NCBI RefSeq assembly: GCF_000787775.1
Contig: NZ_BBPM01000031.1
Coordinates: forward strand, 18,736-82,735
Origin: Streptacidiphilus carbonis
GTDB lineage: Bacteria > Actinomycetota > Actinomycetes > Streptomycetales > Streptomycetaceae
Direction: 5' to 3'
Length of the DNA stretch: 64,000 nucleotides
Below, in pieces: positions 1 through 64,000 of the stretch. The notes beneath the pieces are model-generated. The model did no database searches and was not told the origin of the DNA. It saw only the letters and a program-made list of their open reading frames with translations. The position numbers were made by a program, and so were the translations under genes. Positions within the stretch are counted from its first letter, which is position 1; every line of letters begins with the position of its first letter.

Positions 1-179
1 GCGGACTCGTCTGCACTGGACGTCACTGCGGACCTACCCGCGCATGCGGCCGTATTGACGGCGATGGTGGACTTGCCTGCGCCGCCCTTCTGCTGGATGA
101 CGAGGATCACTTTCGCCGTTTTGGTGCCAGCATCGGCGGCTGTGGCGATGGCCGCTTCGAGGGTTGGAGATGTACTCAT
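1..179 (-). CDS. ParA-family partition ATPase, N-terminus (cut by window edge)
   Basis: The 59 residues present carry the deviant Walker A of ParA/MinD ATPases (KGGAGKST, about residues 31-38) preceded by a hydrophobic beta strand (KVILVIQQ) and followed by IAVNTAA, the usual arrangement in ParA. Such ATPases move plasmid DNA to daughter cells together with a centromere-binding partner. The ATG is chosen because GGAAGG lies about 8 bases upstream and the Walker A then falls where expected for a ParA without an N-terminal HTH. The ribbon-helix-helix-like gene just upstream on the same strand is the natural partner. The sequence after the P-loop (CAGRSAVTSS) is less typical. The rest of the gene lies outside the window, so Walker B and switch motifs cannot be checked. 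Confidence 0.75.
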   Translation of the reverse strand, partial: MSTSPTLEAAIATAADAGTKTAKVILVIQQKGGAGKSTIAVNTAACAGRSAVTSSADES

Positions 180-315
180 TTCCGAGACCTTCCGTGATTT
201 CACCGCGCGATGCGGCTACTCGGACTGCCATAGCTTGCCAGATGATTCCAGGTGGGAGCGCGCATCGTGGCCGTTGGAAATGAGCGCGGCTGTTCGAGAG
301 GAATCGAACGTTTTG

Positions 316-329
316 GAAACAATTGTTTC
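316..329. promoter_or_regulatory. 14-bp perfect AT-rich palindrome upstream of parA
   Basis: GAAACAATTGTTTC is a perfect palindrome in the 155-bp gap between the ribbon-helix-helix-like gene and the parA-like gene, in otherwise GC-rich DNA. Its place suggests an operator or centromere element for the partition locus. That role is inferred; it appears only once here. Confidence 0.45.
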
Positions 330-334
330 TACTC

Positions 335-1045
335 TCAGGCCTCACCAGGGATTTCAGGTTGACCCGGCCCCGTGGCGCGCTCGATGGAGGCGCGGATCAA
401 GTCCCCTGTGGTGAGGATCTGTGCTCGAAGGTGGTCGCGGATCTCCAGGGCGGTCTGCGGTGCGGAGGGCCTGCCGGCGGCGGTCAGCAGGGCGAGTTCG
501 GCGGGGATGCCATTGCGGTCGGCTTCCAGTAGTGCCACGTCGGCGCCGTCGCCCCAGCGGTCGGCCCACTCTTGGAGGGCTTCGACGGCGGCTTGGCTGG
601 TCCAGTACACGGCGCGGCGGACGGTGTCGCCGAGAGTGTGGGGCAAGTTCACGGTCACCCGGTGGGTGTAGCCGCCTTCGCCCATGGGTGTGCTTGGGGG
701 AGTGCCCCACGGGCGGCCCGGCCCTTCAAGTGCCCCTGCTGGCGGGTTCGGCCACTTGCGGTCCAGGCTGCGGGCTCGCAGCTCCTCGAGTACCGCGCGG
801 GCGACGATGTCGTCCCGGGTGCCAGCGAACTCACCGGTGTGCCGCTTCCGCGCAACCTCGGCCCGGACGTTGCGGCGGACAGCGGCGGCCGCGCGCCGGG
901 GCATTCCGGGGACGAGGAGCTCCCGCCGTCGTTCGGTGACCCACTCTGTCTCCCGTACCTGCTCGGCCCTGCGGTACGCGTTGAGCGCCGTCAATGCCTC
1001 CTCGGTCACGGCCACGTGGAACTTCATCTTCGCCATGCTCGCCAT
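335..1045 (-). CDS. Ribbon-helix-helix-like DNA-binding protein, candidate ParA partner
   Basis: This 236-residue protein has a basic, helical N-terminal half rich in Arg and Ala. Around residues 126-165 there is a segment shaped like a ribbon-helix-helix fold: a short strand (RVTVNLP), then a helix (LGDTVRRAVYW), a turn (TS) and a second helix (AAVEALQEWADRW). Small ribbon-helix-helix proteins paired with ParA act as centromere binders and autorepressors in type Ib plasmid partition. The first ATG of the MASMAKMK cluster is used because the protein-like sequence begins there and a degenerate operator abuts it at 1,052-1,065. The reading frame extends further upstream, but that part is compositionally unlike a protein. 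Function is inferred from fold resemblance and position next to parA. Confidence 0.6.
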   Translation of the reverse strand: MASMAKMKFHVAVTEEALTALNAYRRAEQVRETEWVTERRRELLVPGMPRRAAAAVRRNVRAEVARKRHTGEFAGTRDDIVARAVLEELRARSLDRKWPNPPAGALEGPGRPWGTPPSTPMGEGGYTHRVTVNLPHTLGDTVRRAVYWTSQAAVEALQEWADRWGDGADVALLEADRNGIPAELALLTAAGRPSAPQTALEIRDHLRAQILTTGDLIRASIERATGPGQPEIPGEA

Positions 1046-1051
1046 GAAGGA

Positions 1052-1065
1052 AATGTAGCCAGATA
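1052..1065 (-). promoter_or_regulatory. Degenerate copy of the TATCTGGCCAGATA operator
   Basis: Read on the minus strand this is TATCTGGCTACATT, matching 11 of 14 bases of the perfect palindrome found at 14,229, 28,980 and 30,938, with one half-site intact. It ends 7 bp before the start codon of the ribbon-helix-helix-like gene, where an autorepressor would act. Confidence 0.45.
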
Positions 1066-1256
1066 ACCGCCGGTGCGTATGGGGCCACGGGATGCACGGT
1101 CGTGTCGGGGCCGGGAACCTTAAATCGGTTGCTTCTGAGTCGCTATGGTCGTGGGGTAGAGATCGTGTAGGTCTGCCGTCGGCCGGGGGATGTCCGGTGC
1201 GGGCAGTGCGGTACGGGCCGGTGCCCGACCGCTGGATGAGCAACGGGGGAGTACGC

Positions 1257-1676
1257 ATGACGAACAGTCGCACCGATCACCAGCCCTACGTCCAGGCCGC
1301 GGTCGCGCAGATCGAGGACATCGGACTGACCGTCACCGGCCATGCCGTGACCGGCCGCCCGCCGGCGGTGCGCACAGCCGTGGTCACGCTGGAGGTTCCG
1401 GACAGCGGTCCGTACGCCGATGAGGACCAGGACCTTGAACTCGTATGGGACGAGGCGTACGGCTGGATGCTGCACCTGCCCGCCGAAGCCGGTATGAGCG
1501 ACTGGTTCATGGGTGAGGACCTGGTGCCCGCGCCTGCCCGGGTCGCCCGCTGGGTCGACATGGTGCTGGCCAGCCCGGGCCTGACGCCGAGTCGGGAGGA
1601 CGGCCCGCAGCGGCTGCCCGAGAGCGATGACGAGGCATTCGAAGCGCGCCTGTCCGCCTTCGCTACGTCGGCCTGA
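1257..1676 (+). CDS. DUF6292 family protein
   Basis: A 139-residue acidic cytoplasmic protein. The run PYVQAAVAQIEDIG at the start, the central DLELVWDEAYGWMLHL block and the closing ARVARWVDMVLA helix match the pattern I associate with DUF6292, a small family of unknown function common in Streptomyces and often near mobile-element genes. The ATG is supported by a GGGGGAG ribosome site about 6 bases upstream; an in-frame ATG 23 bases earlier is less well placed. It lies 79 bp before the giant methylase-helicase gene on the same strand and may be cotranscribed with it. No catalytic residues can be named. Confidence 0.75.
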   Translation: MTNSRTDHQPYVQAAVAQIEDIGLTVTGHAVTGRPPAVRTAVVTLEVPDSGPYADEDQDLELVWDEAYGWMLHLPAEAGMSDWFMGEDLVPAPARVARWVDMVLASPGLTPSREDGPQRLPESDDEAFEARLSAFATSA

Positions 1677-1755
1677 CGCTGCCTGCTGCCTTCCCGATCG
1701 CCCGCCGGGCCGTCGGCGCTGAGGCGGCGCCGGGCCCCGCAGCTTGGAGAACGAC

Positions 1756-4700
1756 ATGTCCACTCCCGTCGAAACCCTCGCCTCTGCCCCTGAGCCCGGT
1801 CCGCAGGGCCGCCTGGGGCCGATCGGGCGGGCCCGCGCGAGCCTGACGGCGATCGAGGTCCTGCAACGGCTGCGCGAGGACCAGGGCACGCCCACCGCCG
1901 ACGACCTCGCCGCGTTGCGCCAGTGGCCCGGCTGGGGCCCGCTGGCCCCGGCGCTGTCGGATGGCCGCGAAGGAACCTGGGCGGAGATCGGCGAGCAGCT
2001 GCAACTCCTGCTGTCGCCGCGCGCGTACCGCCAGGCTGAACAGGGCACCTCGACCGCCTTCTACACCCCCGATCTGATCGTGGAGGCCTGCTGGACGGGC
2101 CTGCGTGATCTGAACTTCCGGGGCGGGCGCATCCTGGAGCCCGGGTGCGGGGCTGGCACGTTCATCAGGCACACCCCCGACCGGATGAACGTCGAGTGGT
2201 TCGGGGTGGAGCGCGACCCGACCACCGCGGGCATCGCCGCACTGCTGCACCCGGACGCGCAGATCATCAACGCCCGGCTCCAGGAAGCCGGAATCCAGTC
2301 GAACAGCGTGGACGCCTTCCTGGCCAACGTGCCCTACGGCAACTTCCAGGTCCACGACAAGACCGCGCCGAAGGCGGTCACCGACTCGATCCACAACTAC
2401 TTCATCTGGCGCTCGGTGCAGGCCCTGCGGCCCGGTGGCGTCGGCATCGTGCTGACGTCCCGCTACACGATGGACTCCGGGGACGACAGTGCGCGCCGCG
2501 CCATCGCTCAGCACGCCGACCTGCTGGGTGCGATCCGGCTGCCCAACGGTGCTCTCGCCGACGGTGGCACCGGCGTCCTGGCCGACATCCTCATCGTGCG
2601 CCGGCGCGACACCGACGGTCCGCTGGACGAGAGCTGGATGGACGTCAGCGACGTACCGGGGATCGCGGGCCAGTACGTCAACAACTACTTCCTGGCGCAC
2701 CCCGAGAACGTGCTCGGGGAGTTCGAGAAGGGCCGGGCCGGGCAGTACGGGCACACCCTGGCGGTCAAGGCCCCCGAGGGCCAGAACCTCGCGGCCGCGC
2801 TGAGCCGGTCCTTCGACGGCATCACCGCGGCGGCCCGTGATGCGGGCCGCGACTGGCGCGTGGCGGTCGGCGCGCAGCCGTTCACCGCGGACACCCTGCC
2901 CTTCCCGGTCCGCGGGGACGGCCGCAAGGAGGGCTCCTTCCACCTCGTGGACGGTGTGCCGCATGAGGTGGTCGACGGCGAGCTGGTCGCGGTTGCGCGC
3001 GCGGGCAAGGAGCTGCCCAAGCTCATCGCGCTGCGCGACGCCACCCTGGCGCTGATCGAGGCGGAGACTGACCACGACAGCCTGGACGCGCGGCTGGACC
3101 CGCTGCGCGCCGAGGTGAACCGGCTGTACGACGCCTACGCCCGGGCGCACGGCCCGATCAACCGCTTCACCCTGGCTGAGGGGCAGGTCGATGAGGAGAC
3201 CGGGGAGCAGGCGGTCAGCCGCCGCTACCCGCGCCTGGGCGGCTTCCGCCGAGACCCGGACGTCGTCTCCGTCCTGGCCCTGGAGAACTTCGACGACGAA
3301 ACGCAGACAGCGGAGAAGGCATCCCTGCTGCTGCGCAGGGTCAACCGGCGCATCGAGCGGCCTACCTCCGCGCAGACGCCGGAAGAGGCGCTGTCGCTGT
3401 GCCTGAACTTCAAGAACACGGTCGACGTCCCCACCATCGCCCAGCTCCTGGGGATCGAAGAGGACCAGGTGCAGGCCGCGCTCGGGGAACTGGTCTTCCC
3501 CGACCCGGACACCGCCGACCTGCTGCCCCGGGGCACGTACCTGTCCGGGCCGGTGGTGGACAAGCTGGAGCGCGTGGAGTTCCTGCTGTCGCAGGGCCGC
3601 GACGACCTCCAGCGGCACGTCGACGCCCTGCGCCAGGTGCAGCCCGAACCGCTGCCGCCGGAGGACATCAAGGCCAAGCTCGGCGTCCCGTGGATTCCGG
3701 TGGAGGACGTCGCCGCCTTCGCCCAGGAGCTGCTCGGCGTGAGGGTCGAGATCCTGTACGTGGCCAAGACGTCGACGTGGAGCGTCGACATGCCGATGAT
3801 GACCACGGAGGCCGCGACCAGCGAGTGGGGGACCGCCCGGGTCAGCGCCTTCGAGCTGCTCGACCTCGCGCTGAACGGGCAGGCCCCGAAGGTCTACGAC
3901 ACCTACCGCCTGGCGGGCGGCGGATCGCAGCGGGTACGCAACGACAAGGAGACGATGCTCGCGGAGTCGAAGATGACGGCGCTGACGCGCCGCTTCGCGA
4001 GCTGGGTGTGGGAGGACCCGGACCGGGCGGACCGCCTGGCCGCGGACTACAACCGGATCTTCAACTCCACGGTGCTGCCCAAGCACGACGGCTCCCACCT
4101 GACGGTGGACGGCATGGACCCGGAGTTCACGCCGTACGAGCACCAGTGGGACTTCGTCCAGCGCGTGCTGAGCGCGGAAGAGGGCTCGCTGTGCCCGTAC
4201 CCGGTCGGCGCGGGCAAGACCGCCACCATGTTCATGACGGCGCTCAAGCTCAAGCAGCTCGGCCTGGTCAACAAGCCCATGATCGTGGTCCCGAACCATC
4301 TGCTGGAACAGATCTCCCGGGACGGCAAGAAGCTGTTCCCGAACGCCAAGATCCTGATGGCGGGCAAGAAGGACCTCGCCGACGCCCGCTCGCGGATGCT
4401 GTTCGCGGCCCGGTGCGCCACCGGCGACTGGGACGCGATCGTCATGACGCACAACGCCTTCGGCCGCCTGGGGGTGCACCCGGTCACCGAGGCGACGTAC
4501 CTGGAGGAGCTGGCCAACGAGTACCGCGTGGCGCTGAGCGCGATCGACGGCGACGACGGCAACCAGCGGCGCATCAAAGAGATCGCCAAGATGGTCGACC
4601 GGTTCGATGCCCGCGCCGCCGACCTGCGGTCCAACTCCACCGACGCCGGCGTCACCTTCGAGAACCTGGGCGTTGACTTCCTCCAGGTGGACGAGGCGCA

Positions 4701-7700
4701 CCTGTTCAAGAACCTCGCCCTGCCGGCCACCACGGAAGGCATGTCGCTCGGCAAGCCCTCCAAGCGGGCCACCGACCTGGACCTGAAGCTCATCGTCACC
4801 CGCGAGCGCACCGGCCGGGACAACGTCACCGCCCTCTACAGCGGCACATTCATCAGCAACAGCGTCCGCGAGATGTACGTCTTCAAGCACTACACGATGC
4901 CCAAGCGGCTGGAGAAGATGGGGATGGGCAGCCCGGACGCCTGGGCCGCCAACTTCATCCAGTTCGAGTCCCGGCCGGAGGTCGGGGTCGACGGCGTCAG
5001 CTTCCGCCTCAAGCGGCGCCCGGTGGAGTACACCAACGCGGACGAGGCCCTGGCGATGTTCGCCCAGGTCGCAGAGCTGCGGCCCCGCGAAGAGTTCAAG
5101 ATCAAGCGCCCCAGGCGGGTGGACCGCTTCGTGGAGATCGAGGCCACCCCGAACCTGATCCAGTACGTCGGCTCGATCTCGGACCGCATCGACCTGATCC
5201 AGAGCGGCAAGGTCAAGCCCTACGAAGACAACATGCTCAACATCATCACGGACGGCCGCAAAGCAGCGATCGACCTTGAACTTGTCGGCATGGAGCCGGA
5301 TGGCCCCGGCAAGGCCGGAGCCATCATCAAGAACGTGCTCCAGATCCACGAGCGCACCAAGGACTTGAAGCTCCCCGGCGACCCGGACGACGTCTCCGGC
5401 GGCTTGCAGCTGATCTTCTGCGACCTGGGAACCCCGAGCAAGGAACGCGGCACCCAGGTCTACGGCAAGGTCCGCCGGGGGCTGATCGAGGGACTGCCGC
5501 AGGAAGGGCTCCCCGGCATCCCCCGTGAGCGCATCCGCTTCATCCACGACTACAAGAGCGACCTCGCCAAAGAGCAGCTGTTCACCGACGCCCGCGCGGG
5601 CAAGGTCTCCGTGCTGTTCATGTCCTCCGAGACTGGTGGCACGGGCGTCAACGTCCAGACCCGCGGCGTGGCGCTGCACCACGCTGACCCGCCGCACAAG
5701 CCCGCCGAATGGGAGCAGCGCGAAGGACGGCTGGACCGCCCCGGTAACCTGCTCATCAACCTCGACATGGAAGTCGAGTTCCTGCGCTACCTCGCGCTCA
5801 ACAGCTTCGACAGCTACATGTTCCAGCAGCTGGAGCGCAAGCAGCGCCCCATCGTGCAGATCATGTCCGGCCGCAAGGTCGGCCGTGTCATCCAGGAGAT
5901 CGACCCCGTCGGCGCGGGCTTCGGGCAGGCGAAGGCCATCATCGCGGGCAACCCCATGCTGATGGAGCTGGCCGACGCCAACGGCGAGCTGACCGTGCTA
6001 CTCAACGAGGCCGACGGCCACCGCCAGGCGCAGGCCCGCATGAAGCGCAAGGTGGAAGTCCTCTCCGAGCAGATCAGCGAGGCACAGAGCACCCTGCCCG
6101 GCATCCGTGCCATGGCCGACGCGGTGATCGCCGCTGGCGAGGACGACACCTGGCGCACGGCCGACGGCCGTCTCATCGACCCCGACGACGTCCCCAGTGT
6201 GCTCGCGCAGACCGTGCAGGGCTCCAAGCCCACCCTGGACCTGGACGCGGGCTACCTGTGGCGAGGCCTGAACGTCGGCCTGACCTGGCACCGGCAACGC
6301 CAGTTCGGCGCGGTGGCCTACGAGGCATGGGCGCACCTGGTCGCCGGTGGCCACCAGGTCGACGTCCGGGTGAACCTGCCCTGGCTCGGAAAGGGGCAGG
6401 CCTGGCGCATCGTCAAGGCGCTGGGCGAGGCCGCCGACGCGGCAGTGACCGCCCCCGTCGAGATCGAGCAGCAGGTCATCAAGCAGCAGGCCGCGCTGGA
6501 GGACACCCGGTCCCACATCGGGCGCCCCTTCGAGAAGCGCGACCAGCTGGAGGCCGTCCGCGAGCGCAAGGCCTCCCTGGAGGCGCGGATCGCGGACAGC
6601 GCGGTGGCTTCTGGCAACGAGGGCGGCAGCGGCCCGCAGTTCGAACCCGGCGCCGCCGGCGCGGAGATGACCGAAGCGGACATGGCGATGCACGACGCCG
6701 CCGCCACGGCCGGGATGCTCGGTGGCACCGCCGTCGTCCTCAACGGGGGCCAGGTCATCGGCGGGGCCCGCCGGGTCGACGCACCGGGCACGGCCGAACC
6801 GACGATGTCTGATGCGCCGCCCGCACCAGAGATGGCCGAGATCGCCGCGATCCTGCGGTACTACGAACCCCTCTTCCAGCGGCACCGCCTGACCGGCACG
6901 GCCGCGGCCGCCGACTACGTCACCCGCCCCGGATACGGCTACGCCTACGATCCCGGCAACCCGCTGCACGACCTGGTCGCCCGCATGGGCTCCATGGCAG
7001 ACCGGCTCGCAGGGATCTACCCCAACGGGCACGGCGTCGACGGCTGGGTCATGTACCACGTCGGGCTGCCGCGCCTGGAGGCCTCGACGCAACTCCAGGA
7101 CGTCGCGATCACCCTGACGAACCGGCTGACCTTCACCGGAGGGGCGGTCGGCAGCGTCGACCTGGACGCGATCCTCACCGCCCCGCCCGGCACCGTCATC
7201 GACCTCCCCCCGCTGCCGGAGCGCACCGCCACGCCGCCCACCGCGCAGGACAGCCCGTACACCCAGGCACAGCAGGCCCCTGCGCAGACACAGCCGAGTC
7301 CCGACTCCGCCCCCACACAGGAAGGGCCCGCGGCCCCTGCCGCGGACTCGCCGTCCGCGCCGGGGGAGTCCACCCTCGATGCCCCGGCGGCACAGCGGGC
7401 CCCCGACGGCCAGCCAGCGCCCACTACGGCGGCGGCACCGAGTGGCCCGTCGGCCAGCTCCTCCGAGCCGACGCCCTTGGGGGGCCTGATCGGGGCCTTC
7501 GGCGACCGGGTGATGATCGGTCATATCGGCCCGCAGCCCGCCCGCACCCACCAGTCCGCAGGGTGGGCCATCACGGCGGTGCTCAGCGAGAGCCAGGTCC
7601 GCGCACTGGTCAGTGCTGTCGTGGTCGACGCCCAGCCGGTCGGCTCGGAGCCCGGCGCCGCTCCCACCGACAGCGTCCGGGAATGGATCGCCGAGCAGAA

Positions 7701-10700
7701 GCAGAGGCCCACGGCGGCCTTCTACGCCTCCACCAGCAGCGAGCTGCCGCCCGGCATGCGCGGCGATGGGGATGTGAGCCTGTCGGCCCGCGCGGACGGG
7801 CTGACCGTCGAACAGGGCGGGGTCTCCACCACGATCTCGTGGGAGGAACTTCCGGCTTGGATCGACGCCGCCGTCGCGTACGACACCGTCAACCGCTCGA
7901 TGAGTCCGCCCACGTGGCGCTACGGCGCCCTGGACAATGAGATCCACATCCGGTTCTACGAGCACAACGAGTTCGCGACCTTCGCACTGGACGCTCTGGC
8001 CGAAGCACTGCGCGAGACCACCCCGCCCACCGACGAGCAGCTCGCCGAAGCACGCGCCCGCTTCGCCCCGCCGGCCGCGCCCGAGAGGACCACGGACCCC
8101 ACCGAGGACACCCCGGCCGAAGAGAGCGCACCGCAGGAGTCCCCGCAGCAGCTTCCCGAGGGTGCCAAGCCCGTCCCGGGCGCCGAGGGCTACCACTACA
8201 CCGAGGAAGGCCGCACGGTCCTGCTCTACCTGGAGCCGGGCGAGCAGGTCGGCGCCGCGAGGTGGAGCTACAGCAAGTACCGGTACGAGGGAGATGTGCG
8301 CGGCGATATGGTCCGCGGTACCGAGGACGGCGCCACCATCGCCAGGCGCATGGCCAACCACCACGCGGTCGTCTACGGCGACCGGGCCCACCGGCCGCCG
8401 CTGGATGACCAGGGCCGCGACCCGGTCTGGATCTTGCACAACGGCTCCGACACCCTCGTCTTCGGCGTGCGGCCGGAGGACGACACCGTCCGGGCGGCCA
8501 TGTGGACCGGAGGCGGCTTCAAGGACTCCCGCAAGGCGGGCGGCTGGTACCTGCCCCGCACCTGGAAGGAGCCGACCCGCAAGGAACGCGTCGACACTGC
8601 CGTGCGCGTCCTCGCGGCGGCCGGACGCACGGTCACGGTGTACACCTCCCGGCAGGACCGGCAACTGCCTCCCGAGCAGCCTGCGCGCCTGCCCGAGCTG
8701 AACGTGGTGGTGCCGGAGCTGGACGAGGTGCCGCAGTTCTTCGACGCCGCTCCCTTCACCGACCAGGACGACCTGCGGGACGTGGAGCGGCTGGAGAGCG
8801 CCTACGAGCGCTGGAGCCAGCACCCCACAGTCGTGGCCTACCTCCAGCAGGACAACGACGCGCGCCCCAACGGCTTCGGCGACCCGGACAACCCCGTCGC
8901 CGAACTGCAAGGCGCCTACCTGCGGGCGCTGTCGGCGTTGCGCGAGCCCGTGCCCGGGGGCCCGGAGGAGATCGTCCGGCGCATCCACGGCGTCGCCGCC
9001 TGGTGCCAGGCGCTGGAACCCGTCGTGGACACAGACCTTCTCGACCCGCTCCAGGACGTGTACACGGCCGCGCACCTGCTCGCCGCCCGCTCGCAGGCCA
9101 CCCTCGCGGTCCTGGCCGCGGAACAGGCCGCAACAGCCGACCAGGTGCCCGCGCCAGCCCTGGAGACGGAGGCGGAGGCACCTGCGGTCGACCAGCCGCT
9201 CGAACCCGCGCCCGCCCCGGACGAGAGTGCCCCCGGGGCCGCCGCCGAGGAACAGCAGCAGCAGGGAGCTGTCGAACCGCAGGACGAGCCCGCCGCTGCG
9301 GAGGCGGCCGCAGCCGGTCCTGGGCCGGAGCCGCGCGAGGACGATACCGTCCTGGAAGACGCGCGCCCCGAAGAGAGCCTGAGCCCCGAGCCGGTCACCC
9401 CGGCGCCGGACCCCGCTCTCACGGCGACTGCCGGCGCCGGTCCCACCGCCCCGACGCCCGACAGAGCCGGAGCACAGGAGGACGGACAGCTCGACCTCTT
9501 CCCCGGCGAGCCACGGGAGTCGCCGGCACCCGCCCGTCGGCGCACCAGCGTGAACGAACCCGCCAGCCACCCCGGCGCCGAGGGCGGCCCCGAAGACGGG
9601 CACCTGGGTGTATACGGTCACGCCGGGCACGGCGAGTGCGACCGCTGCGGCACCGCCGAGGACCGGTACACGCTGGTGTGGGCGTGGCCCTCCCGCACCG
9701 AGGACGGTGGCACCATGGCCGCCGAGTGCGGGAGCTGCGTCGTGCTCACCACCGGTCTGCCCCCCGAGGAGCACCGGCGCCTGGCCGATGCTGCCGAAGC
9801 ACGGCGCGGCGGCCGCCGCATCGTGCCGCGTCCCTACGCACAGGGGGACGTCGCCGGAGGAACCCTCACGGCAGACAACGAGTGGACGTACGTCCACCAG
9901 CCCACCGGCAAGCGGTACCGCCTCGCGCAGGAGACTCCGAGCGGGTACCGCGGGTTCGTCATGCGGGACCTGGCTGGCATCTCGCAGGGCACAGGCGTGT
10001 CCACGAGCTCCGGCTACGAGCTGGCCGAGCGGGCGGCCCTGGGGCGCACCGCACAGACCCACCCGAACAGCAGCGACTCCTGGGTGCTCTCCCGCTACGA
10101 CTCCGCAGTCGGCACGCTGGCGTTCAACAAGGGCGAGAGCATCAGCTCCGACCACCCGGACTCGCTCCGCAGCGCAGGGCCGTTCGAGCACGGGCCGCGC
10201 TGGGACATCACCATCGGCATCACCGGCTACCAGGTAGAGATGGTCTACCAGCAGGGCCTGCCCGGCGACGACGGCCACCGCCTGGAGGTCACCGCCCCCA
10301 ACGGCACGAGCACCCGCCACGTGCAGTGGGACGGCGCACTGGCGTGGGCGCGCGAACAAGCCGGTGCTCCGGAACAGGCCGCCGCGCCGCTCGCCGCACT
10401 GGCCGAGGCCGAAGAAGCGCTCTTCGCCGCCCCAGCCCCGAAGGCACCCGACTCGCCGGCCGCGCTGCTGGAAACCGTGGCGTCCGACAGCGCGTCGGCT
10501 GGCGAGAGCAACGGGTGGGGCCTGGCCGAGGGCGAGGAGATCACCTACACGGGTCAGTTCGACGGCCGATACGAGATCACCCTCCCAGGCGGCATCAGCT
10601 ACCTGATGTTCCTTCCCTCGATCGAGTACCGGCGTACGCAGTACGCCGTCTCGCTGAACGATCAGTCGCCGGGCATCACCCCCAAGCGCCTGCGCCGGTT

Positions 10701-13700
10701 CCAGGACCCGGACGAGATCATGCCCTGGGTCCGGAGGCACGCCTCGACCCGGCAGACCGGGTATCTCTTCCAAGACGGCGCCTGGATCGAGAACTCGCCG
10801 ACCATCGGGCCGGAGCCGCTGGCGACCGACGCGACCGCCGAGGAAGGGCAACTCCCCTTCCTCCCGGCCGACACCCTCGCACCGGATACCGCGACCGAAG
10901 CGGGCCGGTCCGACATTGACGCGCCGTCCGCCAAGGCCGCCGCGCCCAACGACGTTCCCCCGCCGGCCCGCGCGGGCCAGGCCCCCGACCAGTACAACCA
11001 GGAGGAAGCAGTGGCAGCCAAGCCGGAACCCGCCTCCGCCACGACGGACGCCCCGGCCGTCGACCCGCTCGTGGAAGACCTCCCTGCGGAAGCCCTGGCA
11101 GAGGAAGCACCCGAGTCTGCGGTGAACGTCGAAGACCCGCCCGCGCCCCGGAGCTCCACGGAGACGATCCCGCTTCCCGCCGACGCCCGCTACCAGCTCC
11201 GGCTGACTAGCGTGGACGCCGAAGACCCCGTTGAGGGCGAGCTGCGGTACGGCGAGACCACCATCGCCACCCTCCGCCGCTCCTCCCTGGGACGCTGGTT
11301 CGCCCGGATGACGGCCGAAGGCCTGCCGAGCGACGTCACCGAACTCAGCAGCACGCCGCAGGATGCGGCGCACCAGGGAGCGGTGATGTTCGCGGTGCTC
11401 ACCGGAGAGCCCTACGGCGCACCGCCGGTAGCAGCCGAAGCCCGCGGGCCGCTCTCGCGAGCGGACATGCTGCGCTTTGACCTGCGCACCGCCGCCGAGC
11501 AGCACCTACGCAGCATCACCTTGGCGGCCGCGCGAGCGCACCCGAACTACCTCCAGAACCCGCAGTTCCAGGCGCTGAGCGAGCAACTTGGGAAGCTGGG
11601 TGCGGCCGTCGCCGACACCCACAACTCGGGGCAGATGACCGCGAACCTCACCGCCGTCCAGGAGGCGGCCAACGCCTGGGGCAGCGCCCTGCCGGCGGAC
11701 ACCGCCCTGGATGAGCGCCAGCACCTGGCGTTCCCGCTGCTGGACCTGCTGTACGACACCGCGCGCCTGCACGGGCGCCTCCAGGCCACCTTGGAAGCGG
11801 TGCAGGCTGACCGCGCGGCCGCTGCCGCACGAGAAGCGGCGGCCGCCGTTGCCGCGCCGGTCGAACCCGCCCGCGAGGACCGTGCACAGCAGGCCCCGCC
11901 CTCGGTGCCCGCCCCCGCTCCGGCTGCGCAGCCGGAGGCCGCCCCCGCCCTGGTCCCGGTTCCAGACCCCGCTCCGGCGGCGGAACCGGTGCGCGGGCCC
12001 CTGGTCTCCCTCTCGCTGCGGCGCGGCGTAGATGGGCAGGTGATCCTCGGAGTTGAAACCGTTGAGGCCGCACAGGCCCTCGTCCTTCCCGGGATCACCG
12101 TCGCCGACGTGCCGGGGCAGGACCTGCCCACCACCGTCGACGTGCCCGTGCTGGTGCGCCCGGCCCGGCGCGCCGAGACGCTGGTCTCGCAGGAGGAGAC
12201 CGAGACCTGGCTCGCCGCGGTGCTCGCCGATGGGCCGCTGGCTCCAGCCTGGAACGCTGCCAACGTGCGCGTGCTCCTGGTCGTCGCGGTCCGCGACACC
12301 CTGCGCGACGGCATGGCGCCCAGCGTGGACGACGTCGCTGTCTGGGTGGCAGAAGCAGCTGCGCAGCAGGATGGCCTCCTCCTCGCGGCGAACACCGCCG
12401 CCGACCTGGAGGAGTTCGGGCCGATGTTCGCCCAGGCCGCCGACTCCCTGATGGCGTTCAGCGACGACGAACACATGGCATGGACCTACTTCGGGCAGGA
12501 GCGCGCCCGTCGCGACCAGGTGCTGGCACTGGCCACCCCTATCGCGTACGAGCAACTGCTCGCCCTGCCCACGCCCGCCGACGCACCCGGCCCGGAGCAG
12601 GTCACCGACGTGACGACGACCGACCTGCCCGCCCCGCTCCCTGACGCACCGGAGGACCCCGAGATGGCCACGACCACCCGCCCCGCGTCACCCGAAACCC
12701 CGGAGGCCACCGGCCCGGCCCCGGCTGCCGACTCGGGCGAGGACCAGCCCGCGCCGGCCACCGCCGCACCGGCTGCTGCCGGTGTGGAGCCTGCGGGGGA
12801 CCTGCCGCTGTGGACCGGCCCGCAGGAGTCCGCCGACCCGCAGGAGGAGGACCGCCCGGTCGACGTCGTCGCCGACTTCGCGGCCGTCCAGGAGGCATGG
12901 GACGAACACGTTCCCGCGGACCAGGGCACGGGCGAGGACCTGTTCGTCTCGGTAGAGGACAGCCTGCGACGGCTGGAGGCGTTGCTCGCCGACGCCGTCG
13001 CCAAGGCGCACCCGATCCCGGAGCCGTCGCCCGTTCCTGCGGCCGAGTCCGTCCCAGCGCCGGAGGTACCGGCTGCTGCTGCCGAACCCGAAGCTCCAGC
13101 AGCAGCGCCGACGACCGCCGAGCCGGAGACGGCAGGTAGCGACCGCGACCCGGCACCGGCGGCGGCCGCGGCCGCGGTGAACACGGCGCTGCGGGACGCC
13201 GACCAGCACGCTCCCGCACTCCAGGACTTGCCGGAGTGGCAGCGCATCCAGAGCGTGCGGGGCGCGTTCGGCCACCTGATGACCGTCATGAGGGAACGGG
13301 CCGGTGAACGCTTCGACCAGCTGATGGCCGACAGCCGTGTCGCCGACTACGTCCGCCGGGTCTCGATCCGGGTGTGCGAGAAGGTGGCCGGATGGGCGCA
13401 GGGCGCGGCCGACCGGCTTCGCCGCACCGAGGAACACACCACAGACGAGCGCGGGGAACTGCCGAGCGCGGAAGCACTGCTGCGGCTGGGGAATGCGGCC
13501 ATCCAGTACAGCGGGGCCCCGCGCGGCGACGGCGGTACCCCGACCCGACCTGCGGCCAGCGCGGTGGAACCGGTCAACATTCCGGCACTGCGCAAGATGG
13601 GGGAGGCCTTGAACCGGCCGATGCCCGCCAACCGGGGCGTCTCCACAGCAGCCGCCCGGGGCCGGTCGACCACCACCGCCAAACGGGGCGGGAAGAAGGC

Positions 13701-13782
13701 GCGGACAGAGGGCGCCGAGCAGCCCGGACACCTCCGTCGCGGCCCTGAGCAGTCGCAGACCCGCAAGCCCAACCAGCGCTGA
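1756..13782 (+). CDS. Giant DNA N6-adenine methylase / SNF2-like helicase polyvalent protein (4,008 aa)
   Basis: One uninterrupted frame codes a multidomain protein. Residues about 95-240 form an N6-adenine methylase: FYTPDLIVEA, SAM motif I LEPGCGAGTF (about 126-135) and catalytic motif IV NVPYG (about 191-195). Residues about 800-1,350 form a superfamily-2 helicase: Walker A PVGAGKT (about 816), Walker B DEAH (about 979) and motif VI QREGRLDRPGN (about 1,320). A coiled coil follows near 1,405-1,455, a CxxC-CxxC zinc module near 2,625, and small globular modules separated by Pro/Ala/Glu-rich linkers, ending in a basic tail. Fused methylase-helicases of this kind on phages and plasmids (DarB-like) shield incoming DNA from restriction; that role is inferred. 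The ATG follows GGAGAA by 6 bases. No nuclease motif was recognised. Confidence 0.88.
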   Translation: MSTPVETLASAPEPGPQGRLGPIGRARASLTAIEVLQRLREDQGTPTADDLAALRQWPGWGPLAPALSDGREGTWAEIGEQLQLLLSPRAYRQAEQGTSTAFYTPDLIVEACWTGLRDLNFRGGRILEPGCGAGTFIRHTPDRMNVEWFGVERDPTTAGIAALLHPDAQIINARLQEAGIQSNSVDAFLANVPYGNFQVHDKTAPKAVTDSIHNYFIWRSVQALRPGGVGIVLTSRYTMDSGDDSARRAIAQHADLLGAIRLPNGALADGGTGVLADILIVRRRDTDGPLDESWMDVSDVPGIAGQYVNNYFLAHPENVLGEFEKGRAGQYGHTLAVKAPEGQNLAAALSRSFDGITAAARDAGRDWRVAVGAQPFTADTLPFPVRGDGRKEGSFHLVDGVPHEVVDGELVAVARAGKELPKLIALRDATLALIEAETDHDSLDARLDPLRAEVNRLYDAYARAHGPINRFTLAEGQVDEETGEQAVSRRYPRLGGFRRDPDVVSVLALENFDDETQTAEKASLLLRRVNRRIERPTSAQTPEEALSLCLNFKNTVDVPTIAQLLGIEEDQVQAALGELVFPDPDTADLLPRGTYLSGPVVDKLERVEFLLSQGRDDLQRHVDALRQVQPEPLPPEDIKAKLGVPWIPVEDVAAFAQELLGVRVEILYVAKTSTWSVDMPMMTTEAATSEWGTARVSAFELLDLALNGQAPKVYDTYRLAGGGSQRVRNDKETMLAESKMTALTRRFASWVWEDPDRADRLAADYNRIFNSTVLPKHDGSHLTVDGMDPEFTPYEHQWDFVQRVLSAEEGSLCPYPVGAGKTATMFMTALKLKQLGLVNKPMIVVPNHLLEQISRDGKKLFPNAKILMAGKKDLADARSRMLFAARCATGDWDAIVMTHNAFGRLGVHPVTEATYLEELANEYRVALSAIDGDDGNQRRIKEIAKMVDRFDARAADLRSNSTDAGVTFENLGVDFLQVDEAHLFKNLALPATTEGMSLGKPSKRATDLDLKLIVTRERTGRDNVTALYSGTFISNSVREMYVFKHYTMPKRLEKMGMGSPDAWAANFIQFESRPEVGVDGVSFRLKRRPVEYTNADEALAMFAQVAELRPREEFKIKRPRRVDRFVEIEATPNLIQYVGSISDRIDLIQSGKVKPYEDNMLNIITDGRKAAIDLELVGMEPDGPGKAGAIIKNVLQIHERTKDLKLPGDPDDVSGGLQLIFCDLGTPSKERGTQVYGKVRRGLIEGLPQEGLPGIPRERIRFIHDYKSDLAKEQLFTDARAGKVSVLFMSSETGGTGVNVQTRGVALHHADPPHKPAEWEQREGRLDRPGNLLINLDMEVEFLRYLALNSFDSYMFQQLERKQRPIVQIMSGRKVGRVIQEIDPVGAGFGQAKAIIAGNPMLMELADANGELTVLLNEADGHRQAQARMKRKVEVLSEQISEAQSTLPGIRAMADAVIAAGEDDTWRTADGRLIDPDDVPSVLAQTVQGSKPTLDLDAGYLWRGLNVGLTWHRQRQFGAVAYEAWAHLVAGGHQVDVRVNLPWLGKGQAWRIVKALGEAADAAVTAPVEIEQQVIKQQAALEDTRSHIGRPFEKRDQLEAVRERKASLEARIADSAVASGNEGGSGPQFEPGAAGAEMTEADMAMHDAAATAGMLGGTAVVLNGGQVIGGARRVDAPGTAEPTMSDAPPAPEMAEIAAILRYYEPLFQRHRLTGTAAAADYVTRPGYGYAYDPGNPLHDLVARMGSMADRLAGIYPNGHGVDGWVMYHVGLPRLEASTQLQDVAITLTNRLTFTGGAVGSVDLDAILTAPPGTVIDLPPLPERTATPPTAQDSPYTQAQQAPAQTQPSPDSAPTQEGPAAPAADSPSAPGESTLDAPAAQRAPDGQPAPTTAAAPSGPSASSSEPTPLGGLIGAFGDRVMIGHIGPQPARTHQSAGWAITAVLSESQVRALVSAVVVDAQPVGSEPGAAPTDSVREWIAEQKQRPTAAFYASTSSELPPGMRGDGDVSLSARADGLTVEQGGVSTTISWEELPAWIDAAVAYDTVNRSMSPPTWRYGALDNEIHIRFYEHNEFATFALDALAEALRETTPPTDEQLAEARARFAPPAAPERTTDPTEDTPAEESAPQESPQQLPEGAKPVPGAEGYHYTEEGRTVLLYLEPGEQVGAARWSYSKYRYEGDVRGDMVRGTEDGATIARRMANHHAVVYGDRAHRPPLDDQGRDPVWILHNGSDTLVFGVRPEDDTVRAAMWTGGGFKDSRKAGGWYLPRTWKEPTRKERVDTAVRVLAAAGRTVTVYTSRQDRQLPPEQPARLPELNVVVPELDEVPQFFDAAPFTDQDDLRDVERLESAYERWSQHPTVVAYLQQDNDARPNGFGDPDNPVAELQGAYLRALSALREPVPGGPEEIVRRIHGVAAWCQALEPVVDTDLLDPLQDVYTAAHLLAARSQATLAVLAAEQAATADQVPAPALETEAEAPAVDQPLEPAPAPDESAPGAAAEEQQQQGAVEPQDEPAAAEAAAAGPGPEPREDDTVLEDARPEESLSPEPVTPAPDPALTATAGAGPTAPTPDRAGAQEDGQLDLFPGEPRESPAPARRRTSVNEPASHPGAEGGPEDGHLGVYGHAGHGECDRCGTAEDRYTLVWAWPSRTEDGGTMAAECGSCVVLTTGLPPEEHRRLADAAEARRGGRRIVPRPYAQGDVAGGTLTADNEWTYVHQPTGKRYRLAQETPSGYRGFVMRDLAGISQGTGVSTSSGYELAERAALGRTAQTHPNSSDSWVLSRYDSAVGTLAFNKGESISSDHPDSLRSAGPFEHGPRWDITIGITGYQVEMVYQQGLPGDDGHRLEVTAPNGTSTRHVQWDGALAWAREQAGAPEQAAAPLAALAEAEEALFAAPAPKAPDSPAALLETVASDSASAGESNGWGLAEGEEITYTGQFDGRYEITLPGGISYLMFLPSIEYRRTQYAVSLNDQSPGITPKRLRRFQDPDEIMPWVRRHASTRQTGYLFQDGAWIENSPTIGPEPLATDATAEEGQLPFLPADTLAPDTATEAGRSDIDAPSAKAAAPNDVPPPARAGQAPDQYNQEEAVAAKPEPASATTDAPAVDPLVEDLPAEALAEEAPESAVNVEDPPAPRSSTETIPLPADARYQLRLTSVDAEDPVEGELRYGETTIATLRRSSLGRWFARMTAEGLPSDVTELSSTPQDAAHQGAVMFAVLTGEPYGAPPVAAEARGPLSRADMLRFDLRTAAEQHLRSITLAAARAHPNYLQNPQFQALSEQLGKLGAAVADTHNSGQMTANLTAVQEAANAWGSALPADTALDERQHLAFPLLDLLYDTARLHGRLQATLEAVQADRAAAAAREAAAAVAAPVEPAREDRAQQAPPSVPAPAPAAQPEAAPALVPVPDPAPAAEPVRGPLVSLSLRRGVDGQVILGVETVEAAQALVLPGITVADVPGQDLPTTVDVPVLVRPARRAETLVSQEETETWLAAVLADGPLAPAWNAANVRVLLVVAVRDTLRDGMAPSVDDVAVWVAEAAAQQDGLLLAANTAADLEEFGPMFAQAADSLMAFSDDEHMAWTYFGQERARRDQVLALATPIAYEQLLALPTPADAPGPEQVTDVTTTDLPAPLPDAPEDPEMATTTRPASPETPEATGPAPAADSGEDQPAPATAAPAAAGVEPAGDLPLWTGPQESADPQEEDRPVDVVADFAAVQEAWDEHVPADQGTGEDLFVSVEDSLRRLEALLADAVAKAHPIPEPSPVPAAESVPAPEVPAAAAEPEAPAAAPTTAEPETAGSDRDPAPAAAAAAVNTALRDADQHAPALQDLPEWQRIQSVRGAFGHLMTVMRERAGERFDQLMADSRVADYVRRVSIRVCEKVAGWAQGAADRLRRTEEHTTDERGELPSAEALLRLGNAAIQYSGAPRGDGGTPTRPAASAVEPVNIPALRKMGEALNRPMPANRGVSTAAARGRSTTTAKRGGKKARTEGAEQPGHLRRGPEQSQTRKPNQR

Positions 13783-13810
13783 CCAAGCCGACAAGCCAGA
13801 AGGGGACACC

Positions 13811-14164
13811 GTGGACGAGGAGTTGGCGCGGTTGGTCGCGGCCCACGACCAACTGGAAGGGATGGGGCTGGCAGCGTTGAGGGAGGCCAGGGAGCTGGAC
13901 GACCTCGCTCCATTCGGCACCGAGGAGCTTCCGGTCGCCCTCGCCGCACTGGAGGCCGGGATCGAGGGCGGCGCCCTGGACGCCATCATGGACGGAGCCC
14001 GCTGGCTCTCCCGCGCCTTCACCGCCACTCCCATGTCACTGCTGGGCACCCCCGGGCTGGCGTCGGAACACTCCCTGGCCCTCTGCGGAGCCGTCATGGG
14101 ACTGCGCGCCAATCTGCTGACGCTGGACGAGGCCGCCCAAGAGATGGGGCCGCTGGAGGAGTAG
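13811..14164 (+). CDS. Hypothetical 117-aa acidic helical protein
   Basis: The GTG start has AAGGGG about 6 bases upstream and lies 28 bp after the giant methylase-helicase, so the two are probably cotranscribed. The product is mostly helical and acidic (MDEELARLVAAHDQLEGMGL at the start, ending EAAQEMGPLEE), with no cysteine pairs, signal peptide or membrane segment. I do not recognise the family. Its place suggests an accessory of the upstream enzyme, but nothing in the sequence shows this. The following gap contains two palindromic operator-like sites. Confidence 0.7.
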   Translation: MDEELARLVAAHDQLEGMGLAALREARELDDLAPFGTEELPVALAALEAGIEGGALDAIMDGARWLSRAFTATPMSLLGTPGLASEHSLALCGAVMGLRANLLTLDEAAQEMGPLEE

Positions 14165-14228
14165 AAGCCCACAGGTCGCGCCAAGCGCCGTAGGAGCACG
14201 TTCCACTCCGGCGCCTTGCAAAATGGTC

Positions 14229-14242
14229 TATCTGGCCAGATA
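14229..14242. promoter_or_regulatory. Perfect palindromic operator TATCTGGCCAGATA, copy 1
   Basis: A perfect 14-bp palindrome shared exactly with 28,980-28,993 and 30,938-30,951. It lies in the gap before the membrane-protein gene at 14,414, 57 bp from a second, different palindrome. Exact recurrence in three intergenic regions supports a common DNA-binding protein. Confidence 0.75.
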
Positions 14243-14299
14243 ACCCGCGCGGTCTGCGGTCCGGAAGGTCAGGCACACCACCCAGCAGCCGAGAGGATT

Positions 14300-14321
14300 A
14301 CTCACCTCTTAAGAGGTGAGT
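14300..14321. promoter_or_regulatory. 22-bp perfect palindrome (CTCACCTCTT type), copy 1
   Basis: The left half is ACTCACCTCTT and the right half is its exact reverse complement. The same 22 bp recurs at 33,351-33,372. It sits 92 bp before the start of the membrane-protein gene at 14,414, in the right place to control it. Confidence 0.75.
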
Positions 14322-14413
14322 TCATTCATTGCCGGGGCGGCGCGCCGCAGGGCGTGGCTGCCCACGTGACGCCCGCCAGCTGGGATCGTTGATCACGTTG
14401 AGAGGAGGGCGAG

Positions 14414-15391
14414 ATGATCCGATCACTCAAGGGCCCGCCCCCGGTCGCCAGCGCCGTCACGGCTCCGGCGGGCATGGCCGGTGAACCGGCGGACCCCCAG
14501 ATGCGCCTGGTCGTGTGGGCGGCCCGAGCGGGGCAGGTTGCGGAAGCCCAGCGCCTGGCCGAGGAGCTCCGATGCGGGTTGATGCAGACCCTTGCTGCTG
14601 AGGACGACCAGGTGCTCGACGCGGACGAGATCTGCGCCTACCTCGCCCACTTGGCAGGCGATCACCTCCTGGCGGCCCGGCTCTACCGGCAGGCCGCGGG
14701 CGGATGGGCCCGAAGCAGCGCGGCCGCCGCCGGCCCGGCGACCAGCAATGCCGAAATCTGCGAGGCGCTGGCCAGCAGCAGCCGCAGGGGTCCAGCCCTC
14801 GCTCGCGCCGAGAAGCTACTGCGGCAGGTGAGCGCATCCACGACCGTGGCCGCAGCAGGCGTTGCCACGAATCTCACCGCGAGAGCGCCGCGCCGCAGCG
14901 TGGCGGTCACGCTTCTGGCCACGGCCCTGCTGGTCGGCGGCGCCATCGACCTGGGGCCCGAGACTGCGCCGACGGCTCGCCCGCGCGCGACGTCGGCCGG
15001 AGCGGTCTCTGTCATCCAGCTACTCGGCTACCCGTCCACGCCAGCAGCGCCGTCACCGGCACCCTCGTCCCGCACGCCGGCGCCAATGCCATCGTCACCA
15101 GTGCCGTCGCCGCCTGCGCCGGTGCCGTCGCCGCGCGTTGAGGAGGTGCAGTCGTACGCCCCTGTTCCGCAATCCGGTGTCGGGCCCACCCGGGGCCAGG
15201 CCCCGCGCAGGGCGAGCGTGCAACCGGCCCGCCGGCGCCCTTCCTCCTCACCTCGACCTGCGCGACCGACCCGGCACGCGCACTCGGCGTCGCCTCAGCC
15301 CCTGCGGGTGGGCGCCGCCTGCGCCATGGGGCAGGCGTCCGGCTATCTCCCCGCCGCCGTCATCGCACTGTGCCACCAGGCGGGTGGTTGA
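14414..15391 (+). CDS. Single-pass membrane protein with Pro-rich extracellular region
   Basis: A 325-residue protein. Residues about 20-150 form a helical cytoplasmic domain with Ala-rich repeats resembling TPR-like helices. One hydrophobic segment (SVAVTLLATALLVGGAIDLG, about residues 157-176) is followed by a low-complexity Pro/Ser/Arg stretch of about 130 residues and a short conserved-looking C-terminal patch with two cysteines (ACAMGQASGYLPAAVIALC). This layout suggests a cytoplasmic N-terminus, one membrane pass and a wall-spanning tail. AGGAGG lies just upstream of the ATG. Two palindromic operators in the preceding gap suggest regulation by element-encoded repressors. Function unknown. 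Confidence 0.75.
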   Translation: MIRSLKGPPPVASAVTAPAGMAGEPADPQMRLVVWAARAGQVAEAQRLAEELRCGLMQTLAAEDDQVLDADEICAYLAHLAGDHLLAARLYRQAAGGWARSSAAAAGPATSNAEICEALASSSRRGPALARAEKLLRQVSASTTVAAAGVATNLTARAPRRSVAVTLLATALLVGGAIDLGPETAPTARPRATSAGAVSVIQLLGYPSTPAAPSPAPSSRTPAPMPSSPVPSPPAPVPSPRVEEVQSYAPVPQSGVGPTRGQAPRRASVQPARRRPSSSPRPARPTRHAHSASPQPLRVGAACAMGQASGYLPAAVIALCHQAGG

Positions 15392-15478
15392 CCGGCCGGG
15401 CGGCGTGGGAGACCTGCTGACGGGGCCGTGGGCGCGCGCGTAGGGTAGTCGCAGACCTGTAGCACCCCGGAGGCGTCG

Positions 15479-15760
15479 ATGACCGCACAGCCGCACGAGT
15501 ACCCGGCCGGGCCGGTCGAGCGTCCGCGCACGGTCGGAGCCGTCCGCAAGGCGCTGCCGCCCGCGCTGCGGGCCCCGTTCCAGGCCGCTCTTGACGCAGC
15601 CGAGCCCGCAGAGCTGTTCGCGCTGGTCGGGCAGTGGGCAGCGGTCGCGCAGACGGCCGGTGACCCGGAGGCGACGGTGGCCGCCGCGGCGGTCCGCAGC
15701 GGCGGACTGACCGTGCACGACTTGGGCGATGTGTTCCCCGCGCTGGCAGAGCTGCGGTGA
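15479..15760 (+). CDS. DUF6247-like antitoxin candidate
   Basis: The 93-residue product begins with a disordered stretch and then RTVGAVRKALPPALRAPFQAALDAAEPAELFALVGQWAAVA, the pattern of DUF6247 proteins, small Streptomyces proteins often encoded just before RelE/ParE-like toxins. The ATG follows GGAGG by 6 bases, and a TAGGGT hexamer about 35 bp upstream could be its -10 box. Its stop codon overlaps the GTG of the next gene, so the two are translationally coupled as in toxin-antitoxin pairs. Antitoxin function is inferred from order, size and family. Confidence 0.7.
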   Translation: MTAQPHEYPAGPVERPRTVGAVRKALPPALRAPFQAALDAAEPAELFALVGQWAAVAQTAGDPEATVAAAAVRSGGLTVHDLGDVFPALAELR

Positions 15761-16095
15761 CCGGTCCGCGGTACCGGGTGGTGTTCACTGACGCGGCCCG
15801 CGCGCAGATGCGGCTGCTGGACGGCGCTGAACGGCTGGCCGGTATCCCCGCCGGGGTCCTGAACCGGGAAGCGCTGGCGGCCCTGCTCGCCGGGACGGTG
15901 CTCGGCGACCTGCTGACCGCGCTCGAAGAGCTGGCGGGCGATCCGTACGGGGCGCTTTCGCTGGCGCGGACCGGTGAGGCTGAGGACGACCGGACGGCGC
16001 TGCTGGCGAACATCCTGGCGGTGACCTACATGGTCAGCCCCGCCACAGAACCGCCGGTGATCACGGTGACCACCGTCCGGCCGCCGAAGGGCTAG
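15757..16095 (+). CDS. RelE/ParE-like toxin candidate
   Basis: The 112-residue product starts YRVVFTDAARAQMRLLDGAERL, the strand-helix opening of the RelE/ParE fold, and ends with a strand pair (NILAVTYMVSP and ITVTTVR) where RelE proteins have their last sheet strands. RelE toxins cleave mRNA at the ribosome and ParE toxins poison gyrase; which applies cannot be decided. The middle is longer and more Ala/Leu-rich than in typical 85-95 residue members, which lowers certainty. The GTG start overlaps the upstream stop by 4 bases. The 3' end overlaps the convergent secreted-protein gene by 4 bp. Confidence 0.55.
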   Translation: MTGPRYRVVFTDAARAQMRLLDGAERLAGIPAGVLNREALAALLAGTVLGDLLTALEELAGDPYGALSLARTGEAEDDRTALLANILAVTYMVSPATEPPVITVTTVRPPKG

Positions 16096-16493
16096 CCAGC
16101 CAGCTTGACGATCTTACTTTCGAAGTCCACGGTATGCGGTTCATCTACCTGTAGAACTACGTAGTGATGCCCGCTGGCGCTGTCCACGTTGACGGAATGC
16201 CCGGGGGAGCACGCCTTGGCGACGGTGTTGCCGCCGAAGTCCATCCCCCAGTGCATCTCGACGGCCTTCAGCGTCACGCACCCGTGCGACTGGTAGGCGT
16301 CGGTGACGGTGCCCCGAATCCGGTAGCCGCCGCGCTCAGCGGTGACCGTCAGATCCGCGTACCCGGCGACCTGGCCGTCGCCAGTGCTGACGTCCAGCCG
16401 AATACCCTGCGGGTCGTGGGCGGACGCCGGTGCTGCCATCACCCCGACGGCGGCAGCTGAGGCGGTCAGAACGGCAGCGAGGCGGAGTCTCAT
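16092..16493 (-). CDS. Small secreted protein with Sec signal peptide
   Basis: The 133-residue product starts with a clear Sec signal peptide: a positive n-region MRLRLA, a hydrophobic AAVLTASAAAVGVMAA core and an AxA cleavage site (APASA, cut near residue 25). The mature part, about 108 residues, is rich in beta-strand-forming residues and has two cysteines (SHGCV and AKACS) that could form a disulfide. This resembles small exported beta-sandwich proteins of Streptomyces of unknown role. It is transcribed divergently from the gene at 16,625 and converges on the toxin-like gene. Confidence 0.8.
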   Translation of the reverse strand: MRLRLAAVLTASAAAVGVMAAPASAHDPQGIRLDVSTGDGQVAGYADLTVTAERGGYRIRGTVTDAYQSHGCVTLKAVEMHWGMDFGGNTVAKACSPGHSVNVDSASGHHYVVLQVDEPHTVDFESKIVKLAG

Positions 16494-16624
16494 GGCCTGC
16501 TCAACGGCTCCGGGCCCGGATGGTCACCCACTCGCGGGGCCAGCCAGTGCAGCTCTCGATTGGCACCCGGTGAGGAGCAATAGGCCGATCAATGCACTGA
16601 TGGGCGGCTTGTAACGTTAGTGGC

Positions 16625-17179
16625 ATGAGTGTTGATATTCGCAATGTGCTGGGCAAGCAGGAGACCGAGCTGAGGCGCTTTCGTCGGAGCCTGTTCGCCG
16701 CAGAGCCGACCGGTAGCGGCTTGGCCTCCGTCCTGGCCCCCGCCGTGCTGGAGCAGTTGCAGGCGGGGGGAATGGCGGTGCCGTCCCGGTTCGGCCCGGT
16801 GCGCTCGGTGACTGACCGGCATGCCGTGCTCACCATCGCCGGGGACATCATCGACCAGGCCCTGCTCCTGGAACAGCCGGGCCGCGAAGGGAGCGTGCTG
16901 ACGTTGTCCGTCGCCGCCCGGAACAAGCAGCTCGGGACTCGGCTGGCAGTGGACCCGCAGGAAGCCCGGGCCTGGGTGGAAACGATCCTTGGCCCGACCT
17001 GGCTGCCCCACATCTACTCCGCCGGCGCCCTGAGCGGCGTCGCCAAGGGCGGGTCCTCAACGCCGCGGCCCTTGACGACGCGGTACTACTACTTGTTCCT
17101 GGGCGCGGACGGTCTCGCGCACACCGAGCCGGAGCACCAGCTCGGCGTGACGTTGTCCCTGCTCGTCGACACGCCCTGA
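16625..17179 (+). CDS. Hypothetical 184-aa protein
   Basis: The product has a basic helical N-terminus (LGKQETELRRFRRSLFAAE), a middle with alternating strands and helices, and a Tyr-rich patch (TRYYYLFLGADG) near the end. No cysteine pairs, signal or membrane segment are seen, so it is probably cytoplasmic. The ATG is the first in frame and is preceded by an AT-rich stretch (TTGTAACGTTAG) that could hold a -10 box, suggesting a short leader. I do not recognise the family. It is divergent from the secreted-protein gene, with about 130 bp between them. Confidence 0.65.
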   Translation: MSVDIRNVLGKQETELRRFRRSLFAAEPTGSGLASVLAPAVLEQLQAGGMAVPSRFGPVRSVTDRHAVLTIAGDIIDQALLLEQPGREGSVLTLSVAARNKQLGTRLAVDPQEARAWVETILGPTWLPHIYSAGALSGVAKGGSSTPRPLTTRYYYLFLGADGLAHTEPEHQLGVTLSLLVDTP

Positions 17180-17233
17180 CGATCGCTGAGATCGGGCAAG
17201 CGCTGCTGGCGGCAGCAACACGAGCAGGGGACG

Positions 17234-17437
17234 TCACACGGTGGCGGCCCGCTGGCCCGGGCCGCGCAGGTGCCTGCCGTCACGCTCGACCACGACCGGC
17301 GGGCAGGCCGGACAGGAGAACAGGCCGACCGAGCCGATCCACCGCCACCCGGCAGCCCACAACGGCCGGTGGTCACCGCCTTCCGGGACCAGGGCCGCGG
17401 CCGCGCACTCGGTGCACTCAACGGACAGCTTCGACAT
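17234..17437 (-). CDS. Small zinc-ribbon-like protein (67 aa)
   Basis: Two cysteine pairs, VECTEC near the N-terminus and FSCPAC near residue 42, are spaced as in a compact zinc ribbon. AAGGAG about 7 bases before the ATG supports expression. The middle is Trp- and Gly-rich. Such tiny zinc-ribbon proteins are frequent in actinobacterial elements, but a specific role cannot be given. It lies downstream of the exonuclease gene on the same strand and may be part of that transcript. Confidence 0.65.
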   Translation of the reverse strand: MSKLSVECTECAAAALVPEGGDHRPLWAAGWRWIGSVGLFSCPACPPVVVERDGRHLRGPGQRAATV

Positions 17438-17471
17438 CGTGGCTCCTTGCGATCGTTCAGATGCTCTGCGC

Positions 17472-17636
17472 TCAATCCCGCTGCGGAGATCCGCACGGGT
17501 GGCGTCTTGCCAGGGCTGCTTCGGCCGCCGCAGCTTCGAGCGTCTGCGCTGCCGTGCCCAGCGAGGCGAACGCCCCTCCGAGCTGGAAGCTCACCTCGGG
17601 GATCAGTCCGTCCAACTCGGCATCCGCGTGGTGCAC
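17472..17636 (-). CDS. Possible small helical protein (54 aa)
   Basis: Downstream of the exonuclease stop, a short frame from a GTG codes HHADAELDGLIPEVSFQLGGAFASL and then an Ala-rich helix. GAGAAG lies about 6 bases before the GTG. The mixed hydrophobic and acidic pattern looks protein-like, unlike the surrounding shadow frames, but there is no recognisable domain. The frame is open further upstream, inside the exonuclease gene, so the start is uncertain. Confidence 0.35.
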   Translation of the reverse strand: MHHADAELDGLIPEVSFQLGGAFASLGTAAQTLEAAAAEAALARRHPCGSPQRD

Positions 17637-17683
17637 CCGCTGCTTCTCAGCAGTCAGGCTACCGGCCGTCTCCCCATAGGGCG

Positions 17684-19171
17684 TCAGCCGCCGACTGCTG
17701 CCGTGGCCTCGGCGCACTCGGGCACGGAGCCGCCCGCGGTCGGCCGGGGAGTGAACTCGGTGCCGCGGCCCTTCGCCATCTCCTGGAGCACCTGGCGGGC
17801 ACTGTGGCAGTCCCCGAGCGCGCGGTGCCGGCCACCGAGAGCAACCCAGCGACTGGAGCCGAGCCAGGTGGCGTAGGCGTTCATGAGGCAGAACCAGTTC
17901 TCGTCCGGTGCCAGGTGCAGCGGCTTCTTCCCGGCGCGCCGGGTGTCCCCAAGGACGATTCCCTGGTCGAAGGAGCTGTTGTAGGCGCAGATGATCCGGT
18001 CCTTCGTGTACTTGCGGACCCGGGGCAGCACGGCCTGCCACGGCTTCGCGTCGGCCACGTCGGCGTCGCTGATCCCATGGACCCAGAACGCGCCCTGGCT
18101 GATCCTCTCGGTGGGCTTCACCAGCGTGTCCAGGCGCTTCTTCCCGGTGGCCGCGTCAATGATCGCGATCTCGATCGTCTGTCCGGAGAGCGAAGTCGTT
18201 TCTGTGTCCAGGATTACGGACACGTCCGGCTCCAGCAGTTGCCGCGCCCGCCGGGTGATCCGTCCCCACGCCGGGGACAGCACGATCTCGTTCGCGTAGC
18301 TGGCGACGGCGGGGTCCTGCGCGAGCTCCTCGCCGACCTGCTTCTTGGTCGGGCCGCCGTCGACCCGTTCCCAATCGACCTCCCAGCCACCGGTGTAGGG
18401 GGAGTTCCACGCCCACACCGTCACCTGGTGCCGGTCGGCCAGTTCCTGGCACCAGGCCTTGACGACGGCGGCGCGGCTCGGGGCGACCCGGGCGTACTCG
18501 CGTAGCGGGGACACCTTGCCCTTGGGGCACCCGCGCACCTGCTCCCAGTCCACCCCGGGCAGGTCCCGCAGGGCCTGGACGTCACCGAGGCGGAACAGGG
18601 CGACGGAAACGGTGCGGTAGCGGCCCACCGGCTGCTCGTAGGAGTCCGCCGGAGTTGCCCAACCGGCCGCTTCCACGTATTTCCAGTCGGCAGGCCTGAT
18701 CTCCAGCACGTCCGCAGCAGCCTGCGCGGTGATGTACTGCTCGCCCTCGGCTTCGGCAGCCAAGCGGTCCACGTCCTCGGTCAGGTAGCGGTCCTGTGCA
18801 CCGAAGGTGATCCGGCCCTCGCTGCCCATCCGGGCGATGTCTCGCCAATGCCAGCCGATCCGAGCTGCTGCCTCGTCGCGCGTCAGGCTCGCCGCCAACC
18901 AGGCCCGGCGCTCCGCGACGATGCCCTCCAGCAGCACGGCGTCGATGGCCAGGGCGTCGGCGGTGGAGTACATCGGCCAGCCCTTGTACTCGTCCACTGC
19001 CACCAGGTGCCCGTCGGTGACCAGCCGCTGGACGTCGTCACTGCTCACCGGAAGCTCGCGGCGCTCGGCCAGCAGCGCCGCGATCCGCCGGGCGCCCAGG
19101 GCCTCGGGCAAGGGCGGTTCCTGCGGGGTGGTCACCTCGGTGGTCTGCGTCTCGATCATGGTGTCCGTCAT
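17684..19171 (-). CDS. DEDDh 3'-5' exonuclease (DnaQ-like) with long N-terminal region
   Basis: The C-terminal part (about residues 315-465 of 495) is a DnaQ-type exonuclease: ILDTET (D322, E324), NSSFD (D402) and HRALGD (H449, D454), giving the full DEDDh set that binds two metal ions and removes 3' nucleotides. The first 310 residues contain Trp-rich helical segments resembling repeated winged-helix or MerR-type DNA-binding modules (LTRDEAAARIGWHWRDIARM; ITAQAAADVLEIRPADWKYV). This suggests a DNA-binding nuclease rather than a bare polymerase proofreading subunit. The ATG overlaps the stop of the upstream HTH gene by 4 bp, so the two are coupled. Confidence 0.8.
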   Translation of the reverse strand: MTDTMIETQTTEVTTPQEPPLPEALGARRIAALLAERRELPVSSDDVQRLVTDGHLVAVDEYKGWPMYSTADALAIDAVLLEGIVAERRAWLAASLTRDEAAARIGWHWRDIARMGSEGRITFGAQDRYLTEDVDRLAAEAEGEQYITAQAAADVLEIRPADWKYVEAAGWATPADSYEQPVGRYRTVSVALFRLGDVQALRDLPGVDWEQVRGCPKGKVSPLREYARVAPSRAAVVKAWCQELADRHQVTVWAWNSPYTGGWEVDWERVDGGPTKKQVGEELAQDPAVASYANEIVLSPAWGRITRRARQLLEPDVSVILDTETTSLSGQTIEIAIIDAATGKKRLDTLVKPTERISQGAFWVHGISDADVADAKPWQAVLPRVRKYTKDRIICAYNSSFDQGIVLGDTRRAGKKPLHLAPDENWFCLMNAYATWLGSSRWVALGGRHRALGDCHSARQVLQEMAKGRGTEFTPRPTAGGSVPECAEATAAVGG

Positions 19172-19689
19172 GCCTGTACCTCCGTCGTTTCGGTCGTCTC
19201 GGGAAGGGCCCGGCCCCGGCCTGCCGGCCAGACGAGCTTGAGGAAGTCGTAGTGCCCCCCGTAGCTGCTGATGTCGACACGGGCGTCCGTTGCCTCGTAC
19301 GCCCCGTTGCCGGGCTGCTCGATCCGCACCGAGGCGGTGGGCCACGGGACATCGTGCTGGCCGGGGTCGATGTGGCCGTTGAACTCCTCGTAGGCACTGC
19401 CGCCGCTGTACGCCAGCGCGGGGCGGTGGAGCTCGGCGCCGTACACCGTGATCGTCGGGCCTGCGGTGAAGGCCACCGTGGCGGGCAACCGCTCCGGTGC
19501 GGGGGCGGGGAGCTTGCCCAGGTCGCGGAGCCACTGCTCGGCGGTCGCGCGGGGGAATCGGGGGCTCTGGTCGGTGCCGCCGGTGGCGTCGAGTCCGCCG
19601 TGGAGGCGACGCCAGTTGACGACGGCCGCGCGGGTGACTGCGGCCATGTCGGCGATCTGCGCGAGGTTCACCTCGTCCTGGTGAGTCAA
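19168..19689 (-). CDS. Helix-turn-helix protein upstream of the exonuclease
   Basis: Residues about 7-57 form an HTH: NLAQIADMAAVTRAAVVNWRR, followed by FPRATAEQWLRDLG, the arrangement of MerR/excisionase-like modules that read DNA on plasmids. The remaining two-thirds has beta-strand character (TITVYGAELHRPALAYSG; ASVRIEQPGNGAYEATDARVDISSYG), perhaps a ligand or partner domain. It is 173 residues long. The ATGA overlap with the exonuclease gene suggests the two products act together. Target and regulation are unknown. Confidence 0.65.
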   Translation of the reverse strand: MTHQDEVNLAQIADMAAVTRAAVVNWRRLHGGLDATGGTDQSPRFPRATAEQWLRDLGKLPAPAPERLPATVAFTAGPTITVYGAELHRPALAYSGGSAYEEFNGHIDPGQHDVPWPTASVRIEQPGNGAYEATDARVDISSYGGHYDFLKLVWPAGRGRALPETTETTEVQA

Positions 19690-19742
19690 GGGATCGTCCT
19701 TGTCTGCTCGTCAAAGAGTCATGGGGCTGGGCACCGTGGGTG

Positions 19743-19766
19743 CTGGGGGCCTTCGCCGGCCCCCAG
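19743..19766 (-). terminator. Hairpin terminator, 9-bp stem
   Basis: CTGGGGGCC and GGCCCCCAG flank a 6-base loop. It lies about 110 bp downstream of the minus-strand gene ending at 19,875 and just before the HTH/exonuclease pair, separating the two transcripts. Confidence 0.5.
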
Positions 19767-19874
19767 ACCCCCGCTGCCCCGGCACCGACCGGCGCGGGCA
19801 GCGCCGCCGTGGTTCAGGTGCGTTCGCGCCGGACGGCACCGGGGTCGTGTCCTTGGCTGAACGTCAGCGGTGGT

Positions 19875-20822
19875 TCAGGTGAAGGAGACCCGGGCGACGA
19901 CGGCCAGCAGCTCGCCGGAGTCCGATGCCCAGGACAGTGCGCTCTCGTCCGCGGCGTCCTTGAGCGGGCCCGCCACCAGGATGTGCTGGGAGCGGTCGAG
20001 CAGGTCCCACCAGTGCTCGGGCAGCGCGATGGTCTCGCTCGCGTCCCACAGGTGCGGCTCGACGTCCCAGCCCTCGGCGTCGACCTGGACCAGGCATTGC
20101 AGCGACCGGGTGGCGATGTCGGTCCGTACGCACCAGGTGGTGTCCAGCTTCGGCATCTGGCGCCCGTTCCAGTCCTGCCAGTCGGTGCGGCGGCGCAGGT
20201 CCTCGAACCCGGCCCCGGCCGTCTCGCACTCCAAGCTCAGCATGGGGAACGCGCGCCCGTCCGGCAGCACCGTGCGGCCCAGCAGCACGGCGTACCGCGC
20301 CACGCCGTCGGGGTCCTTCGGCAGGGCCAGGTCGATGACCTGGAACAGGTCCGGCCCGGCCTCCCCGGCGGCCCAGTGGTCGAGCGCGTCTTCCAGGAGG
20401 TCGGCCGCCTGCTCCTCGGTCATCGCCTCGACCGCAGCCAGCGCCGCCCGGCTCCCGCCGCTGTCCTTCTCGGCCCGGGCCAGAGGAGCCCAGTCCCGTG
20501 TCGCGGCGGAGGCGATCCACCCCGCCGGAAGCGTGCCGTAGATGGCGCCGGCCAGAGCGGCGAGTGTCGGACGGTGCTGCCGCAGCACCGGCGTCATCGA
20601 CTTCTGGCACGGCTGGCAGCCGGAACGGGCTGCGGCAACGAGCCGGGCGGCAAGGTCGAGGTCGAGCGGCTGCCCGCCGCCGTGGGGAAGCAGGGACAGA
20701 TGGCTCATATCCGGCAGGGGGGTGTGTTCGTGGGCGGTCCTGGTGACCGCCGCGGCGTGTCCGGTTCCGGTACGCCGGGCGCGCTGCTTGGCGCGCTGCT
20801 TCTTTCCGTGTCCACTGACCAC
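19875..20822 (-). CDS. Hypothetical 315-aa protein with basic N-terminus
   Basis: The GTG start follows AAGGAGAA closely and gives SGHGKKQRAKQRARR, a strongly basic opening typical of a nucleic-acid-binding tail. A CQPC pair lies near residue 70. The rest is mixed alpha/beta and Trp-rich towards the C-terminus (WCVRTDIATRSLQCLVQVDAEGWDVEPHLWDAS). Two more in-frame starts lie up to 48 bases upstream but have poorer ribosome sites. No catalytic motif is recognised. It is transcribed alone, bounded by hairpins on both sides. Confidence 0.65.
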   Translation of the reverse strand: MVSGHGKKQRAKQRARRTGTGHAAAVTRTAHEHTPLPDMSHLSLLPHGGGQPLDLDLAARLVAAARSGCQPCQKSMTPVLRQHRPTLAALAGAIYGTLPAGWIASAATRDWAPLARAEKDSGGSRAALAAVEAMTEEQAADLLEDALDHWAAGEAGPDLFQVIDLALPKDPDGVARYAVLLGRTVLPDGRAFPMLSLECETAGAGFEDLRRRTDWQDWNGRQMPKLDTTWCVRTDIATRSLQCLVQVDAEGWDVEPHLWDASETIALPEHWWDLLDRSQHILVAGPLKDAADESALSWASDSGELLAVVARVSFT

Positions 20823-21146
20823 AGCAGTTCTCCTTGGGAGCGTGCAGCGGTTACCCATGACCCGATCCACGCGAGCGAGAACGATGCTGGCGAGCAGTCG
20901 GAGTTGTTCGCCGTCGGACGGCGAGACGTGCGCTTCGCACTGATGCGCTGGGACCGGAGTCCTGGCACCTTCGCCTCAGTGCTCCCAGTCATGGGCTGAG
21001 GCTCGGCTTGGGCCCGTGCGCGGGCCGTGCTTCACACGGTAGCGAGGGGCACTGACAACGGTCCCCGGAACGCGCCAACGATCACCCGAAATGGTGGTGG
21101 CCGCCGGGGAAGTCCCCGGCGGCCACCACCCAGTTGAACGCTTCGA
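20823..21146. other. 324-bp intergenic region with one strong hairpin
   Basis: Between two minus-strand genes. The left part should hold the promoter of the gene starting at 20,822, but no clear -10/-35 pair stands out. The right part holds the 17-bp-stem terminator of the recombinase operon. Nothing else was recognised. Confidence 0.6.
21093..21130 (-). terminator. Strong hairpin, 17-bp perfect stem, ending the recombinase operon
   Basis: GGTGGTGGCCGCCGGGG pairs perfectly with CCCCGGCGGCCACCACC across a 4-base loop (AAGT). It lies 16 bp after the recombinase stop codon and has no obvious U-tract, which is common in Streptomyces terminators. Confidence 0.8.
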
Positions 21147-22280
21147 TCACAAGCCGATGCCCTCGGTCGCGTTGTCCTCCCACTTCTCGCCCTCGTCCAC
21201 GTACTCCCAGAACACCGGGCTGTTCTTCGACCAACCGCCCTGGGCCCGCAGCTTCTCCGGCCGCTTGCCCTTCCTACGCCCGGTGGTGACCAGACCGCGG
21301 CGCCCGGAGTGCCCGGTGATCCGGCGCCCAGTCATGCCCGCGTACCGCGCGGAGCGCGTCATCGCCCGGCCGCAGCCGTCCGGCGACAGCCGCTCGGTGC
21401 CCAGCACGCCCCACTGGCTGACGGGCAGGAACGCGGGCCCGCCCGGAGCCGCGCCGGCGGCGAGCTTGGCCTCCTGCCACGCGATCCAGCAGCGCACCGC
21501 GCAGGTGTCGGCGTTCTCCCCGTAGGCCACGACGACGTCGCGGGCCGGGCGACCCTTCACAGAGGGGACGTGAACCTCCAAGCCCTCGGCCACGAGATGG
21601 ACGCCGGTGTCGTCCATCTCGCTCATCTCCTCATTGCGGCCCGCGACGGCGAACCGCATGGTGTGCAGCGACCGGTCCCGAAGCCGGGCCAGCTCCGGCA
21701 CAACGTGCACCTGGCGCCGCCGGGCATCGGGCTGCACAGCGCGCTCACGCGGGGCGGTGTTCATCTGCCGCAGATCGGCGGGGGTGATCGCGGCGGCCTT
21801 CCCACGGCCTCGGGCCTGGCGCGCCTTGTCCAGCTTGAGCGGCTTGAGAGCCTGGGTGGCAGCCGCCCGGGCGGCCTTGGGTACCTCGTAGCCCTTCCTA
21901 CGAGCCTCGGAGGCCACCCCGGTGATCCGACGCTCGATGCTGGTCGGCGCGGCCAGCATCACCTCGTCCAACCACGTCACGAATCCCACGTAGGTGCCGA
22001 CCGTGACGCTGCTCAGCGGCAGCTCGACACCGGTCTGCTCGGCGAGCCAGCGGTGGAACTCTGCCCACAGCGCCCAGTCCCGGGCGTACCCCTTCTTGGT
22101 CTTGTCTGGCCGGTTGTCGTACAGGATCTCGGCGGCCTTCGTGTCCAGCGCGGCGAGGACCGCGGCCACCGGGTCGTGTACGACGACCGCGCCGGCGCCG
22201 GGGGCGTCGTCGTCCACCAGTTCGGCGTCGACCACCTCCACCGACTCCAGTGCGGTCCCGTGCTCCTCGGCGGTCGTCAT
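21147..22280 (-). CDS. Tyrosine recombinase / integrase
   Basis: The 377-residue protein has an N-terminal core-binding domain (PDKTKKGYARDWALWAEFHRW) and a C-terminal catalytic domain with an Arg in AGRNEEM, HSGR (H324, R327), W350 in GGWS and the nucleophile Tyr in FWEYVD (Y360). These residues bind the scissile phosphate and form the covalent link to DNA. Such enzymes integrate, excise or resolve multimers of mobile elements. It is the last gene of the long operon starting at 27,484, unlike most integrases, which sit next to attP with an excisionase. The ATG overlaps the upstream stop by 4 bp. No attachment site was identified. Confidence 0.88.
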   Translation of the reverse strand: MTTAEEHGTALESVEVVDAELVDDDAPGAGAVVVHDPVAAVLAALDTKAAEILYDNRPDKTKKGYARDWALWAEFHRWLAEQTGVELPLSSVTVGTYVGFVTWLDEVMLAAPTSIERRITGVASEARRKGYEVPKAARAAATQALKPLKLDKARQARGRGKAAAITPADLRQMNTAPRERAVQPDARRRQVHVVPELARLRDRSLHTMRFAVAGRNEEMSEMDDTGVHLVAEGLEVHVPSVKGRPARDVVVAYGENADTCAVRCWIAWQEAKLAAGAAPGGPAFLPVSQWGVLGTERLSPDGCGRAMTRSARYAGMTGRRITGHSGRRGLVTTGRRKGKRPEKLRAQGGWSKNSPVFWEYVDEGEKWEDNATEGIGL

Positions 22281-23341
22281 TGGGCAGCCTTGACCTTGTC
22301 GGCGAGCTTGCTGACCCGGGCAGCGGCCTGGGTGATCCGCTCCGTCTCCACCTGCAACGCCTGGTGCGCGTCCGAGCCCGTTTCCACGTACCCAGCCGCG
22401 ACCTCGCCCACCAGGTACGTCAAGTCCATCAGGGACTGGGCGACGTCCTTCAGTCCCGGCCGCAGCTCGCCCCTTTCCAGGAAGTAGGCGGCGCGGGCGT
22501 GTTCACCGTCCGGGGGCAGGTCGCTGCGGGTAGCGACGGCGGCCCGCTCCTCCTCGCCGACGCGAGGCACGTACACCTGGGTGAGCATCAGCCCGTGCTC
22601 CTTCCTCGCCGCCTCGGTGCCTGCTTCGGAGACGACACCGACCAGACTCGGGTGCACGGTGAGGGCGTCGTGATCCGACTCGCCGGGCAGCGCCCGGTGG
22701 TGGTCGTCCAGCCACAGCGACATCTCGTCGGGCAGCTGCTCCAGCAGGGCCCGCAGCTGGCCCACCGTGCCGGCCATCGGCACGGCGGCCACTGCCGCCC
22801 GCAGCCGATCGGCATCGGTCATGCCTACGGCCTCCTCCTCGGGGCCGTACGCGGCGTCCTGGGGGGCGAGCGCGAGCTGGGCGGCGAGCTGGGCGGATCG
22901 GCCCGGCTGGTACCAGCGGTCGGTGGACGCGGGCAGGTCCTCGGTGTCGCCCGCGAACAGGGCCGGGAGCAGGGCTCGCAGCGCCCCGGGGCTGGCCAGC
23001 CGGTCCACTGGCAGCGGCTCGTGCCAGTCCGCCAGGTCCTCGTACTCCGCACCGAGCGGGCCGTACTGCCAGCCCTCGGACGATGTCCAGTACAAGGTCA
23101 GTCCGTGCGGCCACGCCTTCGCGTCGACCACCGGCTCCAGTACCACGTCCAGCTCCCGCAGGTCCGGATCGCGCTGGACCCGGCGGGGCTGGGTGCGACG
23201 GAAGTAGTAGGTGGCAACCAGGGTGCCGTCGATGTAGCGCTCGGCCAGGTACTCGTCCGGGGCGTACGGGCCCGAGGGCCCACCCGGGTCCAGGCTGTCG
23301 GCGATGAGGTCAGCGTAGGCCTGGTGCGGCAGCTCGGTCAT
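22277..23341 (-). CDS. Hypothetical 354-aa protein in the recombinase operon
   Basis: The N-terminal half (about residues 1-150) is acidic with an aromatic strand-rich patch (LVATYYFRRTQPRRVQRDPDLRELDVVL). The C-terminal half (about 165-354) starts MTDADRLRAAVAAVPMAGTVGQLRALLEQLP, ends in a coiled-coil-like helix (QVETERITQAAARVSKLADKVKAAQ), and contains LWLDDHHRALP, which could bind metal but matches no known motif. Both ends overlap neighbouring genes by 4 bp, showing translational coupling. I do not recognise the family. Confidence 0.7.
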   Translation of the reverse strand: MTELPHQAYADLIADSLDPGGPSGPYAPDEYLAERYIDGTLVATYYFRRTQPRRVQRDPDLRELDVVLEPVVDAKAWPHGLTLYWTSSEGWQYGPLGAEYEDLADWHEPLPVDRLASPGALRALLPALFAGDTEDLPASTDRWYQPGRSAQLAAQLALAPQDAAYGPEEEAVGMTDADRLRAAVAAVPMAGTVGQLRALLEQLPDEMSLWLDDHHRALPGESDHDALTVHPSLVGVVSEAGTEAARKEHGLMLTQVYVPRVGEEERAAVATRSDLPPDGEHARAAYFLERGELRPGLKDVAQSLMDLTYLVGEVAAGYVETGSDAHQALQVETERITQAAARVSKLADKVKAAQ

Positions 23342-23730
23342 CGCTTCCCCTGGAACACGTCGGGGACGGTGTAGCCGTGCTGCTCCAGCCACGCGTGCGC
23401 GGCCTTCTCCTCGACCCCGCGCTGCTTGAAGGCGGCGTCCCCGGCCGCGGACATGTCCTTGAAGGCGATGTCGGCGATGCGGCTCTGTGCCCACGAGCAC
23501 AGCTGCCATTCCGGCTGGAGGCTGAGGATCACCATCGTCCCGGCGGGGGGTGCCGGGAGCGTGCCGTGCTCGGCGAACGCGTCCCGCTCACCCTGGCGCA
23601 GGTCAACCTTGGCCTCGGCGGCGGCGGCGAGCGCGGCCCGGGCCGACTCCACCTCCGTCTGCGCCTCGGTGATCCGGTCCTCGAAGTATTGGGTGACGAC
23701 GGCCGTGCCGTCGATCTGGCTAGTGCTCAC
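23338..23730 (-). CDS. Hypothetical 130-aa coiled-coil protein
   Basis: The first half is a helical heptad-like segment (YFEDRITEAQTEVESARAALAAAAEAKVDLRQ). The second half has an aromatic patch (LQPEWQLCSWAQSRIADIAF) and a helical C-terminus ending YTVPDVFQGKR. The GTG start overlaps the preceding stop, with AGGAG about 9 bases upstream. Probably cytoplasmic. The family is not recognised and its role is open. Confidence 0.65.
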   Translation of the reverse strand: MSTSQIDGTAVVTQYFEDRITEAQTEVESARAALAAAAEAKVDLRQGERDAFAEHGTLPAPPAGTMVILSLQPEWQLCSWAQSRIADIAFKDMSAAGDAAFKQRGVEEKAAHAWLEQHGYTVPDVFQGKR

Positions 23731-24371
23731 TGGCCCTGCTCCTCCTTGGTCTCGGTCGCGGTGGTCTTGTCGACCTCCGCCTTCACCCACTTCGCCGCGG
23801 CGGCGACGGTCTTGAACGGCGCATCACCGCTGACCTTCGCGAACACCGGATACGGGTACGGGCGGGTGGTCGCGGACGGCTGCCAGGTCGGCAGGGCGCC
23901 CGCGCTCCAGGTCGTGGCGCCGCGCGCGCCCCGGCCCTCGCCGATGGAGCCGACGATGTCCTTCTCGGCCAATCGCTCGACCCGCTCCAGGGAGCACAGG
24001 TAGCCGCCGGGCCCCGCGTCGTGCCAGTCGAGCAGCGGCGGCCCCGGGTAGAGCCACAGCCCGCCCACCTTCTTGGGGACCTGCCCGTAGCCGGTGCTCG
24101 CCGTGGTGGTCGTCCGGGAGGTGCGCTCCTCCCCGCTGATCAGGTGCACCGTGCCACAGGACCGGCACAGCACCCGTACGGTGACCGTGTCGAAGCGGTC
24201 GCTGTGACCGCAGTCTTCGTTGGGGCACGCGTGCTCGGGTCCGCCCCGGCGGTCGCGCCACCGGTCGGCCTCGCTCTGCTGGTCGACCTCCCACACCGGC
24301 CGGGCGCAGTCCGCCCGGTGTCCGAAGGACCGCCATCCCAGGTGGGCGCTCAAGGCGTCGGAAACGGTCAC
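23727..24371 (-). CDS. Hypothetical 214-aa protein with zinc-ribbon-like Cys pairs
   Basis: Residues about 45-80 carry HACPNEDCGHSDRF and then VRVLCRSCGTVHLI, two cysteine pairs typical of a zinc ribbon. The C-terminus has a segment (DAPFKTVAAAAKWVKAEV) like a compact helical domain. The GTG start overlaps the preceding stop by 4 bp. Zinc ribbons of this kind bind nucleic acid or protein partners. The specific family is not recognised. Confidence 0.68.
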   Translation of the reverse strand: MTVSDALSAHLGWRSFGHRADCARPVWEVDQQSEADRWRDRRGGPEHACPNEDCGHSDRFDTVTVRVLCRSCGTVHLISGEERTSRTTTTASTGYGQVPKKVGGLWLYPGPPLLDWHDAGPGGYLCSLERVERLAEKDIVGSIGEGRGARGATTWSAGALPTWQPSATTRPYPYPVFAKVSGDAPFKTVAAAAKWVKAEVDKTTATETKEEQGQ

Positions 24372-25582
24372 GAGGAACCCTCCGCAGCGATCCATCCCAG
24401 CGCCCGCACCAGCACGGTGGCCTCGCTCTGCACGGCCTGGTCGTCACCGGTGCGCACAGCCTCCAGCAGGGAAGACAGGCCCGGGGTGGGCTCGCGGTAG
24501 ACCAGGACCAGGGCGTCGTCGTCCTGCGGCAGATTCTCGGGCAGGGTCCGCAGCGGCCAGTCCGTTGCCGCGGCCTTGGAGCGCCGCACCTCGCCGGCGG
24601 CGACGGCGCGAGGCTGGTGGCCGATGGAGTGCACGAAGGCGTTCCCCGGGTTCTGGTCCTGCTCGCAGTCGGTGGAGCACGGCGGCGGCGGGCCCGCCTT
24701 GTAGCGGCGGGCCACCTCGCGGCACCGCAGCGCGAGCATCCCCGCGCCCTCACCGCGGGTCTCGCCGGCGGCGACGGTGCGGGCCAGTCGCACGGTCTCG
24801 CTCACCAGGGTCTCCGGGGTCAGGTGGGCCCGTCCCTCGGCTGCCTCCGCGACGACCGTCCCCGAGATCAGCATGTTCGGGATCACGGGGCCCCACCGGG
24901 TGCTGTCCGCGGCGGGCTCGATCGGGTACGGCACCCGGTTCTGCCGGATCAGCCGGTCAAGCTCACGGCGCACCCCTTCCGGGCTCTGGTCCTCGAAGAG
25001 GCCCGCCGCCCGGAACAGGTCGGCGGCCTCGTCCACCATCAGCACGACCCGGTCCGTGGCGCCGCCGGTGCGCTCCTGCTGGGCGGCCAGCAAGGCGGCG
25101 AGCATGTCCTTGGCGCCCTGGACCGCCTTGCCGGGCGAGGTGCGCTCCAACTCGCCGCGCAGGCAAAGGAGTTCCACGCTCTGCCCCGGAAGCTTGGTGG
25201 CGGCCCACGCCCGGGCGGCCTCGGCCTCGACGTCCTCCTCGGCGTCGCGGCGGTAGCGCTCGGCGACGGCGGCGCAGACCTCGGAGTCGCACAGCACCCG
25301 CGCCACCGCCTCGGCACCGCCGTGGTGCTCGATGACCTCGACGCCGGCGTCGGCCAGCTCGGCGGCGACGCACTCGGAGACCAGACGCAGGCCCTTGCGG
25401 GCGTTGGCTTCCAGCGCCGCCAGGTGGTCGGCAGTCAGCTGCCCGGAGTACATGGCCGCGAGGTGGTCGGCGGTCAGCGGCCCGGAGATCATGTCGGTGC
25501 TCCAGCGCACCCGGTGGACGTGGACGGTGTAGAAGCGGCCCGGTTCTCCCGGGTCCAGCACGAGCGGGACGCTCAGCGGCAT
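24368..25582 (-). CDS. Hypothetical 404-aa protein
   Basis: A long, mostly helical acidic protein with two imperfect repeats near the start (PLTADHLAAMYSGQ and QLTADHLAALEANA). Central helices (RDAEEDVEAEAARAWAATKLPGQSVELLCLRGELER) precede RVVLMVDEAADLF, which superficially resembles a Walker B strand, but no P-loop is present. Cysteines near the C-terminus (PPCSTDCEQD) could bind metal. The ATG overlaps the upstream gene's last codons; AAGGG lies upstream. Function unknown. Confidence 0.68.
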   Translation of the reverse strand: MPLSVPLVLDPGEPGRFYTVHVHRVRWSTDMISGPLTADHLAAMYSGQLTADHLAALEANARKGLRLVSECVAAELADAGVEVIEHHGGAEAVARVLCDSEVCAAVAERYRRDAEEDVEAEAARAWAATKLPGQSVELLCLRGELERTSPGKAVQGAKDMLAALLAAQQERTGGATDRVVLMVDEAADLFRAAGLFEDQSPEGVRRELDRLIRQNRVPYPIEPAADSTRWGPVIPNMLISGTVVAEAAEGRAHLTPETLVSETVRLARTVAAGETRGEGAGMLALRCREVARRYKAGPPPPCSTDCEQDQNPGNAFVHSIGHQPRAVAAGEVRRSKAAATDWPLRTLPENLPQDDDALVLVYREPTPGLSSLLEAVRTGDDQAVQSEATVLVRALGWIAAEGSS

Positions 25583-25797
25583 GAGGTGGAGCCCTTCGGG
25601 GTCGGGGTGGCGCCGGTCGCCGGACGGGCGAGCCGGGTCAGGTGGTCGAAGTCGGCGGCGGTGAGCGGGCCGCCGTCCGGGCGGGTGTAGGACAGGACGA
25701 CGCGCGGGCCGGTCCGGACCGGGAACAGGGCAAGTTGCCTCGGGCTCACCGGAGTTGCCGCGCGCCGGGCGCGGTCGTCCTCGGTCGCGGCCGTCAC
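25573..25797 (-). CDS. Small hypothetical protein (74 aa)
   Basis: The GTG start overlaps the preceding stop by 4 bp and the frame ends inside the first codons of the next gene, so it is tightly embedded in the operon. The product starts acidic and contains a short strand segment (GPRVVLSYTRPDGGPL) followed by a helix (ADFDHLTRLARPA). No motif is recognised. Coupling on both sides is the main support for it being real. Confidence 0.6.
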   Translation of the reverse strand: MTAATEDDRARRAATPVSPRQLALFPVRTGPRVVLSYTRPDGGPLTAADFDHLTRLARPATGATPTPKGSTSCR

Positions 25798-26408
25798 CGG
25801 GCCTGCTCCGGGCCGGAGGGGACGACGGAGAGCTGCGGCGGCTGGTCCCCGACGGGAGCCCGCATGGCGGAGAGCAGGACCTTCGTCATCTCGTACTCGC
25901 TCGGCCAGCTGTGGTACTCGCTCGTCTTGGTGCCGGCCGCGAGCAGCTCCTTGATGAGCGGCTCGTCCTCGGTCACGCTCGGCCGCTCCGGGTAGGAGGT
26001 CACCTGCCACAGCTGCTCGACGTAGCTGAGCAGCGCGTAATACTCGTGGCTCTCGGACGGCACGTTGACGCTGAGGCGCGGGAGTTCCAGTCCCATGGCC
26101 CGGCGCCTGGCCACTTCGGCGGCGACGGCCGGGGCGAGGGTGCCCTCGCGGCGCGACGCGATGGCCCGCGCCGCCCACGCCCGCTCGGAGTAGGACCGCG
26201 AGCAGGCGATCTTGCGGTCGCGCATCTCGGTGTAGTGGTACCCGGCCAGCGCGGTGTCCAGGTGGGCGCGCATCTCCTCGACCAGCGGGCCGTCCGTCCA
26301 GTGCAGGTTCCACCGCGGCCCGTTCTCCCAGTTCAGCTCCAGCTCGGTCCCCCCGGTGACCTCGGTCAGGTGCCGCGCGAGCTGCCAGGCCTGCCTGCTG
26401 CGGCTCAC
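25794..26408 (-). CDS. Hypothetical 204-aa protein
   Basis: Helical and Trp/Tyr-rich (LELNWENGPRWNLHWTDGPLVEEMRAHL; DTALAGYHYTEMRDRKIACSRSYSERAWAARAIASRR), with a C-terminal half of alternating helices. The first of these regions has the look of a small beta-helix sensor domain. The GTG start overlaps the preceding stop. No catalytic residues, signal or membrane segment were identified. Confidence 0.65.
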   Translation of the reverse strand: MSRSRQAWQLARHLTEVTGGTELELNWENGPRWNLHWTDGPLVEEMRAHLDTALAGYHYTEMRDRKIACSRSYSERAWAARAIASRREGTLAPAVAAEVARRRAMGLELPRLSVNVPSESHEYYALLSYVEQLWQVTSYPERPSVTEDEPLIKELLAAGTKTSEYHSWPSEYEMTKVLLSAMRAPVGDQPPQLSVVPSGPEQAR

Positions 26409-27073
26409 CGCGAGGTCTCCGTGTCGGTGGCCGTGCTGGACGGGAAGGCGTCGGCGTGGCGGCGGATCAGGTCCCGGGCCGCGTCACCGTGCTCCGGGTC
26501 CTCGGCGAATGCGGCCAGCTGGTCGAAGTAGGCGGCCGGGCCGTGCTGGTCGGCCCGCAGCGGGAGGACCCGGGTGACGCCGATGAAGTAGGCGGCCTCG
26601 TCGGCGGTCTCCTGCGCCTCGATCCAGGCCCAGCCGACGTGCTCGGCGTCGGGGTCGGCCGGGCGGTACCCGAGCGCCTCCAGCGCCGCGTTCCGCTCGG
26701 TCACGGTCGGCACGGTGGTGCCGCGGTCGCTGAACGAGGTGGTGGGCCAGCCGCTGCCGGGCAAGCCGGGCAGGCGCACGTCCAATCGCCATCCGCCCTG
26801 CTTGGGCCGGAGTTCGGCCTCGAAGGTCTCCGGTTCGGCGTCCTTGCGGTGGGCGGCCAGGCCCTCCCCGTCCGGGCCCACGGTCCCCTCCATCAGGCTG
26901 CGGAGGTGCCCGGCCTCCCAGGAACCGGAGCGGTTGCGCAGCACCTCCTCGACCCCGCCCTCGGCGGCGGCGACGGTGCACAGGGCGTGCGCGAGGAACT
27001 CGGCGACGTCGACCCCGTCGTCCAGGGCCTCGGCGATGGCGGCGGCGGCCCGTCGGCTGTTCTGGTCGTCCAC
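26405..27073 (-). CDS. Hypothetical 222-aa protein
   Basis: The GTG start is preceded by GAGAGGA about 9 bases upstream, which is better than the longer open frame that begins 63 bases earlier. The N-terminal third is helical (SRRAAAAIAEALDDGVDVAEFLAHALCTVAAAEGG). The centre is strand-rich (EAELRPKQGGWRLDVRLPGL), and the end is helical and acidic. There is no recognised domain. It is second in the operon, 90 bp after the first gene. Confidence 0.65.
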   Translation of the reverse strand: MDDQNSRRAAAAIAEALDDGVDVAEFLAHALCTVAAAEGGVEEVLRNRSGSWEAGHLRSLMEGTVGPDGEGLAAHRKDAEPETFEAELRPKQGGWRLDVRLPGLPGSGWPTTSFSDRGTTVPTVTERNAALEALGYRPADPDAEHVGWAWIEAQETADEAAYFIGVTRVLPLRADQHGPAAYFDQLAAFAEDPEHGDAARDLIRRHADAFPSSTATDTETSR

Positions 27074-27163
27074 GGTGGTGGGTGTCCTCTCGTTGAACAG
27101 GTGGTGGTCGGGAACGGTGGCGCCGGGGGCGGACACCGCTGGGTGTCCGCCCCCGGGGCTGGG

Positions 27164-27484
27164 TCAGAAGTGCGGGCAGTGCACGTGGTGTCCCTGTGCC
27201 TGGAAGCAGTGCTGGCACGGGCCGTCGTTCAGGAACGTCAGGGTGGCGATCTCCGCCGGGCCGCGCAGCAGCGCGCCGTTGACGGTGCGTCCGGCCGGGG
27301 TGATGAGCGGGGCGTCGGTGTCGATGTGGACCACGTCCGGGGTGGAGGGGACGAGGACGGTGAGCGTGCCGTCGGCGTCCCGCGCGAAGTGCCCGCCGCG
27401 ACCGTGGACGATCGAGACGGTGCCGGTGAAGGTCTGGTCCTGGATCGTGCCGGAGACCCGGTCACCCTGCTGAACGATTCGCAC
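27164..27484 (-). CDS. Small protein with C-terminal Cys/His cluster, first gene of the recombinase operon
   Basis: The 106-residue product has an all-beta N-terminal part (GDRVSGTIQDQTFTGTVSIVHGR) like a small barrel, and ends in CQHCFQAQGHHVHCPHF, a cluster of three Cys and four His that probably binds zinc. GAGGAA lies about 10 bases before the GTG. As first gene it follows a palindromic operator in the divergent promoter region. A beta-barrel plus zinc tail suggests nucleic-acid or protein binding; nothing more specific can be supported. Confidence 0.65.
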   Translation of the reverse strand: MRIVQQGDRVSGTIQDQTFTGTVSIVHGRGGHFARDADGTLTVLVPSTPDVVHIDTDAPLITPAGRTVNGALLRGPAEIATLTFLNDGPCQHCFQAQGHHVHCPHF

Positions 27485-27538
27485 GTGTATTCGTTTCCTC
27501 TCCTCGGGACCGACGGGGCGTCATGTCCGGTTTATCGC

Positions 27539-27562
27539 CTCGGATATGGCACATTATCCGAG
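27539..27562. promoter_or_regulatory. Inverted repeat between divergent operons
   Basis: CTCGGATA and TATCCGAG, 8-bp perfect arms with an 8-bp spacer, lie 55 bp before the recombinase operon and 145 bp before the divergent gene at 27,707. The position fits an operator acting on one or both promoters. Confidence 0.5.
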
Positions 27563-27706
27563 CCAAGACGTACGGCGCCACCGGATCACCCGAATGAGTG
27601 CAGATTTCTGATTCATTTCTCCCTGGTCTATACGGGGAGGGACTCCGAGGGGCACACTGTCGGTGGAGACCCGGAAGAAGCGGGTAAGAATCTGACGGAA
27701 GGCACC

Positions 27707-28249
27707 ATGAAGATCACCATCGAAGGCGCGTCAGCGGACTTCGCCCGAGAGCTGGTTGCGCTCGCCGCCCAGCAGCACGCAACCCTGACCATCACCACGG
27801 TGGAGAGCGGCTGGACCGCCGACCGGGCCGAGCGCTACCTGCGCTCGCTGACCGGCTCCGCGCGCCGGTTCGCCGAGATGGTCATCGTGGAGGGCGACGG
27901 CTACCTCGACGCCGACCAGCTGCGTGCCGTACTCGGCAAGTTGAACGGGCCGACCGTCGCCCTGTCCCGGGCCGTCCCGCGCGGGGTGAAGGCGGGCTGG
28001 TGGCCCGAGGGCACCCCCGCGCCGATCACCCCGGTGTCCGACCCGGACAACCCGAGCTGGCACCAGAACATCGCGTACCGGATGGACACGGAGAACGTGC
28101 CCGTCTTCCGGTCCGCCATCGCCCGGCTGGCCACCGCCCGAAGCACCACCGCCCACGGCGCGGCCGTCGCCACCGAGATCCTCTCCGAGCACGGCGTCAC
28201 GCCCATGAACGCCCTCACCGGCGACTCGGACCGGGCCAAGGGCCAGTAA
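27707..28249 (+). CDS. Hypothetical 180-aa helical protein
   Basis: Opens with a beta-like strand (MKITIEGASADFARELVALAAQ) and continues WTADRAERYLRSLTGSARRFAEMVIVEGDGYLDADQLRAVLG. This resembles a small winged-helix-like module seen in Streptomyces proteins of unknown function (possibly DUF6416-like). GGAAGG lies close before the ATG. It is the first gene of a plus-strand operon and is coupled to the next gene by a TAATG overlap. Cytoplasmic; role unknown. Confidence 0.65.
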   Translation: MKITIEGASADFARELVALAAQQHATLTITTVESGWTADRAERYLRSLTGSARRFAEMVIVEGDGYLDADQLRAVLGKLNGPTVALSRAVPRGVKAGWWPEGTPAPITPVSDPDNPSWHQNIAYRMDTENVPVFRSAIARLATARSTTAHGAAVATEILSEHGVTPMNALTGDSDRAKGQ

Positions 28250-28884
28250 TGGGACGGGAGTTCAACGCGCTCGCCGTGGTCCGCGACCGGATCGGCGCGC
28301 AGACGATCTCACGCCGCCTGGCCGCGGTGCGGTCACGCTCGCAGAAGCTCGGCTTCGGCCGGGCCTTCCAGGCCTCCCCCCGGTCCGTCGGCTTCCGGGT
28401 CGCCCAGGAGGGCCCGTTCAAGGTCCAGGTGCGGTGGCGTGCCGGCGCCGACGACGACCCCGCGGCGACCGAGGACGCCTACGCCGCGCTAGCGCAGCAG
28501 CTGGTCGCCGACGGCTACGACACCGAGCGCCACCCGGGGCCCGGCCCGAACACGGGCACCCTGGTGGTCACCCGCAAGCGCGAGCCCACCGCGGCCGAAT
28601 GGGCTGCCCTGGAGACGGTGGCGCCGCACCCACTGGATTGCACTCGCGACGGCGCCGCCGCCGGAGTCCCCGCCGAGACCGCGCAGTCGCTGGTGTGGTC
28701 CGGCCTGCTGGAGGTGGTGAAGTACCCGCTGGTACGCCACCACGTCTACGACCCCCACCAGGGCACCCTGCTCGCACTGAGCACCGACGGCCGCCAGCTG
28801 CTGGAGCGGCGCATCGAGCACCAGGGATGGGAGCGGGAACGTGCGGCCCGCGACGTCGCCGGGAGGAACCCCGCATCGCTGTAG
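28249..28884 (+). CDS. Hypothetical 211-aa protein
   Basis: The ATG overlaps the upstream TAA. Residues about 1-40 are basic and helical (RDRIGAQTISRRLAAVRSRSQKLGF). The middle has a strand-helix-strand unit (FKVQVRWRAG; EDAYAALAQQLVADGYD; NTGTLVVTRK) resembling a small ferredoxin-like fold. The C-terminal part (GVPAETAQSLVWSGLLEVVKYPLVRHHVYDPHQGTLLALSTDGRQLLERR) looks like a winged helix. It is directly followed by a terminator/operator cassette. Confidence 0.65.
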   Translation: MGREFNALAVVRDRIGAQTISRRLAAVRSRSQKLGFGRAFQASPRSVGFRVAQEGPFKVQVRWRAGADDDPAATEDAYAALAQQLVADGYDTERHPGPGPNTGTLVVTRKREPTAAEWAALETVAPHPLDCTRDGAAAGVPAETAQSLVWSGLLEVVKYPLVRHHVYDPHQGTLLALSTDGRQLLERRIEHQGWERERAARDVAGRNPASL

Positions 28885-28930
28885 CTGGTCGCACCCGGTG
28901 GACCACGACGGTTCAGCCGCACGACGGGAC

Positions 28931-28975
28931 GCGGGCCCCGGCTCCCCTTCGGCGAAGGGGACCGCCGGAACCCGC
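28931..28975 (+). terminator. Hairpin terminator in cassette copy 1
   Basis: An inner stem TCCCCTTC / GAAGGGGA with a 3-base loop is closed by an outer GCGGG / CCCGC pairing. The outer arms differ from those of copy 2 yet still pair, which argues that the structure is conserved. Confidence 0.65.
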
Positions 28976-28979
28976 GGTT

Positions 28980-28993
28980 TATCTGGCCAGATA
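28980..28993. promoter_or_regulatory. Perfect palindromic operator TATCTGGCCAGATA, copy 2
   Basis: Identical to the sites at 14,229 and 30,938, located just after the hairpin of cassette copy 1 and 140 bp before the next gene. Confidence 0.75.
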
Positions 28994-29071
28994 GAACATT
29001 TGATTGGGTGAGCCCGCGGCGGCCCTGCGGAACTGAGCAGCGAAGCGGTCGAGAGCGGCGGCTTCACCGAA

Positions 29072-29091
29072 GTGGTCAACCTGTTGACCAC
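29072..29091. promoter_or_regulatory. Inverted repeat GTGGTCAAC-N2-GTTGACCAC
   Basis: Two perfect 9-bp arms with a 2-bp spacer, 41 bp before the GTG of the next gene, where a repressor would block transcription. The same GGTCAAC-N2-GTTGACC core occurs at 31,576-31,591, inside a coding region. Confidence 0.5.
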
Positions 29092-29132
29092 GTATCACCT
29101 GATCAACTCGACCCTCGGAAATGGAGCGCACT

Positions 29133-29441
29133 GTGAACCGCGAGCCACCCGCCCACCTGACCCCGGCCGAGTGCGCCGACTGGCTCCAGGCCGAGCGTGA
29201 GCACCTGGACGACCTGGACGACGTCGCGCGCCGCGAATCGCTGATCGAGAACGGGTACGCCCCCGACGAGGAAGATGACCTCGTCGGAACCGAGCCGGTC
29301 CAGCCTGCTTGCGACGGGTGCGGGATGACGGAACTGACCTTCGTCCACGCGGCCGCCGCCGGCTGGCGCCGAGTAATGGAACGCCTCCTGTGCCGCAGCT
29401 GCGCGGGCGGCTTCCCCGCCTGGATGCACCGCTCATTCTGA
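29133..29441 (+). CDS. Zinc-ribbon protein (102 aa)
   Basis: The acidic N-terminal half (LTPAECADWLQAEREHLDDLDDVARRESLIENG) precedes a treble-clef-like zinc site: CDGCG and, about 35 residues later, LLCRSC. GGAG lies 6 bases before the chosen GTG; an in-frame ATG 12 bases upstream has its ribosome site too close. This arrangement of an acidic helix followed by paired Cys is common in small actinobacterial DNA- or protein-binding factors. It is first in an operon of five small genes behind an inverted-repeat operator. Confidence 0.68.
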   Translation: MNREPPAHLTPAECADWLQAEREHLDDLDDVARRESLIENGYAPDEEDDLVGTEPVQPACDGCGMTELTFVHAAAAGWRRVMERLLCRSCAGGFPAWMHRSF

Positions 29442-29465
29442 CCGCCTCCCTGGAAAGGAACGGAC

Positions 29466-29582
29466 ATGACCCGTCCGACGGAACCGGCCAAGCCGGTCTG
29501 GAAGTGCATCGTCTGCGGCCGTGACCGCCCGGTCTCCCGGGTACGCATCAACGCCCCCTGCCCGCCCGTACCAGCCTCCTGA
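29466..29582 (+). CDS. Tiny Cys-pair protein (38 aa)
   Basis: A short frame with GGAAAGGAA about 6 bases before its ATG, 24 bp after the previous gene. It encodes KCIVCGRDRPVSRVRINAPC, one CxxC plus a third Cys, like half of a zinc ribbon. Position within the operon and a good ribosome site support it, but it is too short to classify. Confidence 0.5.
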   Translation: MTRPTEPAKPVWKCIVCGRDRPVSRVRINAPCPPVPAS

Positions 29583-29604
29583 ACTGCGAGAAAGGACTAC
29601 GCCC

Positions 29605-30213
29605 ATGCGTACCACCACCCGTATTCAGCGCCAGCGCACCCAGGGCTGGCGCAAGCCCGACCAGTGCGTGATCGTGGACCGGACCAGCAACTTCGGCAAC
29701 CCGTTCACCGTCGCGCAGCTCCTCGACATCGGCTACGCGGAACCGGAGGCCCGGCAGACCGCCGTCGCCGAGTTCCGCCCCTGGCTGCGCGGCAGCCGCA
29801 GCAACTCGCAGTCAACCGAGGGCGACCAGCGCCGGGAGAAGATCCTGGCCCGGCTGCCGGAACTGCGCGGCATGGACCTGGCCTGCACCTGCCCTCCGGG
29901 CGAGACGTGCCACGCCGACGTGCTGCTGGAGTGGGCCGCGCTGCCGGTCCTCGCCCTGGAGGTGCGGATCGCCTCAACCCGAGCCCGAGTCGACCGCCAG
30001 CGCGCCTTTCGGGGCGAGAGGCCCCTGTACGACGAGGTGGCGCTGGCCGCCGTCCTCACCCGCGACGTGGGGCCCGGCTACCCCCTGGTCGACGTCGACC
30101 TCGGCAACGGCATCCCCCAGCGCTGGGACGGCGGGACCTGGAACCAGCACCTCCGCAGCCAGCGGATGCACCAGGGAGCGGTGACCGCCCGGCTGGTCGA
30201 GGTCTTCGCGTGA
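29605..30213 (+). CDS. DUF4326-containing protein
   Basis: Residues about 3-115 match the DUF4326 pattern: RIQRQRTQGWRKPDQCVIVDRTSNFGNPFTV at the start, and GMDLACTCPPGETCHADVLLEW at the end, with the conserved C-x-C...C-H-A-D cluster. DUF4326 occurs in phage and plasmid proteins, is of unknown function, and the cluster suggests a metal or nucleotide site. About 90 further residues form a second domain (VALAAVLTRDVGPGYPLVDVDLGNGIPQRWDGGTWNQHL). AGAAAGGA lies before the ATG. Confidence 0.85.
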   Translation: MRTTTRIQRQRTQGWRKPDQCVIVDRTSNFGNPFTVAQLLDIGYAEPEARQTAVAEFRPWLRGSRSNSQSTEGDQRREKILARLPELRGMDLACTCPPGETCHADVLLEWAALPVLALEVRIASTRARVDRQRAFRGERPLYDEVALAAVLTRDVGPGYPLVDVDLGNGIPQRWDGGTWNQHLRSQRMHQGAVTARLVEVFA

Positions 30214-30326
30214 GCCATGCGGACGAACGCCCCCGCCTGGAGAAGGCGGAGAAGCACGCGGAGCTCGTCCACCGCATCTACCGCGACCGGCGGGCCGCCC
30301 CGCCGGCGCGGGAGCTGGCCATCTGA
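30210..30326 (+). CDS. Tiny helical protein (38 aa)
   Basis: A GTG overlapping the DUF4326 stop opens a 38-codon frame rich in Arg, Lys and Glu (RPRLEKAEKHAELVHRIYRDRR), predicted as one amphipathic helix. Coupling is the main support. No domain can be assigned. Confidence 0.45.
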   Translation: MSHADERPRLEKAEKHAELVHRIYRDRRAAPPARELAI

Positions 30327-30392
30327 GCCGCATCACCCAACCCCTGGACAGGCTCGACCCGGACCAAACAAAAGGAAGAAGGAGATCCAAAT

Positions 30393-30848
30393 ATGGGCAC
30401 CTACCTGGAAGAACTTGCAGCAGCCAAACGCGCGTGCCGGGCGTGGGGCTGCATCTGCGGCGCCGACAACCCGCCCTCGTACGACGCCTGCCACGAGTGC
30501 CAGCGCCCTTCGTGGACCTGCGCCGCCTGCGGCACCGTCAACAGCAGCGGCCGCAGCGAGTGCTACGAGTGCAGCAACACCATGCCCGCCGAACTGCTCG
30601 GAGACCGCCCCGAGGGCTTCGAGATGACCTACGAGGAGTGGATCACCACCCAGATCGGCCCCCGCGTCGTCGGCGGCCGGTACTGCAGCGGCTACGGCGG
30701 GACCCCGTACGAGGTCCTCGCCATCGAGCGCGGCCCTCGACCTCTCGGAATCTGGCCCGTCTGGGACATCACCGTCCGCTACGACCACGACGGATGCCAG
30801 ACCACGCACTGCACCAGCTGGGACGCCAGCCGCGACGCCCTGCTGTAG
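30393..30848 (+). CDS. Tandem zinc-finger (RanBP2-like) protein
   Basis: Residues about 19-62 hold two zinc knuckles: C-x-C...C-x2-C (CICGADNPPSYDACHEC), and WTCAACGTVNSSGRSECYEC. The second has the W-x-C-x2-C...N...C-x2-C order of RanBP2-type fingers, which bind RNA or ubiquitin in eukaryotes and are occasional in bacteria. The C-terminal 80 residues form a strand-rich domain (WPVWDITVRYDHDGCQTTHC). GAAGGAG sits before the ATG. It ends the small-gene operon and is followed by cassette copy 2. Confidence 0.7.
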   Translation: MGTYLEELAAAKRACRAWGCICGADNPPSYDACHECQRPSWTCAACGTVNSSGRSECYECSNTMPAELLGDRPEGFEMTYEEWITTQIGPRVVGGRYCSGYGGTPYEVLAIERGPRPLGIWPVWDITVRYDHDGCQTTHCTSWDASRDALL

Positions 30849-30895
30849 CCGCTTGCACCTAGTGGACCACGACGGTTCGCCGCACGACGAAGCGC

Positions 30896-30931
30896 GCCCC
30901 GGCTCCCCTTCCGCGAAGGGACAGCCGGGGC
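30896..30931 (+). terminator. Hairpin terminator in cassette copy 2
   Basis: GCCCCGGCT / AGCCGGGGC forms the outer stem and CCCTTC / GAAGGG the inner stem around a 3-base loop. It immediately follows the zinc-finger gene. Confidence 0.75.
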
Positions 30932-30937
30932 GCGGTT

Positions 30938-30951
30938 TATCTGGCCAGATA
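30938..30951. promoter_or_regulatory. Perfect palindromic operator TATCTGGCCAGATA, copy 3
   Basis: Identical to copies at 14,229 and 28,980. It lies 63 bp before the apparently leaderless gene at 31,015. Confidence 0.75.
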
Positions 30952-31014
30952 GACCACTTCTCTAAGCGGACCCACCGGTGGCAGCCCTTCCGGGCCCGTC
31001 CTAGGGTCGGGCGT

Positions 31015-31323
31015 ATGGACGTCGGCCGTACTCTTCCGCCCGCTGGGGCCCAGCTCGCTGTCGACTACGCGGAGCTGGTGAAGCTGGTGCACGCGACCGC
31101 CCTCGACGTCGAAACAGGCCGGTGGGCGCACCTGGAGGACGTGGCGGCCCGGCTTTCGCTCGCGGCTGACGAGTTGGCAGCAGCGGCATCGGCGATGACG
31201 CGGGAACCTGTCGCGGTCCCGCCCGGCGACGTCCTGGGCGAGGCGGGCCGCTACCTGGGGACTCACCGGGAGGTCCTGGACGTGCTGCACCAGCTGGTGA
31301 AGTGGGAAGCCACTGGGGACTGA
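31015..31323 (+). CDS. Hypothetical 102-aa helical protein, probably leaderless
   Basis: A TAGGGT hexamer ends 8 bases before the ATG with no ribosome site between, the arrangement of leaderless mRNAs in Streptomyces. The product is entirely helical (YAELVKLVHATALDVETGRWAHLEDVAARLSLAADELAAAASAM) with a second pair of helices at the end. This resembles small four-helix proteins. No function is recognised. The operator at 30,938 overlaps or precedes its likely promoter. Confidence 0.65.
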   Translation: MDVGRTLPPAGAQLAVDYAELVKLVHATALDVETGRWAHLEDVAARLSLAADELAAAASAMTREPVAVPPGDVLGEAGRYLGTHREVLDVLHQLVKWEATGD

Positions 31324-31356
31324 GGCGGCTGACGAACAGGTGCCGCCGGCTGCTGG

Positions 31357-32106
31357 CTATCCCGCCGGGAGGACTGCGGGGCCGCGGACCGCCCTTAGCA
31401 CCAGGGGGCGGGACAGAGTGCCCTCCGCACGCCTGGCCAGCTCGTTCGCTGTCGTTCCCGCCGAGCTTTCCCTCCGCAGGTGCACCCGCAGCTGCTCGTG
31501 CGCGGCGTCCAGGGCCTCCTGGGCGGCACGGACGGCGCCCAGTGCCGCGTCCAGGTCGTCCACCCCGGTGACGGCGGTCAACTCGTTGACCGGTTGCGGT
31601 GGGGCCGGTGCCGCGCCCTGGGGGTGGTCAAGGTGTTGACCGGTCGGTATCGGTTCGGGGCCGCGACCAGGCAGTTCCCTGCTCTTGTTGAGAATCGCGT
31701 ACCGCGAGGGTCGACAGTGGCAGTCGATCTCCTCGCGCTGCCCGCGCTCGATCTCCAGCTTGCAGAGCAGCCGTTCCAGGCGGGTGGCGAAGTACTCGGT
31801 GTTGTGGTCGGTGCACTCCCAGAGAGCGGCTGACGGCCACTTGCCCTTCTCCCAGATCGCGGTGGCGGCGCGGAACAGGGGGAAGCCGTGGGTCCGCGGA
31901 TACTCCCCGGGCCAGTGGTCGCAGGTGGCGCAGACCATCATCCGGATGCTGCGGGGCCCCTGGACGTCGCCGTCCACGACGACCGCCAGCACGCCGGCGT
32001 CCGGGTCGGAGGTGTCCACCAGGACGCACGCCTCGACCTCGCCGGAGGTGTAGATCCTCACCAGCGTGCCCTTGCAGTCCGGGCACCGAGCCACCTTGTC
32101 CGCCAC
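31357..32106 (-). CDS. Zinc-ribbon protein (249 aa)
   Basis: The N-terminus is a zinc ribbon (ARCPDCKGTLVRI, then MVCATCDHWPGEYP about 45 residues later). A middle segment with more Cys and His (WECTDHNTEYFATRLERLLCKLEIERGQREEIDCHCRP) precedes a Pro-rich linker and a C-terminal coiled coil (LDAALGAVRAAQEALDAAHEQLRVHLRRE). Many actinobacterial element proteins share this shape; the function is not known. Two inverted repeats with a GGTCAAC-N2-GTTGACC core lie within the linker-coding part. Confidence 0.7.
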   Translation of the reverse strand: MADKVARCPDCKGTLVRIYTSGEVEACVLVDTSDPDAGVLAVVVDGDVQGPRSIRMMVCATCDHWPGEYPRTHGFPLFRAATAIWEKGKWPSAALWECTDHNTEYFATRLERLLCKLEIERGQREEIDCHCRPSRYAILNKSRELPGRGPEPIPTGQHLDHPQGAAPAPPQPVNELTAVTGVDDLDAALGAVRAAQEALDAAHEQLRVHLRRESSAGTTANELARRAEGTLSRPLVLRAVRGPAVLPAG

Positions 32107-32213
32107 GGCCCAAGGATCGCACTCCCCTGCTCGATGCGCCCAGAACTGCCGGAAGCTACTCCCCCACCTCCACCGGCCACTTCATGAAGACTTCGCCAGC
32201 TCGTGTGCCCTGC

Positions 32214-32432
32214 TCATCGGTGCGGGAACATGTCGCGGATCTCCTGGCGGCGCTTGCGCTCGGCGGCGTTGTCGGCGGAGACCTTCCGGACGGCTCGCAC
32301 GATCTTGGCGTACTCCTCATCGTCCACGAGGGGTTCCTCCGGTGCGTCCGGCCCCAAGGCGCTCACCGCGGTGATGATGGGCTTCGAATCGGCCGGAACC
32401 TCTTCGCGCGGGGGCGGTGGTCGACGCTTCAC
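32214..32432 (-). CDS. Small acidic/basic helical protein (72 aa)
   Basis: Begins MKRRPPPPREEV and ends in a charged helix (DDEEYAKIVRAVRKVSADNAAERKRRQEIRDMF). The composition and length are typical of small accessory proteins. It lies between the zinc-ribbon gene and the SprT-like protease gene on the same strand and could share a transcript. No domain is recognised and the start has only a weak ribosome site. Confidence 0.5.
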   Translation of the reverse strand: MKRRPPPPREEVPADSKPIITAVSALGPDAPEEPLVDDEEYAKIVRAVRKVSADNAAERKRRQEIRDMFPHR

Positions 32433-32498
32433 GCAGCACAGCGTAGCGGTCCGGTTACCGCCACGGTGGCGTGTCAGCCCCCGCGGGCGAAGGGGCGG

Positions 32499-33332
32499 TC
32501 AGCCGGACGCCTCCAGCGTGAAGTTCTCCGCGCACTCGCCGCACATGATGCTGCGGCGCTCCAGGGTCCGGGGCGAGACCCGGATGACGGCGGGCGGTTC
32601 GCATTGGCATACGGCCTTGGCGTAGTTGCGGTCCTCCTTCTCCTTCTTCCCGGTGGGCGCCTCGTCGTCCCCGCCGGCGTCCGCACCGACCTCAGCGTCG
32701 TCGGCCGCCCCGCCCTTGCTGCCGCCCCCACGGGTGCGGGTGACGAGGTACTCGGGCCTGCGGGTGGCGTGCATCGCCTTGTCCAGCGCGGCGATGTGGT
32801 CGGCGTACGTCTTCGCGGCCTCGTCGCCCAGCTCCGTTCCGGCGGAGCCGTACTTCTTCTTCCACTGCTCGTCGACGTCGGACCGCTGGACGAGCCCCAG
32901 CTCCTCGGCGGTCTTGCGGAAGACCTTGTTGTGGTACTGGCTGAGGGAGCAGTCCTTGGTGCCGCGGGCCTCGTTCGCCGCGTGGGTGGCCTCGTGCAGC
33001 AGGTACCCGAAGACCTTCACGGCTCCGTCGGCGAGCGATTCGGCGGTGACGAAGACCTCGTGGTGCAGGACTTCACCCTCGCGCAGGCGCCAGCGGCGGG
33101 GTGCGAAGTGCGCCAGCTCGACCGCGCTCGCGCGGCCACCCGTAGCCATGCTGACGACCGCCTCGGGGACGTCGGGGTGCCGGGCGCGGATCGCGTTCCA
33201 GGCTTCGACCAGGGCGGAGGTGACTCCGGCGGCAATCTCGGCGATCGTCACCGCGGCGGGCAGGTCAGGAACGACCTCCAGCAGCGGAACGGGAGCGGGC
33301 TCAGGGATAAGGGTGACGGCTTCGGTGGGCAT
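32499..33332 (-). CDS. SprT-like zinc metalloprotease
   Basis: The HExxH zinc motif HEATH (H113-H117) sits in a helix preceded by a strand (VFVTAESLADGAVKVFGYLLHEATHAAN). Further on, SQYHNKVFRKTAEELGL supplies the conserved YHN segment of SprT-like proteases. The C-terminal 40 residues hold a zinc ribbon (CQCEPPAVI and MCGEC). The eukaryotic relative Spartan/SPRTN clears DNA-protein crosslinks; bacterial element versions are common but little studied. Length is 277 residues. A perfect palindromic operator lies 18 bp before the ATG, indicating repression by an element-encoded regulator. Confidence 0.82.
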   Translation of the reverse strand: MPTEAVTLIPEPAPVPLLEVVPDLPAAVTIAEIAAGVTSALVEAWNAIRARHPDVPEAVVSMATGGRASAVELAHFAPRRWRLREGEVLHHEVFVTAESLADGAVKVFGYLLHEATHAANEARGTKDCSLSQYHNKVFRKTAEELGLVQRSDVDEQWKKKYGSAGTELGDEAAKTYADHIAALDKAMHATRRPEYLVTRTRGGGSKGGAADDAEVGADAGGDDEAPTGKKEKEDRNYAKAVCQCEPPAVIRVSPRTLERRSIMCGECAENFTLEASG

Positions 33333-33349
33333 GGCTTCACTCTAGACGC

Positions 33350-33373
33350 AACTCACCTCTTAAGAGGTGAGTT
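33350..33373. promoter_or_regulatory. 24-bp perfect palindrome (CTCACCTCTT type), copy 2
   Basis: Contains the same 22-bp palindrome as 14,300-14,321 plus one more paired base on each side. Being 18 bp before the SprT-like start codon, it should control that gene. Confidence 0.78.
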
Positions 33374-33411
33374 TGTGCGGTGAGTTGAGGCCATGTCACC
33401 TCAACGGGCAC

Positions 33412-34599
33412 TCACGGGTAGTGGACTTCGGGGCTGAGGGTGCGGCCGTCGGGTTCGTGCTGGAGGGTGGCGGCTCCGGTGGCGGAGACCTCGATGTAGG
33501 CGGGTCGTTCGCGGCGGCGGGGCAGGAAGCGGTCGAGGAGTCCGGGGGTGGGCATGTCGGCGGGGATCAGGCCCGCGATGCTGAGGACTTCGGTCTGCTC
33601 CTGGGAGAGGAGTTCAGTCCAGTCGGTGGCGTAGTAGGCGGCGCACCAGATCTGCAATTCACCCTGCTCGATGACCACGCTGTAGGGGCTCTGGAGCTGG
33701 CCGGGGGTGAATGATCCGAGGGGTTCGCGCCGGGCGGCGGCGGTGTCACGGCTGAGGTAGACGCGGGCGACTCGTTCGCCTGCGGCCCACGGGTATCGGT
33801 CCGGCTGGTCCAGGACCTCGGTGATCCATGCCCGTAGGCCCATGATGTCCTCGCGGAGCTGGCGGCCGTCGGGGCCGTAGTTGCGCCAGGGTCCGGGGCG
33901 GAGGCGGGCGGTGAGCACGCCGTGGGTGTACTCCATCGTGCCGCAGTGGTGGATGGACTCGGCTTCGGCGCGCACTACCCCGCGTCCGATGCCGAGTTCG
34001 ACGTAGCGGTAGGCGTGGACGGCGGCGGCATCGGCCTTGGTCCAGCCCAGTTTCATGAGGAGCTCGCGGCTGGCGCTGGGTCCGGTGCCGCCGTAGCCAG
34101 CGTTGCAGTTGTCCACGCCGATGGTCTCGCCGGTGCTGCCGTGCAGCAGCATGGTGGGCGGGTTGATCTGGGTGCCGTCGGCGAACGCGGCGGGGTGCAG
34201 TCCGGACTCCAGAAGGATGTCCAGCGGGCTGATCGCGACGCGTGCCCCGGCGAGGTCGCCGAGCGCGCCCGCCTCGACGTACTGCTGGGCCCGCCATGCG
34301 GACATGACCGGAATCGGCCCGGGTCGGCCCGGTGCCGGCGCGGGGGCTGCCGCGGCACGGTCGACCATCGCCCTGACCGACGGGTGGGTGACGCCCAGCC
34401 GCCGAGCGATTTCGCGCCTGCTGGTCAGGGGCCGTCCGTCGGTTGCGGCGTGGGCATACTGGTCGACGTCCGCCACCGACCGATCCCGTTCCAGTTCCGC
34501 GGCCGACAGTTCGTGTTGGAGTGCCTTCACCCGCTGGTCGGCGGTGTGCATCCGGGTCTCAGCCCGGTGGTAATCGGATGCGTCCATAGTGGAAAGCAT
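33412..34599 (-). CDS. HTH-containing protein (395 aa)
   Basis: Residues about 5-55 form a coiled coil (YHRAETRMHTADQRVKALQHELSAAELERD). Residues about 60-90 form an HTH (LTSRREIARRLGVTHPSVRAMVDRA). About 300 further residues form a mixed alpha/beta domain (ISPLDILLESGLHPAAFADGTQINPPTMLLHGSTGETIGVDNCNAGYGG), perhaps a ligand or catalytic domain not recognised here. Three GTGGAAA-type repeats overlap its start region and would suit autoregulation. The ATG at the MLSTM position is chosen; a TTG 24 bases upstream and an ATG 12 bases downstream are alternatives. Confidence 0.7.
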   Translation of the reverse strand: MLSTMDASDYHRAETRMHTADQRVKALQHELSAAELERDRSVADVDQYAHAATDGRPLTSRREIARRLGVTHPSVRAMVDRAAAAPAPAPGRPGPIPVMSAWRAQQYVEAGALGDLAGARVAISPLDILLESGLHPAAFADGTQINPPTMLLHGSTGETIGVDNCNAGYGGTGPSASRELLMKLGWTKADAAAVHAYRYVELGIGRGVVRAEAESIHHCGTMEYTHGVLTARLRPGPWRNYGPDGRQLREDIMGLRAWITEVLDQPDRYPWAAGERVARVYLSRDTAAARREPLGSFTPGQLQSPYSVVIEQGELQIWCAAYYATDWTELLSQEQTEVLSIAGLIPADMPTPGLLDRFLPRRRERPAYIEVSATGAATLQHEPDGRTLSPEVHYP

Positions 34600-34621
34600 G
34601 AGTGGAAACTGACCTTTCCAC
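34589..34621. promoter_or_regulatory. Triple GTGGAAA repeat over a start region
   Basis: GTGGAAA at 34,589-34,595 and 34,602-34,608 (13-bp period) and its reverse complement TTTCCAC at 34,615-34,621. The cluster spans the start codons of the HTH gene and is probably its own operator. Confidence 0.55.
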
Positions 34622-34663
34622 AAGGGGTCAGCTGGGTTTCCAGCTGTACGGGTTGTGCTGCTT

Positions 34664-35233
34664 CTACTGCTCGTAGGCCCATGCGCGGCCGTTCTGGCGG
34701 TACTCGTCCACGGGCAGGGGCTCGACTCCGGGGCGCATGCGGGTCAGGTACAGCTGTCCTTCGAGGTGGTCGATCTCGTGGTGGATCAGGCGGGCCAGGC
34801 CGCGCTGGTAGGTGGTGGTGTGGGTGCTGCCGTTCAGGGCGGTGGTCTCGACGGTGATGGCCAGGGGGCGGGGGACCAGTCCGCGGACGTCGAAGAACGA
34901 CAGGCAGCCTTCGTACTGCTCGTCGCCCTCGGCGGAGCTGTCGGTGATGCGGGGGTTCAGCAGCACGATCGCCGGGGCTCCGGCGGTGGGCGGCTGGACG
35001 ATGGCGGCGGCGCGCGCGATGCCGATCTGGGGGGCGGCGATGCCCATGCCCTTGGCGAAGGTGTGGGCGCGGGCGATGTCCTCGATAGCGGCGAACAGGC
35101 GGTCAATGGACTGTTCAGCGGCGGCGGCCTCGGCCGGAAGGTCGAAGGTGCGCGCCGGGGTGGTGAGGATCGGGGCGCCGTGCTGGACGATCCCCAGGTC
35201 ACGCATGCGCTGGCTGGGCTGGGCCTGGGTCAC
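34664..35233 (-). CDS. def: Peptide deformylase
   Basis: All three deformylase motifs are intact in this 189-residue protein: GMGIAAPQ (residues 62-69), EGCLS with the metal-binding Cys (C110), and HEIDH (152-156) with two metal-binding His and the catalytic Glu. The enzyme removes the formyl group from nascent proteins. The GTG start follows CAGGAG closely and avoids a non-conserved extension. An additional deformylase on a mobile element may give resistance to deformylase inhibitors such as actinonin or may serve the neighbouring island; this is inferred. It is divergent from the Nudix gene, 124 bp away. Confidence 0.93.
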   Translation of the reverse strand: MTQAQPSQRMRDLGIVQHGAPILTTPARTFDLPAEAAAAEQSIDRLFAAIEDIARAHTFAKGMGIAAPQIGIARAAAIVQPPTAGAPAIVLLNPRITDSSAEGDEQYEGCLSFFDVRGLVPRPLAITVETTALNGSTHTTTYQRGLARLIHHEIDHLEGQLYLTRMRPGVEPLPVDEYRQNGRAWAYEQ

Positions 35234-35357
35234 CTGTGCTCCTGCTGGTCGATGTCGGCGTCCGGTCGGGCCCGGAAGCGCCATTCGAGACGGTAGCGGT
35301 CGTGCAGGGGCGCGATCGTGCGTCGGACGGTGCTCGGAGGGACTACTGTGGCTCGGC

Positions 35358-35879
35358 GTGACGAGCTTTCTGTGGCACCGCTCCTGGCCCGCTCCCGAGG
35401 TTCTGCCGGTACGTCAGGTTTACGCGTGGATCGTTGACGAGGACGCCCGGGTGCTGCTGCTGGAGATGCCCGGCGGCTGGAACCTGCCGGGCGGCACTCC
35501 GGAGGACTTCGACCGCGACTGGCAGGCGACGCTTGAGCGCGAGGTCATGGAGGAGGCCGACGTGACGGTGCGCGACGTCGTCCCGCTCGGCTACCAGGAA
35601 GTACGCCCCGCCACCGGTGAGCCGTTCGCGCAGCTGCGGGTCGCCGCCCGGGTGGACCAGTGGCTCCCGGCGACCCCGGACCCGGACAACGGCCAGGTCT
35701 ACCCACGGGTGTGGGTGCCGCTGGGCGAGGCCGCTGACCTGTTGGGCTGGGCTGAGCCGGGCCACGCCCAGGCGGCTGCCGCCGCCCAGGTCGCACTGAC
35801 CCTCTACGGCTTCGCCGCCGCGGCCCCGATCGCCCAGGGCGACAGGGCAGCCAGCACCCCGGTGATGCAACTCGTGTAG
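35358..35879 (+). CDS. Nudix hydrolase
   Basis: The 173-residue protein has a Nudix fold: the opening strand (VRQVYAWIVDEDARVLLLEMPGG), LPGG, and a Nudix box whose REVMEEADV end (R61-V69) is canonical, while the earlier Glu of the box appears replaced by Asp or Arg. Nudix enzymes cleave nucleoside diphosphates linked to other groups, including the dihydroneopterin triphosphate made by GTP cyclohydrolase I. That link is attractive here because folE lies in the same island, but substrate cannot be read from sequence. The 3' end overlaps the convergent glycosyltransferase gene by 76 bp. Confidence 0.78.
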   Translation: MTSFLWHRSWPAPEVLPVRQVYAWIVDEDARVLLLEMPGGWNLPGGTPEDFDRDWQATLEREVMEEADVTVRDVVPLGYQEVRPATGEPFAQLRVAARVDQWLPATPDPDNGQVYPRVWVPLGEAADLLGWAEPGHAQAAAAAQVALTLYGFAAAAPIAQGDRAASTPVMQLV

Positions 35880-37045
35880 TCGCGTCCGGCGACCAGCTGT
35901 TCCCCGGCCTCCCGCAGTCGCGCAACCTGGTCAGGGGGCGCGGCCAGTGCGCGGCCGATGGCCAGGGCCAGGGAGCGCGGGTCGCCCGGCGCGGCGCTGT
36001 AACCGGTGGCGTTGTCGATGACGGTCTCGGCCAGGCCGCCGGCGGTGGTGGCCACGACCGGTCCGGCTCCGGCGGCGAAGGCTTCGAGCGGGATGCGGCC
36101 CAGTGGTTCGCTGCGCGAGGGGACGACGACCGCCCGCAGCGCCGGGTGGTGGAGCAGTCCGGGCAGGCCGGGGTCGAAGCGGGTCCACAGCGTCGCCGAC
36201 AGGCCGAGCGCGTTCATGCGTTGGCGAAGGTGGTGCTGGTAGGCGGTGGTGGGGCCGTCAGTGACCGCGGCCAGCAGCAGGTGCGGCAGGCGTACGCCGG
36301 TTTCGGCGAGGTGACCGAGGGCGTCGAGGAGGTCTTCAAAACCCTTGTAGGGCTGGGCGCGGCCCATGCTGAGCAGGAATCCGCCCTCGGCCTGGTCGGG
36401 CAAGGGTGGGGCGGCGGTCAGCGGGACGCGGTCGATGGCGGTCAGGCCGCCGGGGACGTCGATGATCCGCTCGGGCGGGATGCCCTTGCCGGTCAGCAGG
36501 GTGCGCATGTGGGTGCTGATCGCGCCGAACGCGGCTCCCAGAGCCATCCAGCCGTCCAGTCCATGCTGTTCCCAGGCGGCGCGCGTCGGGTCTGCGTGGT
36601 GGTCGGCGCTGGAGCGCGGCAGATACAGCAGCCGCCATCCGGGCGGAGCGGCGAGCAGGCGGCCAAGTCCGGCGAAGGGCTGGTCGATGGCGATCAGCAG
36701 CCCTCGCGGGTGACGGCGCATCAGCGGGTTGATCACCTCGGCGGCGTGGCGGTCCAGGTGCTCGAAGGCGGTCAGGTCGCCGAAGCGCTGCTGTCCGGCG
36801 GTGCCGTTGTCCAGAGCGGTGACCTGGTGGGGCACGTCGGCGAGGAGGTCGAGCACGGCCCGGTGGGCGGTGGGCGCGTACTCGGGGCTGGTGGGGTGCA
36901 GGTCGACGGGCAGCAGGACCAGGCGGACCCCGGGGGCCAGGGTGTGGGCGGCGGCGGTGATCAGGGCCTGGTTGCTGCGGCCGGCTCCGGTCGCGGCGCT
37001 GAAGTAGCCGTCGTGCAGGGCGATGGCCACCACCGGGGCGTTCAC
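35804..37045 (-). CDS. Glycosyltransferase (GT-B, group 1 type)
   Basis: The 413-residue protein has the C-terminal nucleotide-sugar domain of group 1 glycosyltransferases: FLLSMGRAQPYKGFEDLLDAL and VVPSRSEPLGRIPLEAFAAGAGPVVATTAGGLAETV, with the E-x7-E pair. The N-terminal acceptor domain begins VVAIALHDGYFSAATGAGRSNQALI. No signal or membrane segment is seen, so the acceptor is probably cytoplasmic. The GTG overlaps the upstream kinase stop by 4 bp. It is the last gene of the folE operon, consistent with a final glycosylation step. Sugar donor and acceptor are unknown. Confidence 0.88.
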   Translation of the reverse strand: MNAPVVAIALHDGYFSAATGAGRSNQALITAAAHTLAPGVRLVLLPVDLHPTSPEYAPTAHRAVLDLLADVPHQVTALDNGTAGQQRFGDLTAFEHLDRHAAEVINPLMRRHPRGLLIAIDQPFAGLGRLLAAPPGWRLLYLPRSSADHHADPTRAAWEQHGLDGWMALGAAFGAISTHMRTLLTGKGIPPERIIDVPGGLTAIDRVPLTAAPPLPDQAEGGFLLSMGRAQPYKGFEDLLDALGHLAETGVRLPHLLLAAVTDGPTTAYQHHLRQRMNALGLSATLWTRFDPGLPGLLHHPALRAVVVPSRSEPLGRIPLEAFAAGAGPVVATTAGGLAETVIDNATGYSAAPGDPRSLALAIGRALAAPPDQVARLREAGEQLVAGRDYTSCITGVLAALSPWAIGAAAAKP

Positions 37046-37650
37046 CGCGCGCCCACCGCATCGACCGCGCCGGCCAGCTGGTCGGTCGACGCGGTGGCGT
37101 CCACCCGCTGCCGGGGGACGGCTGCGACCAGTTCGGCCAGCCCCGGATGCGCCGTGGCGAGGTGGGTGAGCGGATCGAGGTAGAAGGCGCGCAGCCGTTC
37201 CAGGACGGTGGGATCGGACCACGGGTGCCCGGGGTGGAGGCGTTCGGCCCGGCGCTGGAGGCTGAGGTGCGGCGGCAGGTCCAGGATGATCCACCGGTGC
37301 GGTGGTATCAGCCGTCCGGCGGCGAGGTGGCAATGAACCCAGTCGGCGCGCCGGGCCAGGCCGCCAGTGCTTGCCGCCCAGGCCAGGGCGGTGAGCCAGT
37401 CGCGGTCCACCCACACCGGCCCCGGGTGGCCGCGCAGATGGTCGGCCTTGCGCAGCCAGTTCGCCAGATGGCTGTCCTCGTCGTCGTGGTGCGGGTGCCG
37501 GTCGTGGTCAAGGAGGTCTCCGGCGGGGGTGGTGTACTCGGGCAGCACGGTGCGGCCGGCCCTGGCCAGGGCGGCGAGCACGGTGGTCTTGCCCGCGCCC
37601 GGCATCCCCTCGACCACGGTGACCGGTGCGGACGAGTCAGAAGAGTGCAT
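37042..37650 (-). CDS. P-loop kinase, thymidylate-kinase-like
   Basis: Walker A is GMPGAGKTT (residues 15-23). Later, VWVDRDWLTALAWAAST and WIILDLPPHLSLQRRAER give the DRD- and lid-like segments of dNMP and deoxynucleoside kinases. At 202 residues it is the usual size. Such enzymes phosphorylate nucleotides or small metabolites. Within an operon with folE and a PTPS homologue, a pterin or a sugar could be the acceptor, but the family does not decide this. The ATG overlaps the upstream DUF2797 gene by 14 bp. Confidence 0.72.
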   Translation of the reverse strand: MHSSDSSAPVTVVEGMPGAGKTTVLAALARAGRTVLPEYTTPAGDLLDHDRHPHHDDEDSHLANWLRKADHLRGHPGPVWVDRDWLTALAWAASTGGLARRADWVHCHLAAGRLIPPHRWIILDLPPHLSLQRRAERLHPGHPWSDPTVLERLRAFYLDPLTHLATAHPGLAELVAAVPRQRVDATASTDQLAGAVDAVGAR

Positions 37651-38548
37651 CCTGTTCCTCCTGGTGGCCGAGCGGTGCAAGGGATTCGAGCGCGGCGGTC
37701 GGCGCGGTGTCGGGTTCGGCGCGGCCCAGTGCCCATCCGGCCAGCAGCCGGGTGTCCAGCAGCACCAACCCCGAGACCGTGTCCAGATAGATGTCGGTGC
37801 CGATCCGGCAGGCGATCCGTCCGCTGATCACGTCCCCGGGGGCGAGCGGCAGCAGCGCTGCGTCCGGCCGCAGACCGTCGGCGGGCAGGTCGTAGGCGGC
37901 GGCGTGGTCCCTCACCTGCGGCTCGCGGCGGTCCTGGCCCTGTGGCCAGGCCAGTTCGCCAGCACGCTGCGCGGTGGCGAACAGGTCTGCGGCGCGTTCG
38001 GCGGCGGTGCCGGGCCGGGCACGGGCGAGGCGTTTGCGCGCCGCGCTCATCCGGTCGGGCAGCCCCAGGGCGGTGCCGAGTAGGCTCTCGGCCCGGCGGG
38101 CAGCGGTCAGGGTGCCGGTGGAGATGACGGTGGAGGCTAGCGCGCCCTGCTCCAGCAGTCGGGCGTCGCCGCGTTCGACCGCGGTGATGCCGACCTTGAC
38201 CGCGCAGCCGTGGTGGGCGAGGTAGACCGCGAAGGGGCGCGGGTCGTGCAGGCGGGTGTCGGCGGCGATGGAGTCGGCGCGGTCCGCCGCCTGGCAGGGC
38301 GGGCACTGGGCGGTGCGCACCGTCGGGACGACAGGCGCGGACATCGGGCAGTCGCGGCGGCTGCCCGAGCGCCACACCCCGATGCAGCGCCGGTCGGCCC
38401 CGGCGGTGAAGGCCAGGTCAGTGCCGGTGTTCAGCGGGCTCGTCCTGGAGGTACCGCCGCTGGGGGCCGACCATTCCAGCAGTGCGGTGCCCTGGTCCCA
38501 GATGAGCCCGGTAGCCCGCCATGCGGGCGGCGACCCCTCGCTGATCAC
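37637..38548 (-). CDS. DUF2797 family protein
   Basis: The 303-residue protein has the order of DUF2797 proteins: an N-terminal strand pair (GLIWDQGTALLEW), a Cys site (RRCIGVWRSG, RRDC and QCPPC), and then FAVYLAHHGCAVKVGITA, which resembles a GIY-YIG-like nuclease core (VYLA and VKVGIT). The function of DUF2797 is unknown. The GTG with GGGAG about 6 bases upstream keeps the conserved N-terminus but makes a 131-bp overlap with the preceding gene. Its presence in a biosynthesis-like operon is unusual. Confidence 0.75.
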   Translation of the reverse strand: MISEGSPPAWRATGLIWDQGTALLEWSAPSGGTSRTSPLNTGTDLAFTAGADRRCIGVWRSGSRRDCPMSAPVVPTVRTAQCPPCQAADRADSIAADTRLHDPRPFAVYLAHHGCAVKVGITAVERGDARLLEQGALASTVISTGTLTAARRAESLLGTALGLPDRMSAARKRLARARPGTAAERAADLFATAQRAGELAWPQGQDRREPQVRDHAAAYDLPADGLRPDAALLPLAPGDVISGRIACRIGTDIYLDTVSGLVLLDTRLLAGWALGRAEPDTAPTAALESLAPLGHQEEQDALF

Positions 38549-39278
38549 TGCTCTCCCATCGCCGGTAGACCTCTTCCAGTACGTGCCAGCCCGCCAGTTG
38601 CGCGATGTCGGCCAGGGCCTCGGCCGGGTTGTCGGGCATGTGCAGGTGGTTGACCAGCATCCCGGCCCCCAGGTCCGCGCGCACCGTCCGCTTGAGGACC
38701 GCGCCGGCCGCCACCGCGTCCGGTCCGCCAGCCAGCACCACGATCTGCACGCTACCGCTGGTGAGGTAGTCGGTGCGCTCGGCGACGAAGGAGGCGCCGT
38801 AGGCGTCGGGGTAGAGCCGGTCGCAGTCGGCGGCCGTCAACTGCCGCGTCGTCACGTGGACCTCGCGCAGCACGGACCGCAGCCGTGAGCGGATCGCCCG
38901 CATCGGGGCACCGGGCTTGAGCATGGCCAGCGTCAGCCGCTGCCCGGGTACCGGGAGTTGGGTGTCGGCCAGCGGCGCGCGCATCGCCTGGGCCCAGACC
39001 CGGTGGCAGTCGCAGTCCCGCTCGCCGTGGCCCGGGTGCTCCGGCACCGCCGCCGAAGCTGCGGCGGCGGCCCGCTCGGCGCACGGCAGGCATGCCCCGG
39101 CGCTGCCCGCGGCAGGCCGGACCAGGCCGCTGGAGCGCACCGCCGTCCACCACGCGTCCCAGGGATGCTCCAGCACGGCCGGGGCGGCGGACCGCCCCGC
39201 GCTGAGCTGGCCGTCCAGGGCCAGGCCGAGAACGGCGGCCAGGCGCCCACGGCCGATGCCGGGCACGGGGGCGGTCAC
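38418..39278 (-). CDS. Nucleoside diphosphate kinase-like protein with Cys-rich N-terminal domain
   Basis: The second half (about residues 115-235 of 286) follows the NDPK fold: LTLAMLKPGAP (compare IKPDGV), LYPDAYGASF, RTDYLTSGSVQIVVLAG and VNHLHMPDN, where the His in N-x-x-H fits the phospho-histidine but GSDS is replaced by MPDN. NDPKs transfer phosphate between nucleotides. The first 110 residues contain ACLPCAERAA and RDCDCHRVW, a possible metal site not found in ordinary NDPKs. The active site may have changed substrate. The GTG overlaps the upstream PTPS-like stop by 4 bp. Confidence 0.75.
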   Translation of the reverse strand: MTAPVPGIGRGRLAAVLGLALDGQLSAGRSAAPAVLEHPWDAWWTAVRSSGLVRPAAGSAGACLPCAERAAAAASAAVPEHPGHGERDCDCHRVWAQAMRAPLADTQLPVPGQRLTLAMLKPGAPMRAIRSRLRSVLREVHVTTRQLTAADCDRLYPDAYGASFVAERTDYLTSGSVQIVVLAGGPDAVAAGAVLKRTVRADLGAGMLVNHLHMPDNPAEALADIAQLAGWHVLEEVYRRWESSDQRGVAARMAGYRAHLGPGHRTAGMVGPQRRYLQDEPAEHRH

Positions 39279-39784
39279 CGCAGCACCGCCTCGGCGGTGG
39301 CGGAGCACTCGGCCGACTCCGTCAGCGTCAGCTCCAGCCGCTCGACGGCGGGGCAGGCGGCGCCCAGCCGACGGGCGAGCTCGGCGACGAGGTAGCAGGC
39401 CAGGGCCTCGGTGCTGGTGCCCGCTACCGGCAGCAGAGCCGTCCAGGAGCGAGGCAGGCTGAAGCACGCGCCGCCGCCGGTCACGCGCAGCTGATCGCCG
39501 CTGACCTCCTCGACCAGGACACCGGGGGTGTCCACCGCGATCAGAGTGCGGCGCTTCAGCGGCGCGATGACCTCGCGCAGCTGCTGCTTGAGGACCCGGA
39601 AGTCGGCGACCATCCCGGAAGAGTCCGGCAGCCCCCACGCGGCCAGCACGACCTGGTAGGTGTGCCCGTGCAGCGGCTCGAACACCCCTTCGTGCAGGCC
39701 GGTGTGGGCGGCGTTGAAGTCCCAGCCGGCCCCGCCGACCCGCGCCTGCACCAGTGGCCGGGCGCTGGCCTGGACCGCGGTCAC
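39275..39784 (-). CDS. 6-pyruvoyl-tetrahydropterin synthase homologue, PTPS-III signature
   Basis: Zinc ligands of the PTPS/QueD fold are present: H27 in FNAAH, and H39 and H41 in LHGH. In QueD the residue four before the first HGH His is a catalytic Cys; here the sequence is FEPLHGH, giving E36-x2-HGH and no nearby Cys. This E-x2-HGH form is described for PTPS-III, which converts dihydroneopterin triphosphate to 6-hydroxymethyl-dihydropterin in folate synthesis. STEALACYLVAELA supplies the conserved TxE segment. At 169 residues it is slightly long for the family. It is coupled to folE (4-bp overlap), which makes its substrate. Confidence 0.85.
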   Translation of the reverse strand: MTAVQASARPLVQARVGGAGWDFNAAHTGLHEGVFEPLHGHTYQVVLAAWGLPDSSGMVADFRVLKQQLREVIAPLKRRTLIAVDTPGVLVEEVSGDQLRVTGGGACFSLPRSWTALLPVAGTSTEALACYLVAELARRLGAACPAVERLELTLTESAECSATAEAVLR

Positions 39785-40371
39785 GGCGCGCTCACCGCGA
39801 GCGACATGAACTCCGCGCGGGCGGCGGGGTCGTCCAGCAGCACGCCGCGCAGGGAGGAGGTGGTAGTGCGCGAGCCGGTCGCCCCGACCCCGCGCAGGGT
39901 CATGCAGGTGTGCTCGGCGCTCAGCAGCACCGCCACCCCGGCCGGGTCCAGGTGCTCGACCATCCAGTCCGCGATCTGCCCGGTCAGCCGCTCCTGGACC
40001 TGAAGGCGCCGCGCGCAGTGGTGCACCACCCGGGCGACCTTGCTCAGCCCCAAGATGCGCTTGCGCGGCACGTAGCCGATGTGGGCGACGCCGGTGAACG
40101 GCAGGACGTGGTGCTCGCACACGGACACGAAGCGGATGTCGCGCACCAGGACCAGCTGGCCGGGTTCGGCGGTGGTCTCGAAGTCGGTGGCGGTGAAGGT
40201 CGGCGGGGTGGTCATCTCCTTCAGCGCCCGCACCATCCGGCCCGGGGTCGCGGCCAGCTCCGGGCCGGTCAGATCCAGGCCCAGGGCGGCCAGCAGCCGG
40301 GCGGCGTGGTCGGCGGCCTCGTCCATGGGGACGGGCGTGGTGGGCAGGGATGTCATGGTCGGCACGCTCAC
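39781..40371 (-). CDS. folE: GTP cyclohydrolase I
   Basis: The 196-residue protein has the zinc ligands C85, H88 (VCEHHVLPFTG) and C156 (AEHTCMTLRGV), and the conserved GLSKVAR. It opens GTP to give 7,8-dihydroneopterin triphosphate, the entry to pterin, folate and 7-deazapurine pathways. The GTG follows GGAG by about 6 bases. As first gene of the operon running to the glycosyltransferase, it sets the pathway entry. It is divergent from the XRE regulator gene, with tandem repeats in the shared promoter region. No QueE or QueC homologue is seen in the window, arguing against a 7-deazapurine product. Confidence 0.94.
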   Translation of the reverse strand: MSVPTMTSLPTTPVPMDEAADHAARLLAALGLDLTGPELAATPGRMVRALKEMTTPPTFTATDFETTAEPGQLVLVRDIRFVSVCEHHVLPFTGVAHIGYVPRKRILGLSKVARVVHHCARRLQVQERLTGQIADWMVEHLDPAGVAVLLSAEHTCMTLRGVGATGSRTTTSSLRGVLLDDPAARAEFMSLAVSAP

Positions 40372-40527
40372 GTGGACTCCTGACAGGCACGGCCCCAGCC
40401 AGCGGGGGCCACGGGATTCGCGGGCGGGAATCGCCCTAGCCGCAGCCGCCCGGAGCGGGGGAGCTGTTGCCCCGGGTGGCTGCGGGTTCCAGTGCACCGC
40501 CTACCGGGCCCGGGTGGGGTCGGCCTG

Positions 40528-40551
40528 ACCGGACGTTTCACCGGACGTTTC
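40528..40551. repeat. Two perfect tandem 12-bp repeats in the divergent folE/XRE promoter region
   Basis: ACCGGACGTTTC occurs twice head to tail without a gap. It lies 157 bp before folE and 66 bp before the XRE gene. Tandem sites one helical turn apart are typical binding sites for a dimeric regulator, most simply the XRE protein. Confidence 0.65.
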
Positions 40552-40616
40552 CGATGACGGGGCGGGCGGGCAGTGGCATGGTGGGCTGACCGCACGTCAC
40601 AGAACGGGGAGTCGCC

Positions 40617-41870
40617 GTGGCGAGGAGCAACCTGGCGCGCTTACGCAGGGCGTCCGGGCACACCCAGGAGTCGTTCCTGGTCGACTTCGCCCAGTGGGCA
40701 CAGCTGATCAGGGCGAATGCCGCCGTCAGCGTGCGTCAGTTGCGGCGCTGGGAGGGCGAGGACCCGCCGCTGCCCCACCCCGGGCAGCAGGACGTCCTGG
40801 AGGCGATGTTCGGCATCCCGCTGGCGGAGATGGGCTTCACCGTGCCCGAACACCGGTGCCACCCCGTGGCCCGGCTGCGGCACGATGGACCGGTGCGCAG
40901 ACGGGAGTTCATCGCGGACCTCGGCGGCCTGGCCGCCGCCGCGGCGCTGCCCGCCCCCGGGCCCAGGACCGGCATGGACCAGGTGCGCGGCCTGCGCGGC
41001 CGGATCGACGGGCTGTACCGGCTCGACCACGCCAGCGGCGGCCTGACCGCCCGCCAGCAGGCGCATGAGCTGCTGGAGCAGATCGGCGGACGGCTGACCG
41101 GGAGCCTGTGCACGGAGCGGGTCGCGGTGCAGCTGCACGCCATGCTCGGGGAGATCCACTGCCATCTCGGGTGGCTGTGCCACGACGCCGGCCGCGACTC
41201 GGAGGCCCGCTCCTCGGTGCTGGAGGCACTCGCGGCGGCACGGATGACCGGCGACGCCCAGCTGGAGATGCGGGCCCTGTCCACCCTGTCGCTGCTGGCC
41301 GTCGACCGGCACCTGCCCTGGGAGGCAGCCTCAGCCGTCGGTGCGGCTCAGGGTCTAGCCAGCCGTCACGCCGGGCCCGGGGTGCGGCTGGTGCTGTCGC
41401 TGCGCGAGGCGCGCGCGGCCCTGGCCGCGGGCGACCTCACCGGCTCGCGTCGCGCGCTGAGCGGGTCGATCGCCCTGCACGACCGTGCCGACCAGGAGCC
41501 CGACGCCCCACGCTGGGTCCGCTTCGCGGGCCCCGTCGAGATCGACTACGCCACCGGCACCCACTACCTGCAAGCCGGGGCGCCGAAAGCCGCGGTCCCG
41601 TTCCTGCGCGCCGCCGTCGACGGCCTGGCCGCCGGATACGCACGCAACACCGCCCTGTACCGCGCCCGGCTCGCCTCCGTGCTCCTACAGGCTGGGGAGG
41701 TAGAAGAGGCGTGCGCCCAGATGGCCACCGTTGTCGCCAAATCCGACGCGCTCACCTCCGCCCGCCTCTCCGCCCGCCTGGCAAACTTCCGTCAGGCAGC
41801 CGCCAGCATCGACACCGCGACCGCCCGCGATACGGTCGCCCTGCTGGAGTCGACCGCGGAGGCGGGATGA
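40617..41870 (+). CDS. XRE-like regulator with TPR-type C-terminal domain
   Basis: Residues about 5-75 form an HTH domain (LARLRRASGHTQESFLVDFAQWAQLIRANAAVSVRQLRRWEG). This is the opening shared by Streptomyces regulators whose remaining 300 residues are helical TPR-like repeats (for example ARMTGDAQLEMRALSTLSLLA and AVPFLRAAVDGLAAGYARNTALYRARLASVLLQAGEVEEA). Such proteins bind a signal or peptide through the repeats. An Ala-rich hydrophobic patch near residue 95 might look like a signal peptide but is internal. It is divergent from folE and coupled to the GNAT gene by an ATGA overlap. Confidence 0.8.
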   Translation: MARSNLARLRRASGHTQESFLVDFAQWAQLIRANAAVSVRQLRRWEGEDPPLPHPGQQDVLEAMFGIPLAEMGFTVPEHRCHPVARLRHDGPVRRREFIADLGGLAAAAALPAPGPRTGMDQVRGLRGRIDGLYRLDHASGGLTARQQAHELLEQIGGRLTGSLCTERVAVQLHAMLGEIHCHLGWLCHDAGRDSEARSSVLEALAAARMTGDAQLEMRALSTLSLLAVDRHLPWEAASAVGAAQGLASRHAGPGVRLVLSLREARAALAAGDLTGSRRALSGSIALHDRADQEPDAPRWVRFAGPVEIDYATGTHYLQAGAPKAAVPFLRAAVDGLAAGYARNTALYRARLASVLLQAGEVEEACAQMATVVAKSDALTSARLSARLANFRQAAASIDTATARDTVALLESTAEAG

Positions 41871-42427
41871 GGATCGAACGCTACGACGGCCCCGAAGCCG
41901 CCTGGGTCGAGGACGAGCTGCGGACGGTCTACCGCGAGGCGTTCTCCGAACCCCCCTACGACAAGACCAGCGAGGACGTCGAGGCGAACTTTCGGCGCTT
42001 CCGCTCCCAGACCAAGAAGGCCGGCTTCCGCGCGGTGCTGGCCCGCACCGACGACGGCGAGCCCGCAGCCATGGCCTACGGCTACCCGCTGCCCGCCTCC
42101 ACCGGCTGGTGGGACACCCTGACCGTGCCCGTCCCCGCCGAGGTCAGCCGCGAGGACGGACGCCGCACCTTCGGCCTGTTCGAGCTCGCCGTCCACCCCA
42201 CCTGGCGCCGCCGGCACCTCGCCACCGCAGTGCACCACGAACTTCTGGACGGCATCGCCCAAGAGCGTGTCCTGCTCAACACCCGCCCCGAAGCCGAAGC
42301 AGCCAGCCGCGCCTACCGCTCGTGGGGATACGAGAAGGTCGGCGAGAACCACCCCTGGACCGGAGCCGCACTGCACGACGTCCTGGTCCTGGACCTGCCC
42401 GGGTGGGACCAGACAGCACTGGCGTGA
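41867..42427 (+). CDS. GNAT-family N-acetyltransferase
   Basis: The 186-residue protein shows the GNAT order: N-terminal strands and helices with an acceptor region (VYREAFSEPPYDKTSEDVEANFRRF), the acetyl-CoA signature FELAVHPTWRRRHLATAVHHELL with R-x-x-H-x-x (a variant of Q/R-x-x-G-x-G/A) and the closing AASRAYRSWGYEKVGE. These enzymes acetylate amines of small molecules or proteins. Coupling to the XRE gene next to the folE island suggests it modifies or detoxifies a related compound, but this is inferred. Confidence 0.82.
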   Translation: MRIERYDGPEAAWVEDELRTVYREAFSEPPYDKTSEDVEANFRRFRSQTKKAGFRAVLARTDDGEPAAMAYGYPLPASTGWWDTLTVPVPAEVSREDGRRTFGLFELAVHPTWRRRHLATAVHHELLDGIAQERVLLNTRPEAEAASRAYRSWGYEKVGENHPWTGAALHDVLVLDLPGWDQTALA

Positions 42428-42577
42428 CCGGCAGCGGCTGGTCACCGAGTCCGACCGCCTCGTCCTACCCCGCCGGAAGCGGACAAGAGACGGGAACTGC
42501 GGAGACCACCTGCGTAGGGCCCTCGCAGTGATACATAGGACAGGTCACCCGTGGGCGACCCCGCGGCCGCCCCGGCG

Positions 42578-42676
42578 TCACCCCTCCCCCGAGGGTGCCG
42601 CCGGGGCTCCCCGCCCGCTGTGACGAGCATTGGTCTGCTTGTCAGTGGAATGCCGCAGATACAGACGGTCCGTCAC
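42578..42676 (-). pseudogene. Truncated serine recombinase N-terminus
   Basis: From a GTG preceded by GGGGAAG, the frame reads TDRLYLRHSTDKQTNAR, the first 17 residues of resolvase/invertase recombinases (pattern Y-x-R-x-S-T-x-x-Q, with the catalytic Ser in RHST). Similarity then stops and a stop codon follows after about 14 unrelated residues. An intact enzyme has at least 180 residues, so this is a remnant left by a deletion or rearrangement. The match is short, so chance cannot be excluded. Confidence 0.5.
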
Positions 42677-42932
42677 GTATCTTCCCCGTCCTGGTCGCTC
42701 CGGTCGGTTAGTCCACTGCACGGGTGTCCGCAGTCCCTTGCACACCGCCTCCACCCCGGGTCGGCTCGGGCTTGGTCCTTGCCGCTCTCTGCGGGAAGCC
42801 GCAATGTCTCCAGCCCGGCGGCGGCTCGCAGTCGCATCCCGGCCCTCAGGCGCGCACGCGACTGGCGGTTCGCTCGGACGGATCTGCGCCATTCAGGTGA
42901 ACACGCCGGGCAGGTGTCAACACGACTCCGAA

Positions 42933-42965
42933 AATGACCTAAAGAGTGTAGTGTTTTCCTTGTCG
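42933..42965 (+). promoter_or_regulatory. Promoter-like element, copy 1
   Basis: AATGAC, nine bases, then GTAGTGTTTTCCTTGTCG. The same order and spacing occur at 43,676-43,708. TAGTGT could be the -10 box. It lies 57 bp before the 44-residue gene. Confidence 0.55.
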
Positions 42966-43021
42966 GAAGGGGGTGGTTCCCCGACCGGCCCGAATCGCAC
43001 CCCGACAGCAAAGGACGCCTC

Positions 43022-43156
43022 ATGTACGACAGCGACGACGACAACGCTCCCGCCATCCCCCGCATCACGGGGATTCCCCGACCGCGCCGCAGCCCCGAGC
43101 AGTCGACTCCCCCGATCCCCCCGCAGCGCGACAACCGCACCCCCGAGCAGGACTGA
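43022..43156 (+). CDS. Small Pro/Arg-rich protein (44 aa)
   Basis: AAAGGA lies about 8 bases before the ATG. The product (YDSDDDNAPAIPRITGIPRPRRS at the start) is disordered, with an acidic start and a Pro/Arg-rich end. Support comes from the promoter-like element and leader motif upstream, both shared with neighbouring genes. No function can be assigned. Confidence 0.55.
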   Translation: MYDSDDDNAPAIPRITGIPRPRRSPEQSTPPIPPQRDNRTPEQD

Positions 43157-43185
43157 CAGCCCCCTCGGGCGCACCGACGGCGACC

Positions 43186-43216
43186 GCCCGCCCCAAGGGG
43201 CGGCCCCGCAGGGGGC
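43186..43216 (+). terminator. Possible GC hairpins after the 44-aa gene
   Basis: Two short GC-rich inverted repeats (CCGCCCC/GGGGCGG and GCCCC/GGGGC) follow the gene by about 30 bp. They may terminate its transcript, though the loops are small. Confidence 0.3.
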
Positions 43217-43378
43217 TGGTTAGGCCACGGTCGCCGTCGGCTCGAATCGCACCTCCGCGAAAGCGGAGCGCGAATCCCAGGCTACCGGCCCCAGCAGTCG
43301 GTACAACGCACCACCACCGGGCGGCGGTTGGTCCCGCCGCCCGGCCCTCGAATCGCACCCGCTTCCAAGGAGTCGAGC

Positions 43379-43594
43379 ATGCTGAACCTCCCCTGCCGCT
43401 GGTCCGTCGTCATCCGCCACACTGCCGGTGAGCAGACGCTGGTGGTGACCGCCAGCACCGCCCGCGCAGCCGTCGCCGCCGCCTGGGCCGAGGCCCACCA
43501 GCCGTCGGCAGTCGCCCATCGGCGCGGCGCGGCGATCACCAGCCGCCGCCTGTTCCTGAACGCGAAGCCCATCCCCGGAACCGAGCAGCTCTGA
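43379..43594 (+). CDS. Small hypothetical protein (71 aa)
   Basis: AAGGAG lies about 7 bases before the ATG, itself preceded by the CGAATCGCACC leader motif. The product is a strand-helix-strand unit (CRWSVVIRHTAGEQTLVVTASTARAAVAAAWAEAH), the look of a small alpha/beta domain that could modify or bind a partner. A strong terminator follows. The family is not recognised. Confidence 0.65.
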   Translation: MLNLPCRWSVVIRHTAGEQTLVVTASTARAAVAAAWAEAHQPSAVAHRRGAAITSRRLFLNAKPIPGTEQL

Positions 43595-43618
43595 CGGATT
43601 CACCGCACGGCCCCTCTT

Positions 43619-43654
43619 GGGCCCCGCCGAAGGCAGTCGCCTGCGGCGGGGCCC
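43619..43654 (+). terminator. Strong hairpin terminator
   Basis: GGGCCCCGCCG pairs with CGGCGGGGCCC over 11 bp, with an inner GGC/GCC pairing, followed by TTCT. It ends the transcript of the 71-residue gene. Confidence 0.8.
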
Positions 43655-43675
43655 TTCTGCGCACCCACCTCGGGG

Positions 43676-43708
43676 AATGACGTGAAGCCTGTAGCATTCT
43701 CCGTGTCG
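43676..43708 (+). promoter_or_regulatory. Promoter-like element, copy 2
   Basis: AATGAC, nine bases, then GTAGCATTCTCCGTGTCG, matching 14 of 18 bases of the second block of copy 1 at identical spacing. TAGCAT could be the -10 box. It lies 46 bp before the HTH gene. Confidence 0.55.
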
Positions 43709-43753
43709 CACCGGGGTCGGGGCGGCGCAGCTTCACGCCTCCAGGAGCCCTTC

Positions 43754-44383
43754 GTGATCCCCCACGGTCGTACCGCCGCCGACGCTGCCACCGCAGCCAA
43801 GATCCTCGGTGTCAGCTACGGCACCTTCAAGAACAAGCGGTCCGCGCTGAGGCTCCCGCCGCTGATCAGCCGCACGGGGGCGCGACACCAGCTGTGGGAC
43901 TACCAGCAGCTGGTGGCGGCTCTCGCCGGCGAGGACATCCCGCCGCTGCCGGATACGGCCGAGCACCCCCTGGACCTGCTCGACGCCGAGGAAGCGCGGC
44001 TGACCATTCCCGCCGACCGCCGCCCGACCGCCGGAGCCTGGAGCACCTACCTCAAGGGCTCATCCGCCCCGGCTGCGGACGCACTGGTCTGCGAGGCCGT
44101 CCCGCACTACCGCCGCGCTGCGGTGCCGACCCTGGAGGCCGCCCGACGCGCCCCCGGCGGCGCTCCGGGCCGGGGCCGCACCAAGGGTGCTGTCGACAAG
44201 GGCGAGCGCCGCCTGACCGCCGAGGTCCACCAGCGCGCCGCCCAGCGCCGGGCACGAGTGCGCGGGCTCCTGGAGCAGGCTGCGGCCGAAGGTGTCGATC
44301 TGCTGCCGAGTCGGCTGGCTCTGGAGCTGGGAGTCAGCCAGCGGCACGCCGAACGGCTGCTGACCGAGGCCCGTACGGCGTAG
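43754..44383 (+). CDS. HTH protein of plasmid type (209 aa)
   Basis: Two HTH-like segments: one near the N-terminus (TAADAATAAKILGVSYGTFKNKRS) and one at the C-terminus (LPSRLALELGVSQRHAERLLTEAR). Between them lies an Arg/Ala-rich charged helix. The GTG is preceded by GGAG. Proteins of this shape in actinobacterial elements bind DNA as replication or transfer regulators; which applies is not known. It shares the upstream promoter element with the gene at 43,022. A bidirectional terminator follows. Confidence 0.7.
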   Translation: MIPHGRTAADAATAAKILGVSYGTFKNKRSALRLPPLISRTGARHQLWDYQQLVAALAGEDIPPLPDTAEHPLDLLDAEEARLTIPADRRPTAGAWSTYLKGSSAPAADALVCEAVPHYRRAAVPTLEAARRAPGGAPGRGRTKGAVDKGERRLTAEVHQRAAQRRARVRGLLEQAAAEGVDLLPSRLALELGVSQRHAERLLTEARTA

Positions 44384-44405
44384 TCAGCGCCGAACCTTGA
44401 ACAGC

Positions 44406-44435
44406 AAGAAGCCCCCGCAGGAGCGGGGGCTTCTT
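44406..44435. terminator. Bidirectional terminator between convergent genes
   Basis: A perfect 13-bp stem (AAGAAGCCCCCGC / GCGGGGGCTTCTT) with an AGGA loop and T-rich 3' ends on both strands. It separates the HTH gene from the minus-strand cluster. Confidence 0.92.
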
Positions 44436-44464
44436 CTCCGTGGAGAACATGGTGCGAGGTGCAG

Positions 44465-44794
44465 TCAGCGGCCTCGACTCCGAGGTGGTTCCGCAGAGTG
44501 GCGGTCCGGCTGGACGGGCTCGGCCACGGTGTAGACCGGGATGGTCGCCAAGCTGGTCATGGAGTGCGGCGCGTGGCCCGCCAGGTGGAGAACCCGGCCT
44601 CCCTCCATCCGGGATCGCATGTCGGTGATCCGGTACGGGCGTCCCTCCAGCGAGATCCACATGCCCAGTTCCAGGGAGTTCGCCAACTGAGGCTGTGGGG
44701 CCACCAGTCGGCGCCCGTCCGGGAGGGTGGGGGTCGTGGCCCGCGCCTGGCTGGGTCCGCCGGTCGGCTGCCACCTGGTGGTCGCCGGGGTCAC
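44465..44794 (-). CDS. Small hypothetical protein (109 aa)
   Basis: The GTG overlaps the stop of the preceding short frame. Residues about 40-85 (GMWISLEGRPYRITDMRSRMEGGRVLHLAGHAPHSM) form a strand-rich unit like the small beta-barrel domains found beside XRE regulators in Streptomyces. The ends are disordered and Arg-rich. It is the last gene of the cluster starting with the anti-sigma-like kinase. Function unknown. Confidence 0.6.
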   Translation of the reverse strand: MTPATTRWQPTGGPSQARATTPTLPDGRRLVAPQPQLANSLELGMWISLEGRPYRITDMRSRMEGGRVLHLAGHAPHSMTSLATIPVYTVAEPVQPDRHSAEPPRSRGR

Positions 44795-44880
44795 AGGGTG
44801 ACCTCCCACTGCCCCCGGCGCAGGGTGCCCGGAGGGGTGAGCGGGAACGCCTGGCGAGAGGGTCCTGTCGCTGTCGTCAC
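44791..44880 (-). CDS. Possible tiny protein (29 aa)
   Basis: GGAGAAG lies close before a GTG that opens a 29-codon frame (TTATGPSRQAFPLTPPGTLR), whose stop overlaps the next start. It may be real or only a coupling leader. The frame stays open further upstream. Confidence 0.35.
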   Translation of the reverse strand: MTTATGPSRQAFPLTPPGTLRRGQWEVTL

Positions 44881-45057
44881 TGCTTCTCCAGTCTCGATCT
44901 GACGGACCGCCCGACGGAAGTGCCGGGCGGCTTGCTCTGGTGCCGACGCTGGTCCGGCGGCGGCAGGGCGGCGGTCCGGCAACGGGGGGTGCCGAACCGC
45001 CGCGTCCGTCCCCGGCCGGGAGGGAAGGGGACACATCCCGGCCGGGAGTCTGGGGAC

Positions 45058-45435
45058 CTACTCCTCGTCGTCCTCATCCGGATAGGAGAGGGCGAGGGTC
45101 AGCCTGACCTCGGCGGGTTCGCCGGGCTCGGTGATGTATCGGAATCCGAGCGCTTCGAGCCGGGCTGTGGGTGCCTTCTCGAACCACGCGGAGGCCTTGG
45201 CCAGGGCCTGGCCGGGGGTCTCACCGGAGCAGGTAACGATGGGCCGCATGTCGACCTGGTAGTCGCCTGCGCCCGCGTCCGGCGCCTCCTCCAGCGCTCG
45301 CAGGGTCTCGTCGGCGCCGTCGAGCCCCTGGTGGACCTGCTCGATGATCCGGCCCGGGACCGAGCGCGGGGCCCGCTGATCGGGCAGCGGCGCGGCCGCG
45401 ATGACGGCGATGTCGCTGCCGGGTTGCTGGACCAT
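45058..45435 (-). CDS. Hypothetical 125-aa protein
   Basis: GAAGGGAG lies about 7 bases before the ATG. The product has a helical middle (SVPGRIIEQVHQGLDGADETLRALEEA), a strand with a single Cys (MRPIVTCSGETPGQALAKASAWFEKAP) and a C-terminal strand (EVRLTLALSYPDEDDEE). This pattern is like small ligand-binding alpha/beta proteins. It is 35 bp downstream of the preceding gene, on the same transcript. The family is not recognised. Confidence 0.6.
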   Translation of the reverse strand: MVQQPGSDIAVIAAAPLPDQRAPRSVPGRIIEQVHQGLDGADETLRALEEAPDAGAGDYQVDMRPIVTCSGETPGQALAKASAWFEKAPTARLEALGFRYITEPGEPAEVRLTLALSYPDEDDEE

Positions 45436-45470
45436 GGGGGTTCTCCCTTCGTCGGGGGCTTGGTGGCTCG

Positions 45471-45776
45471 TCAGTTGGTGGGCTCGGCCTGGGCTGCGAG
45501 CACAGGTTGCACCCGCCACTCCAAGTGGTTCTCGCCGATGTCGAATCCGACCGCCACGGCCGCGCCGGCGCCCAGTTCGCCTATGGCCTGCTGGTGGCCC
45601 AGCTCGATCCACTCCCAGATCGGGGCGTCGCCCGGGACCGCTGCGGCGAACGGCCGGGCCTGGATACGGACCAGGGCCACGGCGCGCTCGGGCGACTCGG
45701 CGGTGACCCGGGACACCACGGAGGTCTCGGGCGTGCCCATGCCGATGTGCATCTCGACCACGAAGTTGGTGTTCAC
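45471..45776 (-). CDS. Hypothetical 101-aa protein
   Basis: The product is strand-rich (TNFVVEMHIGMGTPETSVVSRVTAESPERAVALVRIQARPF) with a central helix, possibly a ferredoxin-like small domain. The GTG overlaps the preceding stop by 4 bp, giving coupling. It belongs to the cluster with the HATPase gene. There are no recognisable catalytic or binding residues. Confidence 0.6.
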   Translation of the reverse strand: MNTNFVVEMHIGMGTPETSVVSRVTAESPERAVALVRIQARPFAAAVPGDAPIWEWIELGHQQAIGELGAGAAVAVGFDIGENHLEWRVQPVLAAQAEPTN

Positions 45777-46159
45777 CAGTCCCCGTCACCGCCGAACTCC
45801 GAGTCGGCGACGGCGGGGACGGGGGGAATGGGTCGGATGGTCAGGGTGTAGTGCGCTGACTCCTCATGGACCGTCAGGACGTACTCCTTGCCTTCGGACA
45901 GCTGGTGTACGGCCTTCAACCGCTCGTGCTCATCCTGCAACCATCCGCCTATCACCCATGACGCCGGTGGGGTGAGCTGCGGGGCAATGGCCTGGGCCCG
46001 TTCATAGGCCCACCGCACAGCGAGCCGAGGGTTCAACTCGCACTCCGTGCCGAGAGGGAACACCGCGCCGGTAGCCGGATTGATCCCGGCCCACTCGCAC
46101 CAGTAGCTGAACGATCCCTCCACCGGGGCATCGACCGCTGACCGATCCATCGTCAGCAT
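45773..46159 (-). CDS. Hypothetical 128-aa protein
   Basis: GGGAG lies about 8 bases before the ATG. The start overlaps the end of the HATPase gene by 7 bp. The protein has aromatic patches (FSYWCEWAGINPATGAVFPLG; PASWVIGGWLQDEHERLKAVHQL) and a final strand pair (KEYVLTVHEESAHYTLTIRPI). These resemble a compact alpha/beta fold, but no family is recognised. It is coupled at both ends. Confidence 0.6.
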   Translation of the reverse strand: MLTMDRSAVDAPVEGSFSYWCEWAGINPATGAVFPLGTECELNPRLAVRWAYERAQAIAPQLTPPASWVIGGWLQDEHERLKAVHQLSEGKEYVLTVHEESAHYTLTIRPIPPVPAVADSEFGGDGDW

Positions 46160-46650
46160 GGAGACTCCCAGGGCCCGCAGGACCGCAGAAGGTCCGCTGC
46201 GGGCACTTCGCGTTGCGCCCACGCCTCCGTGCCCCCGGCCGATCGGGTCAGGCCCGACCTGGTCGCTTGGTGGCTCACCAGTGCCAGGCCCCGGCCGTTG
46301 ATGCCCAGCGGATCGCGTCGACGGCGCTTCCACCGACCGGAATCACGCACGGTCAGGTGGATCGTGTCTCCGTACATCGTCAGCGTCAGCGAGACGTCGA
46401 CGCTGCCGGAGTGCAGACAGGCGTTGGTGACCAGCTCGGACACGATTTCGCGGATCTCATACTCGGAGGCCCCGCTGATCCCCCAGTGCGCCAGCACTGC
46501 GGCGGTGAAGGCACGCATCCGACGGGGGGCCAGAACCCCGGCCTCTATCGCGCAGGACGCCGCACAGCGAGTCAGGCTGACCCCCCGACAGTCGGATTCT
46601 CCTGCCGAAAGCCGGACGCCTCGTAACTGCTCTGCCGGACTGGCTGCCAT
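46153..46650 (-). CDS. HATPase-fold anti-sigma-like protein
   Basis: Motifs of the RsbW/HATPase_c_2 family are present: the N-box EIVSELVTNACLHS (N76), VRDSGRW and GRGLALV (about residue 119). These bind ATP in serine-protein kinases that act as anti-sigma factors. The His in the typical N-A-x-x-H-S is intact. In Streptomyces such proteins are commonly found beside XRE-DUF5753 and DUF397 genes, as here (divergent). Target sigma factor or partner unknown. Confidence 0.82.
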   Translation of the reverse strand: MAASPAEQLRGVRLSAGESDCRGVSLTRCAASCAIEAGVLAPRRMRAFTAAVLAHWGISGASEYEIREIVSELVTNACLHSGSVDVSLTLTMYGDTIHLTVRDSGRWKRRRRDPLGINGRGLALVSHQATRSGLTRSAGGTEAWAQREVPAADLLRSCGPWESPC

Positions 46651-46700
46651 GCCGTCCCCTCCGGTCGCACACGGATCGGGCGGGACAACCCGCCATCACA

Positions 46701-46719
46701 TCACTACATCCCGTAGTGA
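46701..46719. promoter_or_regulatory. Inverted repeat between HATPase and XRE genes
   Basis: TCACTAC and GTAGTGA, 7-bp perfect arms with a 5-bp spacer, in the 242-bp divergent region. It lies 51 bp before the HATPase start and upstream of a TAGAAT-like -10 for the XRE gene. Confidence 0.5.
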
Positions 46720-46892
46720 GATCCCTCTTAGAATGCTCTGTGCAATCCCATGACACAAGCCCATCGATATATTCCGCTTCCCGACCGGAGGCGTCCGAGG
46801 ATGATGGAGGGACCGTGTCCGATCACGCTGGCGACGATGCGGCAAACTTGCACCCAGCAAGTGCACGACGACGACGCAAAGGAGGGCACCGG

Positions 46893-47753
46893 ATGAGCGA
46901 TCCGCAGGGACCGACTGTGAGGCGGCGTCGCCTGGGCTCGGAGCTCCGTCGCCTGCGCGACCACGCAGGCCTCCGGCTCGAAGACGTGGCCAAGGTTCTG
47001 GAGTGCTCCACCTCGAAGGTCAGCCGCATCGAAACCGGCCAGGTCCTGGCGAAGGCTCTGGAGCTTCGGGCCATGCTCGACCTGTACGGCGTGACGGACG
47101 ACGAAGCCCGGCGGGTGATCATCGACATCCACCGGCGGGCGAGCGAATCCGGTTGGTGGGAGCAGGATGAGTACGAGTCGGTACTGCCCTCCGGCCTCGG
47201 CGTGTACGTGGGCCTGGAGTACGACGCGCGGCTGGTGCAGACCTGGGAACTGTCCTGGGTCACCGGCCTGCTCCAGACCGCCGACTATGCTCGGGCGGTG
47301 CTGGGCAGCAGCCGCATCGGCCAGTCGGAAGAGGCCGACCGGCTCGTCAATGTCCGGATGGAGCGGCAGAAGCGGCTCACCGCCTCTTCCGAACCGCTGG
47401 AGCTGTGGGCCGTGATGGATGAGTCCGTGTTCAGGCGGCCGATCGGCGGTCCGGACACGGTACGCGACCAGATCGGCCACATCCTCGACCTGGGCAAGCT
47501 GCCGAACGTCAACATCCAAGTCTGCCCGCTGTCCAAGGGGATGCACCCGGGCCTGCGGGGCAGCTTCGCCATCCTGGAGTTCGGACCGGCCGATCCGCGC
47601 GTCGTCTACGTGGAGGCTCCCAGCGGGAACCTGTTTGTCGAACGGGACTCGCAGGTGCGGTCATTCGCCAGCTCCTACAGCGCGTTGCAGGCCACCGCGC
47701 TCGACCCAACAGATTCAGCGGCGCTCTTGCAGCGCGTCGCAAAGGAGAAATAG
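46893..47753 (+). CDS. XRE-family regulator with DUF5753 domain
   Basis: Residues about 9-70 form the HTH (RRLGSELRRLRDHAGLRLEDVAKVLECSTSKVSRIETGQV). Residues about 85-280 match DUF5753, with the telltale LYGVTDDEARRVIIDIHRRA, LLQTADYARAVL and FAILEFG...VVYVE. These Streptomyces regulators work with the small DUF397 protein encoded directly after. AAAGGAGGG sits before the ATG. Such pairs control development, antibiotic or element-specific genes; the target here is not known. Confidence 0.92.
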   Translation: MSDPQGPTVRRRRLGSELRRLRDHAGLRLEDVAKVLECSTSKVSRIETGQVLAKALELRAMLDLYGVTDDEARRVIIDIHRRASESGWWEQDEYESVLPSGLGVYVGLEYDARLVQTWELSWVTGLLQTADYARAVLGSSRIGQSEEADRLVNVRMERQKRLTASSEPLELWAVMDESVFRRPIGGPDTVRDQIGHILDLGKLPNVNIQVCPLSKGMHPGLRGSFAILEFGPADPRVVYVEAPSGNLFVERDSQVRSFASSYSALQATALDPTDSAALLQRVAKEK

Positions 47754-47755
47754 CC

Positions 47756-47986
47756 ATGGAACAGCCCCCTCTCGACCTCGACTCGCTTCACTTCTTCAAG
47801 AGCTCCTTCAGCGGGGACCAGGGCGCATGCGTCGAAACCGCCTTCGCCCCCGCCGGCGGCGTCGTGGTGCGTGACTCCAAGCAGAACGGCCTGGCCGGAC
47901 AGCAGTACTTCCGGTTCACCTCAGCTGAGTGGCAGGCCTTTGTCGATGGTGCCCGTAGCGGGGAATTCGATCTTCCCTCTGCCTGA
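47756..47986 (+). CDS. DUF397 protein
   Basis: A 76-residue protein with the family pattern FKSSFSGDQGACVETAFAPAGGVVVRDSKQ and, at the end, FTSAEWQAFVDGARSGEFD. Known DUF397 proteins pair with XRE-DUF5753 regulators; some act as their antagonists. It begins 3 bp after the regulator stop. A terminator follows. Confidence 0.92.
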   Translation: MEQPPLDLDSLHFFKSSFSGDQGACVETAFAPAGGVVVRDSKQNGLAGQQYFRFTSAEWQAFVDGARSGEFDLPSA

Positions 47987-48000
47987 TAGCAGTCATGATG

Positions 48001-48034
48001 GGGGGGCCGTACCGCACTCGCGGTACGGCCCCCC
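48001..48034. terminator. Strong hairpin, 15-bp perfect stem
   Basis: GGGGGGCCGTACCGC pairs with GCGGTACGGCCCCCC around ACTC. It lies between the convergent DUF397 and DUF4913 genes and can serve both. Confidence 0.9.
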
Positions 48035-48066
48035 ATCACTGCTTCCCACGCTGGGCACTCGCCCCC

Positions 48067-48666
48067 TCAGTCCTCGGCCTGGCTCCAGGCGCTGGGTACC
48101 AGGCTGGGCATGCGGTGGTCGATCTGGTGCTCGCCCTTGGTGCAGCCGCTGAACGGGCCCGTGGACCCGCGCAGCTCCCGCAGGGCGGGGTCCAAGTGGT
48201 CGCGGTGCCAGGTGCTGGGGCCGGTGTAGCCGCAGGACGCAGGGTCCGTCAGTTCCTGCCAGGCCAGCCACAGCGCGTGCAGACGGGCGATGGCCACCAT
48301 GTGCTCCCACCACAGGTGGCACCATCGGGCATCGGCTGACGGCTCGGCGAGGTAGCCGGGGACCAGCACCCCCTCCACCCACTCGATCAGGGCCCGCAGC
48401 TCGTCGTCGTACTCCGGGGGGTCGAGCAGCAGGATGAACGGCGGGTACTGCCCCTCTTCTTCCGCCTCCTCCTCGGCGGCTTCCCCGCCGGCCGTCTCCT
48501 CCTCCTCGGCGGAGGCCTCGCCCGGCTCCTCTTCCCGCTCGCTGGTGAGCGCTCCGAGCTGGGCGGTCAGGCGTGCGACTGCGGCTTTGAGGTCCTCGAC
48601 GTCCTGGAACATCGTGATGGGGACGTCCATCTGCGGGCCGTCCCCACTGCCGGGGTCAGCTGCCAT
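48067..48666 (-). CDS. DUF4913 protein of the transfer region
   Basis: The 199-residue protein has a coiled-coil start (FQDVEDLKAAVARLTAQLGALTSERE), an acidic Glu/Ala linker and then the DUF4913 core (ARWCHLWWEHMVAIARLHALWLAWQEL and TWHRDHLDPALRELRGSTGPFSGC). DUF4913 is repeatedly found next to TraD-like genes in actinobacterial conjugative elements, as here. It overlaps the coupling-protein gene by 11 bp. Function unknown, but an accessory of the coupling protein is likely. Confidence 0.82.
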   Translation of the reverse strand: MAADPGSGDGPQMDVPITMFQDVEDLKAAVARLTAQLGALTSEREEEPGEASAEEEETAGGEAAEEEAEEEGQYPPFILLLDPPEYDDELRALIEWVEGVLVPGYLAEPSADARWCHLWWEHMVAIARLHALWLAWQELTDPASCGYTGPSTWHRDHLDPALRELRGSTGPFSGCTKGEHQIDHRMPSLVPSAWSQAED

Positions 48667-50395
48667 TGCGGGTGACCTTCCGCAGCTCGTAGGCGCCCAC
48701 GGCCCGCTTGGTGATGGCGGCTTCCTCGTCGCGCATCTGCGGTCCGATGTGCGCCATCGTCTTCTCCCCGTACCAGGGGCGCAGGCTGATCTGCGCGACC
48801 GGCATGCCGGTGGCCATCAGCAGCGCCGTCCCCTTCTTCATCGCCCGGATCTCGGCGGGGTCGAGCACCTGCTCGCGCTGCTCGGACCAGCTGCGGCTAT
48901 CGCCGCCCTTGCTCTTGGAGTACGAGCCGCGCTGGACGTAGTGCGCGCCCGTCAGGGTGCTGATGTCCCCGGCGAACTTGGCATCGTCAATCCCGACGCC
49001 GATGATCTTCTTGGTGGCCGCGCTCCACATGGAGTCCATGCCGACCTCGCCCCAGGCGCGCACGCCCTGACGGTAGGACTGGAGGATGACGAACGGGGTG
49101 ATGCCGCGGCTGCCCAGGTGTGAGTACAGGTCGGGGAGGTCCGCGATCTTGCAAATGTTGGCGGCCTCGTCCAGGACGGCGCGCATCGGTTCGGACAGGC
49201 GGCCGCCCATGCGTTCGCCCGCCTCGGTGCCGGCGGTGAACACCGCGTCGGCAATGGCGGCAACCAGCGCCGAGGACGGGCCGCCCTTCTTGCTCAGCAG
49301 GTACAGCGTGTCCTTGCTCGTGGCGAAGGCCTCGGGGTCGAAGCGGGGCCGGTGCTTGTCCGGCAGGACCCACGCCAGGGTCTTCTCGTCGCGCAGCGCG
49401 CTCATGGCGGTACGGGCGTTCTGGAAAATGCCCGACTGCGTCTCCTCCGCGATGTTGACAGAGGAGTCGACCTGCTCGGCGAGGACGGGTTCGTGCTGGT
49501 ACAGGACGCGCAGCGGCGCTTTCTCCTTCGGGTCGGCCAGCCACCGCATGACCTCGCGCACGGTGGCGCCCTCCCACCAGGCGGCCCGGAACAGGCCGGT
49601 GAGGAGGTCTCCGGCGGCCTGGCTCCAGAACGGGTCGGCCGACTCGGAGGTGGTCTGGTTGACGAAGTGGCTGGCCAGCCGTTCGGCCCCCTCCAGCGTC
49701 TCCGCCTGGGCGATCAGGTCGACCCACACCCCCCGCTCGGCCTGGGCGACGCCCTGGGTGTCGAACAGGAAGGTCTCCCCCGCCTTGGACCGGGTTCCGA
49801 GCGTGGCGGCGTAGACGTCGGCCTTGTTGCTGGTCATCAGCAGGGGGCCGGGCGCTTCCTCCGCCACGGGGATCGCAAGGGCGGTCGACTTGCCCGCGCG
49901 GGGCGCCATGATGGCGATGTAAGTGTCCTCGTCCGATCCGCGCAGCTCGACGCCGGTCGGCATGTGGTTGCCCAGGATCACGCCCCGGTCCCGGGCGGCG
50001 ATCTCCTTGGGCTTCGTCTCCTTCAGCGAGGCCCGCAGGCGGGTGGCGGTGCGGGCCGCGTGCTTGGGCGTCAGCTCCCGCACCTGGAACAGGGTGGCCA
50101 GGCTGCTGGGGTTGCGGAACCAGCGGACCCCAAGGCGCACGCCCCACACGATGAGCACGACGACGGCCAGGTCCGCCACGGTGGCGCCCACCGCAGAAGC
50201 GGTCTGCGAGTGCGGCCACACCGTCGACCACCCGGTGGCCATGTGGAAGGCGGTCAGGGGCGAGGCCGGGGCCACCGGTTCTCCGGTCACCAGTGCGCCG
50301 CCTGCCGCACCGGCCCAGGTCGAGGCGGTCAGTGTCACCGCGGCTCCGAACAGGACACCTCCGCCCGCCCAGGCGCGGTCGTTGTCGGTCATCAT
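48656..50395 (-). CDS. Type IV coupling protein (TraD/VirD4-like)
   Basis: Two N-terminal membrane segments (about residues 10-36 and 70-92) precede a cytoplasmic ATPase with Walker A APRAGKST (164-171) and Walker B AVLDEA (about 406-411). Middle motifs include FDPEAFATSKDTLYLLSKKGG and ITPFVILQSYRQG. These proteins hand the relaxase-DNA complex to the secretion channel. At 579 residues it is the usual size. It is the last of the long T4SS transcript before the DUF4913 gene; the TGATG overlap couples it to the VirB4-like gene. Confidence 0.9.
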   Translation of the reverse strand: MMTDNDRAWAGGGVLFGAAVTLTASTWAGAAGGALVTGEPVAPASPLTAFHMATGWSTVWPHSQTASAVGATVADLAVVVLIVWGVRLGVRWFRNPSSLATLFQVRELTPKHAARTATRLRASLKETKPKEIAARDRGVILGNHMPTGVELRGSDEDTYIAIMAPRAGKSTALAIPVAEEAPGPLLMTSNKADVYAATLGTRSKAGETFLFDTQGVAQAERGVWVDLIAQAETLEGAERLASHFVNQTTSESADPFWSQAAGDLLTGLFRAAWWEGATVREVMRWLADPKEKAPLRVLYQHEPVLAEQVDSSVNIAEETQSGIFQNARTAMSALRDEKTLAWVLPDKHRPRFDPEAFATSKDTLYLLSKKGGPSSALVAAIADAVFTAGTEAGERMGGRLSEPMRAVLDEAANICKIADLPDLYSHLGSRGITPFVILQSYRQGVRAWGEVGMDSMWSAATKKIIGVGIDDAKFAGDISTLTGAHYVQRGSYSKSKGGDSRSWSEQREQVLDPAEIRAMKKGTALLMATGMPVAQISLRPWYGEKTMAHIGPQMRDEEAAITKRAVGAYELRKVTRNGS

Positions 50396-51921
50396 CAGAC
50401 GTCGTCCCCCTGCGGCTTACGGGCGTTGTTGTCGGTGCGGTAGAGCCGGGCCTCGGTGGCGGTCAGTTCGGTCGCGGCAGCGATACCGGGCCTGGTCCCG
50501 ATCTTGATGAGGTACTTGCCCCGGCCGGGGTGCACCTGGTCGCTGGTGTCCAGCCCGGTGCTGGTGGCGGAGGACCAGGACTCGATCATCATGCGTTCCT
50601 GCTCGGTCAGGGCCCGCTTGCCGGTGACGCGCCGCAACTCCTCACTGGAGGAGGCGCCGATCACCCAGGTGTCGCAGCGGTCCATCAGGCCGCGGGCCTT
50701 GGCCCGGTCCTCCTCGGTGGGCAGGGACTCGGCGTCCAGCAGCGAGTGGGTGACGTAGATCGACACGTCGTCGGTGCCGCGGTTCAGCCGTGAGATCGAG
50801 TCCATGGCGTCCACCAGCCCGGGACCCGAGCGCAGAGCGCGCCACATCTCGTCCATCGGCAGCACCAGCTTGCGGTCCATCAGTCCGATGCTGCGGGCGC
50901 TGTCGATACTCGAGTACGCGTAGGCCCAGGTGGCGATCATGCCCGCGGACACGACGTCGTTGCCGCGTGCCCTCAGCCCGGAGATGTCCACGGAGACCGC
51001 CGGGGCGTTCAGGTCCAGCGGCACGGTGGTGGGTCCGTCGAACATACCCTTGAGCGGGCCGCTGACCAGGTTGTCCAGGCCAGCGATGACCGACCGGGTC
51101 AGGTCCAGGTAGGTGTCGTTGTGGGCGGAGAGCTTGTTGCGCAGCTCCTCCGGGGACTGCCGCAGGACGGCGATCACGTCCGTCAGGACCGGGTCGGTGC
51201 CGACCAGCGCGTCGGAGGCGAGCTGCACCGCCGTGTTCAGCGCGCTGCGTTCGATCTCGTTGGGGGTGCGGCCAAGGCCCGGCTTCGTGCTGAGCAGGGC
51301 ACCGAGTGTCTCCAGGCGCCGGCCGCGCAGCACGTCCAGCAGCGCGGCGCGCTCGGTGACGGACAGGAACGGCAGCCGGTCCTTCAACGGGCCCGAGTCC
51401 AGAGGGTTCAGGCGCCCGAGGCCGTCCCCGATGCGCACCACGCTCCCGCCGAGCTCGCGCACCATCTGGCTGTACTCGCCCTTGACGTCGCCGGGCACGC
51501 ACAGCATGTGGCCGTAGGCGACGTAGACGATGCAGATCCGCTTGACCAGGGCGGACTTGCCCGCGCCGGGCTGCGACATCACCCACACACCGGGGTTGGT
51601 GGTCAGTGTCCCGGTCCACCCCGACGGGTCGATGCAGACCAGTTCGCCGGTCAGCACGTCGCGTCCCACCGGCACCCCGCGCGGCGGCAGGCCAGAGCCC
51701 AGCAGGAACGGGTACAGCCCTCCGACCTGGGTGGTGGGCCCGGTATAGACGGTGCCCGCGTCCTCGACCGGCGCGCGGCCGCTGAACTGCCCGGACCACC
51801 CCAACCGCCCGGCGAAGACCCGACGGAGCCGCTTCGCCTCCTGGCGCTGTTCGCGCGAGGGCCGACCGGAGGCGGGTGCCTCCATCCTGCGCGGCGTGAG
51901 TACCTTCTGCTGCCTGCTCAT
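50395..51921 (-). CDS. VirB4-like conjugation ATPase
   Basis: The 508-residue protein has Walker A QPGAGKSA (117-124) and Walker B KLVLPMDEMW (351-360), and between them VPGDVKGEYSQMVRELGGSVVRIGDGLGRLNPLD, a typical segment of VirB4/TraC-type ATPases after Walker A. It energises assembly and operation of the secretion channel. It lacks the long N-terminal domain of classical VirB4 (about 800 residues); that part may be supplied by the SCO6880-type protein encoded next to it. No membrane segment is seen. Confidence 0.87.
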   Translation of the reverse strand: MSRQQKVLTPRRMEAPASGRPSREQRQEAKRLRRVFAGRLGWSGQFSGRAPVEDAGTVYTGPTTQVGGLYPFLLGSGLPPRGVPVGRDVLTGELVCIDPSGWTGTLTTNPGVWVMSQPGAGKSALVKRICIVYVAYGHMLCVPGDVKGEYSQMVRELGGSVVRIGDGLGRLNPLDSGPLKDRLPFLSVTERAALLDVLRGRRLETLGALLSTKPGLGRTPNEIERSALNTAVQLASDALVGTDPVLTDVIAVLRQSPEELRNKLSAHNDTYLDLTRSVIAGLDNLVSGPLKGMFDGPTTVPLDLNAPAVSVDISGLRARGNDVVSAGMIATWAYAYSSIDSARSIGLMDRKLVLPMDEMWRALRSGPGLVDAMDSISRLNRGTDDVSIYVTHSLLDAESLPTEEDRAKARGLMDRCDTWVIGASSSEELRRVTGKRALTEQERMMIESWSSATSTGLDTSDQVHPGRGKYLIKIGTRPGIAAATELTATEARLYRTDNNARKPQGDDV

Positions 51922-51946
51922 CCCGGTTCCCCCTTCACTTCACCCG

Positions 51947-53395
51947 TCACTTCACCAGCGGGTTGTAGCCGATCGGCAGGCTGGCCGCGAAGACCGCGGC
52001 CTGGGCCCCGTAGGCCGGACGAAGCCGGATACCCCGGGTGGCCTTCACCGCGCGCTCCAGCTCCTGCCGCAGGTTCGGCAGCTCGGCGGTGCTGCGCGCG
52101 GTGGCGGTGACCATCAGCGTCCAGTCGACCACCTGCGCCCCGCTGGCAGCCATGGACGCTGCCTGCTCCGCCCGCTGGTAGTCGGCCTTCTGGGACCACT
52201 TCGCCCGCCCCTTGACCTGGGCGGTGGCTTGCGCGCGCTGCTCGGCGTTGGAAATCTCGCGCTCCAGCACCGCCTCGCCCTCCTGCGGATCGAGGACCCG
52301 GTAGGCGATGGTGACCCGGCGCTGGTAGCGCCCGGGGGAGAGCAGGGGCAGCAGCACGCTGTAGGCGATGGGGCGGCGCGGCATCTCGCGCAGCACCCAG
52401 CTGATGGAGACCGCCCCGTCGTGCGGGTACTCCTCCCAGTTGTCGTCCGCGGCCACCGGCCCGCACTCACCCCAGCTCAGGTCCTCGAAGTCCTGGTCGC
52501 GGGCGTGGAAGACGTCGGGGTCGTAGGCGCTGCGGACGATGCGGCGCAGGTCGACGGCGGTGGCGCGGCGGTAGATGTCGGTGCCGGTGCCGCTGAGGTC
52601 CAGGCTGTCCACCACGCGCAGCGTCTCGGCGACCTTGTCCGACAGCTCGGTGGGCGGGGTCGCGGTCGCGGTGGGGTCGATTGTCACGCTCATCCACGGG
52701 GCTACCGACGCGGTGGCGCGCGGCGTGGTGCGCACCAGTTCGTCAATGGTGTCCAGCGCCAGCTGCGGGGCGTTGGAGTTGCGGCGCACCTTGACGTCGT
52801 CACCCAGGGCCTCGCCGGCGCCGGGGGTGATCTGGATGGTGACCGAGGCGCTCTTGATCTGCTCGTCGGTGCTCATCGCGTCCAACACCGCGCTCCAGGT
52901 GCGGATGTTGGCCCGCACGGAGTTGGTCGGCGCCATCAGGCTGCCGCCGGGGGCCAACAGCGTCGTGATGGTCATCCAGTCGGTGGCCCGGTCATGGACT
53001 ACGCCCACCTTCCGCCCGCTGGTGGGGTCGTGTGCCCCGATCAGCGACGAGGACGCGCCTACGCCCGGCAGGTCCAGGGCGAAGGGCTGCGGGAGCAGGA
53101 CCTGCCGGTACGCGGTCGCGTCGCTGCGCTGGGCGCGCCGCCAGGCCACGCGCGCCCAGTAGTAGGCCAGGGCTGACATCCCGTGGCGGCGAGCCGCGGC
53201 GAGTCCGGCCACCGCGAGGGTGGCCGGAAGGGTGACCACCAAGGTGACAGGCTGCGCGGTGGCCAGGATGCCGTCGGCGGCCAACACTGTGGCCACCGCG
53301 ATCGTGGCCGTCTTGGACATGCCGCCCAACCCGAACGAGCGCCGGGCGCGGAAGCCCTCGACCCGCAGCATGTCCGGGACCTCATGTGCACTCAA
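51947..53395 (-). CDS. SCO6880-family conjugation protein
   Basis: Residues about 25-70 hold two hydrophobic segments (KTATIAVATVLAADGILATAQPVTLVVTLPATLAVAGLAA), followed by a large mixed domain (VGVVHDRATDWMTITTLLAPGGSLMAP). The latter resembles the N-terminal half of VirB4 in actinobacterial systems. SCO6880-type proteins are found next to VirB4-like ATPases in Streptomyces elements. The TTG start overlaps the preceding stop. Together with the following ATPase gene it likely forms a split VirB4 unit; this is inferred. Confidence 0.85.
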   Translation of the reverse strand: MSAHEVPDMLRVEGFRARRSFGLGGMSKTATIAVATVLAADGILATAQPVTLVVTLPATLAVAGLAAARRHGMSALAYYWARVAWRRAQRSDATAYRQVLLPQPFALDLPGVGASSSLIGAHDPTSGRKVGVVHDRATDWMTITTLLAPGGSLMAPTNSVRANIRTWSAVLDAMSTDEQIKSASVTIQITPGAGEALGDDVKVRRNSNAPQLALDTIDELVRTTPRATASVAPWMSVTIDPTATATPPTELSDKVAETLRVVDSLDLSGTGTDIYRRATAVDLRRIVRSAYDPDVFHARDQDFEDLSWGECGPVAADDNWEEYPHDGAVSISWVLREMPRRPIAYSVLLPLLSPGRYQRRVTIAYRVLDPQEGEAVLEREISNAEQRAQATAQVKGRAKWSQKADYQRAEQAASMAASGAQVVDWTLMVTATARSTAELPNLRQELERAVKATRGIRLRPAYGAQAAVFAASLPIGYNPLVK

Positions 53396-54822
53396 CTGCC
53401 ACCACCTCCGCTTCCCATCTGACCGGCCCCTTGCTGGACCGCGTTGTTGACTCCGTCAAACACCTGGATCGCCATGCCTACAGCGGGTACGGCTCCAGTG
53501 GCGGCCGTCCCCGAGCTAACGCCTGCCTTCTGCAGCGAGACGCCAGTGGTGTTCTCCGGCGACGTCATCTGGCCGGGGACCGGCGTGGGGCTGGGGCCCG
53601 GTGGCTGGTTGCGGGAGGCTTGGGTGAGCGCGTCCGACCCCTCCTGCTGCTGGTCGTTCTTGTCGCCCTGGTAGCTCTTGGGCATCGTCTGCTCGACGTG
53701 CTTGGCGTGGTCCACCGCACCGGTGGGCGGGGCTCCTCCGTCGCTGCTTCCGTCGCCGCCCATGCGAGCGGCGGCCATCCCACCCAGCGCACCCATGGCG
53801 CCCATGGCACCGCCCGCCGCCATCCCCGATCCCACCTCGGCGCCGATCGGCGCGAAGATCTTAGTGAGCGGGCCCGGGGCCAGCACGCCCAGGACCAGGG
53901 TCGCCACTCCGCGCAGCCACTCCGTGGTGGACGAGGCGTTGCCGACCTCGCTGAACCCCACGCAGATGATCACGGCCAGGATCGGCTTGTAGACGATGAT
54001 GACCAGGATCGAGGTGATCAGCTTCGGTGCCCACTTCTGGGTGGTCTCCCCGCCCATCCGGCCCGCGCCCGCGATCGGCAGCAGCAGGCACTGGATCGGA
54101 ATGGCGGACTGGCGAAGGAAGATCAGCACCATCTGGATGAAGCCGACGATCAGCAGCACCAGGACCCCGCACGCCACGATCACCGGATTGGCGATCGCCT
54201 CGGGCACCAGCACCTTGAGGATGCGGTCGTAGGCGGCGCTGTCGTTGCCGAAGACGGAGTCGGTCAGACCCTTGGTGAGCTGGTCACCAGCCGTCAGCAG
54301 CAGTCCCACCGCGGTCAGGCCGAACACGCTCAGCATCATGTTCTGGGCCCACCCGGCGCAGGCCTTGCCCAGATGTCGGGCCTGGCCGGTGATGGCCATC
54401 TTCCCGATCTGCCACATGAAGCCCGCCGCGCCGATGACCAGACCCAGCCAGACCAGCATCCCGTCCAGCGTGGCGTTCGCCCCGAACAGGCCGGTGTCCT
54501 CCAACTTCAGCGAGGGGCCTTGCAGCGCGAGCGTGAGCGTGAAGCGGATGCAGGTCTTCGCGAAGTCCTCGCCCGATTTGATCAGGTCTCCGACCTCGGA
54601 GTTCCAGATGCTGGCGAACTCCGCCTTGAGGGCGTCGGAGACCACTGAGCCCGCCGCCTTGCACAGTGGGTCGGTGGCGGCGCCGAGGATGCCGCCCAGG
54701 CCGATGTCGCACAGGACCCGCCCGGTGGTGCCGACCGGGTCCGCGGCCGCCGGCTGCGCGATGGCGACCGTGCCGAACAGGGCGGTGAGCGCGATCAGCA
54801 GCGCGAGAAGACGGCGCCTCAT
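53392..54822 (-). CDS. VirB6/TrbL-like polytopic membrane protein
   Basis: The 476-residue protein starts with a signal peptide (RRRLLALLIALTALFGTVAIAQPAAA), then several membrane segments (MLVWLGLVIGAAGFMWQIG; MMLSVFGLTAVGLLLTAGDQ; PVIVACGVLVLLIVGFIQMVLIFL; KLITSILVIIVYKPILAVIICVGFSEV; GVATLVLGVLAPGPLTKIF) and a Gly/Met-rich cytoplasmic tail ending in GGGGS. This layout is that of VirB6/TrbL channel subunits. The ATG overlaps the preceding stop by 4 bp. The N-terminal signal and long loop before the first pass are usual in actinobacterial members. Confidence 0.85.
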   Translation of the reverse strand: MRRRLLALLIALTALFGTVAIAQPAAADPVGTTGRVLCDIGLGGILGAATDPLCKAAGSVVSDALKAEFASIWNSEVGDLIKSGEDFAKTCIRFTLTLALQGPSLKLEDTGLFGANATLDGMLVWLGLVIGAAGFMWQIGKMAITGQARHLGKACAGWAQNMMLSVFGLTAVGLLLTAGDQLTKGLTDSVFGNDSAAYDRILKVLVPEAIANPVIVACGVLVLLIVGFIQMVLIFLRQSAIPIQCLLLPIAGAGRMGGETTQKWAPKLITSILVIIVYKPILAVIICVGFSEVGNASSTTEWLRGVATLVLGVLAPGPLTKIFAPIGAEVGSGMAAGGAMGAMGALGGMAAARMGGDGSSDGGAPPTGAVDHAKHVEQTMPKSYQGDKNDQQQEGSDALTQASRNQPPGPSPTPVPGQMTSPENTTGVSLQKAGVSSGTAATGAVPAVGMAIQVFDGVNNAVQQGAGQMGSGGGGS

Positions 54823-55625
54823 GACGCCTGCCTGATCGCGGTCCACCCGGCGTCGTTGAACGCCGCGTCACCTGGCGCCGCGATCGCGGGCACCTGCGCC
54901 TGGCTCTGCGAGGCTTCGGTGGAGGCCTGGATACTCAGCTTCCAGTCCCCGCCCTGCCAGACCACGCCCACCGTGGTGACGGTGTAGTCGTCCTTCTCCG
55001 CCACGGTCTCACCGGCCTTCTGCGACACCTTCGTCAGCAGGAAGGCGGTGACCTGGACGGGGGAGGACTGGATCACCTTGAAGCCGACCACGTTGGTGCG
55101 CACGAACGCGCCGCTGGGCAGCGGCCCGGAGGCGGGCAGTCCAAGCGCGCTGCGCTCGGACGCCTCGGTCTGCGCGGCACGGTCCCGGATCTGCTGCTCG
55201 CTGGCCGCGCTCTTGTCGGCGGCGTCCATGTACGTGTTGTAGATCGCCAGTTGCTGGTCAGCGGTACTGGTGGCCCCCTCCACGTTGACCGTGCTGGCGG
55301 ACACCAGCATCGCCACCGCCCCGTCCGCGGTCTGCGGGAAGCCCACCTGGTCGCCGTTGGCGACCGTCCGCGCGCCCCTGGGCATCGCCAGCCACCGCAG
55401 CGGCTCGGTCCAGGTGCTCGGGATGGTGACCGTGGGCACCGGGATCGGCGACGCGCTCGAAGTCGGCGCGCTCGACGAGGACGGCGTGCCGTCATTCGAC
55501 GGCGTAGCCGAATTGTGGCTGCTGCCCGACAGTGCCGCGTAGCCGGTCAACCCGAGCACCGCGGCCACCGCCACCCCGGTCACCCACAGCAGCCCCCTGC
55601 CGCTGCCTCGCTGGTTGCGTCGCAT
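54819..55625 (-). CDS. Single-pass T4SS protein in VirB8 position
   Basis: One N-terminal membrane segment (RGLLWVTGVAVAAVLGLTGYAAL) follows a short basic cytoplasmic tail. A Ser/Pro-rich linker leads to an extracytoplasmic domain of about 190 residues (TEPLRWLAMPRGARTVANG...DGAVAMLVSASTVN and TVTTVGVVWQGGDWKLSIQA) with the alpha/beta pattern of VirB8/TcpC NTF2-like folds. These form part of the periplasmic or wall-facing channel. 268 residues. Coupled by ATGA overlap to the VirB6-like gene. Confidence 0.72.
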   Translation of the reverse strand: MRRNQRGSGRGLLWVTGVAVAAVLGLTGYAALSGSSHNSATPSNDGTPSSSSAPTSSASPIPVPTVTIPSTWTEPLRWLAMPRGARTVANGDQVGFPQTADGAVAMLVSASTVNVEGATSTADQQLAIYNTYMDAADKSAASEQQIRDRAAQTEASERSALGLPASGPLPSGAFVRTNVVGFKVIQSSPVQVTAFLLTKVSQKAGETVAEKDDYTVTTVGVVWQGGDWKLSIQASTEASQSQAQVPAIAAPGDAAFNDAGWTAIRQAS

Positions 55626-55626
55626 C

Positions 55627-55917
55627 TCAGCCGCCCGCGATGCCATTGAGGATGGCGATCAGCGAGCTCGCCAACAAAATCGCAGCGACACCGGAGCCCA
55701 TCCACTTGAACGGCTCGCTGCCGCCGCCGTTGCGGCCCTTGTCGCTGATCGCCAGCTTGTAGACGCCGAACCCGGTCGCCGCCACCCCCGCCAGCACCAG
55801 GACGTACAGGCCGTAGCCGAAGATCGTGCTGATCGTCCCATCCAAGCCCGGGATCTTCGTGGGCTTGGCATTTGGAATCAGACCCGCTAGCAGCATGGTC
55901 GTCGCCTTGGTCATCAT
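55627..55917 (-). CDS. Small double-pass membrane protein, pilin-like
   Basis: The 96-residue protein has two hydrophobic segments (TIFGYGLYVLVLAGVAATGFGVYKLAI and WMGSGVAAILLASSLIAILNGIAGG) joined by a charged loop (SDKGRNGGGSEPFK), the size and shape of VirB2-type subunits though without a long signal peptide. GGAGGGGAAG precedes the ATG. It lies at the start of the T4SS operon, like virB2. Whether it forms pili in a Gram-positive host is unknown. Confidence 0.72.
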   Translation of the reverse strand: MMTKATTMLLAGLIPNAKPTKIPGLDGTISTIFGYGLYVLVLAGVAATGFGVYKLAISDKGRNGGGSEPFKWMGSGVAAILLASSLIAILNGIAGG

Positions 55918-56399
55918 GCGTTCTTCCCCTCCAGCCGGCGGCACAGCTTCGCGGCCGCTCGAATCACATCTGCGTCTTGAATGGCGTCCCCAGGTCCTTC
56001 AACGGTGCGCAGCACCGGCAGGTACGGCACCAGGGCGATCCCGGCAAGGCGTGCGCTCAGCGCCCGCAGCCGGTAGCGCGCCGCCGGGGCCGGCGCGGCC
56101 GGGACGTCAGCCACCAGCACCAGCCAGGGCTTCGGTACATGGGCTGGCCACTGCCTGAGCAGGTTCTCGATCAGCACCGTCGCGTAGACGGTGCTCGGGG
56201 CAACCAGCACGGGCTGCGCTCCGAACGGCACCGGCTCCCCCGGGTGCAGGACCCTCGCCCGGCCGCCTGCACCGTCGACGCCGTCCAGCATCAGTGCCAC
56301 GGTGGCTACCGCGATGTCGTGCCCGTGAACTGGCGTCAGCGCGTACTTCAACGCAGCCAGTGGTTGGTAGATAGGCGCTACAGCCTGATTCGTCGTCAT
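55914..56399 (-). CDS. Hypothetical protein heading the T4SS operon (161 aa)
   Basis: A mixed alpha/beta protein with hydrophobic strands (HDIAVATVALMLDG; AQPVLVAPSTVYATVLIENLLRQ; PWLVLVADVPAAP) and an Arg-rich C-terminal half. This has the look of a small P-loop-like or Rossmann fold, but no Walker motif is present. It is the first gene of the transcript that continues through the SCO6880-type, VirB4-like and coupling-protein genes. Gene order suggests an assembly or regulatory factor for secretion. Confidence 0.62.
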   Translation of the reverse strand: MTTNQAVAPIYQPLAALKYALTPVHGHDIAVATVALMLDGVDGAGGRARVLHPGEPVPFGAQPVLVAPSTVYATVLIENLLRQWPAHVPKPWLVLVADVPAAPAPAARYRLRALSARLAGIALVPYLPVLRTVEGPGDAIQDADVIRAAAKLCRRLEGKNA

Positions 56400-56670
56400 A
56401 TCGCCGCGCCCCCGTGCGTGTGCTGTTTGAAACGTCTTTGGCTCCCTGGGACTACAGAGACTAACGTGACGGGACGACAGTGGAAGCTGGCATTTGTTTC
56501 GCTGGCCAGGGACTCCTCCCGAAACGACACGGGAACGGGAGCCATTCTGGGGGCCGGAAACGTGGGCGAATGCCCACGAACTGACGTTCCGACAGCCGTA
56601 TCGTCCCGGCCGACGGCAGGGACGCTGCACTCGAACGGGTTGCGGCCATACGTGGCCGATCGGGGGATAG

Positions 56671-57708
56671 ATGTCGAAGATTCTGGCGGGCGCAGGGGCC
56701 GCTCTACTCGCTCTGATCGGGCTGCTGGTGCTCGCACTGGTGAGCGTGATCTCCAGTCAGCAGACGGCTACCGCCTCCGCCACCGCAGCACTGACCGGCG
56801 TACCGGACGCCTTCGTCCCGTGGATCACCCGGGCCTCCCAGCAGTGCCCCCACCCTGCTCTGAGCACGGCTCTGCTCGCAGCCCAGCTCAACCAGGAGAG
56901 CGGCTTCAACGTCCGCGCACTGAGCCCGGTGGGCGCCGAGGGCCCCGCCCAGTTCATGCCTGGCACCTGGGCGACCTGGGGCCGCGACGACGACGGCAAC
57001 GGCAGCGCCTCCCCCTACGACATCGGCGACGCGGTCATGGCCCAGGGCCGCTTCATGTGCAGCCTGATCGGGCAGGCCATGTCCTCCGGCATCCCCGGCG
57101 ACGTCCAGGCGCTGGCTCTGGCCGGCTACAACGCCGGGTGGGCTGCTGTTCAAAACGCTCACGGCATCCCCCCGTACAAGGAGACGCAGGACTACGTCAC
57201 AACCATCCTGGCCTCGATGGCGAAGTTCCAGGGCGGAGCCATCCTGGCCTCGTCGGTCACCGGCAGCGGCACCGGGCCCGACGCCGTGCGCAGGGCCATG
57301 ACCCAGCTCGGCGTCGCGTACTCCTACGGCGGCGGCTCCCCGAACGGTCCCACCACCGGGTCCTGCGACGGCGACGGCGGCAGCGTGAACGGCAGGTGCG
57401 TGGCCAGCACCACCGTCGGCTGGGACTGCTCCAGCCTCGCCCAGTACGCGTACTGGCCCACCCGGCAGCTGCCGCGCACCGCCGCCGCCCAGTACTCCGC
57501 CACCGCCAACCACCCCGTCGCCCAGGCGGACCTGCGCCCCGGAGACCTACTCTTCTGGAGCCACGGCGGCGACACCGGCATCTACCACGTGGCCATCTAC
57601 GCCGGCAGTGGCCAGATGGTCGAGGCGCCGCACACGAATGACGTGGTGAAGATCGCTCCGATCGGATTTATGCCTGCCTCGGACTACTACGGGGCGACCC
57701 GCCCGTAG
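56671..57708 (+). CDS. Cell-wall hydrolase: lytic transglycosylase plus NlpC/P60
   Basis: An N-terminal membrane anchor (AGAGAALLALIGLLVLALVSVIS) is followed by an SLT-type transglycosylase domain with catalytic Glu in LNQESGFN (E76), the GPAQFMPGTW strand and GYNAG. Then comes an NlpC/P60 peptidase with C253 (GWDCSSL), H306 (IYHVAIYAG) and probably H321. Together these cut both glycan and peptide bonds to open the wall for the conjugation channel (VirB1-like role). It is divergent from the T4SS operon with 271 bp between, and a terminator follows. Confidence 0.93.
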   Translation: MSKILAGAGAALLALIGLLVLALVSVISSQQTATASATAALTGVPDAFVPWITRASQQCPHPALSTALLAAQLNQESGFNVRALSPVGAEGPAQFMPGTWATWGRDDDGNGSASPYDIGDAVMAQGRFMCSLIGQAMSSGIPGDVQALALAGYNAGWAAVQNAHGIPPYKETQDYVTTILASMAKFQGGAILASSVTGSGTGPDAVRRAMTQLGVAYSYGGGSPNGPTTGSCDGDGGSVNGRCVASTTVGWDCSSLAQYAYWPTRQLPRTAAAQYSATANHPVAQADLRPGDLLFWSHGGDTGIYHVAIYAGSGQMVEAPHTNDVVKIAPIGFMPASDYYGATRP

Positions 57709-57756
57709 GGCTCGACGCAGCTCCCGCAGGGCATGCGAGCCGGAGCAGAACGCAGA

Positions 57757-57789
57757 TGCGCCGCAGACCGGAAGTCGGTCTGCGGCGCA
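57757..57789. terminator. Hairpin, 14-bp perfect stem
   Basis: TGCGCCGCAGACCG pairs with CGGTCTGCGGCGCA across a 5-base loop. It lies between the convergent wall hydrolase and the transfer gene ending at 57,808. Confidence 0.88.
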
Positions 57790-57807
57790 CCTGCATCGGA
57801 CGGCGCC

Positions 57808-58968
57808 CTACCGGCCCTTGCCGCTCTTCGCCGCGGTCTTCGGCGCGGCCTCCCGGTGTGCGGCCACCCCCGCAGTAGCCGGGGCCGCACCCTTCGCGGC
57901 CGCCTTAGTAGGGCCCACGCTCGGCGACGTCGACCGGGCCGCCGCGGTGTTCACCTTCGCCCGCGATTCCCCCTGTTCCACCGCAGCACCGAGCGGCTTA
58001 CGCAGCGCATTGGTGGTGGCCTGGACCAGCCGCGGGCGCATCGTCGGCTGCGGCCCCGGCTTCCAGGAGAGGTCACTCGACAAGCGGGCCAGGTGGGGCT
58101 CCACCGACTGCCCCTTGCTCTCCATGTCGGCCATCCGCGCCGCAAGCAGCGGCCACTGCCGCGCCGTCACCAACAGGTCCGCCTCCGAGTCCAAGCCGGG
58201 CATGGCCTTACGCACCATGCCGATGTACCGCTCGTTCTCCGACTTCGAGATCGCCAGCTGCTGGAGCGCCCGAGCCCGATTGCCCAGATCCAGATCCTTG
58301 GGAACGTCCAGCCCGGTCGTCATCGGCCCGTACGACACCTTCGCGTCGTGGCTCGTGGTCGGCACCGTCGCTGCTTCGAGCACCTTGGCGACGGCCTTAT
58401 CGACGCCCACGCCCTCCTCATGGGCGGACGCCAGAATCGCCCTCACGTTGACGCCGCGCTCGTGCAGCTGCGCCATCGTCGCAGCCATCTCCGGCCACGC
58501 CGGGGACGACAGGATCGCCTCCCGCACTGGCCCCGCCGGCAGCGTCTCGCGCAATGCCCTGGCCCACTCGTCCGTACCCTCGCGCGCCACCCGCTCCGCG
58601 TTCGCCGCCACCTGGTCGCGCACCGTCACGGCAATCTCGCCGACGCGCGGGAGCAACTCCTCCAGCTTGACCCCGGCGGCCTTGAGCGCCATCAGCTGCT
58701 GCGCGAGCTGGGGCCAGTCCGCACCCTCCAGCAACGCCGTGCTGATGTCCGGCGGCAGGAACTTCTTCACCTCCTCCGAGGCCTGAGCCGCCGACTCCTC
58801 GGCATCGGGAAGTTCCTCCTCCTTCCCGGCCCGGTTCTGCTGCTGGCGACGGACAGCGTCCGCAATGGCCATGACCAGACGGAACGACATCACAGAGGTC
58901 TGCACCGCCTCGGCGGCGGCCTCCGCGAACGCCTCCCCGGCCCGATCCTCTGGCACCGGTGTTGCCAT
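57808..58968 (-). CDS. Transfer-associated helical protein (386 aa)
   Basis: The helical protein shows three imperfect repeats of a roughly 75-residue unit built around W-P-x-L/M-A-x-x (ADWPQLAQQLMALKAAGVKLEELLPRVGEIA; PAWPEMAATMAQLHERGVNVRAILASAHEEG; RQWPLLAARMADMESKGQSVEPHLARL). A similar unit occurs in the relaxase C-terminus (SAWPALRTRLADIEKTGEDPAEILAAVAS). The Ala/Lys-rich tail is basic. GGGGAGAGAAC precedes the ATG. Function unknown, but the shared repeat points to a partner or paralogue of the relaxase tail. Confidence 0.78.
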   Translation of the reverse strand: MATPVPEDRAGEAFAEAAAEAVQTSVMSFRLVMAIADAVRRQQQNRAGKEEELPDAEESAAQASEEVKKFLPPDISTALLEGADWPQLAQQLMALKAAGVKLEELLPRVGEIAVTVRDQVAANAERVAREGTDEWARALRETLPAGPVREAILSSPAWPEMAATMAQLHERGVNVRAILASAHEEGVGVDKAVAKVLEAATVPTTSHDAKVSYGPMTTGLDVPKDLDLGNRARALQQLAISKSENERYIGMVRKAMPGLDSEADLLVTARQWPLLAARMADMESKGQSVEPHLARLSSDLSWKPGPQPTMRPRLVQATTNALRKPLGAAVEQGESRAKVNTAAARSTSPSVGPTKAAAKGAAPATAGVAAHREAAPKTAAKSGKGR

Positions 58969-58982
58969 GTTCTCTCCCCTCG

Positions 58983-60749
58983 TTACCGGGCCCGCCTGGG
59001 GCCCTTGCGCTGCTCTTCGCCCGGCCGACGTGTCACTCCGGGTGCTGCCGTCTTGCGCGGCGTACCGGTGCGACCGGTGCCGCCCGCGGACGTCGGCGAC
59101 GGGTTCTTGACGGGGGCGGCCACAGACGCATCGCGCTGCCGCTGCCACCCGTACAGCCTCCATGTAAGCACCTCGGCGACCGAGTCCGCTGAGTCCAACT
59201 CCCGGATGGAGGCGACTGCCGCGAGGATCTCGGCCGGGTCCTCCCCCGTCTTCTCGATGTCCGCCAACCGTGTGCGCAGTGCGGGCCACGCCGAGTCCGC
59301 GAGCACGGCAGGGGCATGCCCGGGAACAGCCTCCTGGAGCACGCCCGCCATCAGCCGCTCGCCCGCGACCGACGGCGCCGCACGGCCTCCGGCTGGCCGG
59401 GCTTGGGCGCGCTTCGGGCGGGGCCGGTACGTACGTGCCGCGCTCGCGCCGGCGGTCACCTCGACGGCTTCACGCAGCAGTCGACCGGCCCGGCCAGCAG
59501 CCTCCGCCTGGGCGCGGTGCTCCTGCGCCTGGTGCCAGCGGCGGGCAGCCTCGATCGCGGTCACCAAGGCCAGCAGGAAGCCCAGTGCGGCGACCGTGTC
59601 ACTGCGTCCGGCTGCGGCCGACGATTGGGACAGCAGCTGTGACGACTCCCGGTACAGGGCACGTGCCTGACCCTCCAGCGCACGGTCCCCCGGGGCGCGC
59701 GAGGCGCGCTCGAACTCGTACGCCGTGTCCTTCATCTGACCGCGCACCATGCGCGGCGAGATCACTGCCGCGATGACAATGAGGTCGCCCAGCGCCGCGA
59801 CGTCTCCGGCCCCCTGATGCAATCCGCCCGCGCCCAGAAGGTCGGCGGCCGCGCGCACCCGCTGCTCGGCCTCGCGCCACATCTCCGCCGGCGCAATCGT
59901 GGGCACGGACACCGGGATCGCCCAGCGCTCCCGCACGCGCGGAAGGGACAGGTCCGCGGCGAGCCGGGCGCCAGGAAACCACACCGGAGTCTGTCCGGTG
60001 TCACGGTCGCCGGGCATGGCCACCGAGTACCCGGTGATGTTGCCGTCCGGTGCCACGCGCTGCTTCACCCGCACACCGGCGGCGGTCAGCCTGGCGAAGA
60101 AGTCATCGTCGCTCACGGCGGCGGCCGCGGCCTCGCGCACCGTCCGCTGGAGCGTCTCGCGCACTGGCTCCGGCAGACCGCGCCGGGCCGCTTTCTCCTG
60201 CTCTCCTGTCTTCGGCCACTTCTTCGCCGTCTTGTCGCCGTGGGTCAGTCGCCGCAGTCCGAACTCGACCTCGAACTTCCGCGCGGCCGCGTGCATCTTG
60301 GGGATGTCCTGCCGCAGCCGCGGCTGCCGACCGTCCTGCCGGGCCTGCGTCGCGACGATGTGGATGTGGTCGTCAGCATGCCGGATCGCCACCCATCGGC
60401 AGGCCTGATCGTCTCCGTGCTCGGCGATGCCGGAGGCGTGCATCATCTCGCGGGCGACCCGCGCCCATTCTTCGTCCGTCAAGAGGCGGTCCTCGGGCGC
60501 GTTGCGTACCGCCACGTGGTACACGTGCTTGGCCGGGCGCTTGCCCAGCAGAGCGTGAACCGGGGCGTCCATGATGAGCGCCAGGTCGGCAATCGTCATG
60601 TCCGCCGACCGCGCCGGGTCATCGACGTACGGGTCATCCCACGACGCCACCATGTGCGGGTCGGTGTGCTCGTCACGCTTGCCCGGACCGTACAGGTAGT
60701 CCAGCAGTCCCCAGGTGTCGTCACCCTCCCTGGCCTTCTTCGGCATCAC
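58983..60749 (-). CDS. Relaxase (MobA/VirD2-like)
   Basis: The 588-residue protein has the relaxase metal site HADDHIH (H124, H128, H130) and the N-terminal LLDYLYGPGK segment, in which Tyr (Y18 or Y20) should be the DNA-linking nucleophile. YHVAVRNAPEDRLLTDEEW is the conserved region between. It nicks oriT and pilots the strand into the recipient. The C-terminal 250 residues include hydrophobic helices (VAALGDLIVIAAVISPR and VAALGFLLALVTAIEAA) and one W-P-x-L repeat as in the following gene. It is coupled to mobC by a GTGA overlap. Confidence 0.92.
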   Translation of the reverse strand: MMPKKAREGDDTWGLLDYLYGPGKRDEHTDPHMVASWDDPYVDDPARSADMTIADLALIMDAPVHALLGKRPAKHVYHVAVRNAPEDRLLTDEEWARVAREMMHASGIAEHGDDQACRWVAIRHADDHIHIVATQARQDGRQPRLRQDIPKMHAAARKFEVEFGLRRLTHGDKTAKKWPKTGEQEKAARRGLPEPVRETLQRTVREAAAAAVSDDDFFARLTAAGVRVKQRVAPDGNITGYSVAMPGDRDTGQTPVWFPGARLAADLSLPRVRERWAIPVSVPTIAPAEMWREAEQRVRAAADLLGAGGLHQGAGDVAALGDLIVIAAVISPRMVRGQMKDTAYEFERASRAPGDRALEGQARALYRESSQLLSQSSAAAGRSDTVAALGFLLALVTAIEAARRWHQAQEHRAQAEAAGRAGRLLREAVEVTAGASAARTYRPRPKRAQARPAGGRAAPSVAGERLMAGVLQEAVPGHAPAVLADSAWPALRTRLADIEKTGEDPAEILAAVASIRELDSADSVAEVLTWRLYGWQRQRDASVAAPVKNPSPTSAGGTGRTGTPRKTAAPGVTRRPGEEQRKGPRRAR

Positions 60750-61180
60750 GAGCGCGGCCGCCGCTCGCGCATCACCTGAAGCGTCGCCTCATCCATGCGA
60801 CGGACCGACTGGAGCACCGCCTCCATCGCGGCCAAAAGCTGATCGCCGGTCACCGTCCCATCGGCGTTCAATGCCTTCGCCATCTGGTTGACGTTGTTGC
60901 CGATACGCGAGACCTGGTTGCGCGCCTGGATCAACTCGGCGAGAACGTCACGGGCATCGACCGAGACTGGGACGACCTTCTCCGTCGCAACGTCCAGGGC
61001 AGCGGTGCCAACCCAGGAGGCAAGGGCTTGATTGTCGCGCGCGGCGGCCTCGGTGACGATGGCCAGCTCGGTGCCACTGTAGGACACAAGGAAGCGGTTG
61101 GTGCGACGTCCATCGGCTTCGCGCTCGCGACGGCGCTTCGGTGCCCGGCGCCGGCCATCGGCCGGTGACGAATCTGTCAC
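60746..61180 (-). CDS. MobC-like mobilisation protein
   Basis: The 144-residue protein has a basic N-terminus (RRRAPKRRREREADGRRTNRFLVSYSGTELAIVTEAAARDN), which resembles a ribbon-helix-helix, and the MobC C-terminal signature QARNQVSRIGNNVNQMAKALN. MobC proteins bind oriT and help the relaxase open the DNA. The GTG is preceded by GGGAGG. It is the first gene of the mobilisation pair and lies next to the hairpin-rich candidate oriT. Confidence 0.9.
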   Translation of the reverse strand: MTDSSPADGRRRAPKRRREREADGRRTNRFLVSYSGTELAIVTEAAARDNQALASWVGTAALDVATEKVVPVSVDARDVLAELIQARNQVSRIGNNVNQMAKALNADGTVTGDQLLAAMEAVLQSVRRMDEATLQVMRERRPRS

Positions 61181-61266
61181 AGAAGCCTCCCTTCCAACCA
61201 CCCGGTCCGTCCTCGGACCAATGATCACAGAGCCGCCACCCTACCGGGCGGACGGCGAGTGATCAC

Positions 61267-61362
61267 GCTTACTGATATCAGTAAGCACTAACTCGCTTCC
61301 GGTGGCTAAGGCCGCCGGAAGCGCTCTACGAGATTGGTCGTGCCCTATCGGGTAGGGCACGA
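61267..61362. other. Candidate oriT with three consecutive inverted repeats
   Basis: In the 245-bp gap upstream of mobC are three hairpins in a row: a perfect 20-bp palindrome (GCTTACTGAT / ATCAGTAAGC, 61,267-61,286); CGCTTCCGG...CCGGAAGCG with an inner GGC/GCC (61,294-61,323); and TCGTGCCCTA / TAGGGCACGA with a 5-base loop (61,338-61,362). Clustered inverted repeats next to relaxase and mobC genes are typical of oriT. The nick site cannot be fixed from sequence. The repeats may also terminate or regulate transcription of mobC. Confidence 0.7.
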
Positions 61363-61425
61363 ATACTGCCGCGGCAGGGGTGCGCCATCGCCGCCGCCGG
61401 CTGGCTGAGCCAGTACGATCACGCC

Positions 61426-61755
61426 ATGGCGAGAGCGAACGACATCATGCAGCGGATGAGGCAGGTCCAGGCGGCGCGCGAGAAGGCCTTCGAGCCGCTC
61501 GCGGAGATCCTGGGACAGCGCGCGGAACTCCAGCACCAGCTGGCTGAGCTGGACGCACCGTACGGCGAGGCGTTCGCCGCTGCGGAGGCGGCCGGGTGGA
61601 CGGCGGTGGAGTTGCAGGCCATCGGCGCCGAGCAGCCCGTGAAGCCTGCGAAGGTCCGTACGCGTAACCGGCGGACAGCACCGAAGGGGGCACCAGAGGA
61701 CACTGCGGAGGAGTCGGCGTCCGCGCCGCCGGCGGGAGCCACGACGGCCCCGTAG
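61426..61755 (+). CDS. Small coiled-coil protein beside oriT (109 aa)
   Basis: The first 60 residues are a coiled coil (DIMQRMRQVQAAREKAFEPLAEILGQRAELQHQLAELD), and the last 40 are basic then acidic and disordered. It is transcribed away from mobC, with the candidate oriT between. Many conjugative elements have such a gene at this place, but its function is unknown. The ATG has no strong ribosome site; a second ATG lies seven codons downstream. Confidence 0.62.
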   Translation: MARANDIMQRMRQVQAAREKAFEPLAEILGQRAELQHQLAELDAPYGEAFAAAEAAGWTAVELQAIGAEQPVKPAKVRTRNRRTAPKGAPEDTAEESASAPPAGATTAP

Positions 61756-61813
61756 GAAGCCGCCAGCATGTCGCCACGCCGACCACTGGCAGCAACTCCA
61801 GATCACCAGCGAG

Positions 61814-61854
61814 AACGCGCAGAGAGGGCCCCGCGATGCGGGGCCCTTCGCGTT
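61814..61854 (+). terminator. Hairpin terminator after the coiled-coil gene
   Basis: A 9-bp stem (GGGCCCCGC / GCGGGGCCC) with a GAT loop inside an outer AACGCG / CGCGTT pairing. Confidence 0.7.
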
Positions 61855-61965
61855 GCGGCGGACCTGATCCGCTGGTGGTCAAGAGCCCCTCGCGGTGCAG
61901 TCCGCAGAGTGCAGCAATCCAGTTTTCTGGAACACGCAGCAGCGACCGGCGCTGGAAGCGCCGTA

Positions 61966-61992
61966 GCGGGCCACTGTTCTCCAGTGGCCCGC
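61966..61992 (-). terminator. Hairpin terminator after the Dcm-like gene
   Basis: A perfect 11-bp stem (GCGGGCCACTG / CAGTGGCCCGC) with a 5-base loop, 23 bp past the methyltransferase stop. Confidence 0.75.
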
Positions 61993-62015
61993 CGGGGCTT
62001 CGCCGTAGGGGTGGG

Positions 62016-63677
62016 TCAGGCTGCGGCGAACAGCTCCAGCTGCTCGACCGCCAGGTGGTCGGCGTGCTGCGCGCGCTGGGCTGGAATGCCGATGTCGGTG
62101 GCCTGGTCCGGGTGCGCCGCATCCAGCTGGTAGAGCGTCGCCTGGTAGGTGACCGTCGGCTGGTACCAGTCCTCGCCCTGGACTGCGGCGGAGACGGCGG
62201 CGCCCATGAACGGGCTCACCGGGTCGGCGATCATCTGCGCCACGTTCCGCACTCCCCTGGCTCCCCGGCGCGTGGGGATGTAGGTCCACGGGTAGTTGCG
62301 GCGGAAGCCGACCAGGATGCCGAGTTCGGGCAGGGTGATCGTGGTGGTTCCCTCGCCCTGGGGAACGTCGGCCGGGCGGAACCGGATGCCGTACCAGGTG
62401 GCAGTGACGCACTGGCCGGTGTCGTTGAGGGGGAAGGAGCCGCCGCCCAGCGGGTTGCCGGTCTCGGGGTTCACCCGGCGCTTGCCGCGGGTGTCGGCCC
62501 ACCAGTCCGAGGGGAGCTTGAGCGCGGCCGCGACGGTCACCTTCGGCAGGGCGGGGCGTCCCTGGTAGGGCTCGATTCGACGGTTGAGCTCCGGTGCCCA
62601 GTCGGGCAGTCGGCCGGTGCGCTTGAGGACGTGGGACCACATCGTCCGTGCCGCCTGGTCGCCGTCCACATGGTCCGCGTAGCGGGGCTTCTCGTAGCGG
62701 GTGGCGACCATCCACGCGCGCTCGCGGTGGGTGGCCGCACCGTAGTCGGCGGCGTCTTCGATCTGCCATGAGCACCAGGACCAGCCGAAGCCCTCGACGC
62801 TGACGATCTCGGACTGAATGGCCTCTGCAAGGGCCGGGCTCTGGCGGAGCAGGTTGGCGCTCTGCTCCATGGTGATGGACACCAGCGGGGCACCGTTCTG
62901 GACCAGGCACATGGGCCAGATCAGCATCTCGGCCATGAGCGCGGTGCGCTGGTCGGAGACCGCGCTCGCCGCCCACTCGCGGAAGGCTGCGGGGGTCATG
63001 GTGGGGGGAAGGTGGCCACCGCCGCAGCCCTCGCCCCAGTCGGCGTCGGGGTGGTCTTCCATGCCGTCCAGGACGTCGCCGAAGTAGCTGTGCGGGCCGC
63101 CGTAGAGGCTGCACAGATCGTCCACCTCCAGGAAGCCGAAGGCCTCGCTGGCCTGCCACATGATCGACTGGAGTTCGCTGATCTCAGCCGCGTTCCAGCC
63201 CGAATGCTTGCCCGCCCCGGAGAGGGTCTGGCATGGCGGTGAGCCGTGGAAGCGGCGCACGCCCCGCAGGACCGGGTGGCGCGGGTCCAGGGTGCGGATG
63301 TCCGCCTCGACCACCCAGTGACCGGCGGCCCGGGCGGTGGCTGCGGCGTCCCGGTTGCACTCGATCAGCACCCAGTCGCCGCTGTTGTCCACCAGTGCAC
63401 GCCCCGCCGACATTCCGCCCGGGCCTCCGAAGGCCTCGATCCCGCGTTCGGGACTGCCCGGGGTCCAGGGGCGCGCCCAGTGCGGCGGGTAGGGGTATGC
63501 GACCTCGGTGCAGGTGCGGCAGTCGGCGCACTGCGCGCCGGTGCCGCACACGATGCAGTCGGCGCACGTCCAGCCGTCCCACGCCAGTACCGCCGGCTGG
63601 AAGCCGTTCGCGTAGGGTCGCCCGTCCTGGTCCGTCGCCGCGTCGGTGGTGCCGTCGCGCACAGGGGTACTCACCAT
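62016..63677 (-). CDS. C5-cytosine DNA methyltransferase with N-terminal six-Cys cluster
   Basis: The 553-residue protein carries SAM motif I FGGPGGMSAG (83-92), motif IV GSPPCQ (C149 nucleophile), and a later motif VIII-like AATHRERAWMVA. These place a methyl group on C5 of cytosine in a specific sequence. Before motif I is CADCIVCGTGAQCADCRTC (six Cys, C38-C56), a zinc-cluster-like insertion not usual in Dcm enzymes. No restriction endonuclease gene adjoins, so it may be an orphan protecting the element. The ATG follows AAGGA closely. It has its own promoter. Confidence 0.88.
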   Translation of the reverse strand: MVSTPVRDGTTDAATDQDGRPYANGFQPAVLAWDGWTCADCIVCGTGAQCADCRTCTEVAYPYPPHWARPWTPGSPERGIEAFGGPGGMSAGRALVDNSGDWVLIECNRDAAATARAAGHWVVEADIRTLDPRHPVLRGVRRFHGSPPCQTLSGAGKHSGWNAAEISELQSIMWQASEAFGFLEVDDLCSLYGGPHSYFGDVLDGMEDHPDADWGEGCGGGHLPPTMTPAAFREWAASAVSDQRTALMAEMLIWPMCLVQNGAPLVSITMEQSANLLRQSPALAEAIQSEIVSVEGFGWSWCSWQIEDAADYGAATHRERAWMVATRYEKPRYADHVDGDQAARTMWSHVLKRTGRLPDWAPELNRRIEPYQGRPALPKVTVAAALKLPSDWWADTRGKRRVNPETGNPLGGGSFPLNDTGQCVTATWYGIRFRPADVPQGEGTTTITLPELGILVGFRRNYPWTYIPTRRGARGVRNVAQMIADPVSPFMGAAVSAAVQGEDWYQPTVTYQATLYQLDAAHPDQATDIGIPAQRAQHADHLAVEQLELFAAA

Positions 63678-63759
63678 GACCGTCCTTGATCGTTGGGGTT
63701 CTCGGTGTGGCCCGGGGGCCGGTGTCGGGAGGGGATTCCCGCCCCCTTTCGACATGACC

Positions 63760-63789
63760 AATACTCTCAAGTTTTGGACTGTGAGTCAA
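63760..63789 (-). promoter_or_regulatory. Sigma-70-like promoter of the methyltransferase gene
   Basis: On the minus strand, TTGACT (-35) and AGTATT (-10) are 18 bp apart within an AT-rich patch, an unusually good match to the vegetative consensus for this GC-rich DNA. The start codon is about 80 bp downstream. Confidence 0.6.
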
Positions 63790-63837
63790 CCGCGACGCCC
63801 CATAAATCCGCAGGTCGGAAGGGATTTTGAGGGCGTC

Positions 63838-64000
63838 TCAGTCGCCGTTCTTCGCCCTCCTGATGTCCGCCTTGCGACCGATTGCCCGGGACGCAGCGTC
63901 CTCTGTCGGGCAGGCTGGGACCACGTGAATGCCGGGAGCCCTGGGGCCTTGGCATAGCCAGGTCGTCCCCACCGGGCGGGCCTCTGGGCAGCTCGTGGCG
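63838..64000 (-). CDS. C-terminus of an unidentified protein (cut by window edge)
   Basis: The last 53 residues of a frame that enters from the right edge read WLCQGPRAPGIHVVPACPTED and end SRAIGRKADIRRAKNGD. The order of Cys, Gly-Pro and charged helix resembles the end of small zinc-binding proteins common in Streptomyces elements. It ends about 160 bp before the methyltransferase start. Too little is present to name a family. Confidence 0.5.
   Translation of the reverse strand, partial: ATSCPEARPVGTTWLCQGPRAPGIHVVPACPTEDAASRAIGRKADIRRAKNGD

Follow-up and report, generated by a model that had tools for sequence, protein, structure and literature searches.

A compact cassette of about seven genes, found here on a conjugative element, moves among soil actinobacteria and appears to make a pterin that it decorates with sugar and/or phosphate. 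We analyzed it in a 64,000-nucleotide stretch of DNA from Streptacidiphilus carbonis (hereafter the window) and in homologous loci. We read the cassette, with a probability of roughly 0.55, as a self-contained pathway that is passed on by horizontal transfer and yields a dedicated pterin outside folate synthesis, tailored from 6-hydroxymethyl-7,8-dihydropterin (HMDP). Few bacterial pterins are known apart from folate and molybdopterin, and those few are poorly understood (review, PMC13259868). No published account of the FolE-PTPS-NDPK-DUF2797-kinase-glycosyltransferase cluster or of its product was found in the open-access literature, in a search that cannot exclude one.

Organization of the cassette

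Six genes form one operon on the minus strand in the order folE, PTPS homolog, NDPK-like gene, DUF2797, P-loop kinase and GT4 glycosyltransferase, and a convergent Nudix gene faces the glycosyltransferase end (Table 1). Pfam searches and coordinates bore out the gene content, strands and five overlaps of 4–131 bp described in an earlier reading made from this sequence alone (the sequence-only reading): 4 bp for folE/PTPS, 4 bp for PTPS/NDPK, 131 bp for NDPK/DUF2797, 14 bp for DUF2797/kinase and 4 bp for kinase/glycosyltransferase. The glycosyltransferase and Nudix genes overlap by 76 bp. A wrongly assigned start does not explain the long NDPK/DUF2797 overlap, because the N-terminus of DUF2797 is conserved and an overlap of 86–131 bp recurs in all intact homologs.

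Table 1. Features of the window; positions count from its first nucleotide.
Feature	Position	Strand	Evidence and remarks
Nudix hydrolase	35358–35879	+	Pfam NUDIX, 7e-11 to 5.8e-10; convergent with glycosyltransferase
GT4-type glycosyltransferase	35804–37045	-	Pfam Glycos_transf_1, 4.8e-20; best match in fold search LmbT
P-loop small-molecule kinase	37042–37650	-	Pfam AAA_28, 1.4e-8 to 1.6e-8; Thymidylate_kin, 0.002
DUF2797 protein	37637–38548	-	Pfam, 3.6e-16
NDPK-like protein	38418–39278	-	Pfam NDK, 5e-5, below cut-off; profile matches to NDPKs
PTPS-family protein	39275–39784	-	Pfam PTPS, 1.6e-13; ExxHGH
GTP cyclohydrolase I (FolE), first gene of operon	39781–40371	-	Pfam, 2.7e-58
NsdA-family TPR-like regulator, divergent from operon	40617–41870	+	NCBIfam NF053720, 1.6e-71
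GNAT acetyltransferase	41867–42427	+	Pfam on enclosing ORF; 4-bp overlap with regulator
TraG/TraD-type coupling protein (element context)	48656–50395	-	Pfam TraG-D_C, 1.6e-29
MobA/VirD2-type relaxase (element context)	58983–60746	-	Pfam Relaxase, 6e-8
Conserved transferable block (cassette, regulator and GNAT)	35313–42613		Nucleotide identity with locus L035

Conservation and transfer

The survey of gene neighborhoods that had been proposed for the same six genes recovered them, with the order unchanged, from eight further actinobacterial genomes belonging to at least three families, so that nine genomes carry the core set. One further locus (L073) lacks folE, and the cassette is interrupted in another (L089); no cassette was found outside the class in a phylum-wide sample. 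All seven genes are under purifying selection (dN/dS 0.14–0.40), and their divergences correlate across loci (Spearman 0.44–0.89). Because the order recurs in other families under this selection, the sequences indicate that it is not a product of chance. The Nudix gene is present in 8 of the 11 cassette loci, and at one locus a HAD phosphatase is encoded and the Nudix gene is missing.

The window and S. jeojiense (L035), two Streptacidiphilus, share 90% nucleotide identity over 7,317 bp, and the stretches compared have no similarity outside this block. Such a sharp 7.3-kb block of homology in unrelated surroundings shows that the cassette is transferred in one piece. The NsdA-family regulator and the GNAT gene, both overlooked in the sequence-only reading, lie inside the block. 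The GNAT gene is common to the window and L035 only, among the loci, and regulators also adjoin other copies of the cassette; the divergent NsdA-type regulator may control cassette expression. A peptide deformylase gene (34664–35233) was excluded from the cassette, being located outside the block.

The cassette had also been called element-borne. This holds for the window, where Pfam searches found a TraG-type coupling protein and a MobA-type relaxase near the cassette, as expected for genes that a conjugative or mobilizable element carries. It holds as well for L037, whose neighborhood has a TrwC relaxase and a ParB-like gene, and for L043; at these two loci a relaxase was recognized and no coupling protein. 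The relaxase near the latter cassette came from the L035/L043 protein set and was placed in L043 by similarity; the window relaxase is 49% identical to it over 272 residues. It does not hold for L086, where the cassette sits amid catabolic genes. Plasmid collections gave no matches for the PTPS, NDPK and kinase and a single weak match (30%, Embleya plasmid) for the glycosyltransferase, which had no match in phage collections; viral contigs had no match to the PTPS profile.

FolE and the active site of the PTPS homolog

The CEHH and HxCM motifs of FolE, which provide zinc ligands and catalysis, are invariant in 10 cassette enzymes, and the TIGR00063 score is slightly below the cut-off (172 versus 181.6 bits). 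As the active site is intact, FolE would convert GTP into 7,8-dihydroneopterin triphosphate (DHNTP).

The best PDB match of the cassette PTPS is the P. vivax PTPS (1.5e-13). As had been claimed for the window protein, Glu36 precedes HGH by three residues and the QueD Cys is missing; both features are invariant in the 11 cassette PTPS (E[PA]LHGH in each), and ExxHGH is the published signature of PTPS-III (PMC5041015). Whether this Glu belongs to the active site had been named as a decisive point. In the alignment, Glu36 falls on the catalytic Glu of the Plasmodium PTPS-III, the residue altered in PDB 3m0n/3lze, which is required for HMDP formation and whose replacement abolishes it (PMC2229834). 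The zinc-ligand His residues and a C-terminal Glu are also retained. However, the Asp-His dyad, defined as in Plasmodium PTPS-III, is present in none of the 11 proteins, although the Plasmodium enzyme and 23 of 24 background PTPS keep it. The two positions are occupied by K/R/N/H/Q and R/N/C/L, followed by an invariant RTL. The assignment to PTPS-III thus stands as to the ExxHGH Glu, but the lost dyad sets the protein apart from a plain PTPS-III; its reaction may therefore differ or be lost.

Kinase, NDPK-like and Nudix proteins

The motifs G[ML]PGAGKTT and DR[DN]W are conserved in the kinase, which is also weakly similar to thymidylate kinases/dNK. The NDPK-like protein matches NDPKs in profile searches (1e-7 to 1e-5), scores 25 bits against the Pfam NDK cut-off of 27 and retains the NxxH active-site motif. 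It has approximately 12 fewer residues than NDPKs, and it carries an extra N-terminal region containing Cys/His. In the Nudix protein, the REx2EE core is conserved.

Glycosyltransferase

The glycosyltransferase has a Glycos_transf_1 domain, an E-x7-E region (E-P-[LF]-G-R-I-P-L-E, conserved in three aligned glycosyltransferases) and, in the predicted model, a GT-B fold, as expected for GT4. The best match of this model (mean pLDDT 68) is LmbT, with a Z score of 28.6 over 384 residues. BGluT, the cyanobacterial pterin glucosyltransferase, matched by sequence with an E value of 0.0025 and ranked 38th in Foldseek, behind LmbT, SPS and MshA. In its predicted fold, the cassette enzyme is therefore nearer to LmbT, which S-glycosylates ergothioneine, than to BGluT. 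For this reason, the parallel drawn in the sequence-only reading with the cyanobacterial pterin-glycosylating set is weak.

Proposed pathway

Gene content, order, selection, block transfer and active-site residues can be read from the sequences; we infer every reaction downstream of FolE, what the glycosyltransferase uses as acceptor and donor, and the final product. The Glu-type PTPS homolog would cleave the side chain of DHNTP to give HMDP, for which FolB may offer a second route in some relatives. The presence of FolB, a further enzyme for this metabolite, in three of the operons favors this reading. Phosphate may be removed by the Nudix protein or the HAD phosphatase and would be added, for the first time or again, to the pterin or the pterin glycoside by the P-loop kinase and NDPK-like protein. 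The cassette would glycosylate the pterin by means of the GT4 enzyme, yielding a glycosylated and/or phosphorylated product. DUF2797 is a constant partner, to which we assign no role. Besides the lost dyad of the PTPS and its overlap in function with FolB, some observations speak against this proposal: the nearest relative of the glycosyltransferase by predicted fold acts on ergothioneine, the NDPK-like protein falls below the Pfam NDK cut-off, and the GIY-YIG-like motif of DUF2797 could point to nucleic acid.

Alternative functions

FolB is the first gene, adjoining folE, in L072 (Pfam 7.4e-30), L085 and L086 (71% and 66% identical to the L072 protein, respectively), and it is missing from the window cassette. 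The PTPS is therefore not simply a FolB replacement, and one of the two would be redundant if both made only HMDP. FolB, an HMDP enzyme, in the same operon at three loci would suit a new reaction of the PTPS-like protein in place of HMDP formation, with, for example, dihydroneopterin, the monophosphate of dihydroneopterin or HMDP from FolB as the substrate; the pterin produced would differ in its C6 side chain and would be phosphorylated and glycosylated. The exchange of Asp-His for the invariant RTL points in the same direction, and the monophosphate may serve archaeal PTPS-III as a substrate (PMC5041015). Nevertheless, the invariant Glu and zinc ligands, and the need for this Glu in the Plasmodium enzyme, make a new reaction unlikely, albeit a reading to be taken seriously. 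That the element brings in extra FolE, FolB and PTPS so that folate rises or antifolates are circumvented is very improbable. All three are folate-pathway enzymes if the PTPS is of type III, which takes the place of FolB in Plasmodium and in certain bacteria (PMC5041015, PMC2229834). However, the host does not depend on the cassette for folate, since it has its own FolB on another contig; it also has two further FolE, the second of which groups near the cassette FolE but was not counted as cassette-type since it is not in such an operon. FolK and FolP were not seen in the scanned flanks, and the glycosyltransferase, DUF2797 and NDPK-like genes have no place in folate synthesis. A preQ0 (7-deazapurine) pathway with the PTPS as QueD scarcely deserves credence: the family is the same and QueD is often accompanied by FolE (PMC5041015), but, besides the missing Cys, the TIGR03367 score is 33.6 against a cut-off of 89. 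Homologous operons with QueE/QueC had been named as counter-evidence in the sequence-only reading, which noted that both are absent. Neither family was recognized in the scanned flanks of the cassette homologs, where one list of families comprised the best 25 of 30 and another the best 25 of 44, and in the whole genome there was only one weak match, to QueC, of 69 residues inside a long ORF.

The DUF2797 protein bears on another alternative, in which the cassette acts on nucleic acids or nucleotides in conflict or hypermodification. In this scheme, DUF2797 would be a zinc-ribbon protein of GIY-YIG-like type, a nucleotide derived from a pterin or GTP would be the product of the kinase and NDPK-like protein, and the glycosyltransferase would modify that nucleotide. 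DUF2797 has four conserved Cys residues (a putative zinc ribbon) and a GIY-YIG-like K-x-G-[IL]-T...R...E motif with conserved R and E, and nucleotide-kinase-like genes and a conjugative-element context would be in keeping with this. However, the profile match to T5orf172 GIY-YIG is weak (P = 1.4e-4, with control profiles at 0.02 or worse) and covers 24 columns at 53% probability; the structure model (pLDDT 44.5) was too poor for a fold search. PADLOC found nothing convincing in the cassette, where the kinase weakly matches the candidate PDC-M51B (8e-6), and only mad2 in the flanks of relatives. The mad2 matches probably correspond to PCMT-like methyltransferases in the neighborhoods of L087 and L089, which are not in the conserved set and were not taken as cassette genes. 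As the conserved set also has no polymerase or base-modifying enzyme, a role in nucleic acid chemistry seems rather improbable.

Significance and comparison with known systems

Under the pterin pathway that we prefer, a conserved cassette carried by mobile elements provides defined genes with which to look for a new glyco- or phosphopterin, its PTPS is a natural test of which residues set the PTPS reaction, and the uncharacterized DUF2797 family becomes linked to a pathway. More tentatively, this transferable actinobacterial cassette may lead to an undescribed class of glycosylated, phosphorylated pterin, through a new PTPS subfamily with Glu and zinc and without Asp-His, and with DUF2797 in that chemistry or in the use of the product.

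The cassette PTPS resembles PTPS-III (COG0720; Plasmodium PTPS, PDB 1Y13 and 2A0S) in having Glu for Cys in ExxHGH, the zinc-ligand His and the C-terminal Glu, but it differs in the lost dyad, the company of FolB in three operons and the non-folate context. LmbT, from lincomycin biosynthesis (PDB 8IXP and 8ILA), is likewise actinobacterial and has a small heterocycle as acceptor; its identity to the cassette enzyme is approximately 20%, and neither lincosamide sugar genes nor an ergothioneine link was seen at the cassette. The set for cyanobacterial pterin glycosides, with UDP-glucose:tetrahydrobiopterin glucosyltransferase (PDB 5ZES), also combines FolE, a PTPS homolog and a glycosyltransferase of GT4 fold. 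In addition to its more LmbT-like glycosyltransferase, the cassette differs in its extra kinases and DUF2797 and in that no sepiapterin reductase was recognized.

A chromosomal cluster of Streptomycetaceae (L101) contains a Zn-dehydrogenase-like gene, an HGA-type PTPS homolog, a GT4 gene, a methyltransferase, a creatininase and GTP cyclohydrolase II. It shares with the cassette its actinobacterial origin and a PTPS homolog gene that overlaps a GT4 gene and is linked to a GTP cyclohydrolase. However, the cyclohydrolase is of type II, the PTPS has neither HGH nor ExxHGH, the glycosyltransferases have no tblastn similarity, and the other partners differ. The pepteridine cluster of Photorhabdus has NRPS-like and pyruvate-dehydrogenase-like tailoring enzymes and a pteridine reductase, and no glycosyltransferase, NDPK-like protein or DUF2797 is described for it (PMC5384830); like the cassette, it is a dedicated pterin pathway, located on a genomic island, that joins GTP cyclohydrolase I and PTPS with tailoring enzymes.

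Organization and distribution of the cassette

The six minus-strand genes (folE, PTPS homologue, NDPK-like, DUF2797, P-loop kinase, and GT4 glycosyltransferase (GT)) and the convergent Nudix gene were found in the window as the sequence-only reading had described them. Successive minus-strand genes overlap by 4, 4, 131, 14, and 4 bp, and the convergent GT and Nudix genes overlap by 76 bp. The long NDPK/DUF2797 overlap is genuine because the N-terminus of DUF2797 is conserved (W-R-x-T-G in most homologues) and the overlap measures 86–131 bp in every intact homologue.

The contig that contains the window is 86.7 kb long and belongs to a genome of 8.46 Mb. The nearest cassette is from the same genus, in Streptacidiphilus jeojiense (locus L035), and the same gene order was found in Antribacter gilvus (L036), Promicromonospora umidemergens (L037), a different genus in the window's family (L043), and representatives of two more families (L072, L073, L085, L086, L087, and L089), which also hold a remnant (L088). 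L073 has no folE, and the NDPK-like frame is interrupted in L089. A survey of gene neighborhoods, as had been proposed, gave the complete set in nine genomes, including that of the window. The cassette is rare, with 3 clear cases among 395 sampled members of the window's family; the counts were 3/395 in the class (window among them) and 6/299 in the family of genome G608 (remnant counted). Protein divergences are correlated between the cassette genes, and these genes are under purifying selection (dN/dS of 0.14–0.40 for seven genes, window versus L035).

The window and L035 share a single homology block (7.3 kb, 90% identity, Nudix to GNAT gene) with no similarity in the compared flanking DNA outside it, and the cassette has moved as a block. 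A divergent NsdA-family regulator gene is included together with the GNAT gene; other copies are also flanked by HTH or TPR-type regulators. The description of the cassette as element-borne holds for the window, which encodes both a relaxase and a coupling protein of the TraG/TraD type, for L037 (TrwC relaxase and a ParB-like gene), and for L043 (a protein sharing 49% identity with the window's relaxase). However, L086 is surrounded by catabolic genes; therefore, not every copy is visibly element-borne.

Coordinates of the conserved block and of other features in the window and related genomes
Feature	Coordinates	Remarks
Conserved block	window 35313-42613	shared with L035
Large ORF	window 1756-13782	4,008 residues, same element; marginal ResIII helicase match only
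Gene run	window 21147-27484	minus strand, tightly packed; no Pfam match for three genes scanned singly
Peptide deformylase gene	window 34664-35233	on the element, just beyond the block
C-5 cytosine methylase-like gene	window 62016-63677	close to the relaxase; Pfam 2.7e-9
Second, stand-alone FolE of the host	L090:7473-8126	groups with cassette FolE in the tree
Further PTPS homologue (L028)	G030:C1:6352507-6352848	CxxxHGH, without Asp-His; genome also carries the cassette
Chromosomal PTPS-GT cluster	L101:5360-11837 (G021)	window's family; neighborhood of one genome

PTPS homologue

The best PDB matches of the cassette PTPS are Plasmodium PTPS-III enzymes (1.5e-13). Glu36, which the sequence-only reading had likened to the PTPS-III form, aligns with the Glu of these enzymes; entries 3m0n and 3lze carry Ala or Cys at this position. 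This Glu is required for the formation of 6-hydroxymethyl-7,8-dihydropterin (HMDP) in Plasmodium (PMC2229834), and the signature published for PTPS-III is ExxHGH (PMC5041015). All 11 cassette proteins share E[PA]LHGH without exception, and none carries the QueD Cys. Among 24 background PTPS, drawn from relatives having the HGH motif (HGA-type homologues were examined separately), the Cys is present in 24, the Glu at the same place in none, and an Asp-His pair in 23. In mammalian PTPS, the Asp-His pair belongs to the catalytic triad. Both residues are replaced in 11/11 cassette proteins, beside an invariant Arg-Thr-Leu. Therefore, the proposed PTPS-III form stands for the Glu but not as standard PTPS-III; we treat the proteins as a new subfamily, whose reaction may differ.

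Putative tailoring genes

The GT contains a GT4 domain. Its model, of moderate quality (mean pLDDT 68), fitted best to LmbT, the S-glycosyltransferase of the lincomycin pathway (Z 28.6 over 384 residues), followed by sucrose-phosphate synthase (25.8); the Synechococcus pterin glucosyltransferase ranked 38 in Foldseek. LmbT couples ergothioneine with a GDP-sugar (PMC12945683), which makes a small heterocycle a plausible acceptor by analogy. The kinase has a P-loop and weakly resembles thymidylate kinase/dNK. The NDPK-like protein retains the NxxH active-site motif, is about 12 residues shorter than NDPKs across the aligned part, and has an additional N-terminal Cys/His-containing region. Four Cys are conserved in DUF2797, which also carries a weakly supported GIY-YIG-like motif.

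Proposed pathway and known systems

FolB is the usual HMDP-forming enzyme, and its gene lies upstream of folE in L072, L085, and L086. The presence of two enzymes of the HMDP type in a single operon suggests that HMDP is the likely node, although it is then less obvious what PTPS contributes. Phosphate removal looks like part of the pathway because the Nudix gene is present in 8 of 11 loci (not found in L036, L037, or L086), and in L037 a HAD phosphatase gene, which shares a 4-bp overlap with folE, replaces it. Because the host encodes a FolB of its own and two additional FolE, folate does not need the cassette. The best account, which we rate slightly above even (about 0.55), is that the cassette encodes a transferable pathway to a tailored pterin, with HMDP as its most likely precursor. 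The sequences themselves show the conservation and order of the genes, the selection on them, the movement of the block, and the active-site residues; we infer all reactions past FolE, the glycosylation of a pterin, and the product.

Streptomycetaceae also have a distinct PTPS-GT cluster on the chromosome, linked to GTP cyclohydrolase II. Its genes encode a Zn-dehydrogenase-like protein, a PTPS homologue (HGA replacing HGH), a GT4 (4-bp overlap), a methyltransferase, an LPG_synthase_TM protein, a creatininase, and GTP cyclohydrolase II. Similar PTPS homologues were found at L019 and L021–L027, and a limited literature search found no paper on this type of cluster. The nearest known kinds to the cassette are the pepteridine cluster (PMC5384830) and the cyanobacterial pterin glycosides (PMC13259868), from which it differs as a new variant.
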